Part shown: positions 1 to 55,431 of the stretch, piece after piece | Layout of the letters: each line of letters opens with the position of its first letter | Position numbering within the stretch: position 1 is the stretch's first letter | Origin: a virus | Direction: 5' to 3' (one strand) | DNA length: 55,431 nt | Virus record (IMG/VR): IMGVR_UViG_3300007523_000015 | Location: 1-55,431 of that record | Translations under genes and position numbers: made by a program | Notes under the pieces: model-generated | What the model saw: the letters and a program-made list of their open reading frames with translations, nothing else | What the model was told of the DNA's origin: nothing | Databases searched by the model: none

Positions 1-497
1 AAGTCACCTGCTGCAAATGTAGCTACTGGCATTGTACCGTTAAATGCTGCAAATTCCATGTTAAATGTAACTGCACCAGCTGCAACGCTAACTAGAGCGC
101 CAACTGTATCCGTAGGTGCTGCACCAGCTGTTGTTACAACTGCTTGAGCATTAACTACTGGAAGTGCTGCTGCGATAAGACCGGCTGTATCAGAGAACCA
201 ACCTTCTGCATGGCCTAGCATAACGTCAACACTGAATGCTGATGCATCGTAACGGCTGATTGCTAATACTGTGGACTTTGTTTGCAATGTCTTAAGTGCT
301 TGAACCATTGCGCTTTCTACAACTGCGAAAGTTGCATCAGCTACAGTGCCATCACCAGCTGCCGTTGCTGTACCCAAAACACGAAGATCGGCTGTTAAAA
401 GAGCTGAGATGTCTGTATTGAAGGTTAACTTAACAAATGTTACTTGCTTCTCTACCCAAATGCCTGCATATGCGGCACCATTTACTTTTGTCGTCAT
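1..497 (-). CDS. virion structural protein, 3' end outside window
   Basis: An uninterrupted frame starts at an ATG at 497, with an AAGGAG ribosome binding site about 10 bases upstream, and runs off the left edge after 165 codons. The visible product begins MTTKVNGAAYAGIWVEKQ, is rich in Ala, Thr and Val, and I see no cysteine in it. That composition is common in phage capsid or tail decoration proteins, but I recognise no family. A late-promoter motif lies about 48 bases upstream (545-552), which supports a virion role. The function is inferred from composition and promoter type only. Confidence 0.6.
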   Translation of the reverse strand, partial: MTTKVNGAAYAGIWVEKQVTFVKLTFNTDISALLTADLRVLGTATAAGDGTVADATFAVVESAMVQALKTLQTKSTVLAISRYDASAFSVDVMLGHAEGWFSDTAGLIAAALPVVNAQAVVTTAGAAPTDTVGALVSVAAGAVTFNMEFAAFNGTMPVATFAAGD

Positions 498-543
498 TTT
501 GAAAACTCCTTAAATTTGTGATAGGTTAATCCTATTCATAAAC

Positions 544-1422
544 TTATTTATCATTTTCGGAAATATACTTGGCTATTTCGGGTGGATATATGAACATTTT
601 AGCATCATCTCGCATAGATAAGTCATATACAATCTGCTTCCATACCTTTTCTTGAGTATTCTTATCATAATTACGCTTAACAGCATTCATTAGTGTTTCG
701 ACACTGTCTAAATCAAACAATGTGTTACTTTCAGGAAATAATGTACCAATAACTGCGTGGAAATCAAATACAGGCGTAGTTAATTGCGTATCTTTCTGTT
801 TTTTATGAACTTTTCCCGAAGATTCGTTAAAAGTCGATACTCTTTCGACCTGAACAAACCCTTTTGGGCCAAATTTCCACCTAATCTGGGATACAGGGCG
901 CCCAAAAGTATCCAATTTATCTGAAACTTCGGTTGCCAATGCGGTACAAATTGCAGATATTAATATATTTCTGTGAAATCCTTTATACTCTGACTCGGCG
1001 CCGGCACTAAAATGGAATATCTTTTCCCATTTTACATCGCCAAATATAAAATCAACTTGAACAAACCCTGTTCGTGGTTTTCTCTCTTGTAGTTCTTCCT
1101 TGTAATTTACAATGGGATACTTAAGATGAATCATTGTTCCTGTTCGGCGAGTGTCATTTTCGTTATATATTAAATCCAAGTGCTTCTTGAATGCTACAGG
1201 ACCATGGCCCCACTCGTAGTCACCTAGAACTAAATCTAAGTCACCCGAATATTCTTTCTTACCAGTAGAACCTATAGCGAAATCATTCAAATCGATATGA
1301 AATCCTAGATCATCTGATAATTTATCTAACGTTGGCTTTACTTCCGATTTGTGAATGGTTCCGCAATCCGGTATAGCACCACCACCTTCATTTTCGGGTA
1401 TTGTTCTGTATTTTAGTTCCAT
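544..1422 (-). CDS. polymerase-beta-fold nucleotidyltransferase
   Basis: 292 residues. Residues about 51-66 carry the nucleotidyltransferase signature hG-S-x(8)-G-D-L-D-L (IGSTGKKEYSGDLDLVLG), and a third carboxylate fits FVQVDFIFGD near residue 120. This is the metal-binding triad of the pol-beta/MNT superfamily, which transfers a nucleoside monophosphate to RNA, protein or small molecules. The substrate cannot be read. It starts one base after the end of the KxDG ligase gene, so the two are almost certainly co-translated. Paired with a ligase, a role in RNA end repair is a reasonable inference but not shown. Its stop codon is embedded in a late promoter for the next gene. Confidence 0.75.
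   Translation of the reverse strand: MELKYRTIPENEGGGAIPDCGTIHKSEVKPTLDKLSDDLGFHIDLNDFAIGSTGKKEYSGDLDLVLGDYEWGHGPVAFKKHLDLIYNENDTRRTGTMIHLKYPIVNYKEELQERKPRTGFVQVDFIFGDVKWEKIFHFSAGAESEYKGFHRNILISAICTALATEVSDKLDTFGRPVSQIRWKFGPKGFVQVERVSTFNESSGKVHKKQKDTQLTTPVFDFHAVIGTLFPESNTLFDLDSVETLMNAVKRNYDKNTQEKVWKQIVYDLSMRDDAKMFIYPPEIAKYISENDK
545..552 (-). promoter_or_regulatory. T4-type late promoter GATAAATA
   Basis: GATAAATA on the minus strand, overlapping the stop codon of the upstream nucleotidyltransferase gene (GAT AAA TAA). The structural gene starts 48 bases downstream. The octamer matches the T4 late consensus TATAAATA and the NATAAATA form reported for exo-T4 phages. Confidence 0.6.
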
Positions 1423-1423
1423 T

Positions 1424-2797
1424 TTAGCTTTCTATTAAATATTTTCCTGCAACAGTCTCTAGCAAATCGGACGGAACAGTCGATTTCTCAATTTTGTATT
1501 TTGTGTCATTTATCCTAATAAATGTCTCTGCAAATGTCTCCAGAGTACGCCTTCTTATTTCGCCTGTATCGGTGTGATCTTTATATGATGCTAATAATCC
1601 AGATAACTCATAAGATGCTTCGTCTGCCAAATGAAATAGATATGATTTTATGGATTCAAATTCCATATATTCATTTATACTGCTAATAATATCTTTTATC
1701 GGTATATTTAATCTTTTCAAATATGGTCTAGCTTGTATAGTACCTAATTCTGGGTGGCCTAATGCAAATGCTAATCCTACGTCCAGTTTACCCATGATAC
1801 TTGCAGGATTCTGGGCACTCATCGATCTTTCATTTATACTGTTACGTGTTTTCCATGCACGCTGTCTCATTACCCCAAAGACATTTTTATCTACTAGTTT
1901 CAGCATATTTCCGGTGGTTTTATGCCTGAAGACAACACCTTCTATCCACCCACCTTCTTCGCATATTGGTCCAAATGCACTTGGACGATTATGGACAATG
2001 TATTGCAATAATATTTCTTTTATTACCAGTTTCATGTCCATAACTTGCTGCCGTAGTATTTCACGCTCGTTTGTTATGTCTAACTTTTCTGTTGACCAAT
2101 CTGAATGACTGATAAACTCGGGACACTTATTCATCTTCAACGAATATATGTCCAACCGTGATACACCATCATACATTGTCCCTGCATGTAGAAAATATTC
2201 TAACTTATCTAACAAATGCCTAACCTTTGTATAGATTTCGTTTGACAATGTTATTACCGGGGATCTTTTAAACTTCCAATCATGCATTTCTGTACGTATA
2301 GACATTGTAATACCGTCGTCAGTATACGGAACATCTAACACTGTGGATATGTACTTGTCTGCTAAAGAATTTTGCAACTTGTTTATGTCTACTAATCCAG
2401 CTGTTGACCTTAAAAAGATCAAGTAATTCGTGTCGGGTGAATAAGGTACCACGTTTGGTAATTCTCCAAATAAAACTTCACATTCTATTTGGTCACCTAC
2501 ACTTAGTCCAATCTCTTTTAACGTCGGAAGAATAGATTCTAATAACAGATGTACTGATCTTCTGTAAGTTGTAGAAAATTGGATGTCGTATTCTGTTGCA
2601 CTGTAATGTCTTTTGCCGCCTTTGGATTCTCTGGATGTATAAAATCCAAGTTCGTCCATGCCGAACAAGATCTGGCTTCCATCTAACTTTTCCGTTGTTT
2701 CGTAGCTAATGCCTAATTCTTTCACAGTTTGAATAAATTCCAAAGGTGGTAAATCTTCAATGTGGGTAATCCCACGTGATCTTTCAGTTAAAATCAT
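1424..2797 (-). CDS. ATP-dependent RNA/DNA ligase-like nucleotidyltransferase
   Basis: 457 residues with the covalent nucleotidyltransferase motifs in order: motif I TEKLDGSQ (lysine nucleophile near residue 38), motif III GFYTSRE near 51-57, motif IV IEGVVFR near 285, and motif V LKLVDK near 299. These are the active-site motifs of polynucleotide ligases and capping enzymes. The length and the roughly 150-residue C-terminal extension exceed T4 Rnl1 or Rnl2. The gene overlaps the upstream 326-codon gene by 4 bases and is followed after one base by the nucleotidyltransferase gene. I infer RNA ligation or repair rather than replicative DNA ligation because of that neighbour; OB-fold content was not checked. 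Confidence 0.75.
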   Translation of the reverse strand: MILTERSRGITHIEDLPPLEFIQTVKELGISYETTEKLDGSQILFGMDELGFYTSRESKGGKRHYSATEYDIQFSTTYRRSVHLLLESILPTLKEIGLSVGDQIECEVLFGELPNVVPYSPDTNYLIFLRSTAGLVDINKLQNSLADKYISTVLDVPYTDDGITMSIRTEMHDWKFKRSPVITLSNEIYTKVRHLLDKLEYFLHAGTMYDGVSRLDIYSLKMNKCPEFISHSDWSTEKLDITNEREILRQQVMDMKLVIKEILLQYIVHNRPSAFGPICEEGGWIEGVVFRHKTTGNMLKLVDKNVFGVMRQRAWKTRNSINERSMSAQNPASIMGKLDVGLAFALGHPELGTIQARPYLKRLNIPIKDIISSINEYMEFESIKSYLFHLADEASYELSGLLASYKDHTDTGEIRRRTLETFAETFIRINDTKYKIEKSTVPSDLLETVAGKYLIES

Positions 2798-3774
2798 TTT
2801 TTAGTTCGGCCGAGCGATGTTTGTTGATAATTTCTAATCAATATACTTCTGTCAGAACGTTCCTCATTTACAATTGCAGTAAATATTTCTCGTATGTCTT
2901 CCACTACTGCTTTCCCGTAGGATTCAACAGATTCCTTAAATCCATATTCAGATGCCATAAATGCTTTTAGTTCTTCAGCAATACCATTGTCCTTTGCATA
3001 TTTTGCAATTTTTTGTATCACTGGACTTTGTGTCGGCTCTGCATATTCGTCACTACCGCGTTGTTTACCGAACACAGAAGAAAATACTTTGTTTATTTCC
3101 TTTTTATTAAATCCATGATTAGTAAGTATAGCATAAATATCGCGTGTGTCATCCGGATAACCCTCGTCCGCCCAAGATTTCTGTAAATCGCTTACATCTA
3201 TTTTATCTTTCCTCAATCCTTTAAATATTCTGCCAAGTCCAGACGGCTTATTCTTTAGATCGCCCGCTTTCTTAAAAACATCCTTTGCATCGGCCGAACT
3301 TAGCTGTGCTTCGTGTAAACTTTCTGTATCCGGATCATAATTCGGATCGCGGACTGCATTCTTACTAATGACATAGTATTCGTCACCGTCTGCTACAACA
3401 GACCAAGTAGCAATCAATGTTTTAATGAGTCTAGAATACAATTTTTTCCGGCTGGGTTCGTATGCTGAAAAGTTTATTACTCGAACTTGATAGCGTCTTA
3501 TAAAACTATCCATAATATCGATGACTGTCGACATAACTGCTACCGATGAGCCATCGCCTGTCACAGAATAGGCCTGGGATAAGTCTTTTGACGAATTGTT
3601 TCTGAATTCTACTACCCATATTGGGTCTTTATATCCTCGAAATAATTCCGAACGTACGGCAGTAAATTCATATTCTTTATCTCCAGCAGCGAATTCGGCT
3701 CTGTATTCTTCTCCGTTACGAAGGGTTTCTTTCCAGGGCAACGGTGCATTAAATAATTCATTAAGTTTATCCAT
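2794..3774 (-). CDS. conserved hypothetical protein, possible GNAT-like N-terminus
   Basis: 326 residues. The first 130 residues contain a stretch INFSAYEPSRKKLYSRLIK followed by a predicted strand, which resembles the late part of acetyltransferase-like domains in phage proteins; the similarity is weak. The second half is charged, with an internal segment DDTRDIYAILTNHGFNKKEI. No catalytic motif is certain. It overlaps its neighbours on both sides (8 bases with the 226-codon gene, 4 with the ligase), so it belongs to one translationally coupled unit fed by a late promoter at 4743-4750. Confidence 0.6.
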   Translation of the reverse strand: MDKLNELFNAPLPWKETLRNGEEYRAEFAAGDKEYEFTAVRSELFRGYKDPIWVVEFRNNSSKDLSQAYSVTGDGSSVAVMSTVIDIMDSFIRRYQVRVINFSAYEPSRKKLYSRLIKTLIATWSVVADGDEYYVISKNAVRDPNYDPDTESLHEAQLSSADAKDVFKKAGDLKNKPSGLGRIFKGLRKDKIDVSDLQKSWADEGYPDDTRDIYAILTNHGFNKKEINKVFSSVFGKQRGSDEYAEPTQSPVIQKIAKYAKDNGIAEELKAFMASEYGFKESVESYGKAVVEDIREIFTAIVNEERSDRSILIRNYQQTSLGRTKK

Positions 3775-4447
3775 TGGACAATAACCTCCAAAGTGCCATT
3801 CTCTGTTGCTCAGTCATTGTATCTCGAATCAACCTTTTAATTTTACGAATGTTTTCTTGCTTCTTTTCTGTGTCTTGTTCTGGTGGCACTTCTGTTTGCG
3901 GTGATGCCTGTCCAGGCTGCTGTGTTCGACCAGGTTTCTGTTTTTGTGAAGTTCCCTTTTCATTGGCAGATAGCATATCGAAAATTTTCTCGACATCATC
4001 CTCGTCTAAGTTATATCCCGGATCATCTTTAAATGCTTCGTCTACTTTGTCTCTGTAATCGACGTCGGTCGCATTATCCGTATTAATTTTTTTCTTTTTA
4101 GGTGCAGGTTTGGCAGGACCCGGTAACAGCCGCTGCTGTGGACCCGGTAACTGTGCCTGTTTCGATGGAGCCGGGGCAGGCAACTGTCCTTGCTTTGGTG
4201 CTGGTGGCGCGCCTAATGATTTTGGTGCTCCGGAGATTGCTTTACCTGTTAGTGCAGTGTGAATTGCATTACTGATTTCGTCGGGTGTATAGTCTGATGC
4301 ACCGTCCAGGAACGTAGCTACATCATCCGATGTTACTTTTCTGTTGTAGGTTAGATTGCCTGTGTCTGGATCAGAGTTTAATTTAACAATCTGGTTGTTC
4401 TTTAAATACTGTATCCATTTCTTAACAAGTGCTGGATTAGCTGCCAT
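3767..4447 (-). CDS. Pro/Ala/Gln-rich linker protein, function unknown
   Basis: 226 residues in three parts: a helical N-terminal segment of about 80 residues (MAANPALVKKWIQYLKNN), a central Pro-Ala-Gln-rich linker with repeated LPGP and LPAP units (about residues 80-120), and a charged C-terminal helical region ending LWRLLSNG. The linker suggests a tether between two folded parts, as in scaffold or virion accessory proteins, but no family is recognised. It overlaps the 93-codon gene by 11 bases upstream and the 326-codon gene by 8 bases downstream. Confidence 0.6.
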   Translation of the reverse strand: MAANPALVKKWIQYLKNNQIVKLNSDPDTGNLTYNRKVTSDDVATFLDGASDYTPDEISNAIHTALTGKAISGAPKSLGAPPAPKQGQLPAPAPSKQAQLPGPQQRLLPGPAKPAPKKKKINTDNATDVDYRDKVDEAFKDDPGYNLDEDDVEKIFDMLSANEKGTSQKQKPGRTQQPGQASPQTEVPPEQDTEKKQENIRKIKRLIRDTMTEQQRMALWRLLSNG

Positions 4448-4718
4448 CAGAATCGTCGTCCCCGTAGCCGCCAGTCTTTATTCGTTTGACCATGCGAGTG
4501 AAACGATTAGGGTCTGCACCTCGTATGCTAGACACAAACCGTTTCTTTAGTGCTTCTGCTTCTTCAGCAGAATAGGAATCGTCTATTGATTCTAACAGAT
4601 TAATAGCCGAGACTATAATATGCTGAGCACGAGCTTCTATTAGTTCTTCCTTGCTCTTTACCGGAACATAGGTACTAATTTCTTCTAAGATAGATCTGCT
4701 TCTTCGATTAATAGACAA
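4437..4718 (-). CDS. small conserved hypothetical protein
   Basis: 93 residues, first gene of the 4718-544 unit, starting 25 bases downstream of a late-promoter motif. The middle is helical (KEELIEARAQHIIVSAINLL) and the tail is Gly/Asp-rich (GGYGDDDSDGS). No motif assigns a function. Position and promoter suggest a late, possibly virion-associated product. Confidence 0.6.
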   Translation of the reverse strand: MSINRRSRSILEEISTYVPVKSKEELIEARAQHIIVSAINLLESIDDSYSAEEAEALKKRFVSSIRGADPNRFTRMVKRIKTGGYGDDDSDGS

Positions 4719-4742
4719 TTTATAAGCTCCAGTTACTTTTGT

Positions 4743-4750
4743 TATTTATC
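4743..4750 (-). promoter_or_regulatory. T4-type late promoter GATAAATA
   Basis: GATAAATA on the minus strand; its G is the last base of the TAG stop of the gp41 C-terminal fragment. It lies 25 bases before the start of the gene at 4718 and would drive the five-gene unit down to 544. Confidence 0.6.
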
Positions 4751-5280
4751 TATTTTTTCTTCAGAAAAGACCTTAACGAGGCAGCACCTTCTAACGGGTC
4801 TACTTTCATGCTCGGCTTAGTCATAGACATGATCTCACCGGATAATGGGTCTATCTTTTGAGCAGTTTTTACCACACTATTCTTCTTCAGTTGATCATAA
4901 ATGTTCTTAGTTGTTGCCATAGTTGCATTATCATCACCCTCTTCCAAGTCTGTGATTCTTAAACTCTTTGTATTGAACATTAAGTCTACTTTCGAACCAA
5001 CACCCGAACTAGAACGCGTCTTCATAAATTGAATTTGGTAACGACCACTTTCTTTCATTGCTGCACTTGTAAAAATACCGACAACGTTATCTGCTGTATT
5101 AACTTTAGAAATACCGCCTGCAATGTGACTTGGGTCGAATTCGATCTCTTCATATGACGAATTGTGTGTAAGAACATCATTAGCAAAGAATAAATGGTCA
5201 CCGGTGGTGGTGATATCTATTGTATCTATTTCACCTATATATTCTATTTCTACAATTTCGTCTTCAAATATTGCTTTCAT
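4750..5280 (-). CDS. gp41: split intein C-half fused to gp41 helicase C-terminal part
   Basis: 176 residues. Residues 1-40 are a C-terminal intein half: MKAIFEDEIVEIEYIGEID, then block F (TTGDHLFFANDVL) and the terminal His-Asn (block G). Residue 41 is the +1 serine of the C-extein, which begins SSYEEIEFDPSH and continues as the DnaB-family C-terminal region. Protein trans-splicing with the half at 6577-7869 would rebuild a gp41 helicase of about 476 residues, close to T4 gp41. The layout and sequence resemble the gp41-1 class of split inteins first found in marine metagenomes. The start overlaps the end of the endonuclease gene by 17 bases. Confidence 0.92.
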   Translation of the reverse strand: MKAIFEDEIVEIEYIGEIDTIDITTTGDHLFFANDVLTHNSSYEEIEFDPSHIAGGISKVNTADNVVGIFTSAAMKESGRYQIQFMKTRSSSGVGSKVDLMFNTKSLRITDLEEGDDNATMATTKNIYDQLKKNSVVKTAQKIDPLSGEIMSMTKPSMKVDPLEGAASLRSFLKKK

Positions 5281-6544
5281 TTAAGAACTCCACGCATTCT
5301 GTTATTGTTTGATGTTTATGTTTTACATAGTCCGCCGACCATACTATTTTAATCATGTATCCTAATTCCTGTAAAATACTTAGTCTGATGCGATCCTCTT
5401 CCCAGATCACAGATGAAGTAATCCCCCTTCTCCTCGGATTAGGTGTATCCCGGGGTGCATATATTGACGGGTTAGCATGATAGACATCTCCATAAAATTC
5501 TATTATCCGATTATTATATATCAGATCGGGCTTGATAAAGTGCCGTTTATATTTTCTTTTGGTCTCGTCATCTAGCACAATTGCTGTTTCATTCTCACCA
5601 TAACAAATGGCCCCATTAATAAATACCGAAATATAATCAAACATTTCTGTAGAAATTTTAGATCTAGATCTTGTAGATTTACACGAATTTGCTAAATTAT
5701 CTATTTTCTTTTTAAACAATTTCTTACCTTCTACCTCGCCGTATTTTCCTACAAATGCATCCTCTGTTCCCTTAAATGCTACTCGTGCCCCATTTATATA
5801 TGCTGTGGTTATATCGTTGGACATTTTTGTTATATATTTGAGATAGCTGGTAGTACCGTCGACTTCACCGTGCCTCGAAATAAACGATTCTATCGATGTG
5901 TTGTTCTTAACTTCCTTACACCGTTGACGACCTTCCACATCCCCCAATTCATCTATATATCGTTGACGAGATACCTTGTAACGTTGATTTTTTAGTTTAT
6001 TATAATATACCTCTGAGCCCTTCTCCTTACCATACTTGATAATAAAGAATTCTTCATTGTATTTGGCAAAATTGTATCCATCGATGTGCTTCTGTGCATA
6101 AGATGCTGCACGTTTTATTAAATATGCTTGCCATTTTTGTCTACCTAAAATTTCACCATATCTTTTTATATAATTGCTCTCGGACGCGCCTCGATTTGAT
6201 AATAATTCGTTTGTTCTCTCCACACCATATTTACTAATGTAGTCTGCTCGTGTACGGGCTGATTTAATACATTTTTCCTTAAATCGCCTATACCCTTCTT
6301 TTAATCCATACCTATAATAAAAGAATTTTTTTGATGATGAATCTTTTCCCAATAGAAGTATTTTCGATATACGCTTGCTGAGCGACGAAAACGATACATT
6401 ATATTCCTTTAAAGTCCGGATATACCCGACTACCCGGCTTGCCGACATTTTCCTAGGATTAAATAATTCCTCAGCAACAATTATCTGCTGTTTTTCAAAA
6501 TCAGTAAACCCAATAGGCAAGAGTTTTGATAAATATTTCGACAT
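5264..6544 (-). CDS. Vsr-like (EDxHD-type) homing endonuclease between the gp41 halves
   Basis: 426 residues from the ATG at 6544, which has an AGAGGA site 8 bases upstream; an in-frame TTG 27 bases earlier is less likely. The body holds several copies of a repeat with a K/R-Y-G-E-x-x-G core (for example ISKYGVERT, IKRYGEILG, IIKYGKEKG, VGKYGEVEG), probably DNA-binding. The C-terminal 100 residues form the nuclease: KPDLIYNNRIIEFYGDVYHA, then W-x-x-D-x-x-R and a GYMIKIVW strand, as in Vsr-like endonucleases. It separates the two split-intein halves, the 'fractured gene' arrangement. A late promoter lies 34 bases upstream. Confidence 0.88.
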   Translation of the reverse strand: MSKYLSKLLPIGFTDFEKQQIIVAEELFNPRKMSASRVVGYIRTLKEYNVSFSSLSKRISKILLLGKDSSSKKFFYYRYGLKEGYRRFKEKCIKSARTRADYISKYGVERTNELLSNRGASESNYIKRYGEILGRQKWQAYLIKRAASYAQKHIDGYNFAKYNEEFFIIKYGKEKGSEVYYNKLKNQRYKVSRQRYIDELGDVEGRQRCKEVKNNTSIESFISRHGEVDGTTSYLKYITKMSNDITTAYINGARVAFKGTEDAFVGKYGEVEGKKLFKKKIDNLANSCKSTRSRSKISTEMFDYISVFINGAICYGENETAIVLDDETKRKYKRHFIKPDLIYNNRIIEFYGDVYHANPSIYAPRDTPNPRRRGITSSVIWEEDRIRLSILQELGYMIKIVWSADYVKHKHQTITECVEFLNESNI

Positions 6545-6576
6545 GTAATTACATCCTCTGTTTAGTTGCAATGCAC

Positions 6577-7869
6577 TTATTTATCTCTTACATACAAGAT
6601 TGACCCCATAGCGAGGCCAGATTCTATACTACATGCCTGGGCTGTAGTTGGGAATATATGAGAACCCGAACAAATAATCTCCTTTCCGGATTTTGTCTTT
6701 ATCTTAAACACTTTTTGTTTCGAATGCCATTTGTCTATAACTGTATTATATACGCCGTCTTTAGACAGGATCTTATCACCTATATTAACATCTTTCAATC
6801 GCACGGTGCCATTTGTTTCAGAAATAATGTTTGTGTTAGGGTGCAGGCAACGGTTCAACTGTGAAGCTGAAACTGTAACAGTCTGTAGTTCCACTGCCAG
6901 GTTACGTAATTCTTCTGTTACATATTTGTCCTTAACAAACAAGTTCTCTGCAGAAATCTTCTTACTCATTGGCATCATTAAATCTAAGTAGTCAACTAAG
7001 ATTGCATCTACTTTTCTTCCCGAATGAATTTCATATTCCTTAATGAATGCTCGTATATCGTTCGACGTACATCCATTGGGAAGTTGCTTAACCCGCAATG
7101 AACCGCCACTCTTTTGCTGCGATGCCCTGACCTTAATGTGAACGTCGTCGATGTTACGCATAACTTCTCGAGTTTCATATCCAGTATGCATTGCATCAAT
7201 ACGCATTGAACAAAGTTTTTCACTAAGTTCTAATGTTAAGTATACTACATTAAATCCAGCCTGGGCCCAATTAACTGCAAGGTTTTGCAAGAAAAGGGAT
7301 TTTCCTGCACCTGATTGTCCTGCAAAGATGGTTATTTCGCCTTTATTAAAGCCGCCATATAGTTTCTCATCGACTGTCTTCCACCCTGTAGAAACTTGTC
7401 CCTTGCCCTCTCTGATCGCCTCGAGACGCTCTTTGGGGTTAGCATAGTAATCTGTTCCCAAATCTTTAACCAGCGCGATCTGTACCGCCGCTTTGATAGA
7501 TGTTTCAACCTCGCCATATCTCCCCTCATCCAATAACTCAGGTGATGCCAATATTGCATCACGCAAAGATTTATATCTACAAAAAAGTTCTATTTCTTTT
7601 AAAAACCATCTATCCTCTTTTGCTGCTACCTCTGGAATAAGTTCAATATTTTTACCCGTAAGTGACCTGACCTGCTCAATAGCCGGCAATGTTGAATAAT
7701 CTTTAAAATGAGAAATAATAATACTAACAACGTCTTTATTTTGCTTATTGTCGAAAAAATTAGCATCTAATATACCGGAACACCTTACAAACAATTCATG
7801 ATTACTCATCATAAATTGTATAAACAACGTTTCTATATCAGAATTGTATTCTTTAATTTCACTTTCCAT
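6577..7869 (-). CDS. gp41: gp41 replicative helicase N-terminal part with split intein N-half
   Basis: 430 residues from the ATG at 7869 (AAGG upstream; the preceding TTG is in frame but less likely). The N-extein (about 340 residues) has the DnaB/gp41 RecA-like core: Walker A GQSGAGKS, Walker [11 protein letters not shown], and motif H4 ending ASQLNR. The intein half starts at the next Cys ([10 protein letters not shown]) and has block A and block B ([11 protein letters not shown]), then stops after 90 residues. Insertion is directly after QLNR, a highly conserved active-site motif. The protein unwinds DNA 5'-3' on the lagging strand with gp61. The upstream GIY-YIG gene overlaps its start by about 11 bases. 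Confidence 0.93.
6578..6585 (-). promoter_or_regulatory. T4-type late promoter GATAAATA before the intein endonuclease
   Basis: GATAAATA on the minus strand, embedded in the end of the gp41 N-half gene (AGA GAT AAA TAA). The endonuclease ATG lies 34 bases downstream, so the endonuclease may be expressed late, separately from gp41. Confidence 0.6.
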
Positions 7870-8737
7870 CAATCTTATCCTTATATTTCTTAATTACAGA
7901 TTCTGATATTTTCTTTTTAGATTCTAAGGAATGATTTTTCCCTGACATACCAGTAACTACCCTTTTTCCAGATTTCCATTCTTCCATTAATCTCTCAGAG
8001 ATTGCAAATTTTTCTTTTGCTGTTTTAGGTGGCAATTTATTTCCTGCATTGGCCTTTCCTATTTTTTCTTTTCTATCATCCGACATTGGTCCTCGCCCTA
8101 ATATCCATCCATTGCTTATATAAGAATTTAATTCATCGAGGCATACCTTTTTTATTATGTCATCTTTTATTATGTATTTCTTACCAGATGGTAACTTGCC
8201 TTTTACCCACCCATCTGATATAAATTTGTCTAGCAAAACCGGATCAATCTTTTTATATTCTATACCGTTGTTTACTGCTATTTTACCTTTTTGTGATTTA
8301 CTCATCCTATCTTTTGTTTCATCGGACCATTTACATCCTGCAGTAGTTGGAATTTTTGTTTTACTTTTTCTTTCTAGCCGTTCTTGTTCGGATAAACTTA
8401 TATAATAGTCCTTTGCAGATTGAGATAATTTTTTAGATGTTTCCTCTGTTGTTATTCTCCCAGCACCCCCTTCTCCGCCGCCAGTTCTGTTCAATAAAAT
8501 TCCGGTCCCGCGGTCTTTTCTTCCCCACCATTTAATATATCTGCGCTCTAATGCAAAAGCACCTACCTCCGATAAATTGTTTTCTAATATAATAATGTAT
8601 GATCTGTTTTTCGGAACAGGGATATTCTTATGGGTACTAAACGCACGGCTGCCGTGACCTTTTCCTATATAATATGGTGTCCCGATTTTTGCTGTAGCAG
8701 AATCTCTGCAACGAATATAGGCATAAATATAAAACAT
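7859..8737 (-). CDS. GIY-YIG homing endonuclease between gp61 and gp41
   Basis: 292 residues. GIY-YIG nuclease at the N-terminus (IYAYIRC ... [12 protein letters not shown]), with the catalytic Glu probably in [11 protein letters not shown] and the following conserved [11 protein letters not shown]. The C-terminal part has NUMOD-like DNA-binding segments ([29 protein letters not shown]). A free-standing gene of this type in an intergenic spacer of the replisome genes is typical of T4-like phages (Seg family logic: cut the same site in a phage lacking the gene). A GATAAATA motif sits only 5 bases before the ATG. Confidence 0.88.
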
Positions 8738-8742
8738 AACTA

Positions 8743-8750
8743 TATTTATC
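8743..8750 (-). promoter_or_regulatory. late promoter motif directly before the GIY-YIG start
   Basis: GATAAATA on the minus strand separated by only 5 bases (TAGTT) from the ATG at 8737. A late transcript initiating the usual 6-7 bases downstream would be leaderless. It may instead be a chance match. Confidence 0.4.
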
Positions 8751-8769
8751 GTATTCTATTAGAAACCTA

Positions 8770-9837
8770 TTAATATTTTCGAATTCTATTCCTTATATTT
8801 TGATCGAGTGCCCACGCAACATCAATCTTTGTTGATCCGGTTACAATTGACGAAATAATAGAATGAGTTGTTAATAATCTTCCGTATTTTTCCGCCGCGG
8901 CTGCTGCATCTTTGATATCCATTCCCCATTTAGGAAATGATACTGACCAATTATTGTCAATTGCTACTTTTACTAAGTCCCAGCCCTTCTTATCTCGGTC
9001 TGGGCAAACTATAATTTCTTTTTGTAGTCTATTTATGATGTCTACTTTGGACTGGCCCATTTCGCCTAAGTTGCTTATACCGTCAACTGTCCATGCATCG
9101 AGGACACCCTCATTAACAATGACATATTTACGCAACCATGCCTGCTGGTGGTCAAGATTATAGACAAAGTCTGTGGGAGATTGTTGGTAATATTTCGGTA
9201 TATCCTTGCCATCTGTGTCGTAGCATAGTCTAGACGTGAATCCTACTATTTTTTGCTTGTAATAATATGGAACTATAAAACGCTGATTTAGATTAAAATC
9301 TGTGCTGGGTGACCAATAGAACTCAGATAAATTGTGGATATTCCTATTTAATACATATTCTGCAACTTTCAGAAAATTTGGATCATCTAATCCGTGTTCC
9401 AACCATTCGGATATAGGTAACGAACCTTCTGGCAGATCCATTGGTTTCCATTTCTGGAACAAATCCCTGAATTTCTTTTCTGGATCTACTAACGTTGTTG
9501 TCTCACCTTCTCTTATACTTTGTATTTGATTCTTCTGCTTAAATATTTCAAACTTCAGTTGTTCAATTAATTTTTCAGCAATATTGATTTGCTTAAGAAA
9601 GAATTTAAAGTTATTGGATAGATCTTCGCCTTCTTTGAATGAAGCTGAGAACCCACAGTTAAAACAGTTTAACGCGATTGTTTGCGGATTAAATTGTATT
9701 CCAAATCTGTGACGTGTGTCTTTACCATGCCCCTGTGTATGACACAACGGACAATTTCTTTTATTCCATTCCTTAGGTGCTTTTTTCAGGGGACCTATGT
9801 TAGATAAAATTGCTTCTTTAATAATATCGGCTATCAT
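8770..9837 (-). CDS. gp61: gp61 DNA primase
   Basis: 355 residues. An N-terminal zinc-binding motif (CPLCHTQGHG ... CFNCGF, residues about 28-60) is followed by a linker and a TOPRIM core: VIVNEGVLDAW near residue 245 and IIVCPDRDKKG near 280, giving the Glu and Asp-x-Asp metal ligands. This is the T4 gp61/DnaG architecture; it lays down RNA primers for lagging-strand synthesis with gp41, whose N-half is the next replication gene downstream. A TTGATT-17-TATAAT promoter ends 6 bases before the ATG, so the transcript may have almost no leader. Confidence 0.93.
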   Translation of the reverse strand: MIADIIKEAILSNIGPLKKAPKEWNKRNCPLCHTQGHGKDTRHRFGIQFNPQTIALNCFNCGFSASFKEGEDLSNNFKFFLKQINIAEKLIEQLKFEIFKQKNQIQSIREGETTTLVDPEKKFRDLFQKWKPMDLPEGSLPISEWLEHGLDDPNFLKVAEYVLNRNIHNLSEFYWSPSTDFNLNQRFIVPYYYKQKIVGFTSRLCYDTDGKDIPKYYQQSPTDFVYNLDHQQAWLRKYVIVNEGVLDAWTVDGISNLGEMGQSKVDIINRLQKEIIVCPDRDKKGWDLVKVAIDNNWSVSFPKWGMDIKDAAAAAEKYGRLLTTHSIISSIVTGSTKIDVAWALDQNIRNRIRKY

Positions 9838-9843
9838 ATCGAC

Positions 9844-9872
9844 ATTATAGCAGAAATTCTACAGAAAATCAA
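9844..9872 (-). promoter_or_regulatory. host sigma70-type early promoter for primase
   Basis: On the minus strand: TTGATT (9867-9872), 17-base spacer, TATAAT (9844-9849). The primase ATG at 9837 begins 6 bases after the -10 box, where transcription would normally start. Confidence 0.65.
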
Positions 9873-9909
9873 GCCGATACATCTATGCCTAATTTTTCCT
9901 TAGCGTAAG

Positions 9910-10923
9910 TTAAAATTTAAAATAATTCTTATAAGAGTTCCACTGCCAGCCCCGTTTAATGTTCGGTTCTGCTTCCGGCCATCTGCCTTTAATTACATCT
10001 TTGGCATAATCATAGGCAGCATCGGGATGTTTCATTATATAAGGTTCTGCTTCCGGCCATCTTCCCTTAATTACATCTCGGGCATAAGCATAGGCAGCAT
10101 AGGGATGTTTCATTATATAAGGTTCTGCTTCCGGCCACCGTCCTCTAATCACATTCGTAGCATATTCTGATAACCGACCCGAGTCATTTTCTAATAATAA
10201 TGATTCGGCTTCCGGCCATCTTCCCTTAATTACATCTTTAGCATACAAATATGCTGTCCTTTCGTTTTTCAATATGATCGGCTCTGCCTTCGGCCACCGT
10301 CCTCTAATCACATTCTTAGCATATTCGTATGCTTTCATCGGATCTTTCAATATCTTTTGTTCTTCCCTTGAAGATAATTTCTGTGGATTTGGATTTTGTC
10401 TCCTATATTCTATATATTCTTTTCCGGTCATCAATTCTTTAGGTTTGTCCTTTATGAGCACATTATTATTGCCGACACCAATACTAGCTGTCCATAAATT
10501 ATCTAGCGAAGAGACTATAACTCGCGGATCAAGTAATAGTGGTTTATATTTACCTATATCGATGTCATTTATATTTTCGGGTGGGACAATTATTGATATT
10601 TTTGTAATATATTTATTTGCATTTTCGATTGTTCCAGTTACATATTCTTCGTATTCAGTTGCCTGGTTTGGTCCTTTTCCGCTGTTATAATCTAAATCTA
10701 TCTGGGGTTTAAGTCTTTTTCCTATATCTCTGTACAATAAATTCTGATTTATAGACAGAACAACATTTCCAAATCTCGGTGCTACTCTTATATCTCTGGA
10801 CAAACTTACACCATGGTTTCCACTTATTTTATTCGACTTTATAATCCCTAATGCTCCACTTAAATCTGTTCCGTGGTATAAATCAGCAGATCTACTTTCC
10901 ATAATGAATTCAAATAATCTCAT
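9910..10923 (-). CDS. ADP-ribosyltransferase-like protein with capsid-targeting-like N-terminus and C-terminal repeats
   Basis: 337 residues in three parts. (1) Residues 1-10, MRLFEFIMES, resemble the capsid-targeting peptides of T4 internal proteins, with an I-M-E cleavage-like site. (2) Residues about 13-190 look like an ADP-ribosyltransferase fold: LYHGTD near 15-20, VSLSRD near 39-44, FGNVVLSI near 51, and an E-Y-E-E near 90-93 that could supply the catalytic Glu. (3) Residues 194-324 are five 26-27-residue repeats with the core VI[KR]GRWPEAEP. T4 Alt is a packaged, injected ADP-ribosyltransferase, so a similar role is inferred. Activity is unproven; the fold call rests on a few short motifs. 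Confidence 0.6.
   Translation of the reverse strand: MRLFEFIMESRSADLYHGTDLSGALGIIKSNKISGNHGVSLSRDIRVAPRFGNVVLSINQNLLYRDIGKRLKPQIDLDYNSGKGPNQATEYEEYVTGTIENANKYITKISIIVPPENINDIDIGKYKPLLLDPRVIVSSLDNLWTASIGVGNNNVLIKDKPKELMTGKEYIEYRRQNPNPQKLSSREEQKILKDPMKAYEYAKNVIRGRWPKAEPIILKNERTAYLYAKDVIKGRWPEAESLLLENDSGRLSEYATNVIRGRWPEAEPYIMKHPYAAYAYARDVIKGRWPEAEPYIMKHPDAAYDYAKDVIKGRWPEAEPNIKRGWQWNSYKNYFKF
9952..10344 (-). repeat. five tandem 78-81 bp coding repeats (GRWPEAE repeats)
   Basis: The five units encode residues 194-219, 220-245, 246-272, 273-298 and 299-324 of the ART-like protein. Each has the pattern A-Y-x-Y-A-[KR]-[DN]-V-I-[KR]-G-R-W-P-[EK]-A-E-P-x-I. The last two are nearly identical at DNA level, suggesting recent duplication or gene conversion. 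The units look helical. Confidence 0.85.
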
Positions 10924-10926
10924 AGA

Positions 10927-11799
10927 TTAAACTCTTACGATAAGTTTTTCTAATACGCCTGGATCTAATACTTCTTTACTAGGAATGTATCTAAACTTTA
11001 ACCACATGAAGTTTGCAGCAAATGTCCAGGCTTGTGTTCCTGTATATCCAAGAAACTCTATGTCTTGTGACGTTGTCGATGGGTAAATCTTAAACCATCG
11101 TGCTGCACTCGGTGTTGGATTTGGGGATTCTTCTAATGTTCCCCAAATTTCAACAATGCCTGTAAAGTTTATTGTATAGGTCGAGAATGAATGCACAGAA
11201 TTAATGTGATTTAATACTCTAGCACCGGCGATTCGGCCAGTGTAGAAACTGTCAACCACTGGACCAAATACCGGAATATTCATATCTGGTGTCCAGTCTT
11301 TTGGCAAATATGTTGTGCTAGGCTTTGGTGCTTTAAATGCTTGCTCGGTAATCTCTATCTCCATTGCTACGTTATCATCTATATCACTAAACAAAGGACG
11401 CTCAACAAACTCGCCTTGCATCCCTGATACAAAATCCTGTGTTCTAATAAGAACCATGTTATAAAGTCCGGCATGTAACGATGCAATGTCCCCTCCATCC
11501 AACTCTAATGTAATAATACCCTTAGCTGGACCTAAGCGGCATAGCTTCTCTAATACTACTCGCCTGTTATCAGGATCCATAATACGAGCATATACTTGCT
11601 GATTGCACGAAATATCTAATGGTGCTCTATCAGGGCCTAATACTCTGAAGATTGCTTTATTATCTATCCCTTTATGGATTTTAATTGGGTTTTTGGACAT
11701 GGGACCGGTATCCTTATATGAAGAGAAAGTATCATCTACCATTAGCAATTGCCTTACATGGTCATATAAATACAATTTATTAAATGTTATATCAGACAT
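10927..11799 (-). CDS. virion structural protein, possibly baseplate or tail associated
   Basis: 290 residues from the ATG at 11799, whose product starts MSDITFNKLYLYDHVRQ, an N-terminus like those of exo-T4 virion proteins. The frame stays open to another ATG at 11877 (316 residues); neither start has a clear ribosome binding site, so the choice is uncertain. The middle (IFRVLGPDRAPLDISCNQQV, then a run of strands) resembles the N-terminal beta domain of baseplate-type proteins. The gene stops 3 bases before the ART-like gene. A late-promoter motif is at 11956-11963. No exact T4 counterpart is recognised. Confidence 0.6.
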   Translation of the reverse strand: MSDITFNKLYLYDHVRQLLMVDDTFSSYKDTGPMSKNPIKIHKGIDNKAIFRVLGPDRAPLDISCNQQVYARIMDPDNRRVVLEKLCRLGPAKGIITLELDGGDIASLHAGLYNMVLIRTQDFVSGMQGEFVERPLFSDIDDNVAMEIEITEQAFKAPKPSTTYLPKDWTPDMNIPVFGPVVDSFYTGRIAGARVLNHINSVHSFSTYTINFTGIVEIWGTLEESPNPTPSAARWFKIYPSTTSQDIEFLGYTGTQAWTFAANFMWLKFRYIPSKEVLDPGVLEKLIVRV

Positions 11800-11955
11800 T
11801 ATGATCTGCGACAGGGTAAAATATGATATTTCTCTGTATAGCCCTGTGGTTGTGTTCTTTCTTTTGCAAGTTTGCATAAGGTTATATATTCATCCACATA
11901 TGCAGACCCGTTTGATATATCAGAAATAATTGTTAAATACTTGTTCATTATTCTA

Positions 11956-11963
11956 TATTTATC
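11956..11963 (-). promoter_or_regulatory. T4-type late promoter GATAAATA
   Basis: GATAAATA on the minus strand, 79 bases before the more upstream possible start of the structural gene (11877). It would drive the structural gene and the ART-like gene. Confidence 0.5.
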
Positions 11964-11994
11964 TTAAGTGGCACCAAAAAAATTTCCGAAAGGA

Positions 11995-12390
11995 ATGGAA
12001 GTATATAAATATAGACATATGATAAATTTCGACGATATTAAAGACAAATTCCCGTTTATAAGTGGTATACGATGCCATAATATCGAATACATTGGTATTA
12101 TACAAAATTCCGATGATAAAATCATCAGTTTTTATGATTATGAATCAATACGTAGCCCGGAAGAAAAGATATTGTTTCTCGAGCACGGAGAGACATGGTG
12201 GTGGGAAAGTAACCGTTATTTGCCAATTTCGATATTTTTGCAGGGCCAAATGATACCCTTTAGATATTGTCTAAAAACTATAGTTAATAAAGATGTCGAG
12301 ATAATGTTTGGCTCAGTTACAAGTCTAAACAACATAATGAAAAAGCGTATTAAGAAACGGCAAATTCAACTAATACGTAGAATTGATTAA
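11995..12390 (+). CDS. small basic hypothetical protein on the opposite strand
   Basis: 131 residues from the ATG at 11995; the frame is open from a GTG at 11968, and an internal ATG at 12019 is another option. The product contains MINFDDIKDKFPFISGIRC, a Trp-rich patch (HGETWWWESNRYLP) and a Lys/Arg-rich tail (MKKRIKKRQIQLIRRID). No family is recognised. It is one of few plus-strand genes here and converges with the frameshifted gene at 12387-12645, their stop codons overlapping. A perfect TATAAATA lies inside the frame at 12004-12011, seven bases before the ATG at 12019, so a shorter leaderless product is possible. Confidence 0.5.
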   Translation: MEVYKYRHMINFDDIKDKFPFISGIRCHNIEYIGIIQNSDDKIISFYDYESIRSPEEKILFLEHGETWWWESNRYLPISIFLQGQMIPFRYCLKTIVNKDVEIMFGSVTSLNNIMKKRIKKRQIQLIRRID

Positions 12391-12645
12391 ATTATAGTTG
12401 CTGCTGTTGCAGCATTTTTTGACAGGGCAACAAATGTATTACTATTATCAATTGCGACAGACTGCCAGTTGTTAACTGACGGCATTGTGCGTGTCGTCCA
12501 ATTTATACCATCTGGTGAGCTTACATAAGTCGACGAAGCATTTTTAAGACCCAGAAATACCGCTAAATGCAGGGGGGCCAGATGGGATGCCTGTTGCTTT
12601 TATTCCGCCGGATGGAAAAATCTTACCTGTTATATTCAATGCCAT
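12387..12645 (-). pseudogene. small structural gene split by a frameshift at a run of six C (G on plus strand)
   Basis: Starts at an ATG at 12645 with AGGAG upstream and reads MALNITGKIFPSGGIKATGI before stopping after 34 residues. A second frame then continues to 12387 with NASSTYVSSPDGINWTTR and a TFVALSKNAA tail, typical of beta-propeller or sialidase-like virion repeats. Removing one base from the homopolymer at 12572-12577 joins the two into one frame of about 86 residues. It could be a real loss, a sequencing error, or slippage-regulated expression. A late-promoter-like AATAAATA lies 20 bases upstream. Confidence 0.65.
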
Positions 12646-12664
12646 AATATCTCCTAATTTGCTA

Positions 12665-12672
12665 TATTTATT
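12665..12672 (-). promoter_or_regulatory. late promoter-like AATAAATA
   Basis: AATAAATA on the minus strand overlapping the TAA stop of the 195-codon gene, 20 bases before the frameshifted structural gene. A weaker match than the GATAAATA or TATAAATA sites. Confidence 0.4.
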
Positions 12673-13259
12673 TATTCATTAGATAATTTTTCTATCAACA
12701 GATTTAAATTCACAACAATTGCCAATGCATAGGAAATACTGTGTGATTTTTTAAAATAATAATTCTCGTTGCCTGATTTAATCCACACTTCTTTCTTAAT
12801 ATGTTCCCACGACGACTGCTGCAAATGCGCCTTACCTGGGCGGATTATCGCCAAAATAATAGCTAAATCCTCAACCGACTTGGGTTTAAACTTCTGTAGC
12901 AGGTTGTCATGTCCCTTAAGATGGAATAGTTGATCTGTTATTTCCTGATATTGAAAGAAGTCCCACGGCGGCTCTGTATGTAACAATTCTAATAAATGTG
13001 CTTCATTCAGAATACCGCTATACATATTCACATTTAGGAAATCAATCTTAAAATAGCCATAGTCGCTTGCGATTCTGTGATCTAACGTGGAAATATTAGT
13101 TGTCGGGTCCCTTGGTATGTTTTGGAAGTATACACCTGTTGGATGTTTCTCAAACTTATTTTCTTTACGATCTATTCGACCAAATATGCATTCTGTTTTA
13201 GAAAGTATGTCATCCCTGCCAAAGACGTCTATGTCTACATCAGTTTGTACAGATCGCAT
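12672..13259 (-). CDS. conserved hypothetical protein, DnaE-palm-like fragment
   Basis: 195 residues. The N-terminal VDIDVFGRDDIL and the segment HPTGVYFQNIPRDP ... DYGYFKIDFLNV recall a short region around the active site of bacterial DNA polymerase III alpha (PDIDxDF), but the rest of a polymerase is absent. Similar short proteins occur in exo-T4 phages as conserved hypotheticals. It begins a run of replication-associated unknown genes transcribed with UvsW. The DnaE resemblance is an eye match and may be convergent. Confidence 0.55.
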   Translation of the reverse strand: MRSVQTDVDIDVFGRDDILSKTECIFGRIDRKENKFEKHPTGVYFQNIPRDPTTNISTLDHRIASDYGYFKIDFLNVNMYSGILNEAHLLELLHTEPPWDFFQYQEITDQLFHLKGHDNLLQKFKPKSVEDLAIILAIIRPGKAHLQQSSWEHIKKEVWIKSGNENYYFKKSHSISYALAIVVNLNLLIEKLSNE

Positions 13260-13261
13260 AT

Positions 13262-13966
13262 TTACAACCCTGCCTGTTCTAATAAATTCTTAATATATTC
13301 CACATCATCGGAATTTTGTTTAAATTTCTTCATCCAAAACCCAGCATCTATAATATTGCCAATAATGTTACCGTGCTCTTCATTGAATCTACACATCAAT
13401 TCTCCACCGGATAAACACAGATATAATACCCACGGGCTAATCTTTCCCGTCTTTATCATATATGCAGCTTCATTTACAGAAACTACAGAGAAGAATTTAA
13501 TAAATTCTTCTCTATTATCTTCCGACCACGCCATAATAGTAGTTATGGTTCTTTCTGTAGCACTAATTGCTGGTTCCTTCTTTAACAGATCTTCGATGAA
13601 TGTATAATAGATAACGTCCTTTGTCCAGTCTTTTAATGCTACCCCACCTTTAATAACAGAATCAATGAATTGATCCATGTGCAAAGGTTTCAGAGATACT
13701 AAATGATGACCGAACTTAACAAAAGCAATGTAGTATGGGCTATCAATAAATTCTTCTTGTGTCTTTGGTGTCTTATTTTTAGTCGTCAATTCAAAGAATC
13801 TCTGGAATACTCTGAATCCAAATCGTGGGCCTGATGATCCTAGGTCAGCATACCTGCGTTTCTTGACGCACATATGAGTTGCCAGGGTTATATCTTTGTG
13901 AAATTTCTTATTACAGAATTTACATTGATGATTCTGTTCCATTTTCTTTTTACTTACGCTTTGCAT
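13262..13966 (-). CDS. protein with N-terminal C2H2 zinc finger
   Basis: 234 residues. Residues about 15-33 form a C2H2-like motif (CKFCNKKFHKDITLATHMC; the last ligand is Cys). The remainder is helical and ends with an acidic segment. The start at 13966 has AAAGG upstream and overlaps the previous gene by 17 bases; an internal ATG eight codons later would still keep the finger. Position among replication and recombination genes suggests nucleic-acid binding. No T4 homologue is recognised. Confidence 0.6.
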   Translation of the reverse strand: MQSVSKKKMEQNHQCKFCNKKFHKDITLATHMCVKKRRYADLGSSGPRFGFRVFQRFFELTTKNKTPKTQEEFIDSPYYIAFVKFGHHLVSLKPLHMDQFIDSVIKGGVALKDWTKDVIYYTFIEDLLKKEPAISATERTITTIMAWSEDNREEFIKFFSVVSVNEAAYMIKTGKISPWVLYLCLSGGELMCRFNEEHGNIIGNIIDAGFWMKKFKQNSDDVEYIKNLLEQAGL

Positions 13967-14534
13967 CTGCCTTTAGGAGTTCTTTAATAGTTTTATTATC
14001 ATATCCATTCGACATAAAAAAGTCTTCCAATTCTTCTGTCGTATTTACTTCTAACAACAACTCTAATTCGTCATCTTTCATCATAGGATAAAATTTCAGT
14101 ATTTCTTCCTCTAACTTATTCTTGGTTGCGCCTTTGCCGGGTTTAATGAATTTACGTCTTGGCGATTTACCAGTACCACAGAGTGTCAGAAGCATCCATT
14201 GTAACTCTTTATGACCAGCTTTGCCCATAGTCTTTAATGGTGCTAACACTGAAAAGTTAGCATTGACAAAATCATTTACTGACAATAAATAATGTGGCTG
14301 ATCATTATTTGAATCTGCTGAAGCCAGCCATCGCATTAAAATCCAAGGCTCTATACTATCTTTCTCGTCCTGATTCAAGTTACGATAATAGAATTTGTCT
14401 TGTCTGTCAATCGCAGGTAATACTTGCCTAAACAAATCTAGCTTGTAAGATTTTGCTTCTTCGGCATTATCGCTTTCTTTAGAGTCGGGATTTAATTCAA
14501 AGAATTCGCCCAACCAACTGTCTATATTACTCAA
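13950..14534 (-). CDS. conserved hypothetical protein of the replication block
   Basis: 194 residues, with a helical centre (FRQVLPAIDRQDKFYYRNL, EPWILMRWLASADS) and a charged tail (EELEDFFMSNGYDNKTIKEL). The pattern matches conserved hypotheticals in exo-T4 phages near clamp-loader and UvsW genes, but I cannot assign it. It overlaps both neighbours, consistent with one long early/middle transcript. Confidence 0.55.
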   Translation of the reverse strand: MSNIDSWLGEFFELNPDSKESDNAEEAKSYKLDLFRQVLPAIDRQDKFYYRNLNQDEKDSIEPWILMRWLASADSNNDQPHYLLSVNDFVNANFSVLAPLKTMGKAGHKELQWMLLTLCGTGKSPRRKFIKPGKGATKNKLEEEILKFYPMMKDDELELLLEVNTTEELEDFFMSNGYDNKTIKELLKADAKRK

Positions 14535-15033
14535 AAAGTGCCCCTATATCGATCACATCAGGAAGTTTACTAACCTCTTTAACAAATAATACACAATTCG
14601 GGTAAGGTTTATCTTCTACTGGTACAACCAAAATATTTCCATTCTTTAACTTAGGAAAGAACCATTTCACTTCTGCATACACATTTGTAATGTTTATTTG
14701 CTGTGGTCTCGGCACCATATGCCTTAAAGGATTATACACCATTGTGTGAAATTCTCTATCATTCAAACTTGTAAGTGGCATAACTTCCAAATCACTATAA
14801 TCTTCATCACATACCAATATACACCAATCTAGTGGCATTTGTATGGTGTATTTTCCAATATTTAATACCACTGCTGGTGCCGAGAAGCTTTCTAGAAATA
14901 TAAGTGGGATAAAGAAATAGTCCGGATTCTTCGGATCAGAATAATCAAGAACTGCGTACCTGATATCTTCAATTTCGTTTGGAATCTTATCCAAATTATA
15001 TGCTTTATTTTCGTTCGTGAGGATGAATGTCAT
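14527..15033 (-). CDS. conserved hypothetical protein
   Basis: 168 residues. Contains a hydrophobic beta-rich centre (APAVVLNIGKYTIQMPLDWC) and a segment EVKWFFPKLKNGNILVVPVE. No catalytic motif seen. It is the first minus-strand gene after the plus-strand HNH insertion and overlaps the next gene by 8 bases. Its start lies close to the plus-strand late promoter at 15047. Confidence 0.55.
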   Translation of the reverse strand: MTFILTNENKAYNLDKIPNEIEDIRYAVLDYSDPKNPDYFFIPLIFLESFSAPAVVLNIGKYTIQMPLDWCILVCDEDYSDLEVMPLTSLNDREFHTMVYNPLRHMVPRPQQINITNVYAEVKWFFPKLKNGNILVVPVEDKPYPNCVLFVKEVSKLPDVIDIGALFE

Positions 15034-15046
15034 TAATATACCTTAT

Positions 15047-15054
15047 GATAAATA
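15047..15054 (+). promoter_or_regulatory. T4-type late promoter GATAAATA for HNH gene
   Basis: GATAAATA on the plus strand, 61 bases before the ATG of the HNH endonuclease at 15115, which also has a CAGGAG ribosome binding site. Confidence 0.6.
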
Positions 15055-15114
15055 AGTGTAGTTCGCGATACTATCAATATCCAACTACTCTAACGCCTAT
15101 CAGGAGCAATCAGC

Positions 15115-15780
15115 ATGATATTTATCGACAACAAATACACTAAGTGTTATTTTAACATCATTGCTATAGCAAAAGCAAGAATTTCGATTACGGGTTATGT
15201 AGAAAAACATCATATTTTGCCACGATCACTCGGTGGAAATAATACTACATCTAATTTAGTGCAATTAACAGCACGAGAACATTTTATATGCCACGCATTA
15301 CTAACTAAAATGACATCTGGGGATGATAGAAGAAAAATGATTTTTGCTTCTAATATGATGTTGTGTGGTAAAAATAGATATGTCCCGTCTGGTAAAATCT
15401 ATCAGATTGTAAAGGAAGATTTTGCCAAAATGTCTTCTATATTACATACTGGAAAATCTATATCAGATAAACAGAAATTATTAATTTCGGAAGCAAATAA
15501 GAATAAAATTGTTTCAGATGAAACATGTATTAAAATTTCTAATAGTAAGATTGGAAAGAAAAGAAAATTGTTTACCGAATCTGCCAAAGAAAATATGAGT
15601 AAATGCAAATTAGGTGAAAAGAATGCAAATTTTGGAAAAACTTTCACGGCTTGCACAATAGAAAAAATGAAGTTATCTGCACAAAATCGGTCTAAATTAA
15701 AATGCCTCTGCGGAAAGGAATGTTCGCCATCAAATTTCAAAAGATGGCATGGAGATAACTGCAAGTTAATTAAATCCTAG
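15115..15780 (+). CDS. HNH homing endonuclease
   Basis: 221 residues. The HNH core is at residues about 31-70: VEKHHILPRSLGGNNTTSN followed by LTAREHFICHALL, the form found in T4-like MobE/Seg-type genes. After it come NUMOD3-like lysine-rich segments (CIKISNSKIGKK, AKENMSKCKLG) and a C-terminal cysteine pair (KCLCGKECSPSNF). It is inserted on the plus strand between two minus-strand genes and overlaps the 3' end of the 111-codon gene by 15 bases. Own late promoter and ribosome binding site are present, so it looks intact. Confidence 0.88.
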   Translation: MIFIDNKYTKCYFNIIAIAKARISITGYVEKHHILPRSLGGNNTTSNLVQLTAREHFICHALLTKMTSGDDRRKMIFASNMMLCGKNRYVPSGKIYQIVKEDFAKMSSILHTGKSISDKQKLLISEANKNKIVSDETCIKISNSKIGKKRKLFTESAKENMSKCKLGEKNANFGKTFTACTIEKMKLSAQNRSKLKCLCGKECSPSNFKRWHGDNCKLIKS

Positions 15781-16101
15781 TGTTTCTTTTCTATATACTT
15801 CCCAGTCGGCATCTAACTTCTTCGGATCTCGTGCAGGACCATATTTGCCGTATGATATCGACCGCTGGCTCACTCCGCATTTGATCAGGTAATCGTAGAG
15901 CATATTCTCGAAACCAAGGTGTCTATATGACAAAAATGTAATGCTTGTCGCAGTTTCTGATGCATCGTTATATGTCAATGTTATCTTCGTCTGATACATG
16001 CCGGGGGATCGTTCCGATATAATAACATCTAATTCATTGGCTGTCATGAATATTTCTATCAGATCCTTATATCCCCACGATATATTTGTTTCTACTATCA
16101 T
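15766..16101 (-). CDS. small conserved hypothetical protein
   Basis: 111 residues, beginning MIVETNISWGYKDLIEIF and ending DWEVYRKETLGFN. No motif recognised. It starts where the UvsW C-terminal gene stops (one-base overlap) and its 3' end overlaps the convergent HNH gene by 15 bases, so the HNH insertion point is at the end of this gene. Confidence 0.55.
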   Translation of the reverse strand: MIVETNISWGYKDLIEIFMTANELDVIISERSPGMYQTKITLTYNDASETATSITFLSYRHLGFENMLYDYLIKCGVSQRSISYGKYGPARDPKKLDADWEVYRKETLGFN

Positions 16102-16946
16102 TAATAAGTTACCTTTTTAACAGAATACGGATACTCTGCCTCCGCATAAAATTTCTTTCTCTTTGTCAAGTGTCGTTTGGAGAATTTGCAGTTCGAGCAT
16201 ACATCATAAACATTTACAAAGTCCTTATCTGGTGCAACACGAATGCCACGTCCGATACTTTGTATAACCCTTACAAAACTCTTACCAGATTCAAATAATA
16301 CAAGATTAAAAATACGAACAATATTAATGCCCGTAGATGCTACACCATATGTAGCAATAATGACCTTCCCGTCTATTTCTTGAACTTCTTTATATTCGTC
16401 CTTACGGTCCTTTGACTTCATCTGTCCAGAAACAAATACCGAATCTGGTATAAGCAATTGTAACATCTTTCCCGTCTCGATTCTATCTACCAGCACAAGA
16501 GTATTACCCGACTCGGACATAATCTCTACTGACTGTGCAAGAAACTGTAGTCTTGCCTGATTAGTTGTTAACCATTTGAGTTCTGATTGATAATCACTGA
16601 AGGCTGCTGCTTTTAATAAATCCTGCAACTGCCAGACATTCACATGCAATTGTGCAAGTATGCCTTTGTCCTGAAGTTCTTTTGTATTAATTTTGCCAAG
16701 CATCGAGCCAATACATGCCAATATAGACATTTTTTCATGGTCTTCTTCTGGCATTGTTCCGGTTAGTCCCCACCGTATCGGGGCGTTTGCTAACGGGCCA
16801 GATAAGATTTTACGAAGCACATCGGCTTTCGCCTTGTGGCAATTCTGAACTACTGCATCATTAACGATAAAGTTATGGTCATCTTTTATACCTAATGTAT
16901 ATACTTCGGGCGGCTTATCTATTTCTGTTCTTTTTATAAGTTTCAT
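16101..16946 (-). CDS. uvsW: split intein C-half fused to UvsW helicase C-terminal part
   Basis: 281 residues. Residues 1-35 are an intein C-half (MKLIKRTEIDKPPEVYTLGI, then DDHNFIVNDAVVQN) ending in Asn. The C-extein starts with Cys: CHKAKADVLRKIL, the continuation of the DECH motif II. Then come motif III-like WGLTGTMP, motif V ATYGVASTGINI and motif VI QSIGRGIR, the second RecA lobe of a superfamily 2 helicase. Trans-splicing with the half at 17013-18038 would give an intact UvsW of about 487 residues, near T4 UvsW. No endonuclease gene lies in the 66-base gap between the halves. Confidence 0.93.
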   Translation of the reverse strand: MKLIKRTEIDKPPEVYTLGIKDDHNFIVNDAVVQNCHKAKADVLRKILSGPLANAPIRWGLTGTMPEEDHEKMSILACIGSMLGKINTKELQDKGILAQLHVNVWQLQDLLKAAAFSDYQSELKWLTTNQARLQFLAQSVEIMSESGNTLVLVDRIETGKMLQLLIPDSVFVSGQMKSKDRKDEYKEVQEIDGKVIIATYGVASTGINIVRIFNLVLFESGKSFVRVIQSIGRGIRVAPDKDFVNVYDVCSNCKFSKRHLTKRKKFYAEAEYPYSVKKVTY

Positions 16947-17012
16947 AGTTTCTTTATCTTATTCTGAGTTTTGATATCAAATAACAACATGCTGATCCCA
17001 TTCTCTACGATC

Positions 17013-18038
17013 TTATGTATTTCGGTTTATGCTTTTTATATCATCTGCAAGAGACAATTGATCTGCTCGTACCCAACCTCGTTGAGTTAAAAACTTATGA
17101 TTTCCTGTAACTTTTATTTTCTTATTATTATCGAACTCTAATTTATACATTTTTTCATTTGACGATTTTGTCAGATTTTTATAGACTGCATCAACGGTAT
17201 CTTCTTTGAATATATTCTCCATTTCTGAATAGTTTATTATCCTATCCCCGACTTTTATTTCCGATATTTTCAAATAGCCCAATGATGTCAAGACTAATGC
17301 ATCTGGGTGAAAACATTCGTCCACCATAACGCAAACTACTCCTTCGAAGAAATCGTTTATATCGATCTCTAAATCGGTTTCTTTCGAACGCTTTGCTAGG
17401 CTTTCCAGACTTTGCCATGTACATATAGTGTGAGTTTTTAAATACTCTTTCCTATCTCCATAAAATACGCCTACATCTAATCCAAGATTGATATAATCTT
17501 CTTCTGTTTGCGTTACTAAATCCTTAGTCGGCACAATCACTATGCTGCGACCATACTGCTGAACCTTATGGCTTAAAATCGCCGTAATTAGCGTTTTTCC
17601 CGAGCCGGTCGGGCAAATATTTACACCGGTTAAGTTGTTCAAATACGAATTAATGCATTCGGTTTGGTGTTCCTTGATAACAATCGGTTGTCCGGCAAGT
17701 GTATGTCCTTTGGGCCAGGTGATATGTGAATAGCTATCTGCAACTACTTCGTCGAAGACAAAGTCGTGTGTCGTATCTCTAAGATCATCTATTTCTATTT
17801 CATATCCCTGTGCCTGAACAATGGGCAACAATGTATCTAATAGATTAAGATATGTGCGCGCTCCTACATCACAGAAAGAGATCTTACCGTTCCATCTTCC
17901 GAGCCGATAAGCTGGAGTATATCGTGCATGCTCCATAAAGAATTCTAAAGACTGTGTCATTTTTCGTCGTGTGACGATATCAAGCCCCTCGAACTTTACG
18001 TTACATTCATCTTGTATGATTAGTTTTGTTGTTGCCAT
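17013..18038 (-). CDS. uvsW: UvsW helicase N-terminal part with split intein N-half
   Basis: 341 residues. The N-extein (241 residues) has a substrate-grip N-domain and the first RecA lobe: Walker A NICPTGSGKT, motif Ia VPTKDLV, and motif II broken after VMVDE. The next residue is Cys 1 of the intein (CFHPDALVLTSLGYLKISE), with block B near VTGNHKFLTQRG, ending after 100 residues. UvsW is the T4 DNA/RNA helicase for branch migration and late control of origin R-loops. The insertion lies inside the DECH box, so the unspliced protein should be inactive. Neighbours UvsY and UvsX confirm the recombination context. Confidence 0.93.
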   Translation of the reverse strand: MATTKLIIQDECNVKFEGLDIVTRRKMTQSLEFFMEHARYTPAYRLGRWNGKISFCDVGARTYLNLLDTLLPIVQAQGYEIEIDDLRDTTHDFVFDEVVADSYSHITWPKGHTLAGQPIVIKEHQTECINSYLNNLTGVNICPTGSGKTLITAILSHKVQQYGRSIVIVPTKDLVTQTEEDYINLGLDVGVFYGDRKEYLKTHTICTWQSLESLAKRSKETDLEIDINDFFEGVVCVMVDECFHPDALVLTSLGYLKISEIKVGDRIINYSEMENIFKEDTVDAVYKNLTKSSNEKMYKLEFDNNKKIKVTGNHKFLTQRGWVRADQLSLADDIKSINRNT

Positions 18039-18047
18039 TTATATCTG

Positions 18048-18224
18048 TTACGGAGTTTTAGCCGTTAATAATGTGAAAAAGTCCCTGCCCATCTTTTCAT
18101 AGAATGCAGAATCCAATGCAGTACCATCCTGCACTATCTCAATCGGCAATCTTACTGTCATTTCTATCTCCGGAGCAAATTTGTTATTATTCATTGTTAC
18201 TTGTTTTTTTACTAATGTTATCAT
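18048..18224 (-). CDS. small conserved protein between uvsY and uvsW
   Basis: 58 residues from the ATG at 18224, chosen because AAGGAAA stands 5 bases upstream. Product MITLVKKQVTMNNNKFAPEI ... FFTLLTAKTP. Function unknown; position between uvsY and uvsW suggests recombination or replication. The reading frame continues upstream without a stop into a truncated HNH endonuclease (18225-18404), so a fused 118-residue protein is also possible. Confidence 0.6.
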   Translation of the reverse strand: MITLVKKQVTMNNNKFAPEIEMTVRLPIEIVQDGTALDSAFYEKMGRDFFTLLTAKTP

Positions 18225-18404
18225 ATGTTTCCTTGTAATTTTTACCATGCCATTAAGACTTTTAGGCAGTATGTGATGCTTTTCTGTATATCCGGTTAAA
18301 ATCCGTGATGACGTAGAAGTAATAATATTCCTATACCACAAAGTATATTTTGAATTTTTACTCATCTCATCTACAATATCTAAATAGTCACACACTTGCA
18401 TCAT
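18225..18404 (-). pseudogene. 5' remnant of an HNH homing endonuclease
   Basis: About 60 codons. NSKYTLWYRNII followed by TGYTEKHHILPKSLNG matches the N-terminus and the first half of the HNH core of the intact genes at 15115 and 28659. The next residues, MVKITRKHM, align with their LVQLTAREH, but the six residues holding the central Asn are gone and the rest of the gene is missing. It is fused in frame with the 58-residue gene and overlaps the end of uvsY out of frame. Confidence 0.7.
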
Positions 18405-18849
18405 CTAAGCCAGCCGTTCTGAGTTTTATTATATTCGAAGAACTAAAAGACTTCTGCTCTAGTGCTTTAGATATGCCCAAATATTTATTTCGCAATAATG
18501 CAACTTCATTTATCAATAAAGTAGAGTCAACAATGCTTGCCACGCCGTCTACATACTTTTCTGCATCTCTGGAACTAAGTGTTTTATTGTATGCTTCTAG
18601 AAACTTTTTAAACTCGGCCGATCTATCCTTACGTAGCTGTATATTTAGATATTCTAATACTGCCTCGATTTCCTGTAACTGAACATACCTATGTTCAACA
18701 ATACCCGGTAACTCGGCTGCATGTTTTTCTAATGTCTTACCTTTAAGGGATAATTCAAATCGTGCAGCCTCGAGTTCCGTTTCGAAGTGTATGATGAAAT
18801 CGGGTATCTTTGATATATCTCCCGTTACTTTATAATACCAGCTCGACAT
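18388..18849 (-). CDS. uvsY: UvsY recombination mediator
   Basis: 153 residues. The central stretch LQEIEAVLEYLNIQLRKDR, then SRDAEKYVDG and NEVALLRNKYLGISKALEQK, matches the UvsY form seen in exo-T4 phages, larger than and divergent from T4 UvsY. UvsY loads UvsX onto gp32-coated single-stranded DNA. It lies between uvsX/gp32 and uvsW, the expected recombination cluster. Identification rests on remembered family pattern and context. Confidence 0.75.
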   Translation of the reverse strand: MSSWYYKVTGDISKIPDFIIHFETELEAARFELSLKGKTLEKHAAELPGIVEHRYVQLQEIEAVLEYLNIQLRKDRSAEFKKFLEAYNKTLSSRDAEKYVDGVASIVDSTLLINEVALLRNKYLGISKALEQKSFSSSNIIKLRTAGLDDASV

Positions 18850-18861
18850 TCTTATTACCTA

Positions 18862-19170
18862 TCATAGTTGATGTGTTCGTCTGATTGCAATTTCCATAGC
18901 TTGCACCAATAATACTGCTCGTTGAGTTCTTGACATCATTGCTCGTCTAATTGCCATAGCACGTGGAGGAACACCGAGGTCTTCTGCCAAAGCTTTATGT
19001 ATTTTGGTCAGATTTACTGGCTCAGAAATCCACATTACGTAGTCAGCACCCACAGTTTGGTTTTTCATTGATTCTTTAAACTGCTGGACTTGCGTCATGG
19101 TTTTTAGAGCATCCTTGCTTTTAATTGTCTCGAGTAATAATTCTCCAGAATCCTTAGCGGTAGTCGTCAT
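18862..19170 (-). CDS. small conserved hypothetical protein
   Basis: 102 residues, helical, with two Ala/Met/Arg-rich segments (PPRAMAIRRAMMSRTQRAV and VQAMEIAIRRTHQL). The second half could bind nucleic acid by charge, but no family is recognised. It overlaps the small acidic gene by 17 bases and precedes uvsY by 12. Confidence 0.55.
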   Translation of the reverse strand: MTTTAKDSGELLLETIKSKDALKTMTQVQQFKESMKNQTVGADYVMWISEPVNLTKIHKALAEDLGVPPRAMAIRRAMMSRTQRAVLLVQAMEIAIRRTHQL

Positions 19171-19402
19171 CTAATAGATCCTCATCTTCGTCATCGAACT
19201 CTTCGATACCATCGGATAAATGACTTCTTGCTGCTGCCCGCATCTCCTTGTCTAGATCCTCATCTAAGAGACTATCTTCGATTAAGCTAAACTCGTCAAA
19301 CACCACTACAAGGATATCTGCTACTTCTAGTCGTTCCTTTGGAGCAATATGTGATTTAATTCTGCCCCACAATTCTAATAATAATTCATGATTTTCGTTC
19401 AT
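19154..19402 (-). CDS. small acidic protein downstream of UvsX
   Basis: 82 residues from the ATG at 19402, chosen for the AAGGAA site upstream. Begins MNENHELLLELWGRIKSHIA and ends in a strongly acidic tail (EEFDDEDEDLLDDDYR). A similar small acidic protein follows uvsX in many exo-T4 phages. Its start sits two bases from the uvsX stop, so translation is probably coupled. Function unknown. Confidence 0.65.
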   Translation of the reverse strand: MNENHELLLELWGRIKSHIAPKERLEVADILVVVFDEFSLIEDSLLDEDLDKEMRAAARSHLSDGIEEFDDEDEDLLDDDYR

Positions 19403-19403
19403 A

Positions 19404-20504
19404 TTATTCCTTTTCCTTTTCTTCTGCTTGTTTTCTCTCATCTTCGTCCGTGATAACTGCAATTAGATCGTCTTGTGTGAATTCATTCATTAGAATCTTC
19501 ATACTTTCTAGATCATTGTTCCAAGCCTTCTTAAACTGCTTAATCACTTTACCAGTTACTCCGGAAGTATAGACATAACTGTTACCTTCCTTAACCAGTT
19601 TCCCGGCTTTTTCGAAAAGATCGAACAGACCCGATGTGGGATTCATACCTGTTTCCCACGGAATATCAATCTTAATTGATTCGAACGGTTTCGAATATCG
19701 TGTCTTAACAACTTTACATGTTGCACGAATTCCTCGAATATCGGCACCGGTAGTTTTGTTTCCGTCTTCGTCTTCTTTAAGTTTATATTTCTTCATAGCA
19801 ATAATGATACTAGATGCAAACATGAATCCAGATCCGCCTGAAATCTTGTCATCTGGATCAAACATATCCTGGCTTGCATATGTGTGATTTGTAACAACCA
19901 TACCAATATTCAAGTCACCGAACATATTAACACAATTAGATACGAATGCCTTTAACTGTTTTGCTTTTCGACCCATGTCGCCTTTCATATCAGCTGCTTC
20001 GAACTGTTTAACTTCTGTAGGAGTTAATAACATGCCCAAAGAGTCAATAATGAATAAGATTTTTGGTCGATTTTCTTTTGCTAAGTCTAGATGATTTGCT
20101 TTGTAGTCGGTCACAAATGCGTGAACAATTCCTGCAACGTCATCAATCATTGATGCGCTAATACGTAACATCTTTTCTTCGCTTGTGTCTACACCTAAAT
20201 TGTGCAACCACTTTTCATCAAGTGCATTCTCTGTGTCAATCATAACAACAAAGATTCCCTGTTCCTGAGCATTCTTAGCAATGTTGCCAGAAACAATATA
20301 TGATTTGCCGGCTCCTGATTCGCCTGCAAATACTGTTACCTTACCCATCGGGACTCCGCGATCGAAGTCTCCGCTGATAAGGAAGTTTAAACCGTAGGAT
20401 CCTGTACTAACCCAAGTATCGGGGTCGTTGAATCCTGTAGAAATTCCTGTAATACTTTTAGTCACAGCTTTCCTAAATTTTGATATGTCAAACGGCTTAG
20501 CCAT
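19404..20504 (-). CDS. uvsX: UvsX recombinase (RecA-like)
   Basis: 366 residues. Walker A GESGAGKS near residues 64-71, the catalytic MIDTENALDEKW after it, Walker B ILFIIDSLGML near 155, and loop 2 region KISGGSGFMFASS. The length and motifs match T4 UvsX. It forms presynaptic filaments on single-stranded DNA with UvsY and gp32 for strand exchange and recombination-dependent replication. No intein here, unlike gp41 and UvsW. The GIY-YIG gene upstream overlaps its start by 8 bases. Confidence 0.95.
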   Translation of the reverse strand: MAKPFDISKFRKAVTKSITGISTGFNDPDTWVSTGSYGLNFLISGDFDRGVPMGKVTVFAGESGAGKSYIVSGNIAKNAQEQGIFVVMIDTENALDEKWLHNLGVDTSEEKMLRISASMIDDVAGIVHAFVTDYKANHLDLAKENRPKILFIIDSLGMLLTPTEVKQFEAADMKGDMGRKAKQLKAFVSNCVNMFGDLNIGMVVTNHTYASQDMFDPDDKISGGSGFMFASSIIIAMKKYKLKEDEDGNKTTGADIRGIRATCKVVKTRYSKPFESIKIDIPWETGMNPTSGLFDLFEKAGKLVKEGNSYVYTSGVTGKVIKQFKKAWNNDLESMKILMNEFTQDDLIAVITDEDERKQAEEKEKE

Positions 20505-21144
20505 TATAATTTTCCTTTTTATAAATTATATTAATATGTTTCTTAAAATTTCCAGGATCATACATTTTGCCACAATGCAAACACGAGATGCGAGCCGAAG
20601 TAACACCTTTATTCCATGCTATTTTTCCAGAATGTAACTTGGATAAATTATCCTTAAATTCCTGTGTTCTGATCTTCCCCTTATTCTTGTGATTGTTTGT
20701 ATCCTGTTGTTTAAATTTTATTCCCTTCCTTCCGTTAGGGTGACCTTTGCGACTTTCACTATTCTTAAAGTTCTGTTCTGGTGTTCTCTTTATTCCCTTA
20801 TTTGCAGATCCCATTTTAATACGAGTTTGTATAGATGGATTCGAGTTGCCTTCCCCGCCATCTGTTAAATTAAGCAATGTGCCCAGCCCCGTATCTTTTC
20901 TTCCGAATTTTGCAATTAATTCCACTTCTATCAAAAATGAAAATTCTTCATCTAATCCAGAATATAAGCCTATAACAGGTTTAATATTGTTTCTCTTCAT
21001 GAATTGTAATCGTTGTATAAACGGATGCCTTTTACGGCGAGTCAAATGTTGCCAGGCTCGTGTCCCGTGCCCTTTTCCCACATAAATAGGCTCGTTATTA
21101 CGAGATGGGTCATAATAGATATAGGTGTAGAATTTATCAATCAT
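20497..21144 (-). CDS. GIY-YIG homing endonuclease between gp32 and uvsX
   Basis: 215 residues from the ATG at 21144. GIY-YIG core FYTYIYYDPSRNNEPIYVGK, then HGTRAWQH, catalytic Glu in IEVELIAKFGRK and LLNLTDGGEGNS. NUMOD3-like repeats follow (IKMGSANKGIKR, NSESRKGHPNG, LSKLHSGKIAWN) and a C-terminal zinc-finger-like CLHCGKMYDPGNFKKH. It is inserted between the gp32 terminator and uvsX, an intergenic position also used by homing genes in T4. Confidence 0.88.
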   Translation of the reverse strand: MIDKFYTYIYYDPSRNNEPIYVGKGHGTRAWQHLTRRKRHPFIQRLQFMKRNNIKPVIGLYSGLDEEFSFLIEVELIAKFGRKDTGLGTLLNLTDGGEGNSNPSIQTRIKMGSANKGIKRTPEQNFKNSESRKGHPNGRKGIKFKQQDTNNHKNKGKIRTQEFKDNLSKLHSGKIAWNKGVTSARISCLHCGKMYDPGNFKKHINIIYKKENYNG

Positions 21145-21150
21145 ATACAA

Positions 21151-21176
21151 AAGCAAAGGATTTTAGTCCTTTGCTT
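21151..21176 (-). terminator. intrinsic terminator after gp32
   Basis: Perfect 10-base inverted repeat AAGCAAAGGA / TCCTTTGCTT with a 6-base loop, followed on the minus strand by TTTTG. It lies 15 bases past the gp32 stop and just before the GIY-YIG start codon. Confidence 0.8.
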
Positions 21177-21191
21177 CAATCGATTAGATAA

Positions 21192-22202
21192 TTATTGTTT
21201 CCTGTTCCTGAGCATTTGCAGAATCTCTTGTGGAGATTTGCCAGTTGTTGCTGGCGCCGTAGATGCTGCCGACTCGACAGCAGAGACTGCTTCTTCTAAG
21301 TCAGGATCTGCAACTGGTGCAACCTTTGTCGGTGTCGGTGTCGGCGCTGGGCGTAAAGTAGTTGGACGTTTTGTGTCCTCGTCCGCATCCTTTGATGACG
21401 AAGTGCCTGAATCGAAGCCGAATGGCTTGTAGAATGTAGCCCACTTTTCCGGATCATAAAGATCACCATCGAGAGATGCCTGGAACATTTCGTACATAAT
21501 GGCCAAGTCAGCCTGTGTAGGCTTCTTTGGGAGATATGATTTCAGGTCTACTAAACCATATTGGTCAATTGCTTCTTGCATGTCTTCTGTAATACTCGAT
21601 TCCTTTCTGGCCCACTTTGATGTTGCGTAGTCTGCATAGCCGCCCTTGCTTGTTTTATTAACAATGAAATCCAATCCATTTATAATATGAACCGGGCTAT
21701 GTTCCATTTCGGGATCCAACAAAGCTGCTTTCACAGTTGCGAAAAGCTGTGGGCCAATGACGAATTTACGAATCGGATTGTCCGGAGAGTCTTCATTCAT
21801 TGGATCCACTTTAACGAATCCTTGCATGTAATACGCTCTCTTAACCCAATATTTACGAGCTGTGTCCTCGAGCGACTTATCCTTCCACCATGGTCGTACT
21901 TCGTTAAGGATAGGGCATGTCTTTGCCCCATCGAACATCTCGATACACGGGACTTGTACTTCTACTCGTTTGCTTTCGTCCTGCCCCTTGATGCCTGCGA
22001 AGGGCAGTTTGATAATTTGACGCTCTGTCCAGAAGAATGTGTTGTCTTCGTTTGCGTCTGGTAAAAATCGCAATGTGCAGGAAGTTCCTTCTGCGATATT
22101 CCAGTGTGCGTATGTAGCTTTATCTCCACCAGTGAAGTTTCCACCCTTACGATTGTCTAGTGCTTGTAATTTTTTACGAATTTCTTCCAATGTTTTACTC
22201 AT
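21192..22202 (-). CDS. gp32: gp32 single-stranded DNA-binding protein
   Basis: 336 residues from the ATG at 22202, which has AAAGGAAA upstream; the open frame extends 15 codons further but without a site. N-terminal MSKTLEEIRKKLQALDNRKG, then an OB-fold with the TCPILNEVRPWW ... WVKRAYYMQGFVKVDP region typical of gp32, and an acidic/Pro-rich C-terminal tail ending EILQMLRNRKQ. The usual gp32 Cys-His zinc ligands are not all evident. It coats single-stranded DNA in replication and recombination. It has its own sigma70 promoter and terminator. Confidence 0.9.
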   Translation of the reverse strand: MSKTLEEIRKKLQALDNRKGGNFTGGDKATYAHWNIAEGTSCTLRFLPDANEDNTFFWTERQIIKLPFAGIKGQDESKRVEVQVPCIEMFDGAKTCPILNEVRPWWKDKSLEDTARKYWVKRAYYMQGFVKVDPMNEDSPDNPIRKFVIGPQLFATVKAALLDPEMEHSPVHIINGLDFIVNKTSKGGYADYATSKWARKESSITEDMQEAIDQYGLVDLKSYLPKKPTQADLAIMYEMFQASLDGDLYDPEKWATFYKPFGFDSGTSSSKDADEDTKRPTTLRPAPTPTPTKVAPVADPDLEEAVSAVESAASTAPATTGKSPQEILQMLRNRKQ

Positions 22203-22343
22203 ACTATTTCCTTTTATAAATGTTATATTTTGCTTATGCTTTAACAATTAAGATACATTAATCTCGTTTGTTGTATTGAACGCTATCATCTGAGACTACG
22301 ATCTACTCGGGTCACGTTAAACCCTTTCGCACCTTACCTATTA

Positions 22344-22378
22344 AAGTTTTCGTCTGTAGCTAATTATAACGAAAACTT
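22344..22378. repeat. 10-bp inverted repeat overlapping the gp32 promoter
   Basis: AAGTTTTCGT (22344-22353) and ACGAAAACTT (22369-22378), 15 bases apart. The right arm lies in the spacer next to the -10 box, and the -10 box lies between the arms. It could be an operator or an mRNA hairpin; gp32 is autoregulated in T4. Confidence 0.6.
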
Positions 22379-22391
22379 GTGTGTTTGTCAA
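22363..22391 (-). promoter_or_regulatory. consensus sigma70 early promoter for gp32
   Basis: On the minus strand: TTGACA (22386-22391), 17-base spacer, TATAAT (22363-22368). Both hexamers are perfect, the strongest host-type promoter in the window. The leader to the gp32 start is about 155 bases. Confidence 0.85.
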
Positions 22392-22402
22392 GAACTCCTT
22401 AA

Positions 22403-23887
22403 TTAAAAGAAGTTCATTGTAAATTTATCAAAGAATACCGATAGGTAAGCGGATTCTTTTATTTCTGATGTCTTATCTATCTCTTTGGCAAACTTCACAT
22501 TCTCTAATACCTGTGTAAGTACAGCCTTTTCAAAATCGTTAACCTGGCCTTCTTTGCAAAGCTTCGAACCGATCTTGTTAATAAATCCAGCGAGTTCATC
22601 ATTTTCTGTAATTCTTAGTGCAAATTCGCTTAACTTAAAACCTAATCGAGCATTGTCACTTGCAAACTCGAATATCGGAGTAGTATTTATCGACTCCCGA
22701 CGTAATGTGATAGAATTTCCGGCTGCTTCCTCGATACGCTTATGGAAAGTATTCTTCTCTTGGATAAGTTGTTTAACAATCGGCAATACTTCTTCGAACT
22801 TCTCATCAAATCTTCGGATGGTGAAAAGATCCTTCAATCCAGACACATCATCTTCTTCAAGTGCCTCGCGTTCAAATGTTTCAATACGTGCTCTTACTGT
22901 TTCGTACGTCTTCGATCCCGTCAATTTCTTAAGTTCAGTGCGGAGTGTTTCGATATTTTCTTTAACTGTATCAACAATCCCGGAACTATCTTCGTTTACA
23001 AGTTTATTAGTTGTTACATAGCGGTTGAACGACTGGAGCTTCAGTAAATCATTTGTGCTCTCTGAAATATATATGCCGACCTTATCACCCATTGCTCCGC
23101 CATGAGCCAGGTGTTGTGCCATTGCTCTGGCACCGGGCAGGTAAGTGTTTGGGAAACGGAATCGTTCACCATTACATTCAAGGAAAATTGCACTAATGTG
23201 ACGAGATCGTGATCCACGGACGTTCTCGTCTACAGGAGTCTTATGCTTAACCAGAATCCTAACATTTTCCAATGTTTGTTGCGATGTTTTTAGTGAGCCA
23301 AACATCTTGCTAAAACTTTCTGTGATTGCTTCTTCCATAGATTTCCCATATACAGGCTGATTGCCCGAGTGCTGAATAATATCAACTTTGTTATCTTGCA
23401 AAAGTGCGTTTAATGCTATCTGAACCTCGTTCAGGTCTGCGCCTGGGATATTGTCTGCCAATGCCTGGGCCGTCATCCCTGCTGCATAATCTAATTCGTG
23501 ATAGACTTTAGATAGCATTAAACTATTTGTCTTGTACCCTTCCATCATATTACTGTCCTTTTGCATCTTTGCTTGATAAGCATAATCTCTCGGCTGAATT
23601 GCTTTTCCGAAAACTTTAATATCTGAATTCATCAAAAATTCATCTGCAAGCTTTCTTACATTTTTTTGTACGGCTGTTACGTCACCTGCTGAGGACCCTT
23701 TATTAAATTCGACTCGGTTTCCCTCTTCGTCGATAGTAACCATTATGTTAGGGGAAGCTACGAAGAAACGTCGACCAGTTGTTGGATCTGTTGTTTCGGT
23801 TCCTTCATTGTCGAAGATTTTGATTTTAAATCCATTGCCCTTAAGTAATGAAAAAATCTTCCCAGCTAATGTATCTAGTTCTACCAT
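22403..23887 (-). CDS. large conserved hypothetical protein, probably virion or late
   Basis: 494 residues. An N-terminal beta-rich part (MVELDTLAGKIFSLLKGNGF, FFVASPNIMVTIDEEGNRV), a central SRSRHISAIFLECNGERFRF region, and a long helical C-terminal half with LRRESINTTPIFEFASDNAR. I do not recognise a T4 homologue, though similar proteins occur in exo-T4 genomes. It starts directly after the 221-codon capsid-targeted-like gene and ends before the gp32 promoter, the last gene of the late block from terminase. Confidence 0.55.
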   Translation of the reverse strand: MVELDTLAGKIFSLLKGNGFKIKIFDNEGTETTDPTTGRRFFVASPNIMVTIDEEGNRVEFNKGSSAGDVTAVQKNVRKLADEFLMNSDIKVFGKAIQPRDYAYQAKMQKDSNMMEGYKTNSLMLSKVYHELDYAAGMTAQALADNIPGADLNEVQIALNALLQDNKVDIIQHSGNQPVYGKSMEEAITESFSKMFGSLKTSQQTLENVRILVKHKTPVDENVRGSRSRHISAIFLECNGERFRFPNTYLPGARAMAQHLAHGGAMGDKVGIYISESTNDLLKLQSFNRYVTTNKLVNEDSSGIVDTVKENIETLRTELKKLTGSKTYETVRARIETFEREALEEDDVSGLKDLFTIRRFDEKFEEVLPIVKQLIQEKNTFHKRIEEAAGNSITLRRESINTTPIFEFASDNARLGFKLSEFALRITENDELAGFINKIGSKLCKEGQVNDFEKAVLTQVLENVKFAKEIDKTSEIKESAYLSVFFDKFTMNFF

Positions 23888-24553
23888 TTAAACCTTTATG
23901 TTTCTTTTATTTAGTTCTTGTCTTAGTGCAAGTAACTTATTGTCTGTCCTGGAAATAGCATTCCTTATCTCACCTGCTTGTTTCTTGTCTATTTGTCCTA
24001 AGACATCGTTTATTATGTTCTCGATCTCGGAATATTGTTTTCCAACATTCGGGTCTTTTACAGCCTTCGTATTTTGTCTAGGTTCATCTTCGTCGTCTTC
24101 GCCCGACTTGCTTTCTAATTCGTCTATTTTATTTTCATAATTATTAAGTGCAGTAACTGATGCGTTAACTGCTGATAATAATCTTGTATTCTTTGTAGTC
24201 TTTGCTATTCTTTGCAAAATATCTAACAGTATATTTTGTACATTCGAAAATTTAGAATCATTAGTTCCTAAGAATCCCTGTAGTTCTGATCTTACCTGCG
24301 GTGATAGCGACTTTGCAAAGTTATACAATGCAGATTTTAGATTGCTAAAATAGACATCCTGATACCACGTACTTTTTTGGCTACCAGATACTAGTTTAAA
24401 TCCGTCTAAATTACCCTTATTATTAAACATCTTTTCTGCCATAATAGACAGTTTATGATAAAGCTGAGGTAACTCCGTTGTCAATACATCTACAATGTTC
24501 TTTTGTGATGCCTCAGGCGATACATCTTCTCGAATTATTTCATTTATTCTCAT
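23888..24553 (-). CDS. putative internal virion protein with capsid-targeting-like N-terminus
   Basis: 221 residues. The N-terminus MRINEIIREDVSPEA fits the pattern M-R-x-x-E-[LIF] and then an I-R-E site like those cut by the T4 prohead protease. The rest is helical with an acidic loop (ESKSGEDDEDEPRQ) and a C-terminal coiled-coil-like end. Function unknown. It follows the large terminase gene; a GATAAATA sits 5 bases before its ATG. Packaging into the head is an inference from the N-terminus alone. Confidence 0.6.
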   Translation of the reverse strand: MRINEIIREDVSPEASQKNIVDVLTTELPQLYHKLSIMAEKMFNNKGNLDGFKLVSGSQKSTWYQDVYFSNLKSALYNFAKSLSPQVRSELQGFLGTNDSKFSNVQNILLDILQRIAKTTKNTRLLSAVNASVTALNNYENKIDELESKSGEDDEDEPRQNTKAVKDPNVGKQYSEIENIINDVLGQIDKKQAGEIRNAISRTDNKLLALRQELNKRNIKV

Positions 24554-24558
24554 ATCTG

Positions 24559-24566
24559 TATTTATC
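24559..24566 (-). promoter_or_regulatory. late promoter motif directly before a start codon
   Basis: GATAAATA on the minus strand, 5 bases (CAGAT) before the ATG at 24553. A transcript from here would be leaderless. Confidence 0.4.
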
Positions 24567-24568
24567 TA

Positions 24569-26143
24569 TTAAATGCAGATTGGCATCGGAGAATCATATG
24601 ACGTTTCATCTGACATCGATATATTTGTGTTAATGGCAGCTTGCGATTTATCGTCCCATGTCGATATATAGTCAGTCATCCTAATTGCAAGAATCATAGC
24701 CATAATTAGGTCATCTGTTTGGCCGATTCGAGCTTCGAAAGTGTTACCACGAGAAACAAATACTTTTAACTCTGATAATATTCCTCTAGAATTTAATTTC
24801 ATCTTCAGCGATTCAATTAAGAATTTCATTTTTGCACAACATTCTAATTTAGACTTATTTGTAGTAACAAACCCTGCTCGGCGGCCTGTTTTTCCTTGTA
24901 ACCTATTTTTTGGATCATGCAGCATGGTGCCTGGGAAATTCTCTTCCCCAGTATCTCTGATAACTACTAATGCAGCTTCGCCCAATGTATTGCTCTCTAC
25001 TGACCAATAGATTTCCGGCCGGCCGGCAGCGGCAATTTCCTCAAGTATGTCTTTCATAGTCTTAACTTGTTGCTCCACCGGCGCTCTGTTGTCGCTCCAT
25101 TCGGCTACCTGAACTAATGACGGCAATTCTAATACCTGGATCGCTGCATTGTCACCGCCTGTTCCCATTGATGGGTCAAGTGCAACAACATATGTCATAT
25201 CTTGTCTTATATTAGCATACCATCGAACTTGCCCAGATTTTTTAATAGGCTGGGTAGAAGTAAGCTGCGATAACTTTACAGGATTAATTAGTGTTTCTTC
25301 GAATGTAATGAACTGGCACCGGTGTTCGCGCAAGAATCTATCTTCACCGAGGGACGCTAATTGTTCGTCGGCCCATGCTTCGTCACGATCCGGATGGGCT
25401 TCCCACGTCGCCATATATGGCTTGAATCCATTTGTCCCTGTAACCGTTTCATTGCCACGGTTGTCCACTAACTTATTGGCGCCAAACCAAATGTCAGCAA
25501 ATTGGTCTTCATCTGTGTTAGGGGTAGACGTAATGATGCACTTGCCGCCAGTTGACAAAGTAGGTGCAAGTGATGTCCAGAATTCCTTAGCAATGTTTGC
25601 ATCCACGAATGCAAACTCGTCAAGGTAGACAAGTGATAACGACATTCCGCGTCCGGTAGTTTCTGTAGTTGTAGTTGCTGTTATCTTAGACCCATTATCG
25701 AATGCAATTGAACGCTTATTGTATGTTGTGACACCTGCTCGAATGTGATCCGGGACAGATTCGTACGCAAAGCGGACTCGGTCCATGATATCCTGGGCGC
25801 TATCATATTTGTACGATGTCACTAATATTTGTGCATCGTCGGTAAACATTGCATACCATAACAAGTACCCGGCTGCAACTGCGGTTTTCCCCATTTGACG
25901 AGAAACCATGTTTATGGATTTCTTAAAATGCGTATATGATTCAATTAAATCAAGCTGAAACTCATACGGAGTAAATTTCTGTCTCCCCTTTGTAGAGTGT
26001 TGAACATACATAAAATTAGATATGAAATATAACGGTCCCGTGTCGGGATCCATACATGCCTTCAATTCATCTATTTGTTCTTTAGTATAAGAAACCTTTT
26101 TATAGGCTCGCTTAACAAGAGTATCATCTTGATAAATGGCCAT
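24569..26143 (-). CDS. gp17: gp17 terminase large subunit
   Basis: 524 residues. ATPase domain with the adenine motif region (KFTPYEFQLDLIE), Walker A-like SRQMGKTAVAAG near residue 83 and Walker B LVYLDEFAFVD near 170, coupling motif TSTPN near 207. The nuclease domain has VVALDPSMGTGGDNAA with the first catalytic Asp near 320 and a late FEARIGQTDDLIMA with the last acidic residues. Size and motifs match T4 gp17, which packages and cuts concatemeric DNA. It overlaps the next gene's stop by one base; gp16 is two genes upstream. Confidence 0.95.
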   Translation of the reverse strand: MAIYQDDTLVKRAYKKVSYTKEQIDELKACMDPDTGPLYFISNFMYVQHSTKGRQKFTPYEFQLDLIESYTHFKKSINMVSRQMGKTAVAAGYLLWYAMFTDDAQILVTSYKYDSAQDIMDRVRFAYESVPDHIRAGVTTYNKRSIAFDNGSKITATTTTETTGRGMSLSLVYLDEFAFVDANIAKEFWTSLAPTLSTGGKCIITSTPNTDEDQFADIWFGANKLVDNRGNETVTGTNGFKPYMATWEAHPDRDEAWADEQLASLGEDRFLREHRCQFITFEETLINPVKLSQLTSTQPIKKSGQVRWYANIRQDMTYVVALDPSMGTGGDNAAIQVLELPSLVQVAEWSDNRAPVEQQVKTMKDILEEIAAAGRPEIYWSVESNTLGEAALVVIRDTGEENFPGTMLHDPKNRLQGKTGRRAGFVTTNKSKLECCAKMKFLIESLKMKLNSRGILSELKVFVSRGNTFEARIGQTDDLIMAMILAIRMTDYISTWDDKSQAAINTNISMSDETSYDSPMPICI

Positions 26144-27465
26144 TATTTCTTAGTAACTTTCGATTCCTTCAAGAAGTTCCTGTATGCATATACAAGTTCT
26201 TTATGGGTCTCAGTAACTTCCATTTTCTTCTGTTCTGGATTATCGCCGTGACGGGCACCAGATGGTCCAACAGATTTAACTACCGGGCCGTCTGCACCGT
26301 TAGGGAAATAGTCGGCGCCATCGGCGTATTTTTCTTCGCCGTATCCATTTTGCAGGTCTTCACTTACATTTCTGCCTGGAACGTGTGACCTTTCATAATC
26401 GGTCTCGTCCTCGTCCTCGTCCTCGTCCTCGTACCCTTCGTCATCCAGGCCGTCAGTTCTTTCACCTGCTTCTTGATCTCGATTGTACATATCTGCGCGG
26501 TGGCCTGCTGGTGTGTCGGCGCCCATCATACCATTTTCGCCTTGACGCATACTATAATCTGTATAATCTGCAGAATCTAATTTATCACGAAATTCTTCAT
26601 ATGATATTTCCCCTGCTGATAGCATTGCTGTTAATTCTTCGACATATCGAGTATCGATTTCCTCATTTACAATGCGTCCAGTGCCAGGAACTGCGGTAAT
26701 TCCTTCCATTAGATTAATCAATTTTCTCATATCGTTCATATCATTTATGCCTTCCATATCGCAGGCCGTGGCTCCCTCATTTACTCTGGCCATTTTAGTT
26801 GCTGCCGTTGCGACACCTTTGGTGCGCTTTGTTAGGTGTCTTTGCAGGAAATCTTCCTCATCGGCCCAATCTGCTTCCTTGTCTGGCATTTCTTTTCTGA
26901 AATCTCTTGCATTCTGAATGCTGACATTTGTGTGCCGCATATCATCTGCTGCACCTTTCATATAGCCACTAATTGTCTCGGGTGACATTTCTTCCAAGCC
27001 TGGATGTAATTGATCGAATTCTATATCATCCAGATCATCTTCTCTGACATCATCATCGCCCCAGCCCTCGGCCGGCATAAACACTCCGTCATCTTCTATT
27101 CCGAATTCAATTGTATGAATATTCGGGTCAAACCACCGTTTGGTCTTCATATAGCGTTTTATATCAGGGTATTCATCTTTTGTGTATGGGCCAGACATTA
27201 TTTTATAATCGTCACCGTCCACAACATAGTAAGAAGGGACAGTATCGTTGTCGTCGCCTAACTCTATGCCTTCCTCAGTGGGCTGATCCTGAGATGCATC
27301 AAATTCACCATAGGCCTCATCTCGGCCGACAGTTCCAGAAGTTTGCATATCTGATTCAGTGCCCCTGCCTGCCGATGGGCCGATGCCAGGAATAGCACTA
27401 ACCCCTTCGGTTAGTTGCTTACTAGCTGGTAGTCCAGCAAGTTGTCTCATTCGTTGTAAATTCAT
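26143..27465 (-). CDS. acidic virion/prohead protein with duplicated N-terminal motif
   Basis: 440 residues, very acidic. Residues 6-29 (MRQLAGLPASKQLTEG, then VSAIPGIG) recur in altered form at 246-263 (MRKLINLMEGITAVPGTG). Both contain an [LM]-x-E-G step resembling the T4 prohead-protease site. An ED-repeat lies near residues 345-355 and the C-terminus is basic (KESKVTKK). I infer a prohead core or internal protein by analogy; there is no clear T4 homologue. It lies between gp17 and the 223-codon gene with overlapping ends. Confidence 0.6.
   Translation of the reverse strand: MNLQRMRQLAGLPASKQLTEGVSAIPGIGPSAGRGTESDMQTSGTVGRDEAYGEFDASQDQPTEEGIELGDDNDTVPSYYVVDGDDYKIMSGPYTKDEYPDIKRYMKTKRWFDPNIHTIEFGIEDDGVFMPAEGWGDDDVREDDLDDIEFDQLHPGLEEMSPETISGYMKGAADDMRHTNVSIQNARDFRKEMPDKEADWADEEDFLQRHLTKRTKGVATAATKMARVNEGATACDMEGINDMNDMRKLINLMEGITAVPGTGRIVNEEIDTRYVEELTAMLSAGEISYEEFRDKLDSADYTDYSMRQGENGMMGADTPAGHRADMYNRDQEAGERTDGLDDEGYEDEDEDEDETDYERSHVPGRNVSEDLQNGYGEEKYADGADYFPNGADGPVVKSVGPSGARHGDNPEQKKMEVTETHKELVYAYRNFLKESKVTKK
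26404..26431 (-). repeat. short hexanucleotide tandem repeat (GAGGAC)
   Basis: Four to five tandem copies of the unit TCGTCC (plus strand) inside the acidic 440-codon gene, encoding alternating Glu-Asp. Such tracts are prone to slippage that changes the length of the acidic run. Confidence 0.75.
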
Positions 27466-28133
27466 AGCACACCTACCTTTAACAAATTAGTTTTCTTAAC
27501 ACGACCGAACAACCCAACATCGTCTTTCTTCAAATTCTTTGGATCATTAAATCCGTCATAACCTTTAGGCAATGTCGAATGATCGATAGTCTCAGCCGGG
27601 CTTAGTGGATTCTCTACGGTTGTTACTTGCTGTTCTTTGCGAACTTTTTCTAATTCTTTCAAGAATGAAATGTTATAAGTTGCAGGAACAGTTTCTAAAT
27701 CAGACTCTGTTTCTTCGTGATCACTGCCTAAACGAGTTTTGTATTTTGCTTTGTATTCTGCTGAAGTTCTGTCAACATACAAGTCTGTTTCGATCTGTCT
27801 TGGATCATTTCCAGAATATACTGCTAAACATGCAGGGGATATTCCCAACGAATTACAAATGTATATTCTTAGAAAATCTATAGAACCGGGATATTTCATT
27901 GTCATATCGCAGATATATACTGCTGTATTCTTAATATTCGGGAAATCTAATGGGCTTTCTTGGATTGGTGTTTTTCTGAAGGCTGATGCATTCGTTAGAT
28001 CATATTTGGCAAGACATGCTTCCAAACTGTCTACCATGCTGTCAGTCATCTCATTTACAGCGAATTTCAGAACATAACTATATTCTGTTTTAAATTCAGC
28101 TACATAATTGGAAAATGATTTCTTATCTGTCAT
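27462..28133 (-). CDS. conserved hypothetical protein of the terminase cluster
   Basis: 223 residues. SFSNYVAEFKTEYSYVLKFA and FRKTPIQESPLDFPNIKNT are features I associate with conserved hypotheticals next to terminase genes in exo-T4 phages. No catalytic motif. It starts 23 bases after gp16 with a late-promoter motif in the gap, and overlaps the acidic protein gene by 4 bases. Confidence 0.6.
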   Translation of the reverse strand: MTDKKSFSNYVAEFKTEYSYVLKFAVNEMTDSMVDSLEACLAKYDLTNASAFRKTPIQESPLDFPNIKNTAVYICDMTMKYPGSIDFLRIYICNSLGISPACLAVYSGNDPRQIETDLYVDRTSAEYKAKYKTRLGSDHEETESDLETVPATYNISFLKELEKVRKEQQVTTVENPLSPAETIDHSTLPKGYDGFNDPKNLKKDDVGLFGRVKKTNLLKVGVL

Positions 28134-28155
28134 AACTTCGACTCCAGTGTTATGA

Positions 28156-28662
28156 CTATTTATCAGAGTTTTCGGTTTTACTCGACACTATGTGACGCAA
28201 TAACTCGTTTCTGTCAAATTCAGTACCTTGCTGACCTTTTGCAGGGCCACTGCCATTTTCGAAATCAATTTGCTCTGATCGAATCCGTCTTAGTTGCAAT
28301 TCGATCATTTTTAATTTTCTATCAGCTTTGGCATTTTTAGCCTCTAATGCTGTCTTCAGCATTTGGCCGGCAACTTCGTAAATTTTCCCAGCATGTATGT
28401 CAGGCACATTACCACCTAACGCAATTAGGTCGTTGAATGTGTCAACTGCTTTTTTCGCAATAGAGTCCATTTCGCCGTCATGGGCATCTAAACCTATCAC
28501 AGTTGGCAACGAATAGTCAACTTTTTCCGCAGTAGTTAATGCATTATAAATTTCCTTTGCATCCACCATTAACTGCTCTCTTGTCATAACCGGCTTATCT
28601 TCTTCTGGTTCAGATGATTCCGCAGGCGGAATATTAAAAAAATCTTCCATTTTGCGAGTCAA
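28156..28662 (-). CDS. gp16: gp16 terminase small subunit
   Basis: 168 residues. The C-terminal two thirds (DTFNDLIALGGNVPD, AGKIYEVAGQMLKTALEAKN, LKMIELQLRRIRSEQ) match the central oligomerisation region of T4 gp16. The chosen start is TTG at 28662 because a strong AAGGAGG lies 7-8 bases upstream; an ATG four codons later lacks a properly spaced site. gp16 binds DNA and stimulates the gp17 packaging motor. The HNH gene upstream overlaps by 4 bases. Confidence 0.85.
   Translation of the reverse strand: MTRKMEDFFNIPPAESSEPEEDKPVMTREQLMVDAKEIYNALTTAEKVDYSLPTVIGLDAHDGEMDSIAKKAVDTFNDLIALGGNVPDIHAGKIYEVAGQMLKTALEAKNAKADRKLKMIELQLRRIRSEQIDFENGSGPAKGQQGTEFDRNELLRHIVSSKTENSDK
28157..28164 (-). promoter_or_regulatory. 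T4-type late promoter GATAAATA
   Basis: GATAAATA on the minus strand, overlapping the TAG stop of gp16, 24 bases before the 223-codon gene; it would drive that gene, the acidic protein and gp17. Confidence 0.55.
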
Positions 28663-29330
28663 AGTATACCCTCCTTCTTTTTATTTTGTGCTGTGCGACG
28701 GGCGGCGGACCAAGGCCTATTTTTCCGTGCCTTTCCCATTTCGATAAGATGTGTGTTATTTCTTTTCGACGCTGCAATTGATTTATTCCTGCATTCTTCT
28801 TTAGAATCTTTCTTCCCTGTGCTCGATGCACTTATTTTATCTGCTCGGGCCTGTGTGTATACGACAGGATTACAACAAGATTTTGCCATACGTTCGGACA
28901 TCTCATTCTTAGAGAGTTTAGCCAAGGTGGCCGACATGCCCGCACTAATCTTTTTCTTTGATTCTGCAGAGTGAGATATTAAATATGCAGGATGACCTGT
29001 TTGTGCTTCAATAAACATTGACTTACCGATTTCATACATTCTGGATGTAGGTTTATATCGTCGTAAATTACTGTTACACATTCTCCAAAATGCATATTTC
29101 ATCTTCTTTCTGAATTCGTCTACGACAGATTTTGTTAGAAGTAAATGGCAAATATAATGCTCTTTAGCCGTTAGTGAGACTATATTCTTTTTAGCATTCG
29201 ATCCACCCATCGATTTAGGAATAATATGGTGATTTTCGGAATATCCCAAAGAGATGCGATTTCTGGCGCCATCGATTATATTAAAATACCACACTGAATA
29301 TTTGTTATTCAGGAAGATTTTTTTAGTCAC
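28659..29330 (-). CDS. HNH homing endonuclease before gp16
   Basis: 223 residues. HNH core at residues about 31-67: SENHHIIPKSMGGSNAKKN then LTAKEHYICHLLL. After it come NUMOD3-like motifs (SAESKKKISAGMSATL) and a basic Ser/Lys-rich tail. It is close to the HNH genes at 15115 and to the remnant at 18225, so these are one family at three sites. It overlaps gp16 by 4 bases and carries the ribosome binding site for the gp16 TTG start within its 3' end. Confidence 0.88.
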   Translation of the reverse strand: MTKKIFLNNKYSVWYFNIIDGARNRISLGYSENHHIIPKSMGGSNAKKNIVSLTAKEHYICHLLLTKSVVDEFRKKMKYAFWRMCNSNLRRYKPTSRMYEIGKSMFIEAQTGHPAYLISHSAESKKKISAGMSATLAKLSKNEMSERMAKSCCNPVVYTQARADKISASSTGKKDSKEECRNKSIAASKRNNTHLIEMGKARKNRPWSAARRTAQNKKKEGIL

Positions 29331-29572
29331 TTCCTTATTCTCCTATGGTGAGACACAAGTTTGGAAAATGAATCTAATATATCATCGAATTCCGAATCTT
29401 CTATCATATATTTCTCCAGCATCAAAGATGAAATTGTTAATAACCTCTCAAATTCATCATCTGATAGCAAGACATAATTTTCAATAATAGAAGATACTGC
29501 ATTTACAAAATCGAGCCGTTCTTGTTCGAGATACCTAGTCGTTATATTAATGATTACTTCGGATAGTCTCAT
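29327..29572 (-). CDS. small protein with MRLSE N-terminus
   Basis: 81 residues from the ATG at 29572, preceded by GGAGA. Begins MRLSEVIINITTRYLEQERL; the remainder is acidic and helical (LLSDDEFERLL, EDSEFDDILDSF). The N-terminus fits the M-R-L-x-E pattern shared with other candidate packaged proteins, though a following [LI]-x-E site is less clear here. Overlaps both neighbours. Function unknown. Confidence 0.6.
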   Translation of the reverse strand: MRLSEVIINITTRYLEQERLDFVNAVSSIIENYVLLSDDEFERLLTISSLMLEKYMIEDSEFDDILDSFSKLVSHHRRIRK

Positions 29573-29708
29573 GTCTCTCCATTGCACCTTTTAATATCTT
29601 GTTCATTTCCCTAAGGGAATCTAACTGACCTTGTATTTTTTCTTCATTGGTTAATTCGGCCTGTTCATCTATTTGTTTTTGTTCTTTATCGACCTTTTTA
29701 TCTTTCAT
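29547..29708 (-). CDS. small charged helical protein
   Basis: 53 residues: MKDKKVDKEQKQIDEQAELT, then a Lys/Glu-rich helix ending HETIRSNH. Too short for most gene callers, but it fills the gap between the endonuclease and the 81-residue gene with 4-base and 26-base overlaps, the packing seen elsewhere here. The heptad-like charge pattern suggests a coiled coil. Function unknown; a prohead core peptide is one possibility. Confidence 0.55.
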   Translation of the reverse strand: MKDKKVDKEQKQIDEQAELTNEEKIQGQLDSLREMNKILKGAMERHETIRSNH

Positions 29709-31212
29709 ACCGTACCCATTATATATTTATTTTCTATATCCCATATCCACACATCGTTGCCACAGTCCCAAAGCCGATCATATCCATTGTTCTTCATATT
29801 GTCCCATTCTGTAATATTGCAATCAAAATTCTCCAGTAATTCGGACAATTTATGTTTTTGATATTTTAATCTATTCTCGAAAGTATAATAATTCTTTGTA
29901 TAATAGTATGCTGGATTGGATGAATGAGAATATTTAAATCCTAGCACTGTGTACATATTTCCGTTAAATTTGTCTATATGAGAATATGATGTAATATGCT
30001 CCCACTTATATCTAATTATCGAATATTTGAAAAGTTTAGAACTTCCTCCAATGACACTTGTATTAAGTTTATTACAAAATCTCAGTAACTCGATACCAGA
30101 TTTTTTAAATCTTGCTTTCCCAAAAGACATTACCGAAACTAGTTCATTTTCATAGTATAGGCCGTGACACACCGAACTAGAGACATATCCTTGTAAATGG
30201 TTATTATTTAGAAACTCTCGTTCAGTGATAGCATCAATTTCTCTAATTTCTGTTTTTCTAGCATATAATGTATTCGATAATCTTAGTCTTGATTTTATCA
30301 TAGATTTTATTATATCTTTCTTATATTTCCATTCATAATCGAAAATATGTAAAAGATCAATTTCTGTCTTTCTACATTCGTTTGTTTTATTTATATGATA
30401 ATACTTATCTTTGTTTCCGGAAAGTTCCGAATGCCAAAAGGCACCGTTGTATTCGATTGCTAATTTGAGTTCAGGTAGTAGATATCAAGCTCTTTAGGGG
30501 GAATAATGGATCTATTATTTAATATAATGCTAATGTCCGGGACTAAGGATTTAATAAATAACGAAATTTCCAGCTCTTCTTGTGATTTTATAAAATATAA
30601 TACATCAATCCCATTCTTATTATACATTTTTCCTAGTTGGGATTTACTTATACCTAATTCTTCTGCAATAATATATATGGGTCGTTGATTAACTTGATGT
30701 TCTGTCTGCAGCCAGACTGTGTCATTAGATTTTAATATAGCGTCTTGAGTAATATGGGTTTGTGTGTGATTAGATCTTCCATACTTTAATAAATTAGTAG
30801 TTCGTGTTTTCTCTTTTGTACTGATCAACTTTGACGGAAACTCTACATTATATTTTTTTAAATTTGTTGCCTTTATAGAATCCATTACCGATTTATTCTG
30901 TGTCGGAAACTCTGTACCGTATCTCTCAATATTAGTAAATTTAATCCGATCTCTTATTTTGCTATTCATCAATGGATTTTCAACGCCATATCTTTCGATA
31001 TTCGTTTTCTTGTATTTTTCTTTTAATTCCTGCGATTGTGCTGTATTTTCTACACCGTATCTTTCGAGATTCGTTTTTCTTCTTTTTTCCTTTATACTGT
31101 CCATGATAAAATTTCGAGATATGACTTGCCCAATCTTGCTACAGGCTGTCGAGCAATATAGTATGCCTTTCTTACCAACAATATTTTCGCACTTCTCTAA
31201 TTTACATTTCAT
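29705..31212 (-). pseudogene. repeat-type Vsr-like homing endonuclease broken by a frameshift
   Basis: Two frames together match the intact 519-residue endonuclease at 35668-37227. The 5' frame (31212-30460) gives a zinc-finger-like start (MKCKLEKCENIVGKKGILYC), five [LI]-x-[RK]-Y-G-V-E-N repeats, a helix-turn-helix, and reaches ELDIYYLNSN before a stop. The other frame continues with LPELKLAIEYNGAFWHSEL and the nuclease, then the C-terminal YARKTEIREI domain to 29705. Loss of one base near 30475-30484 explains the break. The 3' portion could still start at an ATG at 30301. It overlaps gp4 by 4 bases. Confidence 0.8.
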
Positions 31213-31649
31213 CCTTTACCTTTCGGGTTGTTAAATATATTCCCCTCTGTCATTACTCTGAAATTCATCCCATGCTGTTTCGCAAACACTTGTGCTGCTG
31301 CCCATTTGAATGTATTCAACGCGACTGCTGCCTTAGCCTTTGGACTTTTTGCCTGTTCCAGGAAAGTCTCTTTTGCTGGCTTTACTTCGATAATCTCTGC
31401 TTTCTGATTACCTTTAGCGTCTACATAAGTTACTACAAAATCTGGCACGTACACTGTATATTTACCTGTAAAAGGATTTCGATACGGGATTTTCAAGGAT
31501 TCACTTGCCCAACTAGTAAAACTTGGATTTGAGTCAAATAGAACCATGACTTTATGTTCCCACGATGATCGGAATATTATAGGATAAGTACCCACATATT
31601 TGCCAGGATTTATGGGTTTATACTGACCCTGGACATATGATCGGGCCAT
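31209..31649 (-). CDS. gp4: gp4 head completion protein
   Basis: 146 residues. YKPINPGKYVGTYPIIFRSS, WEHKVMVLFDSNPSFTSWAS and ESLKIPYRNP with YVPDFVVTY follow the T4 gp4 (gp50/65) pattern of a restriction-nuclease-like fold; PDF and IIEVKPAKE are consistent with a PD-(D/E)XK site. gp4 acts in head completion after DNA packaging. It overlaps the kinase-like gene by one base and the broken endonuclease by 4 bases. Confidence 0.88.
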   Translation of the reverse strand: MARSYVQGQYKPINPGKYVGTYPIIFRSSWEHKVMVLFDSNPSFTSWASESLKIPYRNPFTGKYTVYVPDFVVTYVDAKGNQKAEIIEVKPAKETFLEQAKSPKAKAAVALNTFKWAAAQVFAKQHGMNFRVMTEGNIFNNPKGKG

Positions 31650-32296
31650 TATGCTATTGGATCTGTAAATACAAGTTGAGGCATATTTCCCGTTATACGC
31701 ATCATTATATTTTTGTCGTATATGTCGTTCATGAACTTAGAATCCCTTAAAATTCCTATTATTAGTCCCAATGCCTGTTTTAATTGTTTATCTTTTATTA
31801 AATAAGTATTTTTTCCAGCAACAATGTAAGCCATTTTATACACAATGTCTTCTAATGAAGGTTCTTCTGCTGGTTCATCTAAGAACATCTTTTCCCACAT
31901 CGCCGAAGCCATTTCCCTTGGTATACGCTCCGATTGCAATGGTATAAGTCTTTCTATGTTTGCAACATATGTAAATTGGTTGTTTGATTTTTTATAAACT
32001 TTGAAATCGTCTATTCTAGGAAAATAAGGATTATTTAAACCACTGTCAACAATAGCCTTTATATATGCTATATAACCATCATCTGTTAATTCTTTAAAAA
32101 TAGAATAGTTCATATTTCGTGCTATACCAGATTTAGTTACCTGATTTAATCTTTTATTTGAGTTTATCGAATAGGCAGAGCCGAATGAACCAGACCCCAA
32201 TTTATCAATATTAGATCGTCTATCCAGTCTGCGGCCGAGATCAGAGTTTGATTTTCTGTCTCTCGGGGTAAAATCTATAAGTTCCTGCAATCTCAT
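31649..32296 (-). CDS. protein-kinase-like protein with MRLQE N-terminus
   Basis: 215 residues. After MRLQELIDF comes a glycine-rich loop IDKLGSGSFGSAYSI near residues 31-45, like the kinase P-loop. Near the end, YDKNIMMRITGN could be a catalytic loop (D-x-N) and LVFTDPIA a DFG-like metal-binding Asp. A lysine of the VAIK type is not obvious (QVTKSG is a candidate). The small size suggests a reduced or inactive kinase fold. Neighbours are virion genes and the N-terminus fits the capsid-targeting-like set, so a packaged kinase-like factor is a hypothesis. Confidence 0.5.
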   Translation of the reverse strand: MRLQELIDFTPRDRKSNSDLGRRLDRRSNIDKLGSGSFGSAYSINSNKRLNQVTKSGIARNMNYSIFKELTDDGYIAYIKAIVDSGLNNPYFPRIDDFKVYKKSNNQFTYVANIERLIPLQSERIPREMASAMWEKMFLDEPAEEPSLEDIVYKMAYIVAGKNTYLIKDKQLKQALGLIIGILRDSKFMNDIYDKNIMMRITGNMPQLVFTDPIA

Positions 32297-32297
32297 A

Positions 32298-32726
32298 TTA
32301 TGGCCTTATTGCACGAGCTTGTAAACTATGCTTGTTACTAACTGTCGTAACTGTGCCTACTTGATTTCCCGGATCTCTCAGATTGTTAAGTGCTCTATAT
32401 GCATTGGGAGACAGTTCCAATTTTCCGCCGACTTCAAACCTCTCCAACATTGCCTGTGGAGAAATGCCTAACATAGCTGCTGTATCTATTGCAAGCCCTG
32501 TCATGGCTTCAGCGTACATCTGCCCTGCTCCCCGTGATAGGAAGAAACACTTTGTCGAGTTAAATGCCGATGCTGAATAGTTACCTACTACTCCGCCACC
32601 CAAATCAGATTGGAGTAGTGCGCCGGCACTCGGAAATGATACGGCGCCGGCATTATACTTAAATGTATTTGTCGGAACACCATTTACATACTTAACAGTT
32701 TTCTGAGCACCCAGGTTGGATAACAT
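32298..32726 (-). CDS. virion structural protein (baseplate/tail region)
   Basis: 142 residues from the first ATG (32726). Gly/Ala/Ser-rich, ending SLQARAIRP. The frame remains open upstream and reads SNSNIASIGRFSSQ before the ATG, which looks coding, but no ATG, GTG or TTG precedes it before the end of the 417-codon gene. A GGAGG stands at 32772-32776, so a rare start (CTG) or recoding is possible. Function unknown beyond the late virion context. Confidence 0.6.
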   Translation of the reverse strand: MLSNLGAQKTVKYVNGVPTNTFKYNAGAVSFPSAGALLQSDLGGGVVGNYSASAFNSTKCFFLSRGAGQMYAEAMTGLAIDTAAMLGISPQAMLERFEVGGKLELSPNAYRALNNLRDPGNQVGTVTTVSNKHSLQARAIRP

Positions 32727-32763
32727 CTGGGAACTGAATCTTCCTATAGAAGCGATATTAGAA

Positions 32764-34017
32764 TTAGACAGGGCCGCCTCCTGTTCTGTTTACATCCTGA
32801 TATGATGTACTGGATTTAGTCGCAGAAGATGCAAATGGTCGGCTTATTATTATCGCTGGAGGTACTTTAGCATATGGAGTAGGAGAAATATTTGCTAGTC
32901 CACTCAACACACTTGCACTAACCCTTCTCACAATTTTATCAGATGCAAATGCACCGGTTACAGCACCAATTGACGATTGAACATTTTTCCCAATACGTTG
33001 AAGAATTGGATTGTCGGATGCTAATAATGGATTATTAGACTCGATGAAGTCATTTAGTGTTGCATTGAAAGCTAACGCTGGCAATTCGAGAAATTCTCCA
33101 TGCTCGAATGGCTCCTTTGTGGAATCATTACTACCGCCCAATTTCAAATTCTGAATCGTATAATAGGCATATTCGTATTCGAACGTAAACGTTAGCTCTA
33201 ATGTTTTAGAACTTTCTGCATAATTCAGAACATCATGCGTGAATGCTGAGACTCTGGGATTAACTAAAGTAACTTGATTAAATCGGCCACCATGAACCTG
33301 GAATATGTCAATTGTCTGTATTAAACTCCTGACATTATTAACAGTCTGCAAATTATATCCGAAATTATGATTATCGATTGTGTTACTTACGATATTATTT
33401 AATGATTGCTTATTCCCCAGGGTATTAGTCGGTAACCAAGAATTGTTAGGGGAGTTGCTTTGGAATAAATTCTTAATACTAGCAGGCAATCCAATGATGT
33501 TAGGATTGAAGGACGGGGTTATATTTTTTAAGAAAGATTCTACTGTATAAGTTCCGTTCTTCTGAGGTACTTGTTTTGCTTCGTTTTTCCCTGGCTCATT
33601 CCCATCCATGAAATAGTATCTGTAATACATATCCCAGAACTTAAGAGTTTTACCATCCGCTACGTCGTGGAATACCATCTTAACTGGCTCGAATGAGATT
33701 TTACTTTGACTTATTCTTTTTCTGTTATACTGATTTAAGTGGTCTGTATCTATTTTCATGGATGGCATTTCGACTGTCTTAACCAACGGAGTTACTTGAT
33801 TCCATGTAGGGTTGTTAAAATAGGTATTGATATATTGGCTAGCAGTAGCCACTTTGTTTAAATTTATACTTACGTAATACTCGAACGGAAATCTGGGTTG
33901 ATTCTTATATAATGATTGGCCGTCTTGATTAAAGTTATAGGAGGCATGGCGAGAATTCTTTTCATAAAAGAATCCCGCACCAGTTAACGATGTAAATAAA
34001 CTTGAGAATGAGGGCAT
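32764..34017 (-). CDS. baseplate tube-cap-like structural protein (gp54/gp48 type)
   Basis: 417 residues. FPFEYYVSINLNKVATASQY, PLVKTVEMPSMKIDTDHLNQ and FEPVKMVFHDVADG then KFWDMYYRYY are features of the T4 tube-fold superfamily in exo-T4 phages, where the first central-tube rings are gp48 and gp54. It lies two genes from the gp19 tube, separated by an endonuclease. The C-terminal 100 residues are Ser/Ala-rich. I am confident it is a tail-tube-related structural protein, less so which T4 number applies. Confidence 0.65.
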   Translation of the reverse strand: MPSFSSLFTSLTGAGFFYEKNSRHASYNFNQDGQSLYKNQPRFPFEYYVSINLNKVATASQYINTYFNNPTWNQVTPLVKTVEMPSMKIDTDHLNQYNRKRISQSKISFEPVKMVFHDVADGKTLKFWDMYYRYYFMDGNEPGKNEAKQVPQKNGTYTVESFLKNITPSFNPNIIGLPASIKNLFQSNSPNNSWLPTNTLGNKQSLNNIVSNTIDNHNFGYNLQTVNNVRSLIQTIDIFQVHGGRFNQVTLVNPRVSAFTHDVLNYAESSKTLELTFTFEYEYAYYTIQNLKLGGSNDSTKEPFEHGEFLELPALAFNATLNDFIESNNPLLASDNPILQRIGKNVQSSIGAVTGAFASDKIVRRVSASVLSGLANISPTPYAKVPPAIIISRPFASSATKSSTSYQDVNRTGGGPV

Positions 34018-34025
34018 AATACTAT

Positions 34026-34925
34026 TTACCTATCTAAAAGATTTCCATGTTTATCAAAAATCATGAACTTGAAATTATACCCTGCATCCAGACAGGCTTG
34101 CCTCTTCAAAATATTTCTAGGGATATTTTTATTATAAGTATATAGAGATTTTACTTCTATAATAAGATTTTCATCCAAAATATATAGATCGGGAAAGTAA
34201 TAATGATTCTTGCCATCATCTGTCTTATATACTATCCTAGGTTTATCAAATGTATCAATCATTATCCTGTCTTCGGAATAATTTTCCAATAAATAATCGA
34301 TGGCAAACGGTTCATATCCCTGTACACCTACTATCTTTCCACTAGGCATTTGATATGATTTTATCCTATATTGACGCTTCATTGTTCTTTCATATACACC
34401 CGTATCTTGTGCAGAGTTTTCGACACCGTATTTCTTCAAACAAGAGTCTTTAGATTTCTGCCTAATTACTGCATTCATTTGTGGAGCATCTACTCCATAT
34501 TTTTCAACACATGTGGACTTAGATCTATCCTTGAAATCCTTTGTCTTCTGTGGTTTTTCTACTCCGTATTTCTTCAGACAAGTCTCTTTAGACTTTTTTT
34601 CTATTTCTGGCAAAAGTTGTGGTTTGTCCGTGCCATATTTTTCTATATTGGTCGATTTCATTTTAGCCAAAAATATAGGGGAATGAGATGGATTCTCAAC
34701 CCCATATTTTTCTAAATTTGTTTCTTTAATTTTATCTTTTACTGCAGATGTCGATGCTGGATTCTTAACTCCATACCTTTCCAAACTGGTTTTCTGCATT
34801 GCTGAAACTACACCAATTTTCTGGCAGACCGACGAGCAGTACGATTTATACTGTCCGTCTTTCTTCCTTACCTCAGTTACAAGAACCTTACAGTCTATGT
34901 TCTTGCATTTTTGCCCATTTATCAT
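34026..34925 (-). CDS. repeat-type homing endonuclease with PD-(D/E)XK nuclease domain
   Basis: 299 residues. An N-terminal Cys cluster (KCKNIDCK ... YCSSVCQKIG) is followed by six repeats of the form [LI]-x-K-Y-G-V-x-[NKD] (residues about 50-190). The nuclease near residues 240-262 reads YFPDLYILDENLIIEVKSLY, a clear PD-(D/E)XK signature. The repeat module is shared with the endonucleases at 29705 and 35668, which carry a different nuclease, so domains have been swapped. It is inserted between the tube-related gene and gp19. A late promoter and a hairpin covering its ribosome binding site lie upstream. Confidence 0.85.
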   Translation of the reverse strand: MINGQKCKNIDCKVLVTEVRKKDGQYKSYCSSVCQKIGVVSAMQKTSLERYGVKNPASTSAVKDKIKETNLEKYGVENPSHSPIFLAKMKSTNIEKYGTDKPQLLPEIEKKSKETCLKKYGVEKPQKTKDFKDRSKSTCVEKYGVDAPQMNAVIRQKSKDSCLKKYGVENSAQDTGVYERTMKRQYRIKSYQMPSGKIVGVQGYEPFAIDYLLENYSEDRIMIDTFDKPRIVYKTDDGKNHYYFPDLYILDENLIIEVKSLYTYNKNIPRNILKRQACLDAGYNFKFMIFDKHGNLLDR

Positions 34926-34927
34926 AA

Positions 34928-34955
34928 AATACCTTACAAATTTTAGTAAAGTATT
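34928..34955 (-). promoter_or_regulatory. hairpin masking the endonuclease ribosome binding site
   Basis: On the minus strand AATACTTTAC (34955-34946) pairs with GTAAGGTATT (34937-34928), ten pairs with one G-U and an 8-base loop. The 3' arm holds the TAAGG ribosome binding site, 6 bases before the ATG at 34925. The 5' arm overlaps the late promoter, so late transcripts would start after it and leave the site open. Confidence 0.65.
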
Positions 34956-34959
34956 TATA
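34952..34959 (-). promoter_or_regulatory. T4 late promoter TATAAATA
   Basis: Perfect TATAAATA on the minus strand, 27 bases before the endonuclease start. It overlaps the 5' arm of the hairpin; the expected transcription start is near 34945-34946. Confidence 0.7.
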
Positions 34960-34976
34960 CAATAGACAGCAATGCG

Positions 34977-35591
34977 TCAGGCAAACGTGGTTCCGCCAGT
35001 TGGACTTGCGATACCTGGATATGGATTTCCACCAACAGTTGTTCCGTCGTTTGTATTTGGACCAGAAACGTTAGTTGCGTTGTCGAATCTAATAGACAAT
35101 GTTACTTCCTGTGAATCACCTGATGAATAATCGCCTTCGCCGTATGTGGCTTCTTTTAACCAGCATCCGTCTAGTACCCATGATTCTAACTGTTCATTGT
35201 TTGTACCATCCAACGAGTGGATTTCCATCGTGAATTTGTAGTTAATACCTGCAACTGCACTTGTCTGTTCAAAATGGTTCATTTGTTTCTGAACCTGTGC
35301 ACCAACCGAGGAAATGACTGCATTTGTAATATCATCACGTAGTTTAATCTCGATAGGCTCGAATGTGTGCTTACCCTGAATCCATGCAACCGAGTTGTAT
35401 GAATGCAATTCAGCCTCGGACCAAGAAATCTTTGGTCGGGTGACTGTTATAACGTTAGCAGTCATTTCTCGTAAACCATTATTCTCGCCAAAGTTCTGCC
35501 ACACTACCCTGAAGCGATATTTCTGCTTTGGGTGTAATATGCCTAGTTTGTTTCCGTCTAAAGGAATACCAAATTTTGCTAAGTTTGCCAT
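34977..35591 (-). CDS. gp19: gp19 tail tube protein
   Basis: 204 residues. MANLAKFGIPLDGNKLGILH, KYRFRVVWQNFG, TVTRPKISWSEAELHSYNS and WIQGKHTFEPIEIKLRDD follow the exo-T4 gp19 pattern, with a Gly/Pro/Thr-rich C-terminus. It polymerises into the inner tube of the contractile tail, inside gp18. GGAGA lies before the ATG and a late promoter 52 bases upstream. In T4 gp18 and gp19 are adjacent; here a plus-strand endonuclease and a peptidase gene separate them. Confidence 0.92.
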   Translation of the reverse strand: MANLAKFGIPLDGNKLGILHPKQKYRFRVVWQNFGENNGLREMTANVITVTRPKISWSEAELHSYNSVAWIQGKHTFEPIEIKLRDDITNAVISSVGAQVQKQMNHFEQTSAVAGINYKFTMEIHSLDGTNNEQLESWVLDGCWLKEATYGEGDYSSGDSQEVTLSIRFDNATNVSGPNTNDGTTVGGNPYPGIASPTGGTTFA

Positions 35592-35608
35592 CTTATTCTC
35601 CGAATTAA

Positions 35609-35616
35609 TATAAATA
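35609..35616 (+). promoter_or_regulatory. T4 late promoter TATAAATA for plus-strand endonuclease
   Basis: Perfect TATAAATA on the plus strand, 52 bases before the ATG at 35668. It lies within the leader of gp19 on the other strand, so the two late promoters face divergently and overlap in reach. Confidence 0.7.
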
Positions 35617-35642
35617 CAATTAACATGTATATTCTATGCAAG

Positions 35643-35650
35643 TATTTATC
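35643..35650 (-). promoter_or_regulatory. T4-type late promoter GATAAATA for gp19
   Basis: GATAAATA on the minus strand, 52 bases before the gp19 start at 35591, the same spacing as at the gp18 promoter. Confidence 0.7.
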
Positions 35651-35667
35651 ATTTATCAAAAAATTCT

Positions 35668-37227
35668 ATGACTATCGAAATCCGAAACTGTAAAATATGC
35701 GACACACCGTTTACTTCACAAAAATGGTATAAAAAGGAAACATGCTCGCGATCATGTGGTGCTGCTCTTTCAATAGAAACAAAGAAAGTAATGTATGGTG
35801 ATAAGTTAGAATTAATTACAGCAAAGAGAATATCAAGCAACTTAGCAAAATATGGGGTCGAATCCACTTTATTAGTCCCGTCTATTCAGGAACAGATTAG
35901 AAAAACCACATTAAAAAAATACGGAACAGAGTGGGCGAGTCAATCTCTAATGGCAAAGAATAAAAGTCAATTAACTTGCTTGACAAAATACGGAGTTACA
36001 TCTTTTTCTAAAACTACAGAATTCTTAGAAAAATCTAAAAATACTAATTTAGAAAGACACGGGGTTGATAATGTATTTAAAAACACAGATATGGTAAAAA
36101 AATCGTATATACAGAAACTCGGAGTAACACATCCGATGAGGCTTTCGTCAGTTGTAGACAAGTGCAAGGCTACAAATACTGAACGGTATGGATCTAATTG
36201 GCCTCAACAAGCACATATACCAGAAAATACAAACTCTATATTAGAAAATAAAGATTGGCTCGAGACCGAATATACTGTAAATAAGAGATCAATTGAGAGC
36301 ATTGCTACAGAATGCGAAGTAGGTTACACCTATATTTTAAACAAATTAAAGAAGTTTGCTATACCGATCATAAAAAACATATCTGACCTGGAATTAGACA
36401 TAGGATTATATGTTGCTGAATTTGTCAATTTTGAAAAAAACTGTAGGGATATAATAGGATTAGAACTAGACATATATATACCGGAATATAATTTAGCAAT
36501 AGAATGCAATGGATCGTATTGGCATAGTGAATTAAATGGTAAAGACAAAAACTATCATCTGAACAAAACAACCTTATGCAACGAACGTGGAATACACTTA
36601 TTGCATATCTGGGAGCATGACTGGAAAATCAAACAACAGATTATTAAATCAAAGATTAGTTCTTTACTGGGGAAAAATAAAAAAATCTATGCAAGAAAGT
36701 GTACTATAAGAGAAGTTAATACAGTCGACTCTAATAGGTTTCTGTACAATAATCATATTCAGGGGGTTTGCGCATCATCGACGAAAATTGGATTATATTT
36801 CGAAAATGAATTAGTTACTGTAATGACTTTTGGCAAAAGTAGATTTAATAAGAATATAGAGTACGAACTATTAAGATATGCATCACTGTCAGGTACTACT
36901 ATAATTGGCGGGGCAAGTAAGTCACTTCAGCATTTCTTAAAAACATATTCTCCAAAATCTGTAATATCTTATTCAGACAAAGCTATGAACAAGGGCAATA
37001 TGTATAAAGCCATTGGATTTACTAAAGTTAGTGAGTCGCCACCGGGGTATAAATATACTAAAAATTATTCTAATTTTTATCCTCGTGTAAAATTTCAAAA
37101 ACATAAATTACCATTATTGCTAGAAAATGTTAATATGTCACTCACCGAATGGGATAATATGAAGAATAACGGATATGATCGTATCTGGGACTGTGGCAAT
37201 GATGTATTTACATTATCGCTCGAGTAG
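35668..37227 (+). CDS. intact repeat-type Vsr-like homing endonuclease
   Basis: 519 residues in four parts. A treble-clef-like Cys motif (CKICDTPFTSQKWYKKETC); about six repeats with core [LI]-x-[KR]-[YHL]-G-V; a helix-turn-helix near residues 205-230; a Vsr/EDxHD-type nuclease (LDIYIPEYNLAIECNGSYWH, LHIWEHDW); and a C-terminal domain from IYARKCTIREV to GNDVFTLSLE whose MTFGKSRF ... GGASKSLQHFL pattern resembles GNAT or Mom-like folds. It is the intact counterpart of the broken gene at 29705-31212. Inserted on the plus strand between gp19 and the peptidase, with its own late promoter. Confidence 0.88.
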   Translation: MTIEIRNCKICDTPFTSQKWYKKETCSRSCGAALSIETKKVMYGDKLELITAKRISSNLAKYGVESTLLVPSIQEQIRKTTLKKYGTEWASQSLMAKNKSQLTCLTKYGVTSFSKTTEFLEKSKNTNLERHGVDNVFKNTDMVKKSYIQKLGVTHPMRLSSVVDKCKATNTERYGSNWPQQAHIPENTNSILENKDWLETEYTVNKRSIESIATECEVGYTYILNKLKKFAIPIIKNISDLELDIGLYVAEFVNFEKNCRDIIGLELDIYIPEYNLAIECNGSYWHSELNGKDKNYHLNKTTLCNERGIHLLHIWEHDWKIKQQIIKSKISSLLGKNKKIYARKCTIREVNTVDSNRFLYNNHIQGVCASSTKIGLYFENELVTVMTFGKSRFNKNIEYELLRYASLSGTTIIGGASKSLQHFLKTYSPKSVISYSDKAMNKGNMYKAIGFTKVSESPPGYKYTKNYSNFYPRVKFQKHKLPLLLENVNMSLTEWDNMKNNGYDRIWDCGNDVFTLSLE

Positions 37228-37370
37228 TCACATGGATGTTATCGAATATGCTTCGCCGATATCATTTTCACATTCGTATGGCAACAATCCTATACCGTGA
37301 TCTCCCCATTTCGGCCAACAGAATTAGCTATAATCCATGCTTCCGCAGTATATCCTATAATTACTACAGC
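37228..37370 (-). pseudogene. remnant of a second papain-like peptidase C-terminus
   Basis: The minus strand encodes GHAVVIIGY ... WIIANSVG, then after a one-base frameshift PKWGDHGIGLLPYECENDIG ending in a stop. This parallels the intact peptidase's NHAITIVGY ... WIIANSAG and WGNRGFGAISYACNVDIG. The remnant begins within the last codons of the intact gene in another frame and lacks the first two thirds. It is a diverged tandem copy that has decayed and been trimmed. Confidence 0.75.
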
Positions 37371-38086
37371 ATGTCCTTTAGATTCTCAATTATCGGAAAT
37401 TTTTTATCTATGGTGATTCCTGCAAATTCAGTTATAACAAATGACTCGCCGATATCGACATTGCAAGCATAGGATATAGCGCCAAACCCCCTATTTCCCC
37501 ACGGTAATCCTGCAGAATTTGCTATAATCCACGATCCATCCGACAGGTTGTCATCGTAACCCACTATAGTTATAGCGTGGTTTAAGGAATGCCTGTTATC
37601 TGTATCATTTACTGAACCGTACAGATGATTTTCATATGGTCCCTTTAACTTCCAGAATTTTCTTCCAGTTTTTATTCCAACTATGATAGGTATGCCCGAC
37701 AGAAGGTAATCCTTAAATTCGTTTATACCGATATGGCTGAATTTATTTAATCTGTATTCCCTTGCACATTCTTCGACCGCAGCATGTGGTTCCTTATCTA
37801 TATAATTGTGTCTCAGAGGCCAGACATTGTCGGGCGCGGCGCCATATAGCTCCATAGACCTAAGTGTATTATACAATGATACACCTTTCTGTTTTAATCT
37901 ATTACCCAATTTCCTAGCCATGTAATAGACATATAGGCGTGACAGAGGTTTTGTTCTATTTTGCGAGTTTAGAAATATTTCAGCTGCTAAAAGACTCGAA
38001 CTTGCAGAACAACATCCTATATTTTCTTGTGAGGGCATTGCATATATGAGATGTTGCAAACTACAAGAAGAAGGTAAAATATCCAT
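37364..38086 (-). CDS. papain-like (C1-type) cysteine peptidase
   Basis: 240 residues from the ATG at 38086. The catalytic triad is readable: SQENIGCCSASSS (oxyanion Gln and nucleophile Cys, residues about 19-31), HAITIVGYDD (His near 176) and WIIANSAGLPWGNRGF (Asn near 191 and the following W-G). That is papain-family architecture without a propeptide or signal sequence, so it would act in the host cytoplasm or in the prohead. It lies between tail genes and is not a T4 core gene. GATAAATA ends 4 bases before the ATG. Substrates are unknown. Confidence 0.8.
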   Translation of the reverse strand: MDILPSSCSLQHLIYAMPSQENIGCCSASSSLLAAEIFLNSQNRTKPLSRLYVYYMARKLGNRLKQKGVSLYNTLRSMELYGAAPDNVWPLRHNYIDKEPHAAVEECAREYRLNKFSHIGINEFKDYLLSGIPIIVGIKTGRKFWKLKGPYENHLYGSVNDTDNRHSLNHAITIVGYDDNLSDGSWIIANSAGLPWGNRGFGAISYACNVDIGESFVITEFAGITIDKKFPIIENLKDML

Positions 38087-38090
38087 CAAA

Positions 38091-38098
38091 TATTTATC
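38091..38098 (-). promoter_or_regulatory. late promoter motif directly before peptidase start
   Basis: GATAAATA on the minus strand, 4 bases before the ATG at 38086; a transcript from it would be leaderless unless a later ATG (38038) is used. Confidence 0.4.
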
Positions 38099-38103
38099 GC
38101 CAA

Positions 38104-38131
38104 AAAAATACCTGCCGAAACAGGTATTTTT
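38104..38131 (-). terminator. intrinsic terminator after gp18
   Basis: Perfect 11-base inverted repeat AAAAATACCTG / CAGGTATTTTT with a 6-base loop, 14 bases past the gp18 stop; on the minus strand it ends in seven T. The A-tract on the other side would make it work in both directions. Confidence 0.85.
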
Positions 38132-38144
38132 AATCTAAATTAGA

Positions 38145-40700
38145 TTAAGACGAAAGATCCGAACCTGTGTTCTTTATTCTGATTGGAATATAGATAAATT
38201 CGATTGCTTTCACTGGTTGGATTGCAATGTCAATCCATAGTTCATTTCTGTCAATTCTGGCAGGAGTGTTATTGCTTAAATCACATACAACTAAGAAGTC
38301 ATATAAACCACGCAATGTAATCAATTCTGCTAATGCACGATCGAATGCATCCTTGACTGCTTTCCTTGTTGTCGAATCATTTGGTTCGAACAAGAACGGC
38401 TGTGCAAGTAAATTGAGCTGGTAGCGCAAGTAGTTTTCTAAACGAACTACGTTGATACGATCTGTTGCACTTGCAAACGGCTGACGTGTCTTCTGACCAA
38501 AAACAACGATTCCGCCCTGTGGCATAATGCGAATTGGATTGATACCATTCTGATAAAGGATGTCACGTTGGCCTTCATTTAGTCTAACTGGTACAAATTG
38601 ACCTGCATCATTTACATATCCAACAGATGCTGCATTGTTAACAATGCCGCGTTGTAAACCAGCTGGTGCAAACCAAGGATAAGCAACCTGATCGTTATAA
38701 GCAATAGTCCTTAGTGCCATGTGAGTTGGCGGAACAACTACATCGGTTCCATCGACGTTTGTGCTCAATCCACTTGGATACCAAGCCGAGAAATATTTAC
38801 TTGCCGAAACAAGTCCGTCAGGTCCATTACCTAATGCCGATGAAGAATTAGTTGCCCAATTCTGCAAAGCAGTTCCAGTTGCTGCCAATGTAAATGGTGT
38901 ATCACCTAATACAAAAGATGTTTGCTTCCTGTCTTCGTTAAGAACAAGCATCTCATCTATAGCCTCTACATAACCTGGTGCCGCAATCAAGTTAAAGTAA
39001 ATATCTTCTGCACGAATTTCTTCGTTAGAAATAATGTCCGATTGAATTGCACGAACAATCATAATGTTCTGTGCTCCAGCGCCCATGTAAGGGATTCCAG
39101 AAGCATTGTTGCCCGAAGCTGTAACCCAACGACCTGTTGAGCCGTTGTTTGTATTATCCGGACTTGCTGTTGAACTGTTAAACACATATGGTGATTCCCA
39201 TTCCTTGACATTGTTTGTCGAGTAACGTGTATTCCACAATAAGAATCCCTTTGGATACAAATCTGCATCAGGTGCATCTGGATCTAAGTCTGGATTGCCT
39301 GCGCCGCCGTTGAATTCACCAGTGCCGCCGAGCGTGAACAATGGGTTCGAACGTACATCGGTAAAGATAATACCATTCGGTGTTGTCTGATCTGAATTGC
39401 TAACTGCAATCCACGACACCGTCGAAACATTCCAGCGTCTAATGACCGGATATGGATCAACATCTGTGTCTACCCAAATGTCACCCTGTATAAGTGTCGG
39501 TGTAAGAATGTTATCCTGTGGATCTGCAGATTGTGCAAAGACAGTTGGATCTGCTGGACCCGGAGGAACGTCAACAAATGTAAATCCTTCTAAGTTCAAA
39601 TTCTGCCAAGAACCCGCACCATCAGCAATCATAATATCAACTGTTGATTGTCCGACACCATTAACACCCACTTCTGCATTAAACCATAGTTGACCATTAC
39701 CTGGACCATCTGTTGGAACTGATTCAGAACCAATGATGTTTGCCAATGGGGCCCATGGACCAGTGGTGCCTGGGAAATATCTAAATTCGAAAGAATTTTC
39801 TGTACCTAAACCAACTGGTGTTGGGCGGATATAAACTTGGCCTGCCGAACCGAGTGCATTTGTGCTGTAATACGTATCTGCTGATGTATCGTCAGCTAAG
39901 ACAGGAGCTTCCACTTGTAGAAACTGTTCCAATGTTGCATCCATTCTGCGCAATACAAGATTTGCTCCCTGGGCGGCGGCGCTGGTTTTAACCCAATATT
40001 GCTGAGTTGTTAAAACATTTGTCAGATCAGGCCACACTGATTGAATAATAAGACTTTGTGCGCCAACTGCTCCGGACAATTGTGTCCAAACTGTAGCAAC
40101 ATTTTCCCAATAGGTAATGCTACTTGTAACTGAGTCAAAATAGACCCCATAGTCGCCCGGCGAGCCGCCGTTAGGTGCAATGTCGTTGAACAGGACATCT
40201 ATCTCCACTGATACCCAAATTTCATTAGGGAATACTCCGGTACGAACAAACAATCCATATGACGAACCATTTGGCAACGGACTTTCGTCAAACCAATATG
40301 TCCCCGTTGCTGCTGGACTTGTAGGCTCTATGGATGAAGCTTCTAACTGAGCAGTGTCTATATCTGCCCTAACAATTCGTGCTAAGTTAGCAACGCCTAG
40401 ATATGAATAAGCAGCTAACAAGCCGTATTCATTTAATGGATAACCGTTTATTGATGTGCCGCTAACTTCATAGAAAATAGGATCGCCGAATGTCTGAACC
40501 AAGTCTCGTTGCGATGTAATTGACCAAATCTTACCAGCATTAGCTTTAGTTGTCCCTTGTGCTATTGCTGTTCCCGATGGATCTGATTTATTTTCCTGTG
40601 TAGCTATAAAGATTAGGGGGACTGTCCCCGGACCGGCTCCGACATTGATCGATTCATCGATCACGGAAATACTTACACCTGGGGATACTAGAGTTGCCAT
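38145..40700 (-). CDS. gp18: gp18 tail sheath protein
   Basis: 851 residues from the ATG at 40700, chosen because CGGAGA lies upstream and MATLVSPGVSISVIDESINV is the typical sheath N-terminus; the frame is open 12 codons further. The C-terminal domain has VVVFGQKTRQ-type and YLRYQLNLLAQPFLFEPND and TRKAVKDAFDRAL segments of the conserved gp18 core, ending IPIRIKNTGSDLSS. The roughly 400-residue central insertion, with repeated Trp and strand patterns, is longer than in T4 (659 residues), as in exo-T4 sheaths. It forms the contractile outer tail around gp19. A late promoter is 52 bases upstream. Confidence 0.93.
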   Translation of the reverse strand: MATLVSPGVSISVIDESINVGAGPGTVPLIFIATQENKSDPSGTAIAQGTTKANAGKIWSITSQRDLVQTFGDPIFYEVSGTSINGYPLNEYGLLAAYSYLGVANLARIVRADIDTAQLEASSIEPTSPAATGTYWFDESPLPNGSSYGLFVRTGVFPNEIWVSVEIDVLFNDIAPNGGSPGDYGVYFDSVTSSITYWENVATVWTQLSGAVGAQSLIIQSVWPDLTNVLTTQQYWVKTSAAAQGANLVLRRMDATLEQFLQVEAPVLADDTSADTYYSTNALGSAGQVYIRPTPVGLGTENSFEFRYFPGTTGPWAPLANIIGSESVPTDGPGNGQLWFNAEVGVNGVGQSTVDIMIADGAGSWQNLNLEGFTFVDVPPGPADPTVFAQSADPQDNILTPTLIQGDIWVDTDVDPYPVIRRWNVSTVSWIAVSNSDQTTPNGIIFTDVRSNPLFTLGGTGEFNGGAGNPDLDPDAPDADLYPKGFLLWNTRYSTNNVKEWESPYVFNSSTASPDNTNNGSTGRWVTASGNNASGIPYMGAGAQNIMIVRAIQSDIISNEEIRAEDIYFNLIAAPGYVEAIDEMLVLNEDRKQTSFVLGDTPFTLAATGTALQNWATNSSSALGNGPDGLVSASKYFSAWYPSGLSTNVDGTDVVVPPTHMALRTIAYNDQVAYPWFAPAGLQRGIVNNAASVGYVNDAGQFVPVRLNEGQRDILYQNGINPIRIMPQGGIVVFGQKTRQPFASATDRINVVRLENYLRYQLNLLAQPFLFEPNDSTTRKAVKDAFDRALAELITLRGLYDFLVVCDLSNNTPARIDRNELWIDIAIQPVKAIEFIYIPIRIKNTGSDLSS

Positions 40701-40714
40701 TTTATGTTTTCTCC

Positions 40715-40731
40715 GATAAATAATATAAATA
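40715..40731 (+). promoter_or_regulatory. double late promoter for plus-strand GIY-YIG gene
   Basis: GATAAATA (40715-40722) and TATAAATA (40724-40731) on the plus strand, 52 and 43 bases before the ATG at 40774. Confidence 0.65.
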
Positions 40732-40751
40732 GCCATTTTGGCTGTTTTATA

Positions 40752-40759
40752 TATTTATA
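40752..40759 (-). promoter_or_regulatory. T4 late promoter TATAAATA for gp18
   Basis: Perfect TATAAATA on the minus strand, 52 bases before the gp18 start. It overlaps the leader of the plus-strand endonuclease gene. Confidence 0.7.
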
Positions 40760-40773
40760 TGAAAGGCACTAAA

Positions 40774-41544
40774 ATGACACCAATATGTACTCCCATAAAC
40801 GGAATTATTTATAAGATAACTAACATTATAAACGGAATGTGGTATATAGGGAAAGATGAAAGAGATGATCCAAAATATTTAGGAAGCGGTGTCTATCTTT
40901 CCAGGGCTATAGCCAATTACGGTAAGGATAATTTTACAAAAGATATATTGGATGGGGCACTTACATCCGAGAAACTAGCTTTATTGGAAGCAGAATATAT
41001 AGAAAAATTTAATGCTACTACTAGCCAAATGTCCTACAATATAGCTGCCGGGGGGTATGGTGGTAACACATTGGGAGGAATGGATAATACAGACAAGATA
41101 AAATTTTCCGAGAAAATGTCCGAAACATGGGATAATTTAACAATAGAGGCAAAACGAGATCGTATTTCTCCAATGAATACTGCTGTAAAAGGGAAACCAA
41201 AAACACGAAGACACCGGGATAAGATATCGAAATCAAAAACCGGAACTAAGCAGAGTATTGAAACTATAGAAAAGAAGAGATTAATTAGTAAAAAATTATA
41301 CGACGAAGGAAGAATATCGCCACCAAAGAATGATTGGGCAGGCCGAATTCATTCCACTGAATCTAAAATTAAGATATCTAAGGCGAAGACCGGAATAAAA
41401 AATTATAAGAAAAGATTATTTACGCAAGAGGATTGCACAGAAATGAAGAAATTAAAAGATTCAGGTATTAGTACCAGGATTATTGCAAAAATATTTTCTA
41501 CAACCACACCGACTATATTAAGATATATAAGAGAACTATCATAA
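40774..41544 (+). CDS. GIY-YIG homing endonuclease between gp18 and gp1
   Basis: 256 residues from the ATG at 40774, with AAAGG seven bases upstream; two earlier in-frame starts (TTG 40738, ATG 40759) are less likely. GIY-YIG core NGIIYKITNIINGMWYIGK with DILDGALTSEKLALLEAEYI carrying the catalytic Glu and a YNIAAGGYGGNT segment. NUMOD3-like repeats (RDKISKSKTGTK, KIKISKAKTGIK) and a C-terminal helix-turn-helix (ISTRIIAKIFSTTTPTILRY) follow. It is divergent from gp18 and convergent with gp1. Confidence 0.88.
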   Translation: MTPICTPINGIIYKITNIINGMWYIGKDERDDPKYLGSGVYLSRAIANYGKDNFTKDILDGALTSEKLALLEAEYIEKFNATTSQMSYNIAAGGYGGNTLGGMDNTDKIKFSEKMSETWDNLTIEAKRDRISPMNTAVKGKPKTRRHRDKISKSKTGTKQSIETIEKKRLISKKLYDEGRISPPKNDWAGRIHSTESKIKISKAKTGIKNYKKRLFTQEDCTEMKKLKDSGISTRIIAKIFSTTTPTILRYIRELS

Positions 41545-41557
41545 CTTGCCTAGCTAT

Positions 41558-42193
41558 TTATTCAATGTCTGCAATGTCTTTAATCTGCTTTGTTAATGAT
41601 AATAGAGTAAAGTTATTATCTAACTCGTGATCAGTCTGGCATCCTGCCCATGCCCATTCGCTAAAATGCGCATCAGAATATGTTTTCGTCATTGCTTCTT
41701 TTGCTAAAGAATTACCCCTGTTTGCTAAGACTGCTGTCTCGTACCAGACAGGTAATGGGCCTCGGTTTATTCGAACAATTATTCCATTTTGCTCTTTAAT
41801 GAATTTTATTTCGTTGGGGAATCTGACATCGCTAATAACAACCGATTGATTTGGATTTTTTCTGATTCTGTTCTTAACTGTTTTAAACCACATATCTTGA
41901 TGGAAATTATTCCTCATAACTTCGGTACCCATTAACTGCAAAGCCAATCGTGGGCTGAAATTAGGAATGCTTAACTCATCTGACCACCACTGGTCTACAA
42001 TTTCCCTGTATTCTCTAGATTCGACTGTGTCGCCTTCCAACAAATGCCTGGGCCAATCGAACATTGCCGCACATGCATCCTTAAGGGATGCTGCAAAACT
42101 ATCTTGTCTGAAATTATATTTACTAACAAGTTCTGCTGCAACTGTGCCTTTGCCGCTACCAATAAATCCTACAAGTCCGATAATTTTACTCAT
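41558..42193 (-). CDS. gp1: gp1 deoxynucleoside monophosphate kinase
   Basis: 211 residues. P-loop IIGLVGFIGSGKGTVAAELV near residues 4-20, then DSFAASLKDACAAMFDWPR and RLALQLMGTEVMR, and a lid-like RFPNEIKFIKEQNGIIVRI segment, the T4 gp1 dNMP kinase pattern. It phosphorylates dNMPs (dTMP, dGMP, hydroxymethyl-dCMP in T4) to feed phage DNA synthesis. The ribosome binding site lies in the 3' arm of a long hairpin (42201-42245). Confidence 0.9.
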   Translation of the reverse strand: MSKIIGLVGFIGSGKGTVAAELVSKYNFRQDSFAASLKDACAAMFDWPRHLLEGDTVESREYREIVDQWWSDELSIPNFSPRLALQLMGTEVMRNNFHQDMWFKTVKNRIRKNPNQSVVISDVRFPNEIKFIKEQNGIIVRINRGPLPVWYETAVLANRGNSLAKEAMTKTYSDAHFSEWAWAGCQTDHELDNNFTLLSLTKQIKDIADIE

Positions 42194-42200
42194 TAAAAAT

Positions 42201-42245
42201 CCCCTTAAGTTGCTTTATGTAGTTATACACAAACTCCTTAAGGGG
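42201..42245 (-). promoter_or_regulatory. inverted repeat over the gp1 ribosome binding site
   Basis: CCCCTTAAG (42245-42237 read on the minus strand) pairs perfectly with CTTAAGGGG (42209-42201), 27 bases apart. The second arm contains the AAGGGGA ribosome binding site of gp1 and is followed by ATTTTT. It could restrict gp1 translation or terminate neck-gene transcripts. Confidence 0.6.
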
Positions 42246-42267
42246 AGGCGAATCTTGTTAGCTAAAT

Positions 42268-43020
42268 TTATCCAACAATGAATGCGTACCCATCCGAACT
42301 TGTCACCAACTCATGTAATTGCTTTTCTAATTTTTCTATCTCAGCTTGTGCTTCCTGCTTTAGGGTAGCACCGTTTAACATCACGTTTCCGTTAGGCCCC
42401 GGAAAGCCCGACGGAAATTTATCCCTGGCTTCTCCCAACGCATATTTAGCAAGTGCTGTTGCATACGAACGTACCCAAGGCCCAGCGTATGGATCATTGA
42501 TTACATCATCCTCAGACTTCCTAGCATAGACGCGAACGACGACTTCTTCATCACCTCTCGGCTTACGAAGAATTGTTAATAATTTATTATTAACGTCCCA
42601 CGTGAAATTATACTGACTTGCAAAAACTCTTTCTGTCGTTTCTAAGAATTGGTTATAGAAATCCCAAGTTGCTAACCCGCCTGATCTATTTGGTTGTAAC
42701 AAATAGATATTCGCAAATGCAGCATCAACCGGATCGAAATTTACCCCGCCATTGGTATATGCACCGACACCACGACGGTATAGACGTCTAACTTCTTGCA
42801 CTTCATCTGGAAGAGTATATTCTGTTATATCTCGTGTTATGTGTAGGAAAATGTCTTTCTCTAAATTGGCACCATCTGATCGCTGACGCAATTTTTGGAT
42901 GCTAATTGTGATTGCCTGATTTAAATGTTCCACATCGAGTTCCACGTCGACCATTTGCGCGCCGAGACTAAGCTCGATTTGCTTCATTAATACAACTCTT
43001 GGCGTAACTTGTGAGGACAT
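42268..43020 (-). CDS. neck protein (gp13/gp14 type)
   Basis: 250 residues. QIELSLGAQMVDVELDVEHL near the N-terminus, ITEYTLPDEVQEVRRLYRRG, and a C-terminal PNGNVMLNGATLKQEAQAEI ... LHELVTSSDGYAFIVG match the layout of T4-like neck proteins (gp13/gp14), which close the head and join the tail. Which of the two T4 numbers applies is not settled. Neighbouring sheath, tube and gp1 genes support it. An HNH gene is inserted directly upstream. Confidence 0.75.
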   Translation of the reverse strand: MSSQVTPRVVLMKQIELSLGAQMVDVELDVEHLNQAITISIQKLRQRSDGANLEKDIFLHITRDITEYTLPDEVQEVRRLYRRGVGAYTNGGVNFDPVDAAFANIYLLQPNRSGGLATWDFYNQFLETTERVFASQYNFTWDVNNKLLTILRKPRGDEEVVVRVYARKSEDDVINDPYAGPWVRSYATALAKYALGEARDKFPSGFPGPNGNVMLNGATLKQEAQAEIEKLEKQLHELVTSSDGYAFIVG

Positions 43021-43021
43021 G

Positions 43022-43870
43022 TTATGAATTCCTGTAATTTTCGAATAATTCGATTAAAGTTTTATCTGATAGGCCACCCTTTGCTATATTTTCATCATAT
43101 TTCATTATTTGCAAATTTGTATAATGCGATATCACATTAACTGGCACACTATTCTCAAATCCGTCTTTTATACTAAAAATATGATCTAAGTGATACGAAG
43201 TTCTTCCACGGCTAAAATTACAGGGATTTATAATAGATTTGTGTTTTTTATAATTTCTATCAGATAAGTTTCTCACGTCAGCATAATATCTATCAAATTC
43301 ACATTTACTCGCCGGATCTGTGATTAATCCGAGTTCTAATTTCGTGTGTAAAATTTTATCTATTCTTTCCCTAATTACCTCTTCTGGCAAATTCTTATAA
43401 TAATTATTAATGAATTTCTTATGTGTTTCTGTTTTTCCATAATTATCAACACCATGGTTTCTGACCATGGTGTCTTTTTTCAGACTTATGACATCCTTCG
43501 TCGATAATGGATGGCTACCATAAATGTCATTAAATGTTTTGTTTCGTTTCTTGTTTATAAACGGGACTTGTGACACATTCTCTGACCCATATCTCGAAAC
43601 ACATGTATCTCGACGTTTTTTATTAATTGTATTCCAATCTAATGTCAAATATCTTATTTTCTTTTTTGCTATAATAGTCGTACTTAACGACACATTTTTA
43701 CATCCGTATTTTGCTAATATTGTTTTTTCTTGAGCCGCTTTATTAGCAGGACATAATTTAGCATTCTTTTCGCAACACCATTTTTTAGTAGTTACAAAAT
43801 ATTTTATCGCAGATCTGCCGCAGTTGTGATAGCTGCATTTATTCAGATCTGCTATAATTTGTGATGACAT
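43022..43870 (-). CDS. HNH homing endonuclease with Cys-rich N-terminus before the neck gene
   Basis: 282 residues. N-terminal Cys/His cluster (KCSYHNCGRSAIKYFVTTKK, WCCEKNAKLC), then repeats with R/K-Y-G-S/C-x-N cores (LAKYGCKNVS, VSRYGSENVS, NDIYGSHPLS), and a C-terminal HNH (YHLDHIFSIKDGF, TNLQIMKYDENIAKG). It shares the repeat module of the 34026 and 35668 genes but carries a third nuclease type. Its first codons (MSSQI) mirror those of the neck gene (MSSQV). A late promoter is 25 bases upstream. Confidence 0.85.
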   Translation of the reverse strand: MSSQIIADLNKCSYHNCGRSAIKYFVTTKKWCCEKNAKLCPANKAAQEKTILAKYGCKNVSLSTTIIAKKKIRYLTLDWNTINKKRRDTCVSRYGSENVSQVPFINKKRNKTFNDIYGSHPLSTKDVISLKKDTMVRNHGVDNYGKTETHKKFINNYYKNLPEEVIRERIDKILHTKLELGLITDPASKCEFDRYYADVRNLSDRNYKKHKSIINPCNFSRGRTSYHLDHIFSIKDGFENSVPVNVISHYTNLQIMKYDENIAKGGLSDKTLIELFENYRNS

Positions 43871-43893
43871 AACTTTAACTTTCCAGTGATATG

Positions 43894-45057
43894 TTATTTA
43901 TCAATTCTTAATATAACATGGTGCTCGTTAAGTTTGCCGCCAGCAGGAATATCCACTGTTGTTAAATCCTTCATAAAAGTGCGAAGCTTTACCTTAGACG
44001 CCTTCTTAAACTCTGCTAACGTCTCTGCTGGCTTACGGACTGTTTTTTCCACAGAATCTGGCGAATAATTCAACAAACTGCCGCCTTTAACACTCATACC
44101 GTCTACGTCAAGTGCCTTATACTGCGTAATCTTCCTAGTCTTGGTATTATAGACCCAAACTTCCTTCGAACCAATAATATTAATAGGATTGATACTTACA
44201 ATCCCTAGTGAACTATCTTCCTTTTTATATTTCAACTTAGATACGGCTTTATCATGTGAGACAGGTTTCTTCTTCCTTGGTTCTCTTGCAACTTTAGCAA
44301 CTTCTTGGAACATGTCAGATGCCTTAATCAGGTTAGCATAAAATACTTGTAACTTTTTCAATTCTGATTTGGAGAAGTTAGAATATCCCTCTGCAATGTC
44401 TTTATCCTTGCCGGATAATGCTATCGAGATTTCAGTAGTTCGTCTCTCAAATATCTGACATATGAATCTCATGTGTGGAGATTTTAAATCATTCGACTTG
44501 AACAGGTTCACGAAATCTTCAACCGACTTAGCAGGTAACTTTTTATTTAAACAAAAGTCATCTATCCATCCTTCGACTTCGCCTGCTATTTCGTGCGCCT
44601 TGTCCTTGAGCCTGTCCTGAATAGTAGGAATAACTTTTTCATTGTTATTAACCGAATTCGAATTCGAATCCGATTCTGCACCATAAGTGGAAACTTTCTC
44701 TTTGTTAACTGTCTTAGTTTCTTCTTCCTCAATCACTTTCTCCAATGCAGGTATAATCTTAACAGCAATGTCTTCGGGAAGTTGGCCACCATGATTTTCA
44801 ATATACATATATTTGCCAACAGTGACAAATCTGTTTTCATTTATGCCAGAGATTCTTTCAAGTAGTGGGTGCTTAGGATCCTTAGTTCTGAGATATCTTA
44901 ATACCTCTTTTTTAAGTTCAGAAGATGACAATTCATAATGAGCATACATCATTGCTGCGTGATAGTATTGTCTGAATTCTTTGTTTGTCCTTACCACTAA
45001 AGTAAAGGAGGGACGGGGCCAACTTACATGAACACCCGATAGTTTCTTACCTGCCAT
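43894..45057 (-). CDS. conserved hypothetical protein
   Basis: 387 residues. N-terminal SWPRPSFTLVVRTNKEFRQY, a Glu/Asn/Ser-rich linker near residues 110-145 (EEEETKTVNKEKVSTYGAES), a helical centre, and a C-terminal domain with SKEVWVYNTKTRKITQYKAL and LNEHHVILRIDK, which looks like a beta domain. Similar proteins of about 400 residues occur in exo-T4 phages as conserved hypotheticals. AAAGGA lies before the ATG. Function unknown. Confidence 0.6.
   Translation of the reverse strand: MAGKKLSGVHVSWPRPSFTLVVRTNKEFRQYYHAAMMYAHYELSSSELKKEVLRYLRTKDPKHPLLERISGINENRFVTVGKYMYIENHGGQLPEDIAVKIIPALEKVIEEEETKTVNKEKVSTYGAESDSNSNSVNNNEKVIPTIQDRLKDKAHEIAGEVEGWIDDFCLNKKLPAKSVEDFVNLFKSNDLKSPHMRFICQIFERRTTEISIALSGKDKDIAEGYSNFSKSELKKLQVFYANLIKASDMFQEVAKVAREPRKKKPVSHDKAVSKLKYKKEDSSLGIVSINPINIIGSKEVWVYNTKTRKITQYKALDVDGMSVKGGSLLNYSPDSVEKTVRKPAETLAEFKKASKVKLRTFMKDLTTVDIPAGGKLNEHHVILRIDK
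43895..43902 (-). promoter_or_regulatory. T4-type late promoter GATAAATA
   Basis: GATAAATA on the minus strand inside the end of the 387-codon gene (ATT GAT AAA TAA), 25 bases before the HNH gene; it may also serve the neck gene. Confidence 0.6.
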
Positions 45058-45072
45058 TTTAATATCCTTTTA

Positions 45073-45132
45073 ACACTTAGCTATTTTAGCTAAGGTGTAA
45101 TACAAAGGGCAACTAATCTTGGTTAGTTACCA
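45073..45132 (-). other. two hairpins between small genes
   Basis: ACACTTAGCT/AGCTAAG(G)TGT (45073-45098) and GGCAACTAA/TTAGTTACC (45109-45132) in the 99-base gap before the 387-codon gene. No T-run follows on the minus strand, so processing or RNA stability signals are as likely as termination. Confidence 0.45.
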
Positions 45133-45156
45133 CGGGATATTTAGCAGATGTCTTAT

Positions 45157-45339
45157 TTAATCGATAGTTTCTTCACCGATTTGTTTATCTTTATGTTTTT
45201 CTTTGCGATCGAATTTTTTAGATGCATGAGAACCAGCACCTGATGTTTTGGCATACTTAGACACAAAGTTTCTCGGAGGCGGAGATTTTACGACCATCTT
45301 CTTGGCCTCTTTTGCTTCAAATAATTCAAATAATCTCAT
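45157..45339 (-). CDS. small basic capsid-targeted-like protein
   Basis: 60 residues from the second ATG (45339), which is better spaced from GGAG than the first (45342). Product MRLFELFEAKEAKKMVVKSP, then PRNFVSKYAKTSGAGSHASK and a Lys-rich tail. The N-terminus has the L-F-E step of capsid-targeting peptides, and the small, lysine-rich body resembles T4 internal proteins. PRNFVxKxAKxSGAG peptides are widespread in exo-T4 phages. I infer a packaged DNA-associated peptide; not proven. Confidence 0.65.
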   Translation of the reverse strand: MRLFELFEAKEAKKMVVKSPPPRNFVSKYAKTSGAGSHASKKFDRKEKHKDKQIGEETID

Positions 45340-45350
45340 CATAGCTCCAA

Positions 45351-45388
45351 ATAAAAATAGAGGAACACAGTAGCGAATTGTGTTCCTC
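45351..45388 (-). terminator. strong terminator-like hairpin
   Basis: Perfect 10-base inverted repeat GAGGAACACA / TGTGTTCCTC (45360-45388) with a 9-base loop, followed on the minus strand by TATTTTTAT. It ends transcripts of the receiver-domain gene but stands just 18 bases before the basic-peptide gene, so it may instead act as an attenuator. Confidence 0.75.
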
Positions 45389-45443
45389 AGACGCCTGCAT
45401 TTCGGCAGTAGCCACAACGTGTCCTAAGATAGTGTTGTTATTA

Positions 45444-45848
45444 TTATTTATCAGAATATTTGAATTTTAGGTATCCATCCAAGAACCCACGAATATTCCT
45501 TTCACCTTCTGGATTCTTACTATGAATAGTGTACTTAAAATCAGCAGGCATTGCACCCGTATCCATATCTAATTCAACTAACCATTTAGCAAAATCTAAA
45601 CCTGTCTTTTCTTCTTTTGCAGATGTTACAACTACAATCCCAGTAGTGCTATCTGTTTCCCATTCCTCATACCCTAAGTCGTGATCCAGACTTACAACAT
45701 CAGGGAACCCATTTTCCTGTACCCATTTTACAGCTTCATTAAACGAACGAACTACTATCCATTCGGCGGCCCAGTGACCGACACCTCCTATTAGGAGCCA
45801 TTTAACTTCGGATGGAACTCTTATATCATCTAAGAATAGATACTTCAT
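45444..45848 (-). CDS. cyclic-phosphate-processing receiver-like (cREC) domain protein
   Basis: 134 residues. MKYLFLDDIRVPSEVKWLLI, the central FPDVVSLDHDLGYEEWE, and TGLDFAKWLVE fit the receiver-like fold with paired aspartates (LDD near residues 6-7 and LDHDLG near 54-58). The cREC family has been proposed to process cyclic phosphates in RNA repair and conflict systems. Whether it works with the ligase and nucleotidyltransferase at 544-2797 is speculation. It overlaps the upstream 145-codon gene by 4 bases. Confidence 0.65.
   Translation of the reverse strand: MKYLFLDDIRVPSEVKWLLIGGVGHWAAEWIVVRSFNEAVKWVQENGFPDVVSLDHDLGYEEWETDSTTGIVVVTSAKEEKTGLDFAKWLVELDMDTGAMPADFKYTIHSKNPEGERNIRGFLDGYLKFKYSDK
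45445..45452 (-). promoter_or_regulatory. T4-type late promoter GATAAATA
   Basis: GATAAATA on the minus strand in the TAA stop of the receiver gene (GAT AAA TAA), 106 bases before the basic-peptide gene, with the terminator-like hairpin in between. Confidence 0.5.
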
Positions 45849-46282
45849 GCAAGGACGCCGTTGCCGGTTACCACTTTGTTAAACTTAAGTTTATGAGCTT
45901 TTTTATCGGTCAACTTTTTACCAGTAACTACATTCCAGGCACCATATGCATCCTCAGGAAAATATCTACCCTTATAGTCGTTATTTTGGTATTGGTCGGA
46001 ATTGCCACAAGAAGATTCTGTAAAAAGCTCTCTTGAAATCGACCAGATTGCTGGCCAGGTTCCGCCAGCATCTGGTATATGCTCACATCCGCATAATTCG
46101 CCTTTTCCTATGTAAATATATGTAAAGCCGAACCCTATTGCTAACATGAATAGATCGTTCAGATATTCTTCCCGCAACTCGGTGATATCTTCTTCTCCGG
46201 CCAGTGCAAATAACCCAAGTTTGTCATTGCCGACTCGTTCTTTAATCTCGAGTAATCTTAGGATTTTTTTATCGTTTTTCAT
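45845..46282 (-). CDS. hypothetical protein
   Basis: 145 residues. Contains a hydrophobic FGFTYIYIGKGELCGCEHIP segment and CGNSDQYQNNDYKGRYFPED. The IYIGKG string recalls GIY-YIG but the rest of that domain is absent. Unrecognised. It has its own sigma70-like promoter, so is probably early, and is translationally coupled to the receiver-domain gene. Confidence 0.5.
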   Translation of the reverse strand: MKNDKKILRLLEIKERVGNDKLGLFALAGEEDITELREEYLNDLFMLAIGFGFTYIYIGKGELCGCEHIPDAGGTWPAIWSISRELFTESSCGNSDQYQNNDYKGRYFPEDAYGAWNVVTGKKLTDKKAHKLKFNKVVTGNGVLA

Positions 46283-46288
46283 ATATGT

Positions 46289-46317
46289 ATTATAATAGGC
46301 GTTACGTCATATGTAAC
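46289..46317 (-). promoter_or_regulatory. sigma70-like promoter
   Basis: On the minus strand: GTTACA (46312-46317), 17-base spacer, TATAAT (46289-46294), directly before the 145-codon gene. The -10 is perfect, the -35 weak. Confidence 0.5.
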
Positions 46318-46607
46318 TCGGAGTCGTAAATGTAGGGCAGTGAGTTTCCTAACTGCCCTACAAAATGTGTATCTAGGCACCCCACCTAAATTCCCCGTCC
46401 TACATTTAGAATCCACCGTAGTTACATTTCCCTTGTAGGGGAAAGTGCTACTCCATCTTCGATACATGCATGTTTATAGTCGACTATAGTTTATACATAG
46501 GCAGCATCTGCAAGACTGTAGGGACGCGACCGGCTCTACAAAACCACACATTTATTTCAAAATATCCAACTTATAATATGCCTCACATTGCATTTGTGCC
46601 AATGTTG
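46318..46607. other. structured intergenic region without a convincing gene
   Basis: About 290 bases between the early promoter and the secreted-protein gene. It holds a perfect 11-base hairpin (46331-46341 with 46352-46362; TGTAGGGCAGT), further TGTAGG/CCTACA elements near 46399, 46434, 46518 and 46535, and a 14-base perfect palindrome TATAGTCGACTATA (46475-46488). A 62-codon frame exists here on the minus strand but its composition looks non-coding. It could hold a small RNA, terminators or a protein-binding site. Confidence 0.5.
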
Positions 46608-46892
46608 CTATTTTTCTTTATACGAGATATCACTCTTTGGTGATTTTTTCCCCTGTATTCTTTCTGCCATATTATCCAGGTTGTGCAACAATTCATATAA
46701 ATTCTGTTGCACAACTTTAGCATAAGTATTCGATTGTTTATCGATATAGTCGACAACACACTTATCTATTTTCTCTATTTTCTCTATTTTTTCTTTCTTT
46801 ACTATCGATTGTGCAATTTCTTTTGACCACAACTGTTCTGGTTCCTCAGCGTAGGCACTAAATGCTAATAATAATATAAGAAAAAATCGCAT
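46608..46892 (-). CDS. small secreted/periplasmic protein
   Basis: 94 residues. A clear signal peptide, MRFFLILLLAFSAYA, with a probable type I cut after A-Y-A, followed by EEPEQLWSKE. The mature part is helical and charged with a short KIEKIEKID repeat and one Cys. No transmembrane segment beyond the signal, and no lipobox. It would act in the periplasm, perhaps in lysis control or superinfection exclusion given the rII neighbours; this is inference. It starts 26 bases after the rIIB stop. Confidence 0.7.
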   Translation of the reverse strand: MRFFLILLLAFSAYAEEPEQLWSKEIAQSIVKKEKIEKIEKIDKCVVDYIDKQSNTYAKVVQQNLYELLHNLDNMAERIQGKKSPKSDISYKEK

Positions 46893-46896
46893 TATA

Positions 46897-46914
46897 CAAG
46901 GGCCGAAGCCCTGT
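46897..46914 (-). terminator. TTCG-loop hairpin after rIIB
   Basis: GGGC-TTCG-GCCC with flanking ACA/TTGT on the minus strand, directly after the rIIB stop. A compact tetraloop hairpin; the T-run is short, so termination may be partial. Confidence 0.55.
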
Positions 46915-46917
46915 GTT

Positions 46918-47898
46918 TTATTCGACTTCGATTTCAGTGCCAGCTTCTACAATCTTCAATGCTGCCTTTTTCTGTACAGAATTTTTAGCAACACGTTCGC
47001 GAGCTTCATCGATAGTCATCCCTTCATACTCTACCCAGCCGCCATGTACACGCATTAAGTCGTACAACGGTTCGGCATCCCACTCGGGTGCAACTGGTTC
47101 TTTACCAACTGCAAATGGCCAAGCTGCTGCTTTTGCAGAGTATGGCTCATTATATTCGCCATTTACCGCAGAAGCAAATGCATCCTTTGGATCACCGTTC
47201 ACCTGTCCAACAACTTTATATCGCATGCATCGACCTTTTGCACCATCATAGTCGGTAGGAATACTAACCACATCGGCTGGACTGATTTTTAAAATCATAA
47301 CCGGATCAGACCCGCCGCCAAAATGGCCAAGGTAAGATTCACTACAAAAATGCAAGCCAGTCGAACAATGCGATTCTGGATCGTCATCGACAAGATTTCG
47401 TTCCATCTCGACTACTTGACCAACACTATTGTTGATAGTCCCAGAATGGCAGTCGAGGTAGTTACTTCGAACACGTTTGTATGCAAGGAAATAACCATCT
47501 TCAGTGATAGGCAAGCTATTCTTTTCCAAGAATCCATATACCTGGTCAACAGAACGCTTTGAAGGATTCTGCATCAGGTTTTCCATGAATCGAACCATCG
47601 GGTCGATCGGAAAACCGTCTTGATACATTTCGATCATGCGGGATGTAAGTGCATTGTTAAATGGCTGGTCTTTCCACATAATGGTATTACCGTTGATGGA
47701 TACGTTTCCAGCACCAAAGTCGATAATCGCCTTTTTAGGTTCGACCAAACTTTCCAACTCGTCCCAGTCCTGAGCTTTCAATGCTTCCATGATCTTTGCA
47801 TATGCGATATGCGTATCTTTGCTAATAGTGTGGCTCTTGTTATTCACCACCAAAATTATATTTTTGCCCTGAATTAAGAAAGGCACGGGGTTCGTCAT
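46918..47898 (-). CDS. rIIB: rIIB-like protein
   Basis: 326 residues. The N-terminal part has a wHTH-like look (DTHIAYAKIMEALKAQDWDE), then the conserved core NPSKRSVDQVYGFLEKNSLP, DGYFLAYKRVRSNYLDCHSG and CSTGLHFCSESYLGHFGGG that marks rIIB proteins. rIIB works with rIIA at the host membrane in lysis timing and exclusion of other phages in T4. It directly follows rIIA (27-base gap) with AAAGGAAA before the ATG. Confidence 0.9.
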   Translation of the reverse strand: MTNPVPFLIQGKNIILVVNNKSHTISKDTHIAYAKIMEALKAQDWDELESLVEPKKAIIDFGAGNVSINGNTIMWKDQPFNNALTSRMIEMYQDGFPIDPMVRFMENLMQNPSKRSVDQVYGFLEKNSLPITEDGYFLAYKRVRSNYLDCHSGTINNSVGQVVEMERNLVDDDPESHCSTGLHFCSESYLGHFGGGSDPVMILKISPADVVSIPTDYDGAKGRCMRYKVVGQVNGDPKDAFASAVNGEYNEPYSAKAAAWPFAVGKEPVAPEWDAEPLYDLMRVHGGWVEYEGMTIDEARERVAKNSVQKKAALKIVEAGTEIEVE

Positions 47899-47925
47899 AA
47901 TATTTCCTTTTCTGTGTTATCCTGT

Positions 47926-50073
47926 TTAACTATTATCTACCATCATAATATATTCTGCCACATCTCCATCTTTTGCCGAAGTATTTACATACTGCAACAT
48001 AGGATATTTTTTATATAAGTCAGCTTTAGTCTTAGTTACATCAGCGGTAACTTTATCTGCATGAATTCCTTTACCAAATAACTTGCACAACCATTCGAGT
48101 TGTGCTGTGCTTCCGCTTGATCGTTTAATCCCGCCATATTTAGCAACATACTTTGCATAGTCGGAAGTTGGGCCGACTAACTGTGCAACAGTTTTGCTAG
48201 TATACACTCTGCTTGTGTAAGAATCAAGTAAATGTTGCACAACCATCGAAGCGACATCCGAATCAGACACTTTCTTCACTTCCTCTGTTAGTTTCTCGTC
48301 GATCAAAATCCAGTTGTCCAGTTCTTGAATTTCCTTAATGCGGTTCTTCCGCACACCGTATACTTCGATATTCGAAATATTCGATACACCACATTGGTCC
48401 ATTGCTTCTTTCATCGGAATGAAGTTGCGATCTTTTCCAAATTTGTCCAAAGTTTTGTGACCACTTAGGCAAGTGTAATAATACACCTCATTTTCATCAA
48501 TCGGATCTGTATCCTGTTTCCAGATGTATTCGGCTTGTCGCCGACCGCTGGATGACTCCTTGTGTACTAACTTAGTAATGCCTGACGTGGATACTGGCGT
48601 AGTTCTCGGGCGAGCTGTGAGCGTGGTGCCCATCGTAACATTCGGTGGATTATGAAGATCTTTCAATATTTCATCATAGGCAACTTGCCTAACTGCCATA
48701 TCATCGGATGCGTGTGACAATATAATCACAAATGCATCCTTATTATATATTTTTGTATAGTGATATCGCGATCGGCTAATCACTCCAATCTTCGTATCAT
48801 TTAGCACAAATATTACCTCAGGTGCCACAGGAATACGATATTCATAGTCATACAAGCCAGTTACTGGATCCTTAACAGATGTCGAGTACTTTTGTATGAT
48901 AGTGGTCGATCGCCCCACTGACGACCTGAAGCCCATTACCTTAATACCTTTGTCAGTCATAGCCTTGATCGACATAGGAAGAATATCTTCGCCATAATGA
49001 CTTCTACCTTTGAAAAACAACTCAAACTTTGTTTTTGCTACATAGGATTCGACGGCAGCTTTATACAACTCGTCCCTGTAATGTTCCTGCAACAAGAATG
49101 ATTTTTGCCATTTGCAGGTGATTGCATCTGCTTTTTTAGCTAAATGACTAACAATATTATCATTTAGTTCTGTTAACTTACGTTTAATGCTCGTAATAGT
49201 CATTGAAACATAACTCAATTCTTCCCGTGAAGCTGCAAAATCTAGTTCGCCGATTCCACATTCCAGAACAATACAACAGTTCAACAATTTGCTAAGTGTA
49301 CCAAAATGCTTTTCTGGTTCAGAGATGTTAATAGGATATGAAATGTTTCCCATTATAGCAATAGATGCTGATCGATTATATCGATGATTATCGTTCAATA
49401 AAATGTGTACGCCGGGTACAATGTCTTTTTCTTTGTATTCTATTTCACCAATAATAAAATTATCGACACCGGTAATGATCGGCTTAACCTTAAACCATTT
49501 TAGCACATTACGAGCTTCATTCGCGAAGCTTTGGTAATCATATCGATTCGTAACACTGAATTTTACTTCTACACCATTATTTTCGTCAGTTAGTTGTTCG
49601 CCCATCTCGGCAACACTCGGAATGCCCGACTCATTAATAAATGCACTGTAGATACGCTTGTAACCGTCCTTAATGGCAGTTACAGTAAAGTTTTCTGTAT
49701 AGCTGAATGGTGATTTGGAACCTAACCCAAGCGCGCCAATAAAGTCATTGGACTGTGTTTTCGTAGATTCAAAATACGTTGTATAGATGTTAATAACATC
49801 TTCACCGCTTAAACCAATACCAAAGTCGGTTACAGCAAACCACGGTTCCAATACAGTAGGTAGATGCAATTCAAATGGCACTTCTTTTTTTCCTGCTGCT
49901 ACGTGACTATCAACGGCATTACACGAGAGTTCTCGAATAACTGCTTTAATTTTGTTCGAATACAGTCCATCCGATAAGATTTTAAATGCCTTAGCAGAAT
50001 TACGAATCTTAAATTCGCCAGTTGTCCCGACATTGGATAGGACTGCCTCATTTACATCTGCTGCTAGTTTCAT
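47926..50073 (-). CDS. rIIA: rIIA-like GHKL ATPase-domain protein
   Basis: 715 residues. The N-terminal third is a GHKL ATPase: VIRELSCNAVDSHVAAGK (N-box), AVTDFGIGLSGEDV (DxGxG) and GALGLGSKSPFSY (G2 box), as in gyrase B and Hsp90 relatives. That architecture, with the long unassigned C-terminal part and rIIB next door, identifies T4-type rIIA. Function in membrane-linked exclusion control; the biochemical role is unclear even in T4. An early sigma70 promoter precedes it. Confidence 0.9.
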   Translation of the reverse strand: MKLAADVNEAVLSNVGTTGEFKIRNSAKAFKILSDGLYSNKIKAVIRELSCNAVDSHVAAGKKEVPFELHLPTVLEPWFAVTDFGIGLSGEDVINIYTTYFESTKTQSNDFIGALGLGSKSPFSYTENFTVTAIKDGYKRIYSAFINESGIPSVAEMGEQLTDENNGVEVKFSVTNRYDYQSFANEARNVLKWFKVKPIITGVDNFIIGEIEYKEKDIVPGVHILLNDNHRYNRSASIAIMGNISYPINISEPEKHFGTLSKLLNCCIVLECGIGELDFAASREELSYVSMTITSIKRKLTELNDNIVSHLAKKADAITCKWQKSFLLQEHYRDELYKAAVESYVAKTKFELFFKGRSHYGEDILPMSIKAMTDKGIKVMGFRSSVGRSTTIIQKYSTSVKDPVTGLYDYEYRIPVAPEVIFVLNDTKIGVISRSRYHYTKIYNKDAFVIILSHASDDMAVRQVAYDEILKDLHNPPNVTMGTTLTARPRTTPVSTSGITKLVHKESSSGRRQAEYIWKQDTDPIDENEVYYYTCLSGHKTLDKFGKDRNFIPMKEAMDQCGVSNISNIEVYGVRKNRIKEIQELDNWILIDEKLTEEVKKVSDSDVASMVVQHLLDSYTSRVYTSKTVAQLVGPTSDYAKYVAKYGGIKRSSGSTAQLEWLCKLFGKGIHADKVTADVTKTKADLYKKYPMLQYVNTSAKDGDVAEYIMMVDNS

Positions 50074-50108
50074 AGTTGTGTGTTCTTCCTGTGTTAGCGT
50101 TAACCTAT

Positions 50109-50137
50109 ATTATGCTTGCTATTGTATTATGTGTCAA
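50109..50137 (-). promoter_or_regulatory. sigma70-type early promoter for rIIA
   Basis: On the minus strand: TTGACA (50132-50137), 17-base spacer, CATAAT (50109-50114), about 36 bases before the rIIA start. Confidence 0.75.
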
Positions 50138-50142
50138 GCGGG

Positions 50143-50355
50143 TTATCCCCACATGAGTCTGAACAATAAAAGGAACTCATTGTCAATCGGTTTCTCAAAT
50201 TCTATAATCATAGGATGGCCCCATTCTGGGATCCATTCATCCGACACTACCCATTTCCACTTGTTGTTGATCACATTTTCATCCAACCAAACTGTTATCG
50301 GCACCATATCATATGATGTTCGAATGTGTCTACTAGTTTCGATCTTTATTGTCAT
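50143..50355 (-). CDS. small hypothetical early protein
   Basis: 70 residues: MTIKIETSRHIRTSYDMVPI, then a Trp-rich segment (NNKWKWVVSDEWIPEWG) and a C-terminal NEFLLLFRLMWG. No family recognised. It has its own consensus promoter 6 bases before the start and lies just upstream of the rIIA promoter, so is an early gene of unknown role. Confidence 0.6.
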   Translation of the reverse strand: MTIKIETSRHIRTSYDMVPITVWLDENVINNKWKWVVSDEWIPEWGHPMIIEFEKPIDNEFLLLFRLMWG

Positions 50356-50360
50356 ACGTC

Positions 50361-50389
50361 ATTGTATTATAACAACTATAATGTGTCAA
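50361..50389 (-). promoter_or_regulatory. sigma70-type early promoter
   Basis: On the minus strand: TTGACA (50384-50389), 17-base spacer, TACAAT (50361-50366). The ATG of the 70-codon gene at 50355 is 5 bases past the -10, so the transcript would have almost no leader. Confidence 0.7.
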
Positions 50390-50393
50390 CCGG

Positions 50394-51215
50394 TTAGAAC
50401 TCTTCCCACATATCAAATGCTCTGGATTCTTTTCCTTTTATGTTCCTAACAGTATTATAATGTATATTAAATCTTTTAGCCACTTCTGCGTTCGTTCCCG
50501 TAGCATTATAAACATCATCCACTTCGGACCTGGTCAGGCCATATCGTCTGACCTGACCAGGTTTTTCCAGATGTAATGTTATTTTTTTAAAAGATGTTTT
50601 ACCTTTTATACTCCTAACAACTCGTTCGGATGCCTTATATTTTTCCCAAAAATAATCATACCCGCCTGTGTCATAAAAAATATCGGGTATTAAGTCAATT
50701 GGTATGGGAAATGGTGTCGATTTTTGATTATCTGGAAATCCTGGTAGAACTGTTATATCTTTTGTTACATTCTTATAATAGATCTTTCGCTTGATTGTGA
50801 TTATATTATAACGATTCACATCGTACTTTTTAGACAAGATGTCCAAATCCTCATTCGAATGATATATCTCCAATGCTTGCTCATTTGTAAACTTAGCCGA
50901 CGGATTATTCTCGCCTGAAACAGAGGTGGCAAATCTTTTTCTAATCCATCCATACCATTTATTGGTTCTTTTATTTTTCGAACTACTCGAGCACATTTTA
51001 GATAATGCATTTATAAGTTTTCTATTTTGCGGATTTAATTTAACTAGTAATTGATGTGCTACAAAATGTTCTTCTGCTGTTAATTCTATTAAATTAGATA
51101 CATCGTCTGTGCCGCCCATGCATTTAGGTATTATGTGGTGGCGCTCTTTATAACCCGAGAGAATTCTATAATTTGCTCGATTTATCAATTTATTGTAATG
51201 CTTATTATAATCCAT
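50394..51215 (-). CDS. HNH homing endonuclease with C-terminal helix-turn-helix motifs
   Basis: 273 residues. HNH core KERHHIIPKCMGGTDDVSN followed by LTAEEHFVAHQLL at residues about 24-58. The C-terminal half has two DNA-binding helix-turn-helix-like segments (SNEDLDILSKKYDVNRYNI and NATGTNAEVAKRFNIHYNTV), the latter ending TVRNIKGKES as in IENR/NUMOD modules. The C-terminus ends 4 bases before the early promoter of the 70-codon gene. It is inserted between the early rII region and the divergent virion gene at 51312. Confidence 0.87.
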   Translation of the reverse strand: MDYNKHYNKLINRANYRILSGYKERHHIIPKCMGGTDDVSNLIELTAEEHFVAHQLLVKLNPQNRKLINALSKMCSSSSKNKRTNKWYGWIRKRFATSVSGENNPSAKFTNEQALEIYHSNEDLDILSKKYDVNRYNIITIKRKIYYKNVTKDITVLPGFPDNQKSTPFPIPIDLIPDIFYDTGGYDYFWEKYKASERVVRSIKGKTSFKKITLHLEKPGQVRRYGLTRSEVDDVYNATGTNAEVAKRFNIHYNTVRNIKGKESRAFDMWEEF

Positions 51216-51262
51216 TGTAGCGACCTATTCAGCGTGTTTCCTTATATATTTACCTATTATAT

Positions 51263-51270
51263 GATAAATA
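51263..51270 (+). promoter_or_regulatory. T4-type late promoter GATAAATA
   Basis: GATAAATA on the plus strand, 42 bases before the virion gene ATG at 51312. Confidence 0.65.
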
Positions 51271-51311
51271 TTTTTATAAATCAATCAAGACTTATATCCA
51301 AAGGAGTTATT

Positions 51312-51728
51312 ATGGGTCGTCCAATAAAAAAATCAAATTTCGGAGTATCCGCAACCGCAGGTAATCAAATCGTAGTTGACGGTGTTATGTTTGCAGATGG
51401 CACAACTGCCACAGGTGCTTACATTGTTAAGCAAACAGGTTCCGAAGCTTACGTAGTGAGCAATGGAACAAAGGCAGAAATCTGTTTCATGGTAAATGCA
51501 GATGGACTCGGTGCTTTGCTACCAGGACAATGCTATATCACAGCAACACCATTCGGCGGTGTTGCTTTACCGTGCGAAACAATCGCTCAGTATCGTGTAT
51601 CAGTTTATGAAGTACCAAATTCGGTACCAAGAGAAGTCGGTGATCCAGCAGTTTCACCAGTCGGCAACTATAGCTGGTCAACTCAGCCTGCTGCTGCAAA
51701 AGGTCAAGCAGATTTGAACTTGGCATAA
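51312..51728 (+). CDS. virion structural protein (MGRP family)
   Basis: 138 residues from the ATG at 51312, chosen for its AAAGGAG site; the open frame extends 59 codons upstream without support. Product begins MGRPIKKSNFGVSATAGNQI, is rich in Gly, Ala and Val, and lacks motifs. Small proteins starting MGRP-x-K-K are recurrent virion proteins in exo-T4 phages. Late promoter upstream and terminator downstream make it a monocistronic late gene on the plus strand. Confidence 0.7.
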   Translation: MGRPIKKSNFGVSATAGNQIVVDGVMFADGTTATGAYIVKQTGSEAYVVSNGTKAEICFMVNADGLGALLPGQCYITATPFGGVALPCETIAQYRVSVYEVPNSVPREVGDPAVSPVGNYSWSTQPAAAKGQADLNLA

Positions 51729-51741
51729 GAAACTTTAATCA

Positions 51742-51766
51742 AGACAAAGCACTAAGTGCTTTGTCT
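51742..51766 (+). terminator. terminator-like hairpin after virion gene
   Basis: Perfect AGACAAAGCA / TGCTTTGTCT inverted repeat with a 5-base loop, 13 bases past the stop codon. The following sequence has few T, so strength is uncertain. Confidence 0.7.
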
Positions 51767-51851
51767 ATTCGTACCTCTAGTGGGAAACCACATTCGGTAC
51801 CATTCGTGCAATTCTAAATCCATAATAGAAGAAATAAAACAGTTAGTGGGA

Positions 51852-51927
51852 TGGTCGGACCGACAGGACTCGAACCTGCATACAAATAGTTTAGGAAACT
51901 ACTGTTCATCCTTTGAACTACGGTCCG
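51852..51927 (-). tRNA. tRNA-Arg (CCT)
   Basis: Full cloverleaf on the minus strand: acceptor CGGACCG/CGGTCCG, D-stem GTTC/GAAC, anticodon stem GTAGT/ACTAT with loop TTCCTAA (anticodon CCT, reads AGG), T-arm GCAGG-TTCGAGT-CCTGT, and encoded ACCA. Confidence 0.88.
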
Positions 51928-51935
51928 CTATTTCT

Positions 51936-51988
51936 GACACGACCTGTCTTCGAGGCAGGCTTGCACCCCGTGCAATTAATCTTCCTAA
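51936..51988 (-). other. possible tRNA 5' remnant (two hairpins)
   Basis: On the minus strand a TTGC-ACGGGGT-GCAA arm is followed by CCTG-CCTCGAAGA-CAGG, spaced like a D-arm and anticodon arm, but no T-arm or acceptor 3' strand follows. It may be a decayed tRNA or a transcript hairpin. Confidence 0.3.
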
Positions 51989-51991
51989 TTC

Positions 51992-52162
51992 TTATCTACG
52001 ATCGTCGTGCTCTCGACCTTTGTCGTATAACGTTTCTCTGTCCCAGCTTCGTTTCTTTTCTTTAACTGGTTCAACTTTCTTAAATTTTCGATTGCTGCGA
52101 GAATAGTCACGATCGTTATCGCTAAAATCAAAGTCTCCGTCATACTGCGATTTCTTATCCAT
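51992..52162 (-). CDS. small highly charged protein
   Basis: 56 residues from the ATG at 52162: MDKKSQYDGDFDFSDNDRDY, then a Lys/Arg-rich middle (KFKKVEPVKEKKRSWDRE) and REHDDRR at the end. Weak AGGA upstream. It sits 4 bases after the glutaredoxin gene's stop and before the tRNA, so is probably the second gene of that transcript. Function unknown. Confidence 0.55.
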   Translation of the reverse strand: MDKKSQYDGDFDFSDNDRDYSRSNRKFKKVEPVKEKKRSWDRETLYDKGREHDDRR

Positions 52163-52166
52163 ATTC

Positions 52167-52403
52167 CTAATTAGTCTTTGCTAACTCCTGTTGTAATCCA
52201 CTAAATCCGCCCGGTACAAGTAATCCATCCTTAAAAATTTGAGGAATGGACTTTACCTTGGCACCTAATTTTTCTTCTAACTTTACTAAATTCTTTTCAT
52301 CATCTACATCAAAATATACATAATCAACTAACTTCGTCTTACAAAGCAACTCTGCTTTTTTACAATAAGAACACCATTCCGCACCATATATTTCAATATT
52401 CAT
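52167..52403 (-). CDS. glutaredoxin-like thiol-disulfide oxidoreductase
   Basis: 78 residues. Thioredoxin-fold pattern: MNIEIYGAEWCSYCKKAELL with the CxxC (CSYC, residues 11-14), DYVYFDVDDEK, and the cis-proline SIPQIFKDG followed by VPGGFSGL. It is the size of T4 NrdC, which reduces phage ribonucleotide reductase. No reductase gene is in the window. AAGGAG precedes the ATG and a good sigma70 promoter lies upstream. Confidence 0.88.
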   Translation of the reverse strand: MNIEIYGAEWCSYCKKAELLCKTKLVDYVYFDVDDEKNLVKLEEKLGAKVKSIPQIFKDGLLVPGGFSGLQQELAKTN

Positions 52404-52455
52404 AGTAATTACTCCTTAATAGAGTATTACTTATCTGGTTATCTGTATATGTAAA

Positions 52456-52484
52456 AGTATATAGATATTAACAAAAAGAGTCAA
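52456..52484 (-). promoter_or_regulatory. sigma70-type early promoter for glutaredoxin
   Basis: On the minus strand: TTGACT (52479-52484), 17-base spacer, TATACT (52456-52461), about 52 bases before the glutaredoxin start. Confidence 0.75.
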
Positions 52485-52693
52485 TCAATAATAGACATGA
52501 ATTCTAAATGACCGTCTGGATATTCAAAGATTCCTATTGTCTCTATTGTCTGCCCGTTGTTTTGATACTGCCTCGGTATTTGGGACACTCTTAACACAAT
52601 AACATTTTTCCTGTAGGTTTCGGTTATTTTTATTATTGTTCCCTTGAACCCTTCAAAGCTTATCTTGCCACCTTCTTTAAAATACGTTGCCAT
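52481..52693 (-). CDS. small hypothetical beta-rich protein
   Basis: 70 residues: MATYFKEGGKISFEGFKGTI, alternating strand pattern (NVIVLRVSQIP, ETIGIFEYPDGHLEFMSIID). Looks like a small beta barrel. Unrecognised. It lies directly downstream of the Arg and Thr tRNA genes and its end overlaps the glutaredoxin -35 region. Confidence 0.55.
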   Translation of the reverse strand: MATYFKEGGKISFEGFKGTIIKITETYRKNVIVLRVSQIPRQYQNNGQTIETIGIFEYPDGHLEFMSIID

Positions 52694-52708
52694 AAAATCC
52701 TATTGTAT

Positions 52709-52783
52709 TGGTGCACCTAACAGGAATCGAACCTGTAACATTGCCTTCGGAGGGCGGTATGATATCCATTCCACCATAGGCGC
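52709..52783 (-). tRNA. tRNA-Arg (CCG), degenerate anticodon stem
   Basis: Minus-strand: acceptor GCGCCTA/TAGGTGC, T-arm ACAGG-TTCGATT-CCTGT, encoded ACCA, anticodon loop CTCCGAA (anticodon CCG, reads CGG). The anticodon stem has only three good pairs, so function is less certain than for the Arg-CCT gene. Confidence 0.7.
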
Positions 52784-52787
52784 TTTC

Positions 52788-52861
52788 TGGTGCTGGTTGA
52801 CAGAATCAGACTGTCGTTCTTGCGTTACGAGGGCAATGTAATGTCACTATACTAAACCAGC
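52788..52861 (-). tRNA. tRNA-Thr (CGT)
   Basis: Minus-strand: acceptor GCTGGTT/AACCAGC, D-stem GTA/TAC, anticodon stem TTGCC/CGCAA with one mismatch and loop CTCGTAA (anticodon CGT, reads ACG), T-arm GACAG/CTGTC with an unusual loop TCTGATT, encoded ACCA. Separated from tRNA-Arg (CCG) by four bases. Confidence 0.75.
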
Positions 52862-52866
52862 TTTCA

Positions 52867-53112
52867 TTATTTATCGACCCTGCTTGCAGCTATCATTCTT
52901 GCTGCTATCTCTTCTGCTATTTGTTCGCTTGTTTTTCCGCCACGCTTGTTAAGTTTCTTCAGTTGTTCCTTAATCCAAAATGGAAAATGCGTACCAGTTA
53001 GTTCATCTATCTGGTCATCCGAATATTGATCAATCTTATCCAAAACTGCTTGCAGCTCTGGCTTCTTTTTCATCTTTCGAAAAAATGTATCTTTATTATG
53101 GAAACTTCTCAT
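52867..53112 (-). CDS. small hypothetical protein
   Basis: 81 residues: MRSFHNKDTFFRKMKKKPEL, then helical (VLDKIDQYSDDQIDEL), and GGKTSEQIAEEIAARMIAAS at the C-terminus. No family. Overlaps the nuclease gene by 4 bases, so it is coupled to it. Confidence 0.55.
   Translation of the reverse strand: MRSFHNKDTFFRKMKKKPELQAVLDKIDQYSDDQIDELTGTHFPFWIKEQLKKLNKRGGKTSEQIAEEIAARMIAASRVDK
52868..52875 (-). promoter_or_regulatory. late promoter motif before tRNA-Thr
   Basis: GATAAATA on the minus strand in the stop of the 81-codon gene (GTC GAT AAA TAA), 7 bases before the tRNA-Thr 5' end. It could drive late tRNA transcription. Confidence 0.4.
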
Positions 53113-53579
53113 CGTCTTATTTTTGTCTTATCATAGTCAAATAGACAAGCTACCTTCCCATACGAATTTGCAAAAGAATGTCTCCTGACCATATCTTCGT
53201 GTGTATAGAGATACAACTCATCCTCGAATACAAATATTATGTACAAGCCGTCCAGCCCCATTAATTCTACTGTTTTCATATAGTGGTCGAACTTGTAACT
53301 ATCTACAGTAAAGTATCTACCACCTTCTATAAAATATGCGCTAGTTTTTGCTTTTACATCGACTGCATGCTTGCCCTTAAACCTGTCATATATAATGAAA
53401 TCTGGCAGAATTACACTACCACTAGTTCCTTCTAGTCTCGGACCAGTACCTTCTTTCCTTGTCTGATATCTTGTATCTTGTACGTAGCTGTAAATAGACT
53501 TCAACCAAGCATAAACAATATCTTCGGCTTTGGTCCCGACTTCCAACGCTGCTTCAAACGTTTCTTTATCGGATCTCAT
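53109..53579 (-). CDS. PD-(D/E)XK nuclease-like protein
   Basis: 156 residues. Near residues 58-77: VILPDFIIYDRFKGKHAVDV followed by KAKT, a PD-x(n)-D-V-K arrangement typical of the restriction-endonuclease-like fold, with an upstream Glu (KAEDIVYAWL) that could be the first ligand. It is not similar to the homing endonucleases and lacks their DNA-binding repeats, so a repair or host-DNA degrading nuclease is more likely. It overlaps the NADAR gene by 14 bases. Confidence 0.65.
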   Translation of the reverse strand: MRSDKETFEAALEVGTKAEDIVYAWLKSIYSYVQDTRYQTRKEGTGPRLEGTSGSVILPDFIIYDRFKGKHAVDVKAKTSAYFIEGGRYFTVDSYKFDHYMKTVELMGLDGLYIIFVFEDELYLYTHEDMVRRHSFANSYGKVACLFDYDKTKIRR

Positions 53580-54039
53580 CTCTAACTCGCATTAAGCATT
53601 TTCCTAACAAATTCTTACCAAGCCATTGCGATTGATCTAGTGCTCTATGATCCGATTCTTCTAAACCAATTCCCCATATTTTATCATACGGGCTTGCTTC
53701 GACAATAATTTTGTCACCGGTGTCCAACAGAGTATTTAAACAATATTCATTTTGCAAGAATTTCGACTTTAGGCCCGGAATCATTAACCCCTCGCATTCT
53801 GCCATCCATGTTGCATCGTCATAACCCCGAACCTGTCTTCCTAAGAATTTTTGTTTTCGTGGTTCGCGTTGTTCCATGATCATTTCAGCTACATCGAAGT
53901 CTTTGAACAATCGAGCCTTCATATACATCATATATTGTTCACTGCAATTGTATTGATTGCCGCTGTGTGCAAACGGACTCATATACCAATTCGAAAACGG
54001 ATTTAATGACCGGTAAAAGAATACAAAGTTATGTGTCAT
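53566..54039 (-). CDS. NADAR (YbiA-like) domain protein
   Basis: 157 residues from the ATG at 54039; the frame runs further up into the tRNA but is not convincing there. FYRSLNPFSNWYMSPF, NCSEQYMMYMKARLF, PRKQKFLGRQVRGYDDATW and SPYDKIWGIGLEESD define the YbiA/DUF1768 NADAR family. NADAR proteins act on ADP-ribose-linked substrates; some are reported to remove ADP-ribose from guanine in DNA. Its co-occurrence with an ADP-ribosyltransferase-like gene (9910) is suggestive. No clear ribosome binding site. Confidence 0.85.
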   Translation of the reverse strand: MTHNFVFFYRSLNPFSNWYMSPFAHSGNQYNCSEQYMMYMKARLFKDFDVAEMIMEQREPRKQKFLGRQVRGYDDATWMAECEGLMIPGLKSKFLQNEYCLNTLLDTGDKIIVEASPYDKIWGIGLEESDHRALDQSQWLGKNLLGKCLMRVRDEIR

Positions 54040-54057
54040 GTGATATTTTAATGTTGT

Positions 54058-54129
54058 TGGTACCCCTGGAAGGATTCGAACCCTCAGTCCCGAGCTTAGA
54101 AGGCTCAGACCCAATCCATTGGCAGGGAT
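54058..54129 (-). tRNA. tRNA-Arg (TCT), short D-arm
   Basis: Minus-strand: acceptor ATCCCTG/CAGGGGT, anticodon stem TGAGC/GCTCG with loop CTTCTAA (anticodon TCT, reads AGA), T-arm GAGGG-TTCGAAT-CCTTC, encoded ACCA. The D-arm region is 3 or so bases shorter than usual and its stem is unclear. Confidence 0.78.
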
Positions 54130-54134
54130 ATATT

Positions 54135-54209
54135 TGGTGCGTAATGAGAGATTCGAACTCCCGACTACTGACAAGTCAAATCAGTACTCTACCACTGAGT
54201 TAATTACGC
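54135..54209 (-). tRNA. tRNA-Val (GAC)
   Basis: Minus-strand: acceptor GCGTAAT/ATTACGC, D-stem ACTC/GAGT, anticodon stem CTGAT/GTCAG with loop TTGACTT (anticodon GAC, reads GUC), T-arm GGGAG-TTCGAAT-CTCTC, encoded ACCA. Its 5' end touches the stop codon of the 58-residue gene. Confidence 0.85.
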
Positions 54210-54385
54210 TATTTTTCTAATCTAATTTTAGAAACTTGCTGTAAGAATTCCCAAGCTTCTTCTGTTTTATTCTGTGCTATCAGACCTTTCATATGTATCT
54301 TTTGTTCAGGTGTTGCCACTTGATAGAATCTGGCCATTTCCATCATGCCTAAGTTTCCTGGGTAATTTAATTCTGATATTTTCAT
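54209..54385 (-). CDS. small conserved phage protein
   Basis: 58 residues: MKISELNYPGNLGMMEMARF, then YQVATPEQKIHMKGLIAQNK and TEEAWEFLQQVSKIRLEK. The NLGMMEM-x-x-FYQ-x-ATPEQ pattern recurs in small T4-like phage proteins of unknown role. The start overlaps the KTSC gene stop (ATGA), and the stop overlaps the tRNA-Val 5' end by a base. Confidence 0.7.
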   Translation of the reverse strand: MKISELNYPGNLGMMEMARFYQVATPEQKIHMKGLIAQNKTEEAWEFLQQVSKIRLEK

Positions 54386-54612
54386 TTTATTCTACGTATC
54401 TGATATTCGTCTTTTATAAAATTATGAAAATATGTTCCTTTGGAGCCAGAGTTTACCCATTTCTCAAAACCCGTTCTAGTTATTCCCGGAATAGAAAATG
54501 TTCTTCCATTTGACAGTCTCATTGTAACCGTCCTGTTTGGACGGTTATGTATTAAATCAGATATCCAGGTAGACTGGACAGGCTTCTCATTTAATAATTC
54601 AAATGCTCTCAT
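54382..54612 (-). CDS. KTSC-domain protein with capsid-targeting-like N-terminus
   Basis: 76 residues. N-terminus MRAFELLNEKPVQ fits the M-R-x-x-E-[LFI] pattern and an L-N-E site. The remainder (VTMRLSNGRTFSIPGITRTG, GSKGTYFHNFIKDEYQIR) resembles the KTSC domain found at the end of some lysyl-tRNA synthetases and alone in phages. It overlaps the DHFR gene by 14 bases; a late promoter lies inside DHFR 58 bases upstream. A packaged peptide is a hypothesis. Confidence 0.7.
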   Translation of the reverse strand: MRAFELLNEKPVQSTWISDLIHNRPNRTVTMRLSNGRTFSIPGITRTGFEKWVNSGSKGTYFHNFIKDEYQIRRIK

Positions 54613-55075
54613 TTCTTAAATACTCGATAAATCTATAGTTATATGTTTCATTATTACTTTCCACTATACTATTTATCATCCATTTTGTCAAGTCTATCTC
54701 GGGGAAAAATACATCAGCTTCAAATTCTGCATCCACATGCGTTATGACTAATTTAGTAGCTTTCTCCATTGTTTGTTTATATATAGACGCTCCACCGATA
54801 ATAACTATTTCCGGATAACAATGCTCGATAGATAATGCACTTTCAACACTATCAGCTCTTATTAAGTGACACGGTAACTCTATCGAGGAAACTATTATAT
54901 TCTTTCTGCCTGGGAGGGTTTTGCCAATGCTAAGGAATGTATTCCTTCCCATCACCACAACTTTACCCATGGTATATTCTTTAAAATGAACCATATCTTC
55001 GGGAATATCCCAGAGTAAATGGTTTCTGAATCCCAATTCTCTATTTTTACCTATTGCTGCAATTAAAGTTATCAT
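54599..55075 (-). CDS. dihydrofolate reductase
   Basis: 158 residues. MITLIAAIGKNRELGFRNHL, LLWDIPEDMVHFKEYTMGKV with the catalytic acid (Asp 27 equivalent), VVMGRNTFLSIGKTLPGRKN and EIVIIGGASIYKQTMEKA are the DHFR landmarks. T4 Frd is similar; it regenerates tetrahydrofolate for dTMP synthesis and is also reported in the T4 baseplate. No frameshift. A sigma70-like promoter lies at 55184-55212 and a GATAAATA 15 bases before the start. Confidence 0.93.
   Translation of the reverse strand: MITLIAAIGKNRELGFRNHLLWDIPEDMVHFKEYTMGKVVVMGRNTFLSIGKTLPGRKNIIVSSIELPCHLIRADSVESALSIEHCYPEIVIIGGASIYKQTMEKATKLVITHVDAEFEADVFFPEIDLTKWMINSIVESNNETYNYRFIEYLRNESI
54670..54677 (-). promoter_or_regulatory. late promoter inside DHFR for the KTSC gene
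   Basis: GATAAATA on the minus strand within the DHFR 3' coding region, 58 bases before the KTSC gene, so the downstream genes could be made late, separately from DHFR. Confidence 0.5.
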
Positions 55076-55089
55076 CGTGATATATGAGA

Positions 55090-55097
55090 TATTTATC
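55090..55097 (-). promoter_or_regulatory. late promoter motif before DHFR
   Basis: GATAAATA on the minus strand, 15 bases before the DHFR start, which lacks a clear ribosome binding site. Confidence 0.4.
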
Positions 55098-55183
55098 CTA
55101 AAACATGAATAAAATTAGCATCACTTCTGTGCTGTAAATATCCTATCATAAATTTATCTGTCTGTAATCATACGCACTATTGC

Positions 55184-55212
55184 AGTATAACATAGTTGCC
55201 AATTAATAACAA
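55184..55212 (-). promoter_or_regulatory. sigma70-like promoter upstream of DHFR
   Basis: On the minus strand: TTGTTA (55207-55212), 17-base spacer, TATACT (55184-55189), about 109 bases before DHFR, just after the NifU-like gene ends. Confidence 0.5.
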
Positions 55213-55239
55213 CGATTTTTTAGCCAATTATGTTATTAT

Positions 55240-55431
55240 TTACACCGCTATAATTTCAATATTTGGTTCGATTGTTTGTACTAAGTTCTCAATAGCTCGT
55301 AGTGTACCAGCAGTAGAGCTCGGACAGGTGCCGCACGCGCCCTGGTAGTGCACGCTGAGCTGGTTGCCGTTGAGACCGACTACGTGGAGGTCGCCGCCGT
55401 CGCTTTTCAGGTAAGGGCGAATCTGCTCGTC
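55240..55431 (-). CDS. NifU C-terminal-domain (Fe-S scaffold) protein, 5' end outside window
   Basis: 63 residues visible, in frame to the right edge. IRPYLKSDGGDLHVVGLNGN and YQGACGTCPSSTAGTLRAIE carry the conserved C-x-x-C (CGTC) of the NifU-like scaffold domain, ending NIEIIAV. This domain holds or transfers iron-sulfur clusters. In a phage it would be an auxiliary metabolic gene. The first 111 bases are about 65% G+C while the last 80 are about 37%, a sharp change inside one gene. The missing N-terminus may contain another domain. Confidence 0.85.
   Translation of the reverse strand, partial: DEQIRPYLKSDGGDLHVVGLNGNQLSVHYQGACGTCPSSTAGTLRAIENLVQTIEPNIEIIAV

Follow-up and report, generated by a model that had tools for sequence, protein, structure and literature searches.

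The question raised by this locus is what the gene at positions 9910-10923 encodes, and whether its product is an enzyme that travels in the phage head. The window, that is, the whole stretch of DNA that was analysed, is a virus record of its own with a length of 55,431 bases. Its minus strand carries at these positions an ORF of 337 aa, whose ATG at 10923 is the first start codon past the upstream stop. A sequence-only reading had proposed for it an Alt-like ADP-ribosyltransferase (ART) domain, a capsid-targeting-type N-terminus and five GRWPEAE repeats; the N-terminus MRLFEFIME-S is indeed present at the ORF start, as are all the ART-like motifs it had named, YHGTD (residues 16-20), SLSRD (residues 40-44) and EYEE (residues 90-93). 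Since the repeat recurs in loci of IMG/VR and relatives of the N-terminal domain exist at 27-41% identity, the pattern of this ORF goes beyond chance. The features discussed below are as follows.

9910-10923, minus strand: whole gene (337 aa), with leader, ART domain and five-repeat helical solenoid, as predicted.
10897-10923, minus strand: residues 1-9 (MRLFEFIME), candidate capsid-targeting leader with a predicted cleavage at E9/S10, from the L/I-x-E rule (PMC9026906), the T4 IPII/IPIII leaders and a pLDDT <50 at residues 1-10.
10480-10890, minus strand: ART-fold domain, residues about 12-148, from the predicted structure and structural comparison.
10873-10875, minus strand: H17 of YHGT, invariant in the alignment; predicted NAD-binding histidine, by the ART clade definitions.
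10795-10797, minus strand: R43 of SLSRD, invariant in the alignment.
10645-10650, minus strand: E92-E93, a pair invariant in the alignment; predicted catalytic glutamate.
9922-10371, minus strand: GRWPEAE repeat region, residues about 185-334, predicted alpha-alpha solenoid, from motif spacing and model.
10927-11877, minus strand: upstream gene, virion structural protein (phrog_14467, E 1.7e-7), homologue of PA5oct EST35_0222 (ESI-MS/MS; blastp 29%, E 3.5e-42).
8770-9837, minus strand: downstream gene, DNA primase (phrog_47, E 1.2e-24), homologue of PA5oct EST35_0223 (blastp 40.6%, E 4.3e-87).
31649-32296, minus strand: kinase-like protein starting MRLQELIDF, with similarity to the C-terminal part of the ART fusion in L044 (blastp 27%, E 3e-7).

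Profile searches of Pfam and PHROGs gave no name to the N-terminal domain. An AlphaFold2 model, built on an alignment of only six sequences, reached a pLDDT of 74.2 and a pTM of 0.72, with a well-predicted ART core and pLDDT values <50 at residues 1-10, 77-89 and 150-161. Structural comparison of the model identified Tpt1 (8tfz) as the closest solved fold (Z 9.9, rmsd 1.9 over 82 residues), then DarT (7omw; Z 7.8, rmsd 3.8 over 126 residues), with further ARTs at Z 5-6.5, namely SopF (6.5), diphtheria toxin (6.5), pertussis S1 (5.5) and PARP16 (5.3). Nearly all of the 50 structural matches listed are ARTs by name or by the class to which we take them to belong, the noted exception being CC0527 (Z 7.5). 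Foldseek returned a single PDB match with E <0.001, again Tpt1 (4.1e-4), and 19 BFVD models below the same threshold, mostly uncharacterised phage proteins, headed by one of SP-15 (2.3e-9). A protein of Atu_ph07 and a putative RNA 2'-phosphotransferase of phage PaBG are also BFVD neighbours by fold. A weak profile match among PDB sequences was likewise to Tpt1 (7kw8, E 0.53).

Relatives of the domain were found stepwise, starting with SP-15 and followed by the IMG/VR loci L039/L044, L040/L045, L041/L048 and L046; the resulting profile recognised four places in G006, a 240-kb IMG/VR record, and two in SP-15. Two matches in phage G are distant and weak (E 0.003 and 0.018). Sequence searches of annotated phages gave no convincing match except SP-15, the ART alignment found no relative in genome_contigs, and profile searches of Atu_ph07 and PA5oct with that alignment gave no match. 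In the six-sequence alignment (A5), E9, YHGT, H17, R43, E92 and E93 are invariant, among others, while the middle motif position is S in five members and R in one. The ART clades are named R-S-E, H-Y-[EDQ] and H-H-h in PMC9503650, and the first-motif histidine together with the third-motif glutamate points to the H-Y-[EDQ] clade, whose name leads one to expect Y at the middle position. The residues H17, R43 and E92/E93 would thus place the domain near H-Y-E-type ARTs. With the ART fold given by model and structural comparison, and with a histidine and a glutamate of the catalytic type conserved, we regard it as very likely that the N-terminal domain is an ART, as had been suggested. As a side observation, L045:5001-6919 contains three consecutive ORFs with YHGT/YHGG motifs and L/I-x-E leaders, the third of which shows a weak PARP match (E 0.0028, below the cut-off) and a Tpt1 match (E 0.02).

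The N-terminus was examined against the rules established for gp21, which cleaves after L/I-x-E; the first ten residues of IPIII are enough for its incorporation, with positions 4 and 7 mattering for targeting and positions 8 and 10 for processing (PMC9026906). The window protein has I-M-E at residues 7-9, in agreement with the cleavage rule. An L/I-x-E with its E at residues 8-11 is present in all seven family members with unambiguous starts (the window protein, L044, L045, L046, L048 and the two SP-15 paralogues), whose leaders are MRLFEFIME, MGSFVEYLIE, MRITELFE, MKVTTVLSLLE, MRYFNIFE, MPIHFLRE and MAIQFLRE; being homologues, the seven are not independent. L054, L055 and L056 also fit, and were left out of the count as their internal ATG starts were hand-chosen; the count also omits L034/L036, which is nearly a duplicate and is truncated by its contig end, and L041, which duplicates L048. 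Both phage G matches are without an L/I-x-E leader, and they were kept apart because of their weak E-values.

Taken alone, the leader motif is only weakly specific, and its presence only mildly unusual. Among ORFs called mechanically, and hence including spurious ones, an L/I-x-E with E at 8-11 was counted at 4-12% of starts as background (window 8/69, G006 21/355, G005 24/439, T4 1-50 kb 3/72) and at 11 of 48 starts in the T4 head regions. The pattern [EQD][FIL][ILM]xE[AS] occurs four times in the 17,033 six-residue stretches of the window ORFs, and one of the other three occurrences is the start of the neighbouring primase. The strict motif was not enriched at ORF starts of the window (4/69, against 8/321 internal methionines, p = 0.14). 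The leader motif was more frequent at starts than at internal methionines in G006 (20/355 and 23/1168, p 6e-4), in G005 (20/439 and 23/1706, p 1e-4) and in the T4 head regions (4/48 and 2/175, p 0.02), and not in T4 1-50 kb (2/72 and 8/285); a tighter form gave p 0.046 in the T4 head regions and was not significant in the window, G005, G006 or T4 1-50 kb. Within the 80-180 kb stretch of PA5oct, the strict leader was carried by 5 of 52 proteins detected by MS and by 3 of 68 undetected ones (p = 0.22). The motif was accordingly rejected as a stand-alone predictor, having failed in PA5oct and in the window. It is the family-wide conservation of L/I-x-E, combined with the gene context described below, that supports a leader of the capsid-targeting type. 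Separately, several ORFs of G006 start like a T4 leader (e.g. MKTYADILVES, MRTYIDILMES); no S77 protease was found in that record.

The five-fold repeat of about 26 residues was confirmed at the C-terminus, where [RK]WP[EK]AE motifs stand at residues 209, 235, 262, 288 and 314, at spacings of 26/27/26/26. At the DNA level Tandem Repeats Finder detected only 2.2-2.6 copies, so that some of the repeats have drifted apart in DNA with their protein pattern preserved. As a combined full-length alignment wrongly placed the ART relatives on the repeat region, a separate prediction was made for each half, and the repeat half was modelled as a compact helical solenoid with two helices per 26 residues (pLDDT 93.2, pTM 0.81). 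In comparisons with the PDB, no Foldseek match to this model fell below E 0.001 and the scores were those of alpha-solenoids in general (best Z 6.6), for which reason no named repeat family is claimed.

A search of IMG/VR yielded 34 loci, one of which, L034, was matched by the N-terminus only. No match to the repeats came from the annotated phage collection (best E 0.2), and a scan of genome_contigs with them gave one 3.8-kb MAG contig, one of 27 candidate stretches, whose repeat protein starts MTKFSAQLTE-A. The IMG/VR loci comprise 22 distinct repeat proteins with a left end, counted after ORFs open at the left contig end had been left out and identical first 60 residues merged, and with hand-chosen starts for L005-L011, L014, L015, L017 and L019. 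A domain that we label WCTA precedes the repeats in eight of the 22, and all eight, together with the window protein as a ninth, carry the strict leader, which is absent from the remaining 13. In L003 and L029 the first L/I-x-E appears only at residue 25, and 11 of the 22 have neither WCTA nor ART nor any L/I-x-E at residues 8-26. A query with a WCTA front part, 228 residues taken from L026, hits 14 phage records (11 from Pseudomonas phages), and the PA5oct homologue of this domain, EST35_0205, which starts MKLFEVFTLYE-D, is annotated as 'structural protein, ESI-MS/MS'. A role of the repeats as a targeting module is plausible, in that they are predicted to form a solenoid and are common to proteins with different front domains; that the GRWPEAE solenoid of the window protein holds the target is an even call.

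The window has PHROG matches to UvsX, a DNA helicase in two ORFs (called UvsW-type by reading, beyond the PHROG match), terminase, tail sheath and tube, rIIA and rIIB. Four tRNA genes, three for Arg (CCT, CCG, TCT) and one for Val, lie at 51852-54209. Split genes with ends that look intein-like by eye are found at 4750-7872 (helicase-like; ORFs 6577-7872, 5264-6571 and 4750-5280) and at 16101-18038 (the UvsW-type helicase). Homing-endonuclease-like ORFs occur at 34026-34925 and 35668-37227, by match to PHROG homing endonucleases, and at 15115-15780, 28659-29330, 40738-41544 and 50394-51215, by eye.

Only 3 bases separate the ART gene from the upstream gene on the same strand. Twelve chosen window proteins were compared by blastp with 120 PA5oct proteins (80-180 kb; gene 0204, cut at the border of the stretch, was left out), and seven of them had matches: 10927 with 0222, 8770 with 0223, 27462 with 0202, 22403 with 0206, 43894 with 0192, 1424 with 0228 and 26143 with 0203 (over 35 residues only). 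The ART protein, 23888, the kinase-like protein, the terminase and 2794 had no match among these 120 proteins. In PA5oct, 0222 and 0223 are adjacent, 29 bases apart, and the window ART gene stands between their homologues; it is therefore either an insertion in the window phage or a loss in PA5oct. Two further ORFs of the window are recorded here. The one at 23888-24553 (221 aa, start MRINEIIRE-D) lies directly after the terminase gene, in the place that the WCTA virion protein 0205 occupies in PA5oct. The one at 26143-27465 encodes an acidic protein of 440 aa in which the site LTE-GVSAIPGIG, near residue 20, resembles a second one, LME-GITAVPGTG. This protein may belong to the prohead core or scaffold and be a substrate of the protease; its PA5oct counterpart 0203 was detected by MS.

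A gp21-type S77 protease (PF03420) was detected in 7 of the 13 records searched and also in PA5oct, and SP-15 carries one; it was not found in the other six of the 13, i.e. the 55-kb window fragment, G004, G006, G007, G010 and G011. In L044 (IMGVR_UViG_3300020811_000172) the gene order is a portal-like gene, the gp21-type protease (PF03420, E 1.7e-21; phrog_207, E 5.4e-51), the ART fusion 6 bases on and a convergent terminase-like gene; the protease label is a profile match, and the portal and terminase labels come from reading the ORFs. The ART neighbours in L045, L046 and L048 are not clear head genes. T4 late-promoter octamers, 9 in the window against 9.45 expected and with none close upstream on the ART strand, lent no support. 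The C-terminus of the L044 fusion matches phrog_15752 (protein kinase, inhibitor of host transcription; T7 gp0.7-type) with E 5.7e-7, and it is this segment that the window protein 31649-32296 resembles. That protein has no Pfam match, and among PHROGs only a family of unknown function matches it, marginally (E 0.083); its start shows no L/I-x-E nearby; it is a possible second injected protein of the phage.

Considering these results together, we propose that the ART protein would be made late, that its first nine residues would direct it into the prohead core, and that a gp21-type prohead protease would cut it after E9. Inside the head the mature protein would lie next to the DNA until its injection at infection; once in the host, it would transfer ADP-ribose from NAD+ to a host macromolecule, while the C-terminal helical solenoid would hold the host target or an adaptor. 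From leader and context, packaging and injection are likely; the whole proposal, including the solenoid as target holder, we consider rather probable. An unpackaged intracellular ART, like T4 ModA/ModB, for which the N-terminal residues would be the mere start of the protein, would agree with a replication primase as one neighbour, with a weakly specific leader whose pattern recurs in that primase, with the lack of a significant link between motif and MS detection in PA5oct and with a window fragment without a protease gene. However, the segment before E9 varies across the seven leaders while L/I-x-E is kept, residues 1-10 are poorly predicted next to a well-predicted ART core, and the L044 gene sits within a portal-protease-terminase cluster, so this explanation appears unlikely.

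We consider it improbable that the protein is a Tpt1/KptA-type RNA 2'-phosphotransferase or another nucleic-acid ART (DarT-like), acting in RNA repair or DNA modification, even though Tpt1 and then DarT lead the structural scores, the weak PDB profile match is again to Tpt1 and the PaBG protein is a BFVD neighbour. A lobe N-terminal to the NAD-binding lobe is a defining feature of Tpt1/KptA. The match to Tpt1 spans chain residues 88-177 only and the window fold starts near residue 12, so no such lobe lies ahead in the window ART. Moreover, KptA presumably falls in the H-H-h clade, which expects a hydrophobic third motif, whereas the window family keeps its invariant glutamate pair. A DNA target of the DarT kind is conceivable. 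Tpt1/KptA and DarT are the closest solved folds, yet they are cellular enzymes or parts of toxin-antitoxin systems. Finally, an inactive ART domain in a structural or decoy protein whose function resides in the repeats would fit the 11 repeat proteins that have no enzyme-like front domain; the invariance of H17, R43, E92 and E93 at 27-41% identity argues for kept catalysis, and makes this explanation very improbable.

The preferred reading is thus of an ART, probably packaged in the head and injected, that lies outside the Alt clade and has a repeat module in common with another, probably packaged family. It would bring a subfamily of another clade than Alt's into the group of phage enzymes believed to be active at the onset of infection; the separable repeat module makes the question of the target testable, and the common leader offers a sequence-level hypothesis for injected unknowns of large T4-type phages, with PA5oct as a cultured relative. 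The domains are found in exchanged combinations, repeats with ART in the window phage, repeats with WCTA in others and ART with kinase in L044, and it is conceivable, though doubtful, that head-packaged phage proteins use the GRWPEAE solenoid as a swappable module for target recognition. If so, these phages would hold a modular arsenal of injected enzymes, in which leaders mark packaging and repeats choose the host target, and injected proteins would be predictable from leader and family together.

Phage-packaged enzymes of this sort are already known. Myoviruses are enriched in ARTs, and for about 44% of the ARTs of phages the context suggests packaging in the head (PMC9503650); ARTs are present in all three groups of jumbo phages (PMC7824862). 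Head-packaged ARTs of myoviruses being an established theme (PMC9503650), the 'new injected effector class' of the sequence-only reading was too strong a term. For the domain combination itself we found no description in the literature searched: RWPEAE does not occur and no title names the family in that literature, and 'targeting sequence' is absent as a term from PMC9503650.

Among related systems, the L044 polyprotein shares its leader type and its ART domain with the window protein (41% identity in A5), and differs in carrying, instead of repeats, a C-terminal gp0.7-like kinase and a middle region that looks ParB-like by eye (no Pfam match). SP15_243 of Bacillus phage SP-15, annotated as hypothetical, and the second SP-15 paralogue belong to the same ART subfamily, with MPIHFLRE and MAIQFLRE as their leaders, but lack GRWPEAE repeats. 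The WCTA proteins of IMG/VR phages share the repeats and the kind of leader, whereas their front domain, of unknown function, differs from the ART, and EST35_0205 is without the repeats. The T4 IPII/IPIII leader MKTYQEFIAE-A has EFI-x-E plus a small residue in common with MRLFEFIME-S; the mature parts are unrelated to the window ART by eye, and the IP stretches compared contain no ART motifs.

For T4 Alt, packaging, cleavage by gp21 and injection are described (PMC9026906, PMC9958956). Like the window protein, it is an ART encoded by a myovirus of the T4 type and carries an L/I-x-E leader at its N-terminus (start MELITELFDED). Alt, however, matches PF03496 (E 5.8e-36) and the window protein does not; no sequence relation between the two was found (hhalign probability 0.1 percent), and all aligned members of the window family have a histidine in the first motif, as opposed to the R of the Alt/VIP2 R-S-E clade. 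Alt has 682 aa, and the window ART 337 aa with a repeat solenoid. 'Alt-like' therefore holds as an analogy and not as a family assignment: the window ART stands outside Alt's family and may be like Alt in its working.

What the first reader, a model, noticed from the sequence alone, without database searches (positions are those of the whole stretch)
16101..18038. UvsW helicase split by a trans-splicing intein inside its DECH box, with no endonuclease
The two genes end and start with classic intein halves (100 and 35 residues), and the exteins join as MVDE|CHKAKAD, exactly at helicase motif II. The 66-base gap contains no endonuclease, unlike gp41 here. I know of natural split inteins in gp41, NrdA, NrdJ and IMPDH-type genes from marine metagenomes, but not firmly of one in UvsW; it may be a new insertion site and a new fast split intein.
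Basis: partly seen in the sequence, partly recalled or inferred. Interest (0 to 1): 0.85.

Follow-up and report, generated by a model that had tools for sequence, protein, structure and literature searches.

The report
Phage helicase rejoined by split intein
A phage DNA-repair helicase is encoded in two pieces that a self-splicing protein element most likely joins together; the element is one of a widespread phage family whose DNA-cutting gene has been deleted here, leaving a recognisable fossil, and relatives show that such broken genes have been fused back together at least three times.

Summary
uvsW is two genes (N 18038-17013, C 16946-16101, minus strand) ending and starting with intein halves of 100 and 35 residues, inside helicase motif II (DE|CH). 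There is no endonuclease in the 66-base spacer, and the ligated product is 487 aa. "New insertion site" is wrong. The same split intein, unannotated, sits at the same site in Salmonella phage S16 and relatives, Proteus phage PM2 and Prevotella Lak phages, and in many IMG/VR contigs; PHROGs already has families for the two halves. Relatives carry a ~300-aa PD-(D/E)XK/NUMOD3 endonuclease between the halves. The window lost it: its spacer still encodes FDIKTQNKIKKL*, the endonuclease's C-terminus (0 of 2000 shuffles score as high), and its sister (100/100 support) has the intact gene. Among 50 distinct inteins, 11 scattered split rows have endonuclease deletions (at least 8 changes forced), and 3 lineages fused the halves back into contiguous mini-inteins. 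A near-identical pair (L010/L031) shows homing into an empty DEVH allele with a ~95/50-nt co-conversion tract that brought the +1 Cys. Most likely it trans-splices. Splicing, speed and endonuclease activity are untested.

The parts
17316..18038 (-). UvsW N-extein (241 aa), up to ...VVCVMVDE, first half of helicase motif II
17016..17315 (-). IntN, 100 aa, CFHPDALV...SINRNT: Cys1 and block B TGNH
   Evidence: TIGR01445 39.6 bits
16947..17012 (-). 66-base spacer between the two genes
16943..16981 (-). endonuclease fossil FDIKTQNKIKKL* (last codons of the lost PD-(D/E)XK homing endonuclease); its TGA overlaps the IntC start codon (ATGA)
   Evidence: (40.6 bits against 40.7 for an intact endonuclease; 0 of 2000 shuffles)
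16842..16946 (-). IntC, 35 aa, MKLIKRTEIDKPPEVYTLGIKDDHNFIVNDAVVQN: block F HNF, terminal Asn, penultimate Gln
16101..16841 (-). UvsW C-extein (246 aa plus stop), starting CHKAKAD with the +1 Cys of DECH

Best explanation
The two genes make the halves of a UvsW-type helicase, each fused to half of a class-1-like split intein. The intein halves bind each other; Cys1 forms a thioester, the +1 Cys (the C of the DECH box) takes over the N-extein, and Asn35 of IntC cyclises to release the intein. The block F His probably helps, since the penultimate His is absent. The result is a 487-aa helicase whose motif II exists only after splicing. The element is an endonuclease-deleted derivative of a mobile split intein that normally carries a PD-(D/E)XK/NUMOD3 homing endonuclease gene between its halves. 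Endonuclease-positive relatives home into intein-free DEVH alleles and co-convert the flanks, importing the +1 Cys that splicing needs. In the window the endonuclease was deleted, leaving its last ~13 codons. Inferred reason for keeping them: they overlap the start region of the C-half gene. Shown here: anatomy, homology, site identity, fossil, phylogenetic nesting, co-conversion signature, purifying selection. Inferred: trans-splicing itself, endonuclease activity, and why the fossil is kept.
For: Catalytic residues invariant: Cys1 50/50, TxNH 50/50, block F HN[FY] 50/50, terminal Asn 50/50, +1 Cys 103/103 loci. Intein-free relatives have Val at +1 in 107 of 117. dN/dS 0.115 for IntN against the sister L010, and 0.107 for a fused homologue pair. 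AlphaFold model of the fused homologue L040 (pLDDT 91.6) matches NpuDnaB 4o1r (TM 0.85), NrdJ-1 8ubs (0.83) and gp41-1 6qaz (0.77). Window sister to endonuclease-bearing L010, 100/100. Fossil FDIKTQNKIKKL*, 0 of 2000 shuffles. L010 and intein-free L031 have 97% identical exteins except dense mismatches within ~95 nt upstream and ~50 nt downstream of the insertion. The endonuclease matches TnsA-like PF08722 and NUMOD3; its low-confidence model weakly resembles TnsA and I-Bth0305I.
Against: No splicing data. Penultimate His is missing (Gln here; His in only 2 of 50), which can slow Asn cyclisation in some inteins. The ribosome-binding site before IntC is weak in the window. The window halves could not be modelled together. 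L009 may not be an independent sample.
Confidence: 0.88

Rival explanations
1. The two polypeptides assemble non-covalently into an active helicase, as with the split NrdA of phage Aeh1 or the split gp43 of phage 25, and the intein halves are passive remnants.
For: Such two-piece phage enzymes exist (PMC2988022).
Against: All splicing residues but the penultimate one are invariant and the halves are under strong purifying selection. The +1 residue is always Cys with the intein and mostly Val without it. Unspliced, motif II would be cut between E and C with 135 extra residues attached.
Confidence: 0.06
2. A decaying intein that no longer splices, in a phage that has lost UvsW function.
For: The endonuclease is deleted and the penultimate His is absent.
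Against: dN/dS about 0.1 in the intein, intact helicase motifs, and a non-His penultimate residue also in endonuclease-bearing relatives.
Confidence: 0.04
3. Sequencing or assembly artefact: a contiguous uvsW or contiguous intein broken by an error.
For: The window is an assembled virus contig; three related lineages really are contiguous.
Against: The same sequence is in a second contig (L009). The spacer is 66 bases with an endonuclease fossil and a new ATG, not a single indel. Ten other distinct inteins show similar endonuclease deletions.
Confidence: 0.02

Closest known systems
Split UvsW of Salmonella phage S16 and relatives (HQ331142 gp114/gp114.1/gp115; also STP4-a, SEA1) and Proteus phage PM2 (NC_055727)
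   Same: Same gene, same DE|CH site, split at the same intein position, IntN 57-58% identical
   Different: They keep a 291-aa endonuclease ORF overlapping both halves, and have penultimate His; annotated only as helicase, hypothetical protein, helicase
Prevotella phage Lak-B2 split UvsW (MK250021, code 15)
   Same: Same site and split
   Different: 413-aa ORF between the halves; IntN 44% identical
Fractured-gene split inteins (Dassa et al. 2009, doi 10.1093/nar/gkp095; text not held)
   Same: Phage DNA-metabolism gene broken by a split intein; relatives carry a homing endonuclease between the halves
   Different: The window has lost the endonuclease; the relatives' endonuclease is TnsA-like PD-(D/E)XK with NUMOD3. 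Whether UvsW is among the enzymes of that paper could not be checked
gp41-1 and NrdJ-1 split inteins
   Same: Hint fold; long IntN and short IntC
   Different: Different host genes; low sequence similarity (gp41-1 phmmer E 0.0096; NrdJ-1 8.9e-8 to the fused homologue)
Contiguous inteins at motif II of other helicases in Vibrio phages K391 and 159E43
   Same: DE|CH insertion in an SF2 helicase
   Different: Different helicase family, contiguous and longer

Membership tests
Class 1 intein | Cys/Ser at position 1 | tested here: met
   Cys1, 50/50 in the family
Class 1 intein | Block B TxxH | tested here: met
   TGNH; 50/50 TxNH
Class 1 intein | Terminal Asn and Cys/Ser/Thr at +1 | tested here: met
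   Asn 50/50, +1 Cys 103/103
Class 1 intein | Penultimate His (usual, not universal) | tested here: not met
   Gln in the window; His in 2 of 50. Active class-1 inteins without it are known to me from memory, not checked here; hence 'class-1-like' in the statement
Class 1 intein | Hint fold | tested here: met
   Model of the fused homologue L040, pLDDT 91.6, TM up to 0.85 to solved inteins; not of the window halves themselves
Split intein | Halves encoded by two separate genes flanked by complementary exteins | tested here: met
Split intein | Ligated extein produced in trans | not testable with these tools
   needs an experiment
Fractured gene (split intein plus free-standing endonuclease between halves) | Endonuclease gene between the halves | tested here: not met
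   Absent in the window, present in sister L010; a C-terminal fossil remains
UvsW helicase | UvsW N domain and SF2 motifs | tested here: met
   phrog_16 E 4e-20 and 1.6e-42, phrog_16259, phrog_9690; UvsW_N 24.5 bits, just under its 25.3 cut-off; motifs I, II, III, VI

The most novel reading that the evidence does not exclude
Split inteins are not an evolutionary dead end. In this UvsW family the endonuclease between the halves has been deleted many times, and at least three lineages then became contiguous, probably cis-splicing mini-inteins again. In two of these lineages (L040/L138 and L161) the linker is the endonuclease's C-terminal DNA read in another frame; L040/L138 also lost the C-half start codon (ATA, ACG). 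The window is caught at the endonuclease-deleted but still split stage.
Probability: 0.78. Interest if true: 0.75.

Novelty: new member of a known kind. Interest (0 to 1): 0.6.

Why it matters
The window itself adds an endonuclease-free split intein at a site already present, unlabelled, in well-known phages such as Salmonella phage S16. The family matters more. It holds intact, decaying, deleted, re-fused and empty alleles of one intein side by side, with recent homing visible in DNA. That makes the homing cycle of split inteins, and the question of how split inteins arise and revert, directly testable. It also offers many natural split inteins without penultimate His, and related cis and trans forms, for protein engineering.

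Tried and rejected
Megablast of the region against phage records: no match. Dassa 2009 is not in the paper library, so prior mention of UvsW there is unchecked; no held paper has both 'split intein' and 'UvsW', and of the seven with 'intein' and 'uvsW' only two were opened, by keyword passages, and those show no UvsW intein. Bacterial genomes: 2 weak hits only. The endonuclease model is poor (pLDDT 75, pTM 0.43; no Foldseek match below 0.001), so its fold rests mainly on Pfam. The fossil test was negative or untestable for L122, L158, L179 and L123, and weak for L118 by protein score, although L118's DNA just before IntC matches that of intact L113. The ungapped 24-nt DNA test failed for the window against L010 because of a 2-base shift; the gapped blastn and the protein score find the fossil. 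A first reading of the endonuclease as Vsr-like was dropped in favour of TnsA-like PD-(D/E)XK.

Full report
OBSERVATION. The ORFs are 18038-17013 and 16946-16101 on the minus strand. IntN is 100 aa, IntC 35 aa, the spacer 66 bases, and the joined exteins 487 aa with intact motifs I, II, III and VI. NCBIfam and Pfam recognise the intein halves, and PHROGs recognises both helicase halves. A second IMG/VR contig, L009, is identical over both halves; it may come from the same or a related sample.

SAME SITE IN KNOWN PHAGES. tblastn found Salmonella phage S16 and relatives and Proteus phage PM2 with N-halves matching through the intein. Their sequences read MNDE|CFDGDTL... and ...LAHN|CHLATG, with a 291-aa ORF between the halves that overlaps both genes. 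The S16 record calls these helicase, hypothetical protein and helicase. Prevotella Lak-B2, read with code 15, has the same split with a 413-aa ORF. PHROGs 16259 and 9690 are families of such halves.

THE FAMILY. Three scans of IMG/VR gave loci that were classified by position of N-extein, IntN, endonuclease, IntC and C-extein. Several contigs were fetched twice, so counts below use distinct intein sequences. Of 50 distinct inteins, 35 are split with a long insert (~1.2-1.65 kb), 11 are split with the endonuclease deleted or reduced, and 4 are contiguous. The endonuclease has a TnsA-like PD-(D/E)XK region and a NUMOD3 motif; its model is poor and weakly resembles TnsA and I-Bth0305I.

THE WINDOW'S SPACER IS A DELETION SCAR. 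Intact endonucleases end in FDxxTQxKIRKLYE, and this end overlaps the IntC start codon. The window spacer reads FDIKTQNKIKKL*, scoring 40.6 bits against 40.7 for an intact endonuclease and 3.1 for a control stretch; 0 of 2000 dinucleotide shuffles reach it. Its TGA overlaps the IntC ATG. Likely reason for keeping it: the start region of the C-half gene lies inside the endonuclease's last codons. In 25 of 34 endonuclease-bearing rows a 4-5-nt Shine-Dalgarno match sits there, but in the window it is only 3 nt, so this is inference.

TREE. The window is sister to endonuclease-bearing L010 with support 100/100. Endonuclease deletion needs 11 changes on the tree (8 forced by well-supported branches) and fusion 3 (all forced). 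AU tests reject fused inteins as one clade (p 2e-63) and endonuclease-bearing inteins as one side of a branch (p 5e-9). The alignment is short (131 columns), so fine placement is less sure than the scatter itself, and counts of changes alone do not give direction; the fossils do.

RE-FUSION. L040/L138 and L161 are contiguous, each sequence seen in several metagenomes. The DNA before the former IntC start matches the endonuclease 3' end of relatives: 21/24 nt for L040 against L132, 20/24 for L161 against L176, with no window in 200 kb as good, but it is read in another frame. L040 and L138 have lost the IntC start codon (ATA, ACG). The fused intein is under purifying selection (dN/dS 0.107). 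This argues that contiguous forms derive from split ones. L123 is also contiguous and nested, but its linker has no testable fossil.

HOMING. Exteins of L010 (intein plus endonuclease, DECH) and L031 (no intein, DEVH) are 97% identical. Mismatches crowd within ~95 nt upstream and ~50 nt downstream of the site, and L010's flanks there resemble the window's. This is the pattern expected from gene conversion at a cut site; it carried in the +1 Cys, which the empty allele lacks. Most intein-free relatives have Val at +1 (107 of 117; Cys 6, Thr 2, Ala 2). A second pair, L139 (fused intein) and L189 (empty, Cys), shows a similar tract, direction unknown.

MECHANISM AND LIMITS. All splicing residues except the penultimate His are invariant. 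The Hint fold is predicted for the fused homologue with high confidence. Trans-splicing, its speed and the endonuclease's activity are not shown.

LITERATURE. [quoted passage not shown] the reverse path seen here was not found in the papers searched. Walker B intein insertions are known in phage terminases (PMC5050341). T4 has the free-standing homing endonuclease SegE beside uvsW (PMC2988022). Dassa 2009 could not be read, so earlier mention of UvsW cannot be excluded.

VERDICT. Observation confirmed. Interpretation partly supported: a split intein in UvsW, but not a new site, and the missing endonuclease is a deletion. New member of a known kind; the family-level evidence for repeated endonuclease loss and re-fusion is the most interesting part.

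Noticed in passing
L139, L171, L187, L188, L189: uvsW also carries an atypical split intein in the P-loop, GSGK|T, with an N-half of only ~25 residues and a separate ORF between the halves; L139 and L171 additionally hold the fused motif-II intein.
   Followed up: partly
window 4750-7872: gp41 (DnaB-like helicase) is split by another intein, with a REase_MTES_1575-like (Vsr-type) endonuclease ORF at 5264-6571 between the halves.
   Followed up: partly
window 15115-15780 and 18048-18404: HNH homing endonuclease (phrog_655) on both sides of uvsW: one ORF on the plus strand, one N-terminal remnant joined to other sequence on the minus strand.
   Followed up: no
L004, L005, L006: Contiguous inteins at the same motif II position (DE|C) in other helicases: SF2 of Vibrio phages K391 and 159E43, and an SF1 UvrD-like helicase of a human faecal phage contig.
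   Followed up: no
L139 against L189: Near-identical genes with and without the fused, endonuclease-free intein, both with Cys at +1, and a ~115/85-nt tract of changes around the site: loss or gain of an intein without its own endonuclease.
   Followed up: partly
window 9910-10923: ORF with tandem repeats (YAKDVIKGRWPEAEP...) in its C-terminal half.
   Followed up: no

Follow-up and report, generated by a model that had tools for sequence, protein, structure and literature searches.

A late-type promoter within a predicted ribosome-binding-site hairpin before a DUF7487 homing-endonuclease-like gene at a phage tail tube locus

Organisation of the tail tube locus

The window, by which we mean the whole stretch of virus DNA analysed (55,431 bases; IMG/VR record IMGVR_UViG_3300007523_000015), carries a T4-like structural block. 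On its minus strand a tail tube gene is followed by a homing-endonuclease-like gene and then by a second tube-like gene. The tail tube protein shares 50% identity with the tube proteins of Pseudomonas phage PA5oct and Agrobacterium phage Atu_ph07, both jumbo phages. The tube stop codon occupies 34979-34977, with 51 bases from there to the endonuclease ATG (34925). The features of the locus are as follows.

35643-35650, minus strand: late-type promoter GATAAATA of the tail tube gene, within the NRTAAATA class of tube loci
34977-35591, minus strand: tail tube gene (PHROG 4542, E 4.2e-54), upstream of the endonuclease and source of the read-through RNA
34905-34975, minus strand: full minimum free energy (MFE) hairpin from folding, starting just past the tube stop codon and enclosing the Shine-Dalgarno sequence (SD), the AUG and the first codons
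34952-34959, minus strand: late-type promoter octamer TATAAATA, predicted +1 at about 34946 (range 34947-34944) from T4 octamer geometry
34946-34956, minus strand: core hairpin 5' arm AAATACTTTAC, overlapping the promoter
34927-34937, minus strand: core hairpin 3' arm GTAAGGTATTT
34932-34936, minus strand: SD, TAAGG, by sequence, within the 3' arm
34026-34925, minus strand: homing-endonuclease-like gene (299 residues), DUF7487 repeats and a C-terminal PD-(D/E)XK-type nuclease domain, assigned from Pfam, PHROG and invariant residues
34023-34030, minus strand: variant late promoter GGTAAATA, 13 nt before the ATG of the next gene, whose mRNA is predicted to be leaderless
32764-34017, minus strand: downstream tail-tube-like gene, T2 (PHROG 13438, E 6.8e-15)

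Elsewhere in the block, a papain-family (Peptidase C1) gene (37364-38089, minus strand) sits between the tail sheath and tail tube genes. Two adjacent minus-strand frames, 29705-30301 and 30460-31212, match the C-terminal and N-terminal parts of the PHROG 3339 homing endonuclease respectively, as if a single homing endonuclease gene had been broken.

The endonuclease and its mobility

The 299-residue product matches Pfam DUF7487 (PF24308) with an E value of 2.2e-87 and a score of 293 against a cut-off of 27 bits, and also matches PHROG homing endonucleases. Residues P245 and D246, together with E257, V258 and K259, are invariant among six homologues, so that a PD..EVK motif, predicted to be catalytic, is kept. 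We take PD...EVK in this DUF7487 endonuclease to be the signature of PD-(D/E)XK nucleases. I-TevI is a GIY-YIG enzyme, and the description of the gene as an unrelated endonuclease, made in a reading of the sequence before any database search (hereafter the sequence-only reading), is borne out. KYGV..P repeats of 23 residues, about six in number and each predicted to form one helix, also occur in the protein (34026-34925) and look like a modular DNA-binding array. The structure predicted from six sequences had low overall quality (pLDDT 68), and a Foldseek search with this low-confidence model gave no match below E 0.001, the catalytic domain of I-Bth0305I appearing at E 0.035; we draw no proof from it.

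Eighty tail-tube loci were collected, of which 76 were readable. At the same site 14 of these hold an insert, either the gene itself, a relative or a remnant, and 62 are empty. Presence and absence at one site supports the mobility of the predicted homing endonuclease.

A late-type promoter

Counted over the whole window, TATAAATA is not enriched (9 found against 9.45 expected). When counting is restricted to the regions preceding called genes, in the window together with four related contigs, no 8-mer is more over-represented than GATAAATA, with 64 sense and 19 antisense copies against 2.3 expected; TATAAATA (15 sense, 5 antisense, 2.8 expected) and CATAAATA are enriched as well. The class NATAAATA is the strongest upstream 8-mer class in the clade and relatives use NATAAATA promoters, with a preference for G at the first octamer position, a point against the present reading. 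A gp55-like sigma was found in three of the five related records searched, the three largest (G001, G009 and G010; E 5e-77 to 6e-81), and the family of T4 gp55 itself matches the same sigma genes. The other two records, both smaller, gave no match to a gp55-like sigma; the window itself is a fragment. For jumbo phage CBB, the available part of PMC5259590 reports both an ATAAATA late motif and a gp55-like sigma.

T4 late octamers occupy -13 to -6, according to the available part of PMC2988020, which would place the endonuclease +1 at about 34946 and agrees with the start near 34945 anticipated from the sequence alone. The perfect octamer at 34959-34952 does overlap the 5' arm (34956-34946), as had also been claimed.

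A hairpin over the ribosome binding site

The MFE of 34890-34980 is -24.6, compared with -12.3 +/- 2.4 for shuffled sequences (z -5.0), and none of 200 shuffles is as good. The hairpin that the sequence-only reading had drawn over TAAGG is confirmed by this, with its size revised: the core stem has 11 pairs, one of them G-U, closed by a loop of 8 nt, rather than 10 pairs, and the fold extends further, from 34975 to 34905. The predicted cost of opening positions -14 to +3 is 13.9 kcal/mol in read-through RNA and 3.2 kcal/mol in RNA started at the promoter. In T4 the corresponding costs for long and short RNA are 12.8 and 1.6 for I-TevI, 16.2 and 4.9 for segB and 15.6 and 3.6 for gene 49, compared with 1.7 and 0.8 for gene 22. 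Among eight relatives a cost of 8.9-15.4 drops to 0.6-5.2 when the RNA is started at the promoter. Some other leaders are costly too, such as that of the divergent T4 gene 53 (13.1 to open).

Core pairing is kept over 12 distinct leaders of relatives, in which 83.8% of cells are paired compared with 38-54% when slid. Covariation is weak, with three pairs changed on both sides, a number reached by 157 of 500 shuffles. Most core pairs are invariant, so their conservation could stem from constraints on the promoter, SD and AUG, and the case for the stem rests on pairing relative to slid controls and on energetics rather than on covariation. The 5' arm reads ATAAATAC in 11 of the 12 leaders and the perfect complement ATAAAATAC in none, a retained mismatch that would be expected if the arm doubles as a promoter. 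In three of the 12 (L007, L195 and L080) the fold is only weakly better than that of shuffled sequences, of which 14-34 in 300 do as well. A second scan, using an alignment, added no further hairpin locus, and Rfam gave no match at the hairpin at E <= 1.

As a measure of chance pairing, a cognate score was computed by pairing each promoter segment with each SD/AUG segment over 73 leaders that carry NATAAATA at -22 to -60. The cognate duplex of the window endonuclease has an energy of -12.2 kcal/mol and is bettered by no non-cognate pairing of either half. Eight of the 73 leaders fall below the 1% quantile of non-cognate pairs, where 0.7 are expected. As a positive control the score was applied to T4 parts totalling 112 kb of the 168.9 kb; segB, I-TevI, gene 49 and I-TevII take the first four places among 20 leaders, and gene e with its annotated start scores -13.5. 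The claim that read-through RNA is masked and late RNA open is well supported by the predicted opening costs, by conservation and by this T4 control. The observation of a promoter nested in a hairpin arm is therefore confirmed, and the masking mechanism, modelled from folding, is likely.

Promoter-in-arm leaders before other genes

Six of the eight strongest leaders of set A (the window, G001, G002, G003 and G007) precede nucleases: two DUF7487 proteins, one HNH protein, one endonuclease VII, a PHROG 655 homing endonuclease and a PHROG 15427 endonuclease. This excess (Fisher p 0.0004; 0.005 without the tube-site genes) is counted against at least 8 nucleases behind the other 65 set A leaders, a lower bound from two tallies of the 25 commonest families each, in a comparison chosen after the list was seen.

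Complementarity between promoter and SD, corrected for non-cognate means, also depends on gene orientation. Behind co-directional genes it is -1.90, compared with +0.49 behind divergent genes, in set A (p 0.0022), -1.33 compared with +1.37 in G009 (p 0.0011), -1.49 compared with -0.68 in G010 (p 0.15) and -2.46 compared with -0.15 in the T4 parts (p 0.20). The direction is the same in all four gene sets and significant in two of them, sets A, G009 and G010 sharing homologous genes. The strongly complementary leaders, eight in set A, two in G010, one in G009 and two in the T4 parts, are all co-directional and none is divergent.

Viral contigs were searched for the promoter-spacer-start pattern, which gave 84 stretches; the 80 loci listed among these (L062-L141) were read. 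After deduplication 37 matches open a frame of at least 60 codons and 12 do not. Mean inner pairing beyond the searched letters is 3.9 in the gene-start matches, compared with 0.77 in shuffled sequences, and 1.3 compared with 0.68 in the non-gene matches. Representatives were scanned for gene labels and other members were labelled by sequence likeness. On these labels, promoter-in-arm hairpins in other phages precede RuvC-like resolvases (L065, L066, L068, L103, L137 and L139), endonuclease VII (L063 and L090), an endolysin (L101) and GIY-YIG proteins (L062, L073, L117, L118 and L129).

Alternative forms of the insertion

Eleven of the 14 inserts at the tail-tube site carry the hairpin together with a late-type promoter. 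The other three carry a sigma-70 promoter of the TTGACA-TATA type without such a hairpin. In these (L177 at about 2418-2500, L158 and L186) a TTGACA-17-TATA promoter replaces the late octamer, and in L177 a perfect hairpin directly follows the promoter. A further candidate, L007, in which a sigma-70 promoter appeared to overlap the arm, has a frame of only 68 codons and was treated as a decayed hybrid rather than as evidence. DUF7487 genes elsewhere lack the hairpin, so we rejected the view that every member of the family brings it along.

All 14 inserted sites have an NRTAAATA immediately ahead of the next gene, compared with 13 of 62 empty sites. The other 49 empty sites lack that NRTAAATA, and many have a strong SD close behind the tube gene. 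Either the cassette sits where the next gene is independent of tube RNA or it brings a promoter for the next gene; the data fit both.

Origin of the read-through RNA and proposed mechanism

Upstream of the tail tube gene NRTAAATA lies within 100 bases in 76 of 76 loci, as a motif rather than as measured RNA. No terminator was found between the tube gene and the endonuclease, and the gene beyond the tube gene in the window (35668-37227) runs the opposite way. Together these suggest that the read-through RNA entering the endonuclease is probably itself late, and that the hairpin probably discriminates between RNAs mainly by the promoter they come from and less by time. We propose that RNA reading through from the tail tube gene would carry the whole hairpin, with SD and AUG buried and the endonuclease silent, and that RNA from TATAAATA within the 5' arm would start at about 34946, lack the arm and be translatable. 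Given the late-type tube gene and no terminator found in between, the hairpin would probably serve mainly to keep abundant late read-through RNA from being translated into endonuclease, and so to limit its dose, exclusion of early read-through coming along with it. This reading, in which translation depends on the origin of the RNA, is the one we hold to be probable, although the start site itself, the silencing in vivo and a selected role in limiting dose are inferred from anatomy and predicted energetics.

Alternatively, the device may be a temporal switch as for T4 I-TevI, in which early and middle read-through is silent, late RNA is translated and dose control is not the point. The anatomy and energies match those of I-TevI and segB, and the known cases are read in this way in the available parts of two reviews (PMC2988022 and PMC3014915). 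However, the masked T4 homing endonuclease genes lie on early and middle polycistronic RNA, as described in section 12 of PMC2988022 in its available part, whereas the uniformly late-type tube promoter does not place the present gene on such RNA and, with the gene beyond it running the opposite way, means that most minus-strand RNA entering the endonuclease should be late. The regulatory logic of I-TevI, which the sequence-only reading took to be reproduced, stands for anatomy and energies but is incomplete as to purpose, an early/late timer not being what the local anatomy shows, and we regard a temporal switch as rather unlikely.

The remaining alternatives dispense with one or other half of the device. 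The octamer might be a real promoter whose pairing with the SD spacer is coincidental, since ATAAATAC complements GTATTTAT; given a promoter and a GTATTTT spacer the core pairs need nothing further, and the weak covariation is in keeping with this. Such a coincidence is nevertheless improbable, as no non-cognate half among the 73 leaders beats the cognate pair and as pairing runs past the octamer in the gene-start matches of the scan, to a greater extent than in the non-gene matches. Conversely, TATAAATA could be a by-product of complementing GGTATTTTATG and no promoter at all, as its lack of enrichment window-wide would allow and as might be read from L003, L006 and L017, which carry CATAAATA instead, and from L007, which carries TATAAGTA. 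Yet both CATAAATA and TATAAATA are over-represented ahead of genes, the retained one-base mismatch of ATAAATAC rather than ATAAAATAC fits a promoter, and the distance of -32 to -38 lies within or near the promoter peak of the clade, leaving the by-product reading very improbable. Finally, the stem might act as a terminator, as an RNase processing site or as a DNA operator for the endonuclease rather than in RBS masking. I-TevI does bind an operator overlapping its own late promoter, according to the available part of PMC2988022, but the stem has no terminator-like match and no Rfam match at the threshold given above, and in the compared relatives the pairing is centred on SD and AUG; we give these functions the least credence of all.

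Relation to known systems

The leaders of T4 I-TevI, I-TevII and I-TevIII likewise have a late promoter in or near the 5' arm of an RBS-sequestering hairpin, and those of I-TevI and I-TevII are recovered by the cognate score. They differ in being intron-encoded within early or middle genes, in specifying GIY-YIG or HNH nucleases and in having early or middle read-through. Closer in arrangement are T4 segB and Aeromonas phage Aeh1 mobE, free-standing endonuclease genes with an RBS-masking hairpin and a late promoter (available part of PMC2988022). These encode GIY-YIG and HNH nucleases and were inserted into groups of tRNA or nrd genes instead of following a late structural gene. For T4 e, 49 and soc, RNA from the late promoter lacks the 5' portion of a leader structure that is inhibitory, as described in the part of PMC3014915 available, and 49 and e score like the window endonuclease leader; these are resident phage genes, not mobile ones. 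Jumbo phage CBB has the same promoter motif class upstream of structural genes, although the available part of PMC5259590 reports no RBS-masking leader for it.

The present gene is not the only second case after I-TevI, as I-TevII, I-TevIII, segB and Aeh1 mobE are already described as masked (PMC2988022, section 12, in its available part). Prior accounts in the open-licence literature cover the T4 and Aeh1 cases, and none was found for the DUF7487 nuclease family. The regulatory logic is thus known, and what is new is the nuclease family, the late-on-late setting and the orientation trend. A textbook T4 device is extended to another nuclease family and to a jumbo-phage lineage far from T4, and the question shifts from timing to RNA origin, the read-through RNA at this locus being expected to be late as well. 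The insertion site permits presence, absence and an alternative sigma-70 version to be compared. The cognate score, which recovers known T4 cases, yields a list of candidate genes, mostly nucleases, and makes the insulator idea testable.

A broader and more tentative proposal, to which we give somewhat less than an even chance, is that hairpins of the promoter-in-arm kind serve T4-type and jumbo phages generally as insulators against read-through. They would mask dose-sensitive co-directional genes behind active genes, such as those for homing endonucleases, Holliday junction resolvases and endolysins, with the gene's own promoter serving as the antisense mask and translation being licensed by promoter rather than by time. 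Non-homologous resolvases (RuvC-like and endonuclease VII) would then have acquired the device independently.

Other arrangements of the octamer

A class of leaderless late mRNAs is predicted, with the octamer placed 11-16 nt ahead of the start codon so that the +1 falls on or beside the AUG. It includes 34030-34017 (minus strand) in the window and loci L169, L172, L173 and L188-L191. Of the NATAAATA promoters that lie within 70 nt, this class makes up 23 of 101 in set A, 16 of 66 in G009, 8 of 52 in G010 and none of 23 in the T4 parts.

Two pairs of late-type octamers face past each other between divergent genes in the window, at 35609-35616 (plus strand) with 35643-35650 (minus strand) and at 40724-40731 (plus strand) with 40752-40759 (minus strand). 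One octamer of each pair serves a homing-endonuclease-like gene (35668-37227 and 40774-41544, both plus strand). As the octamers point past each other, the two RNAs of a pair would begin with complementary sequence.
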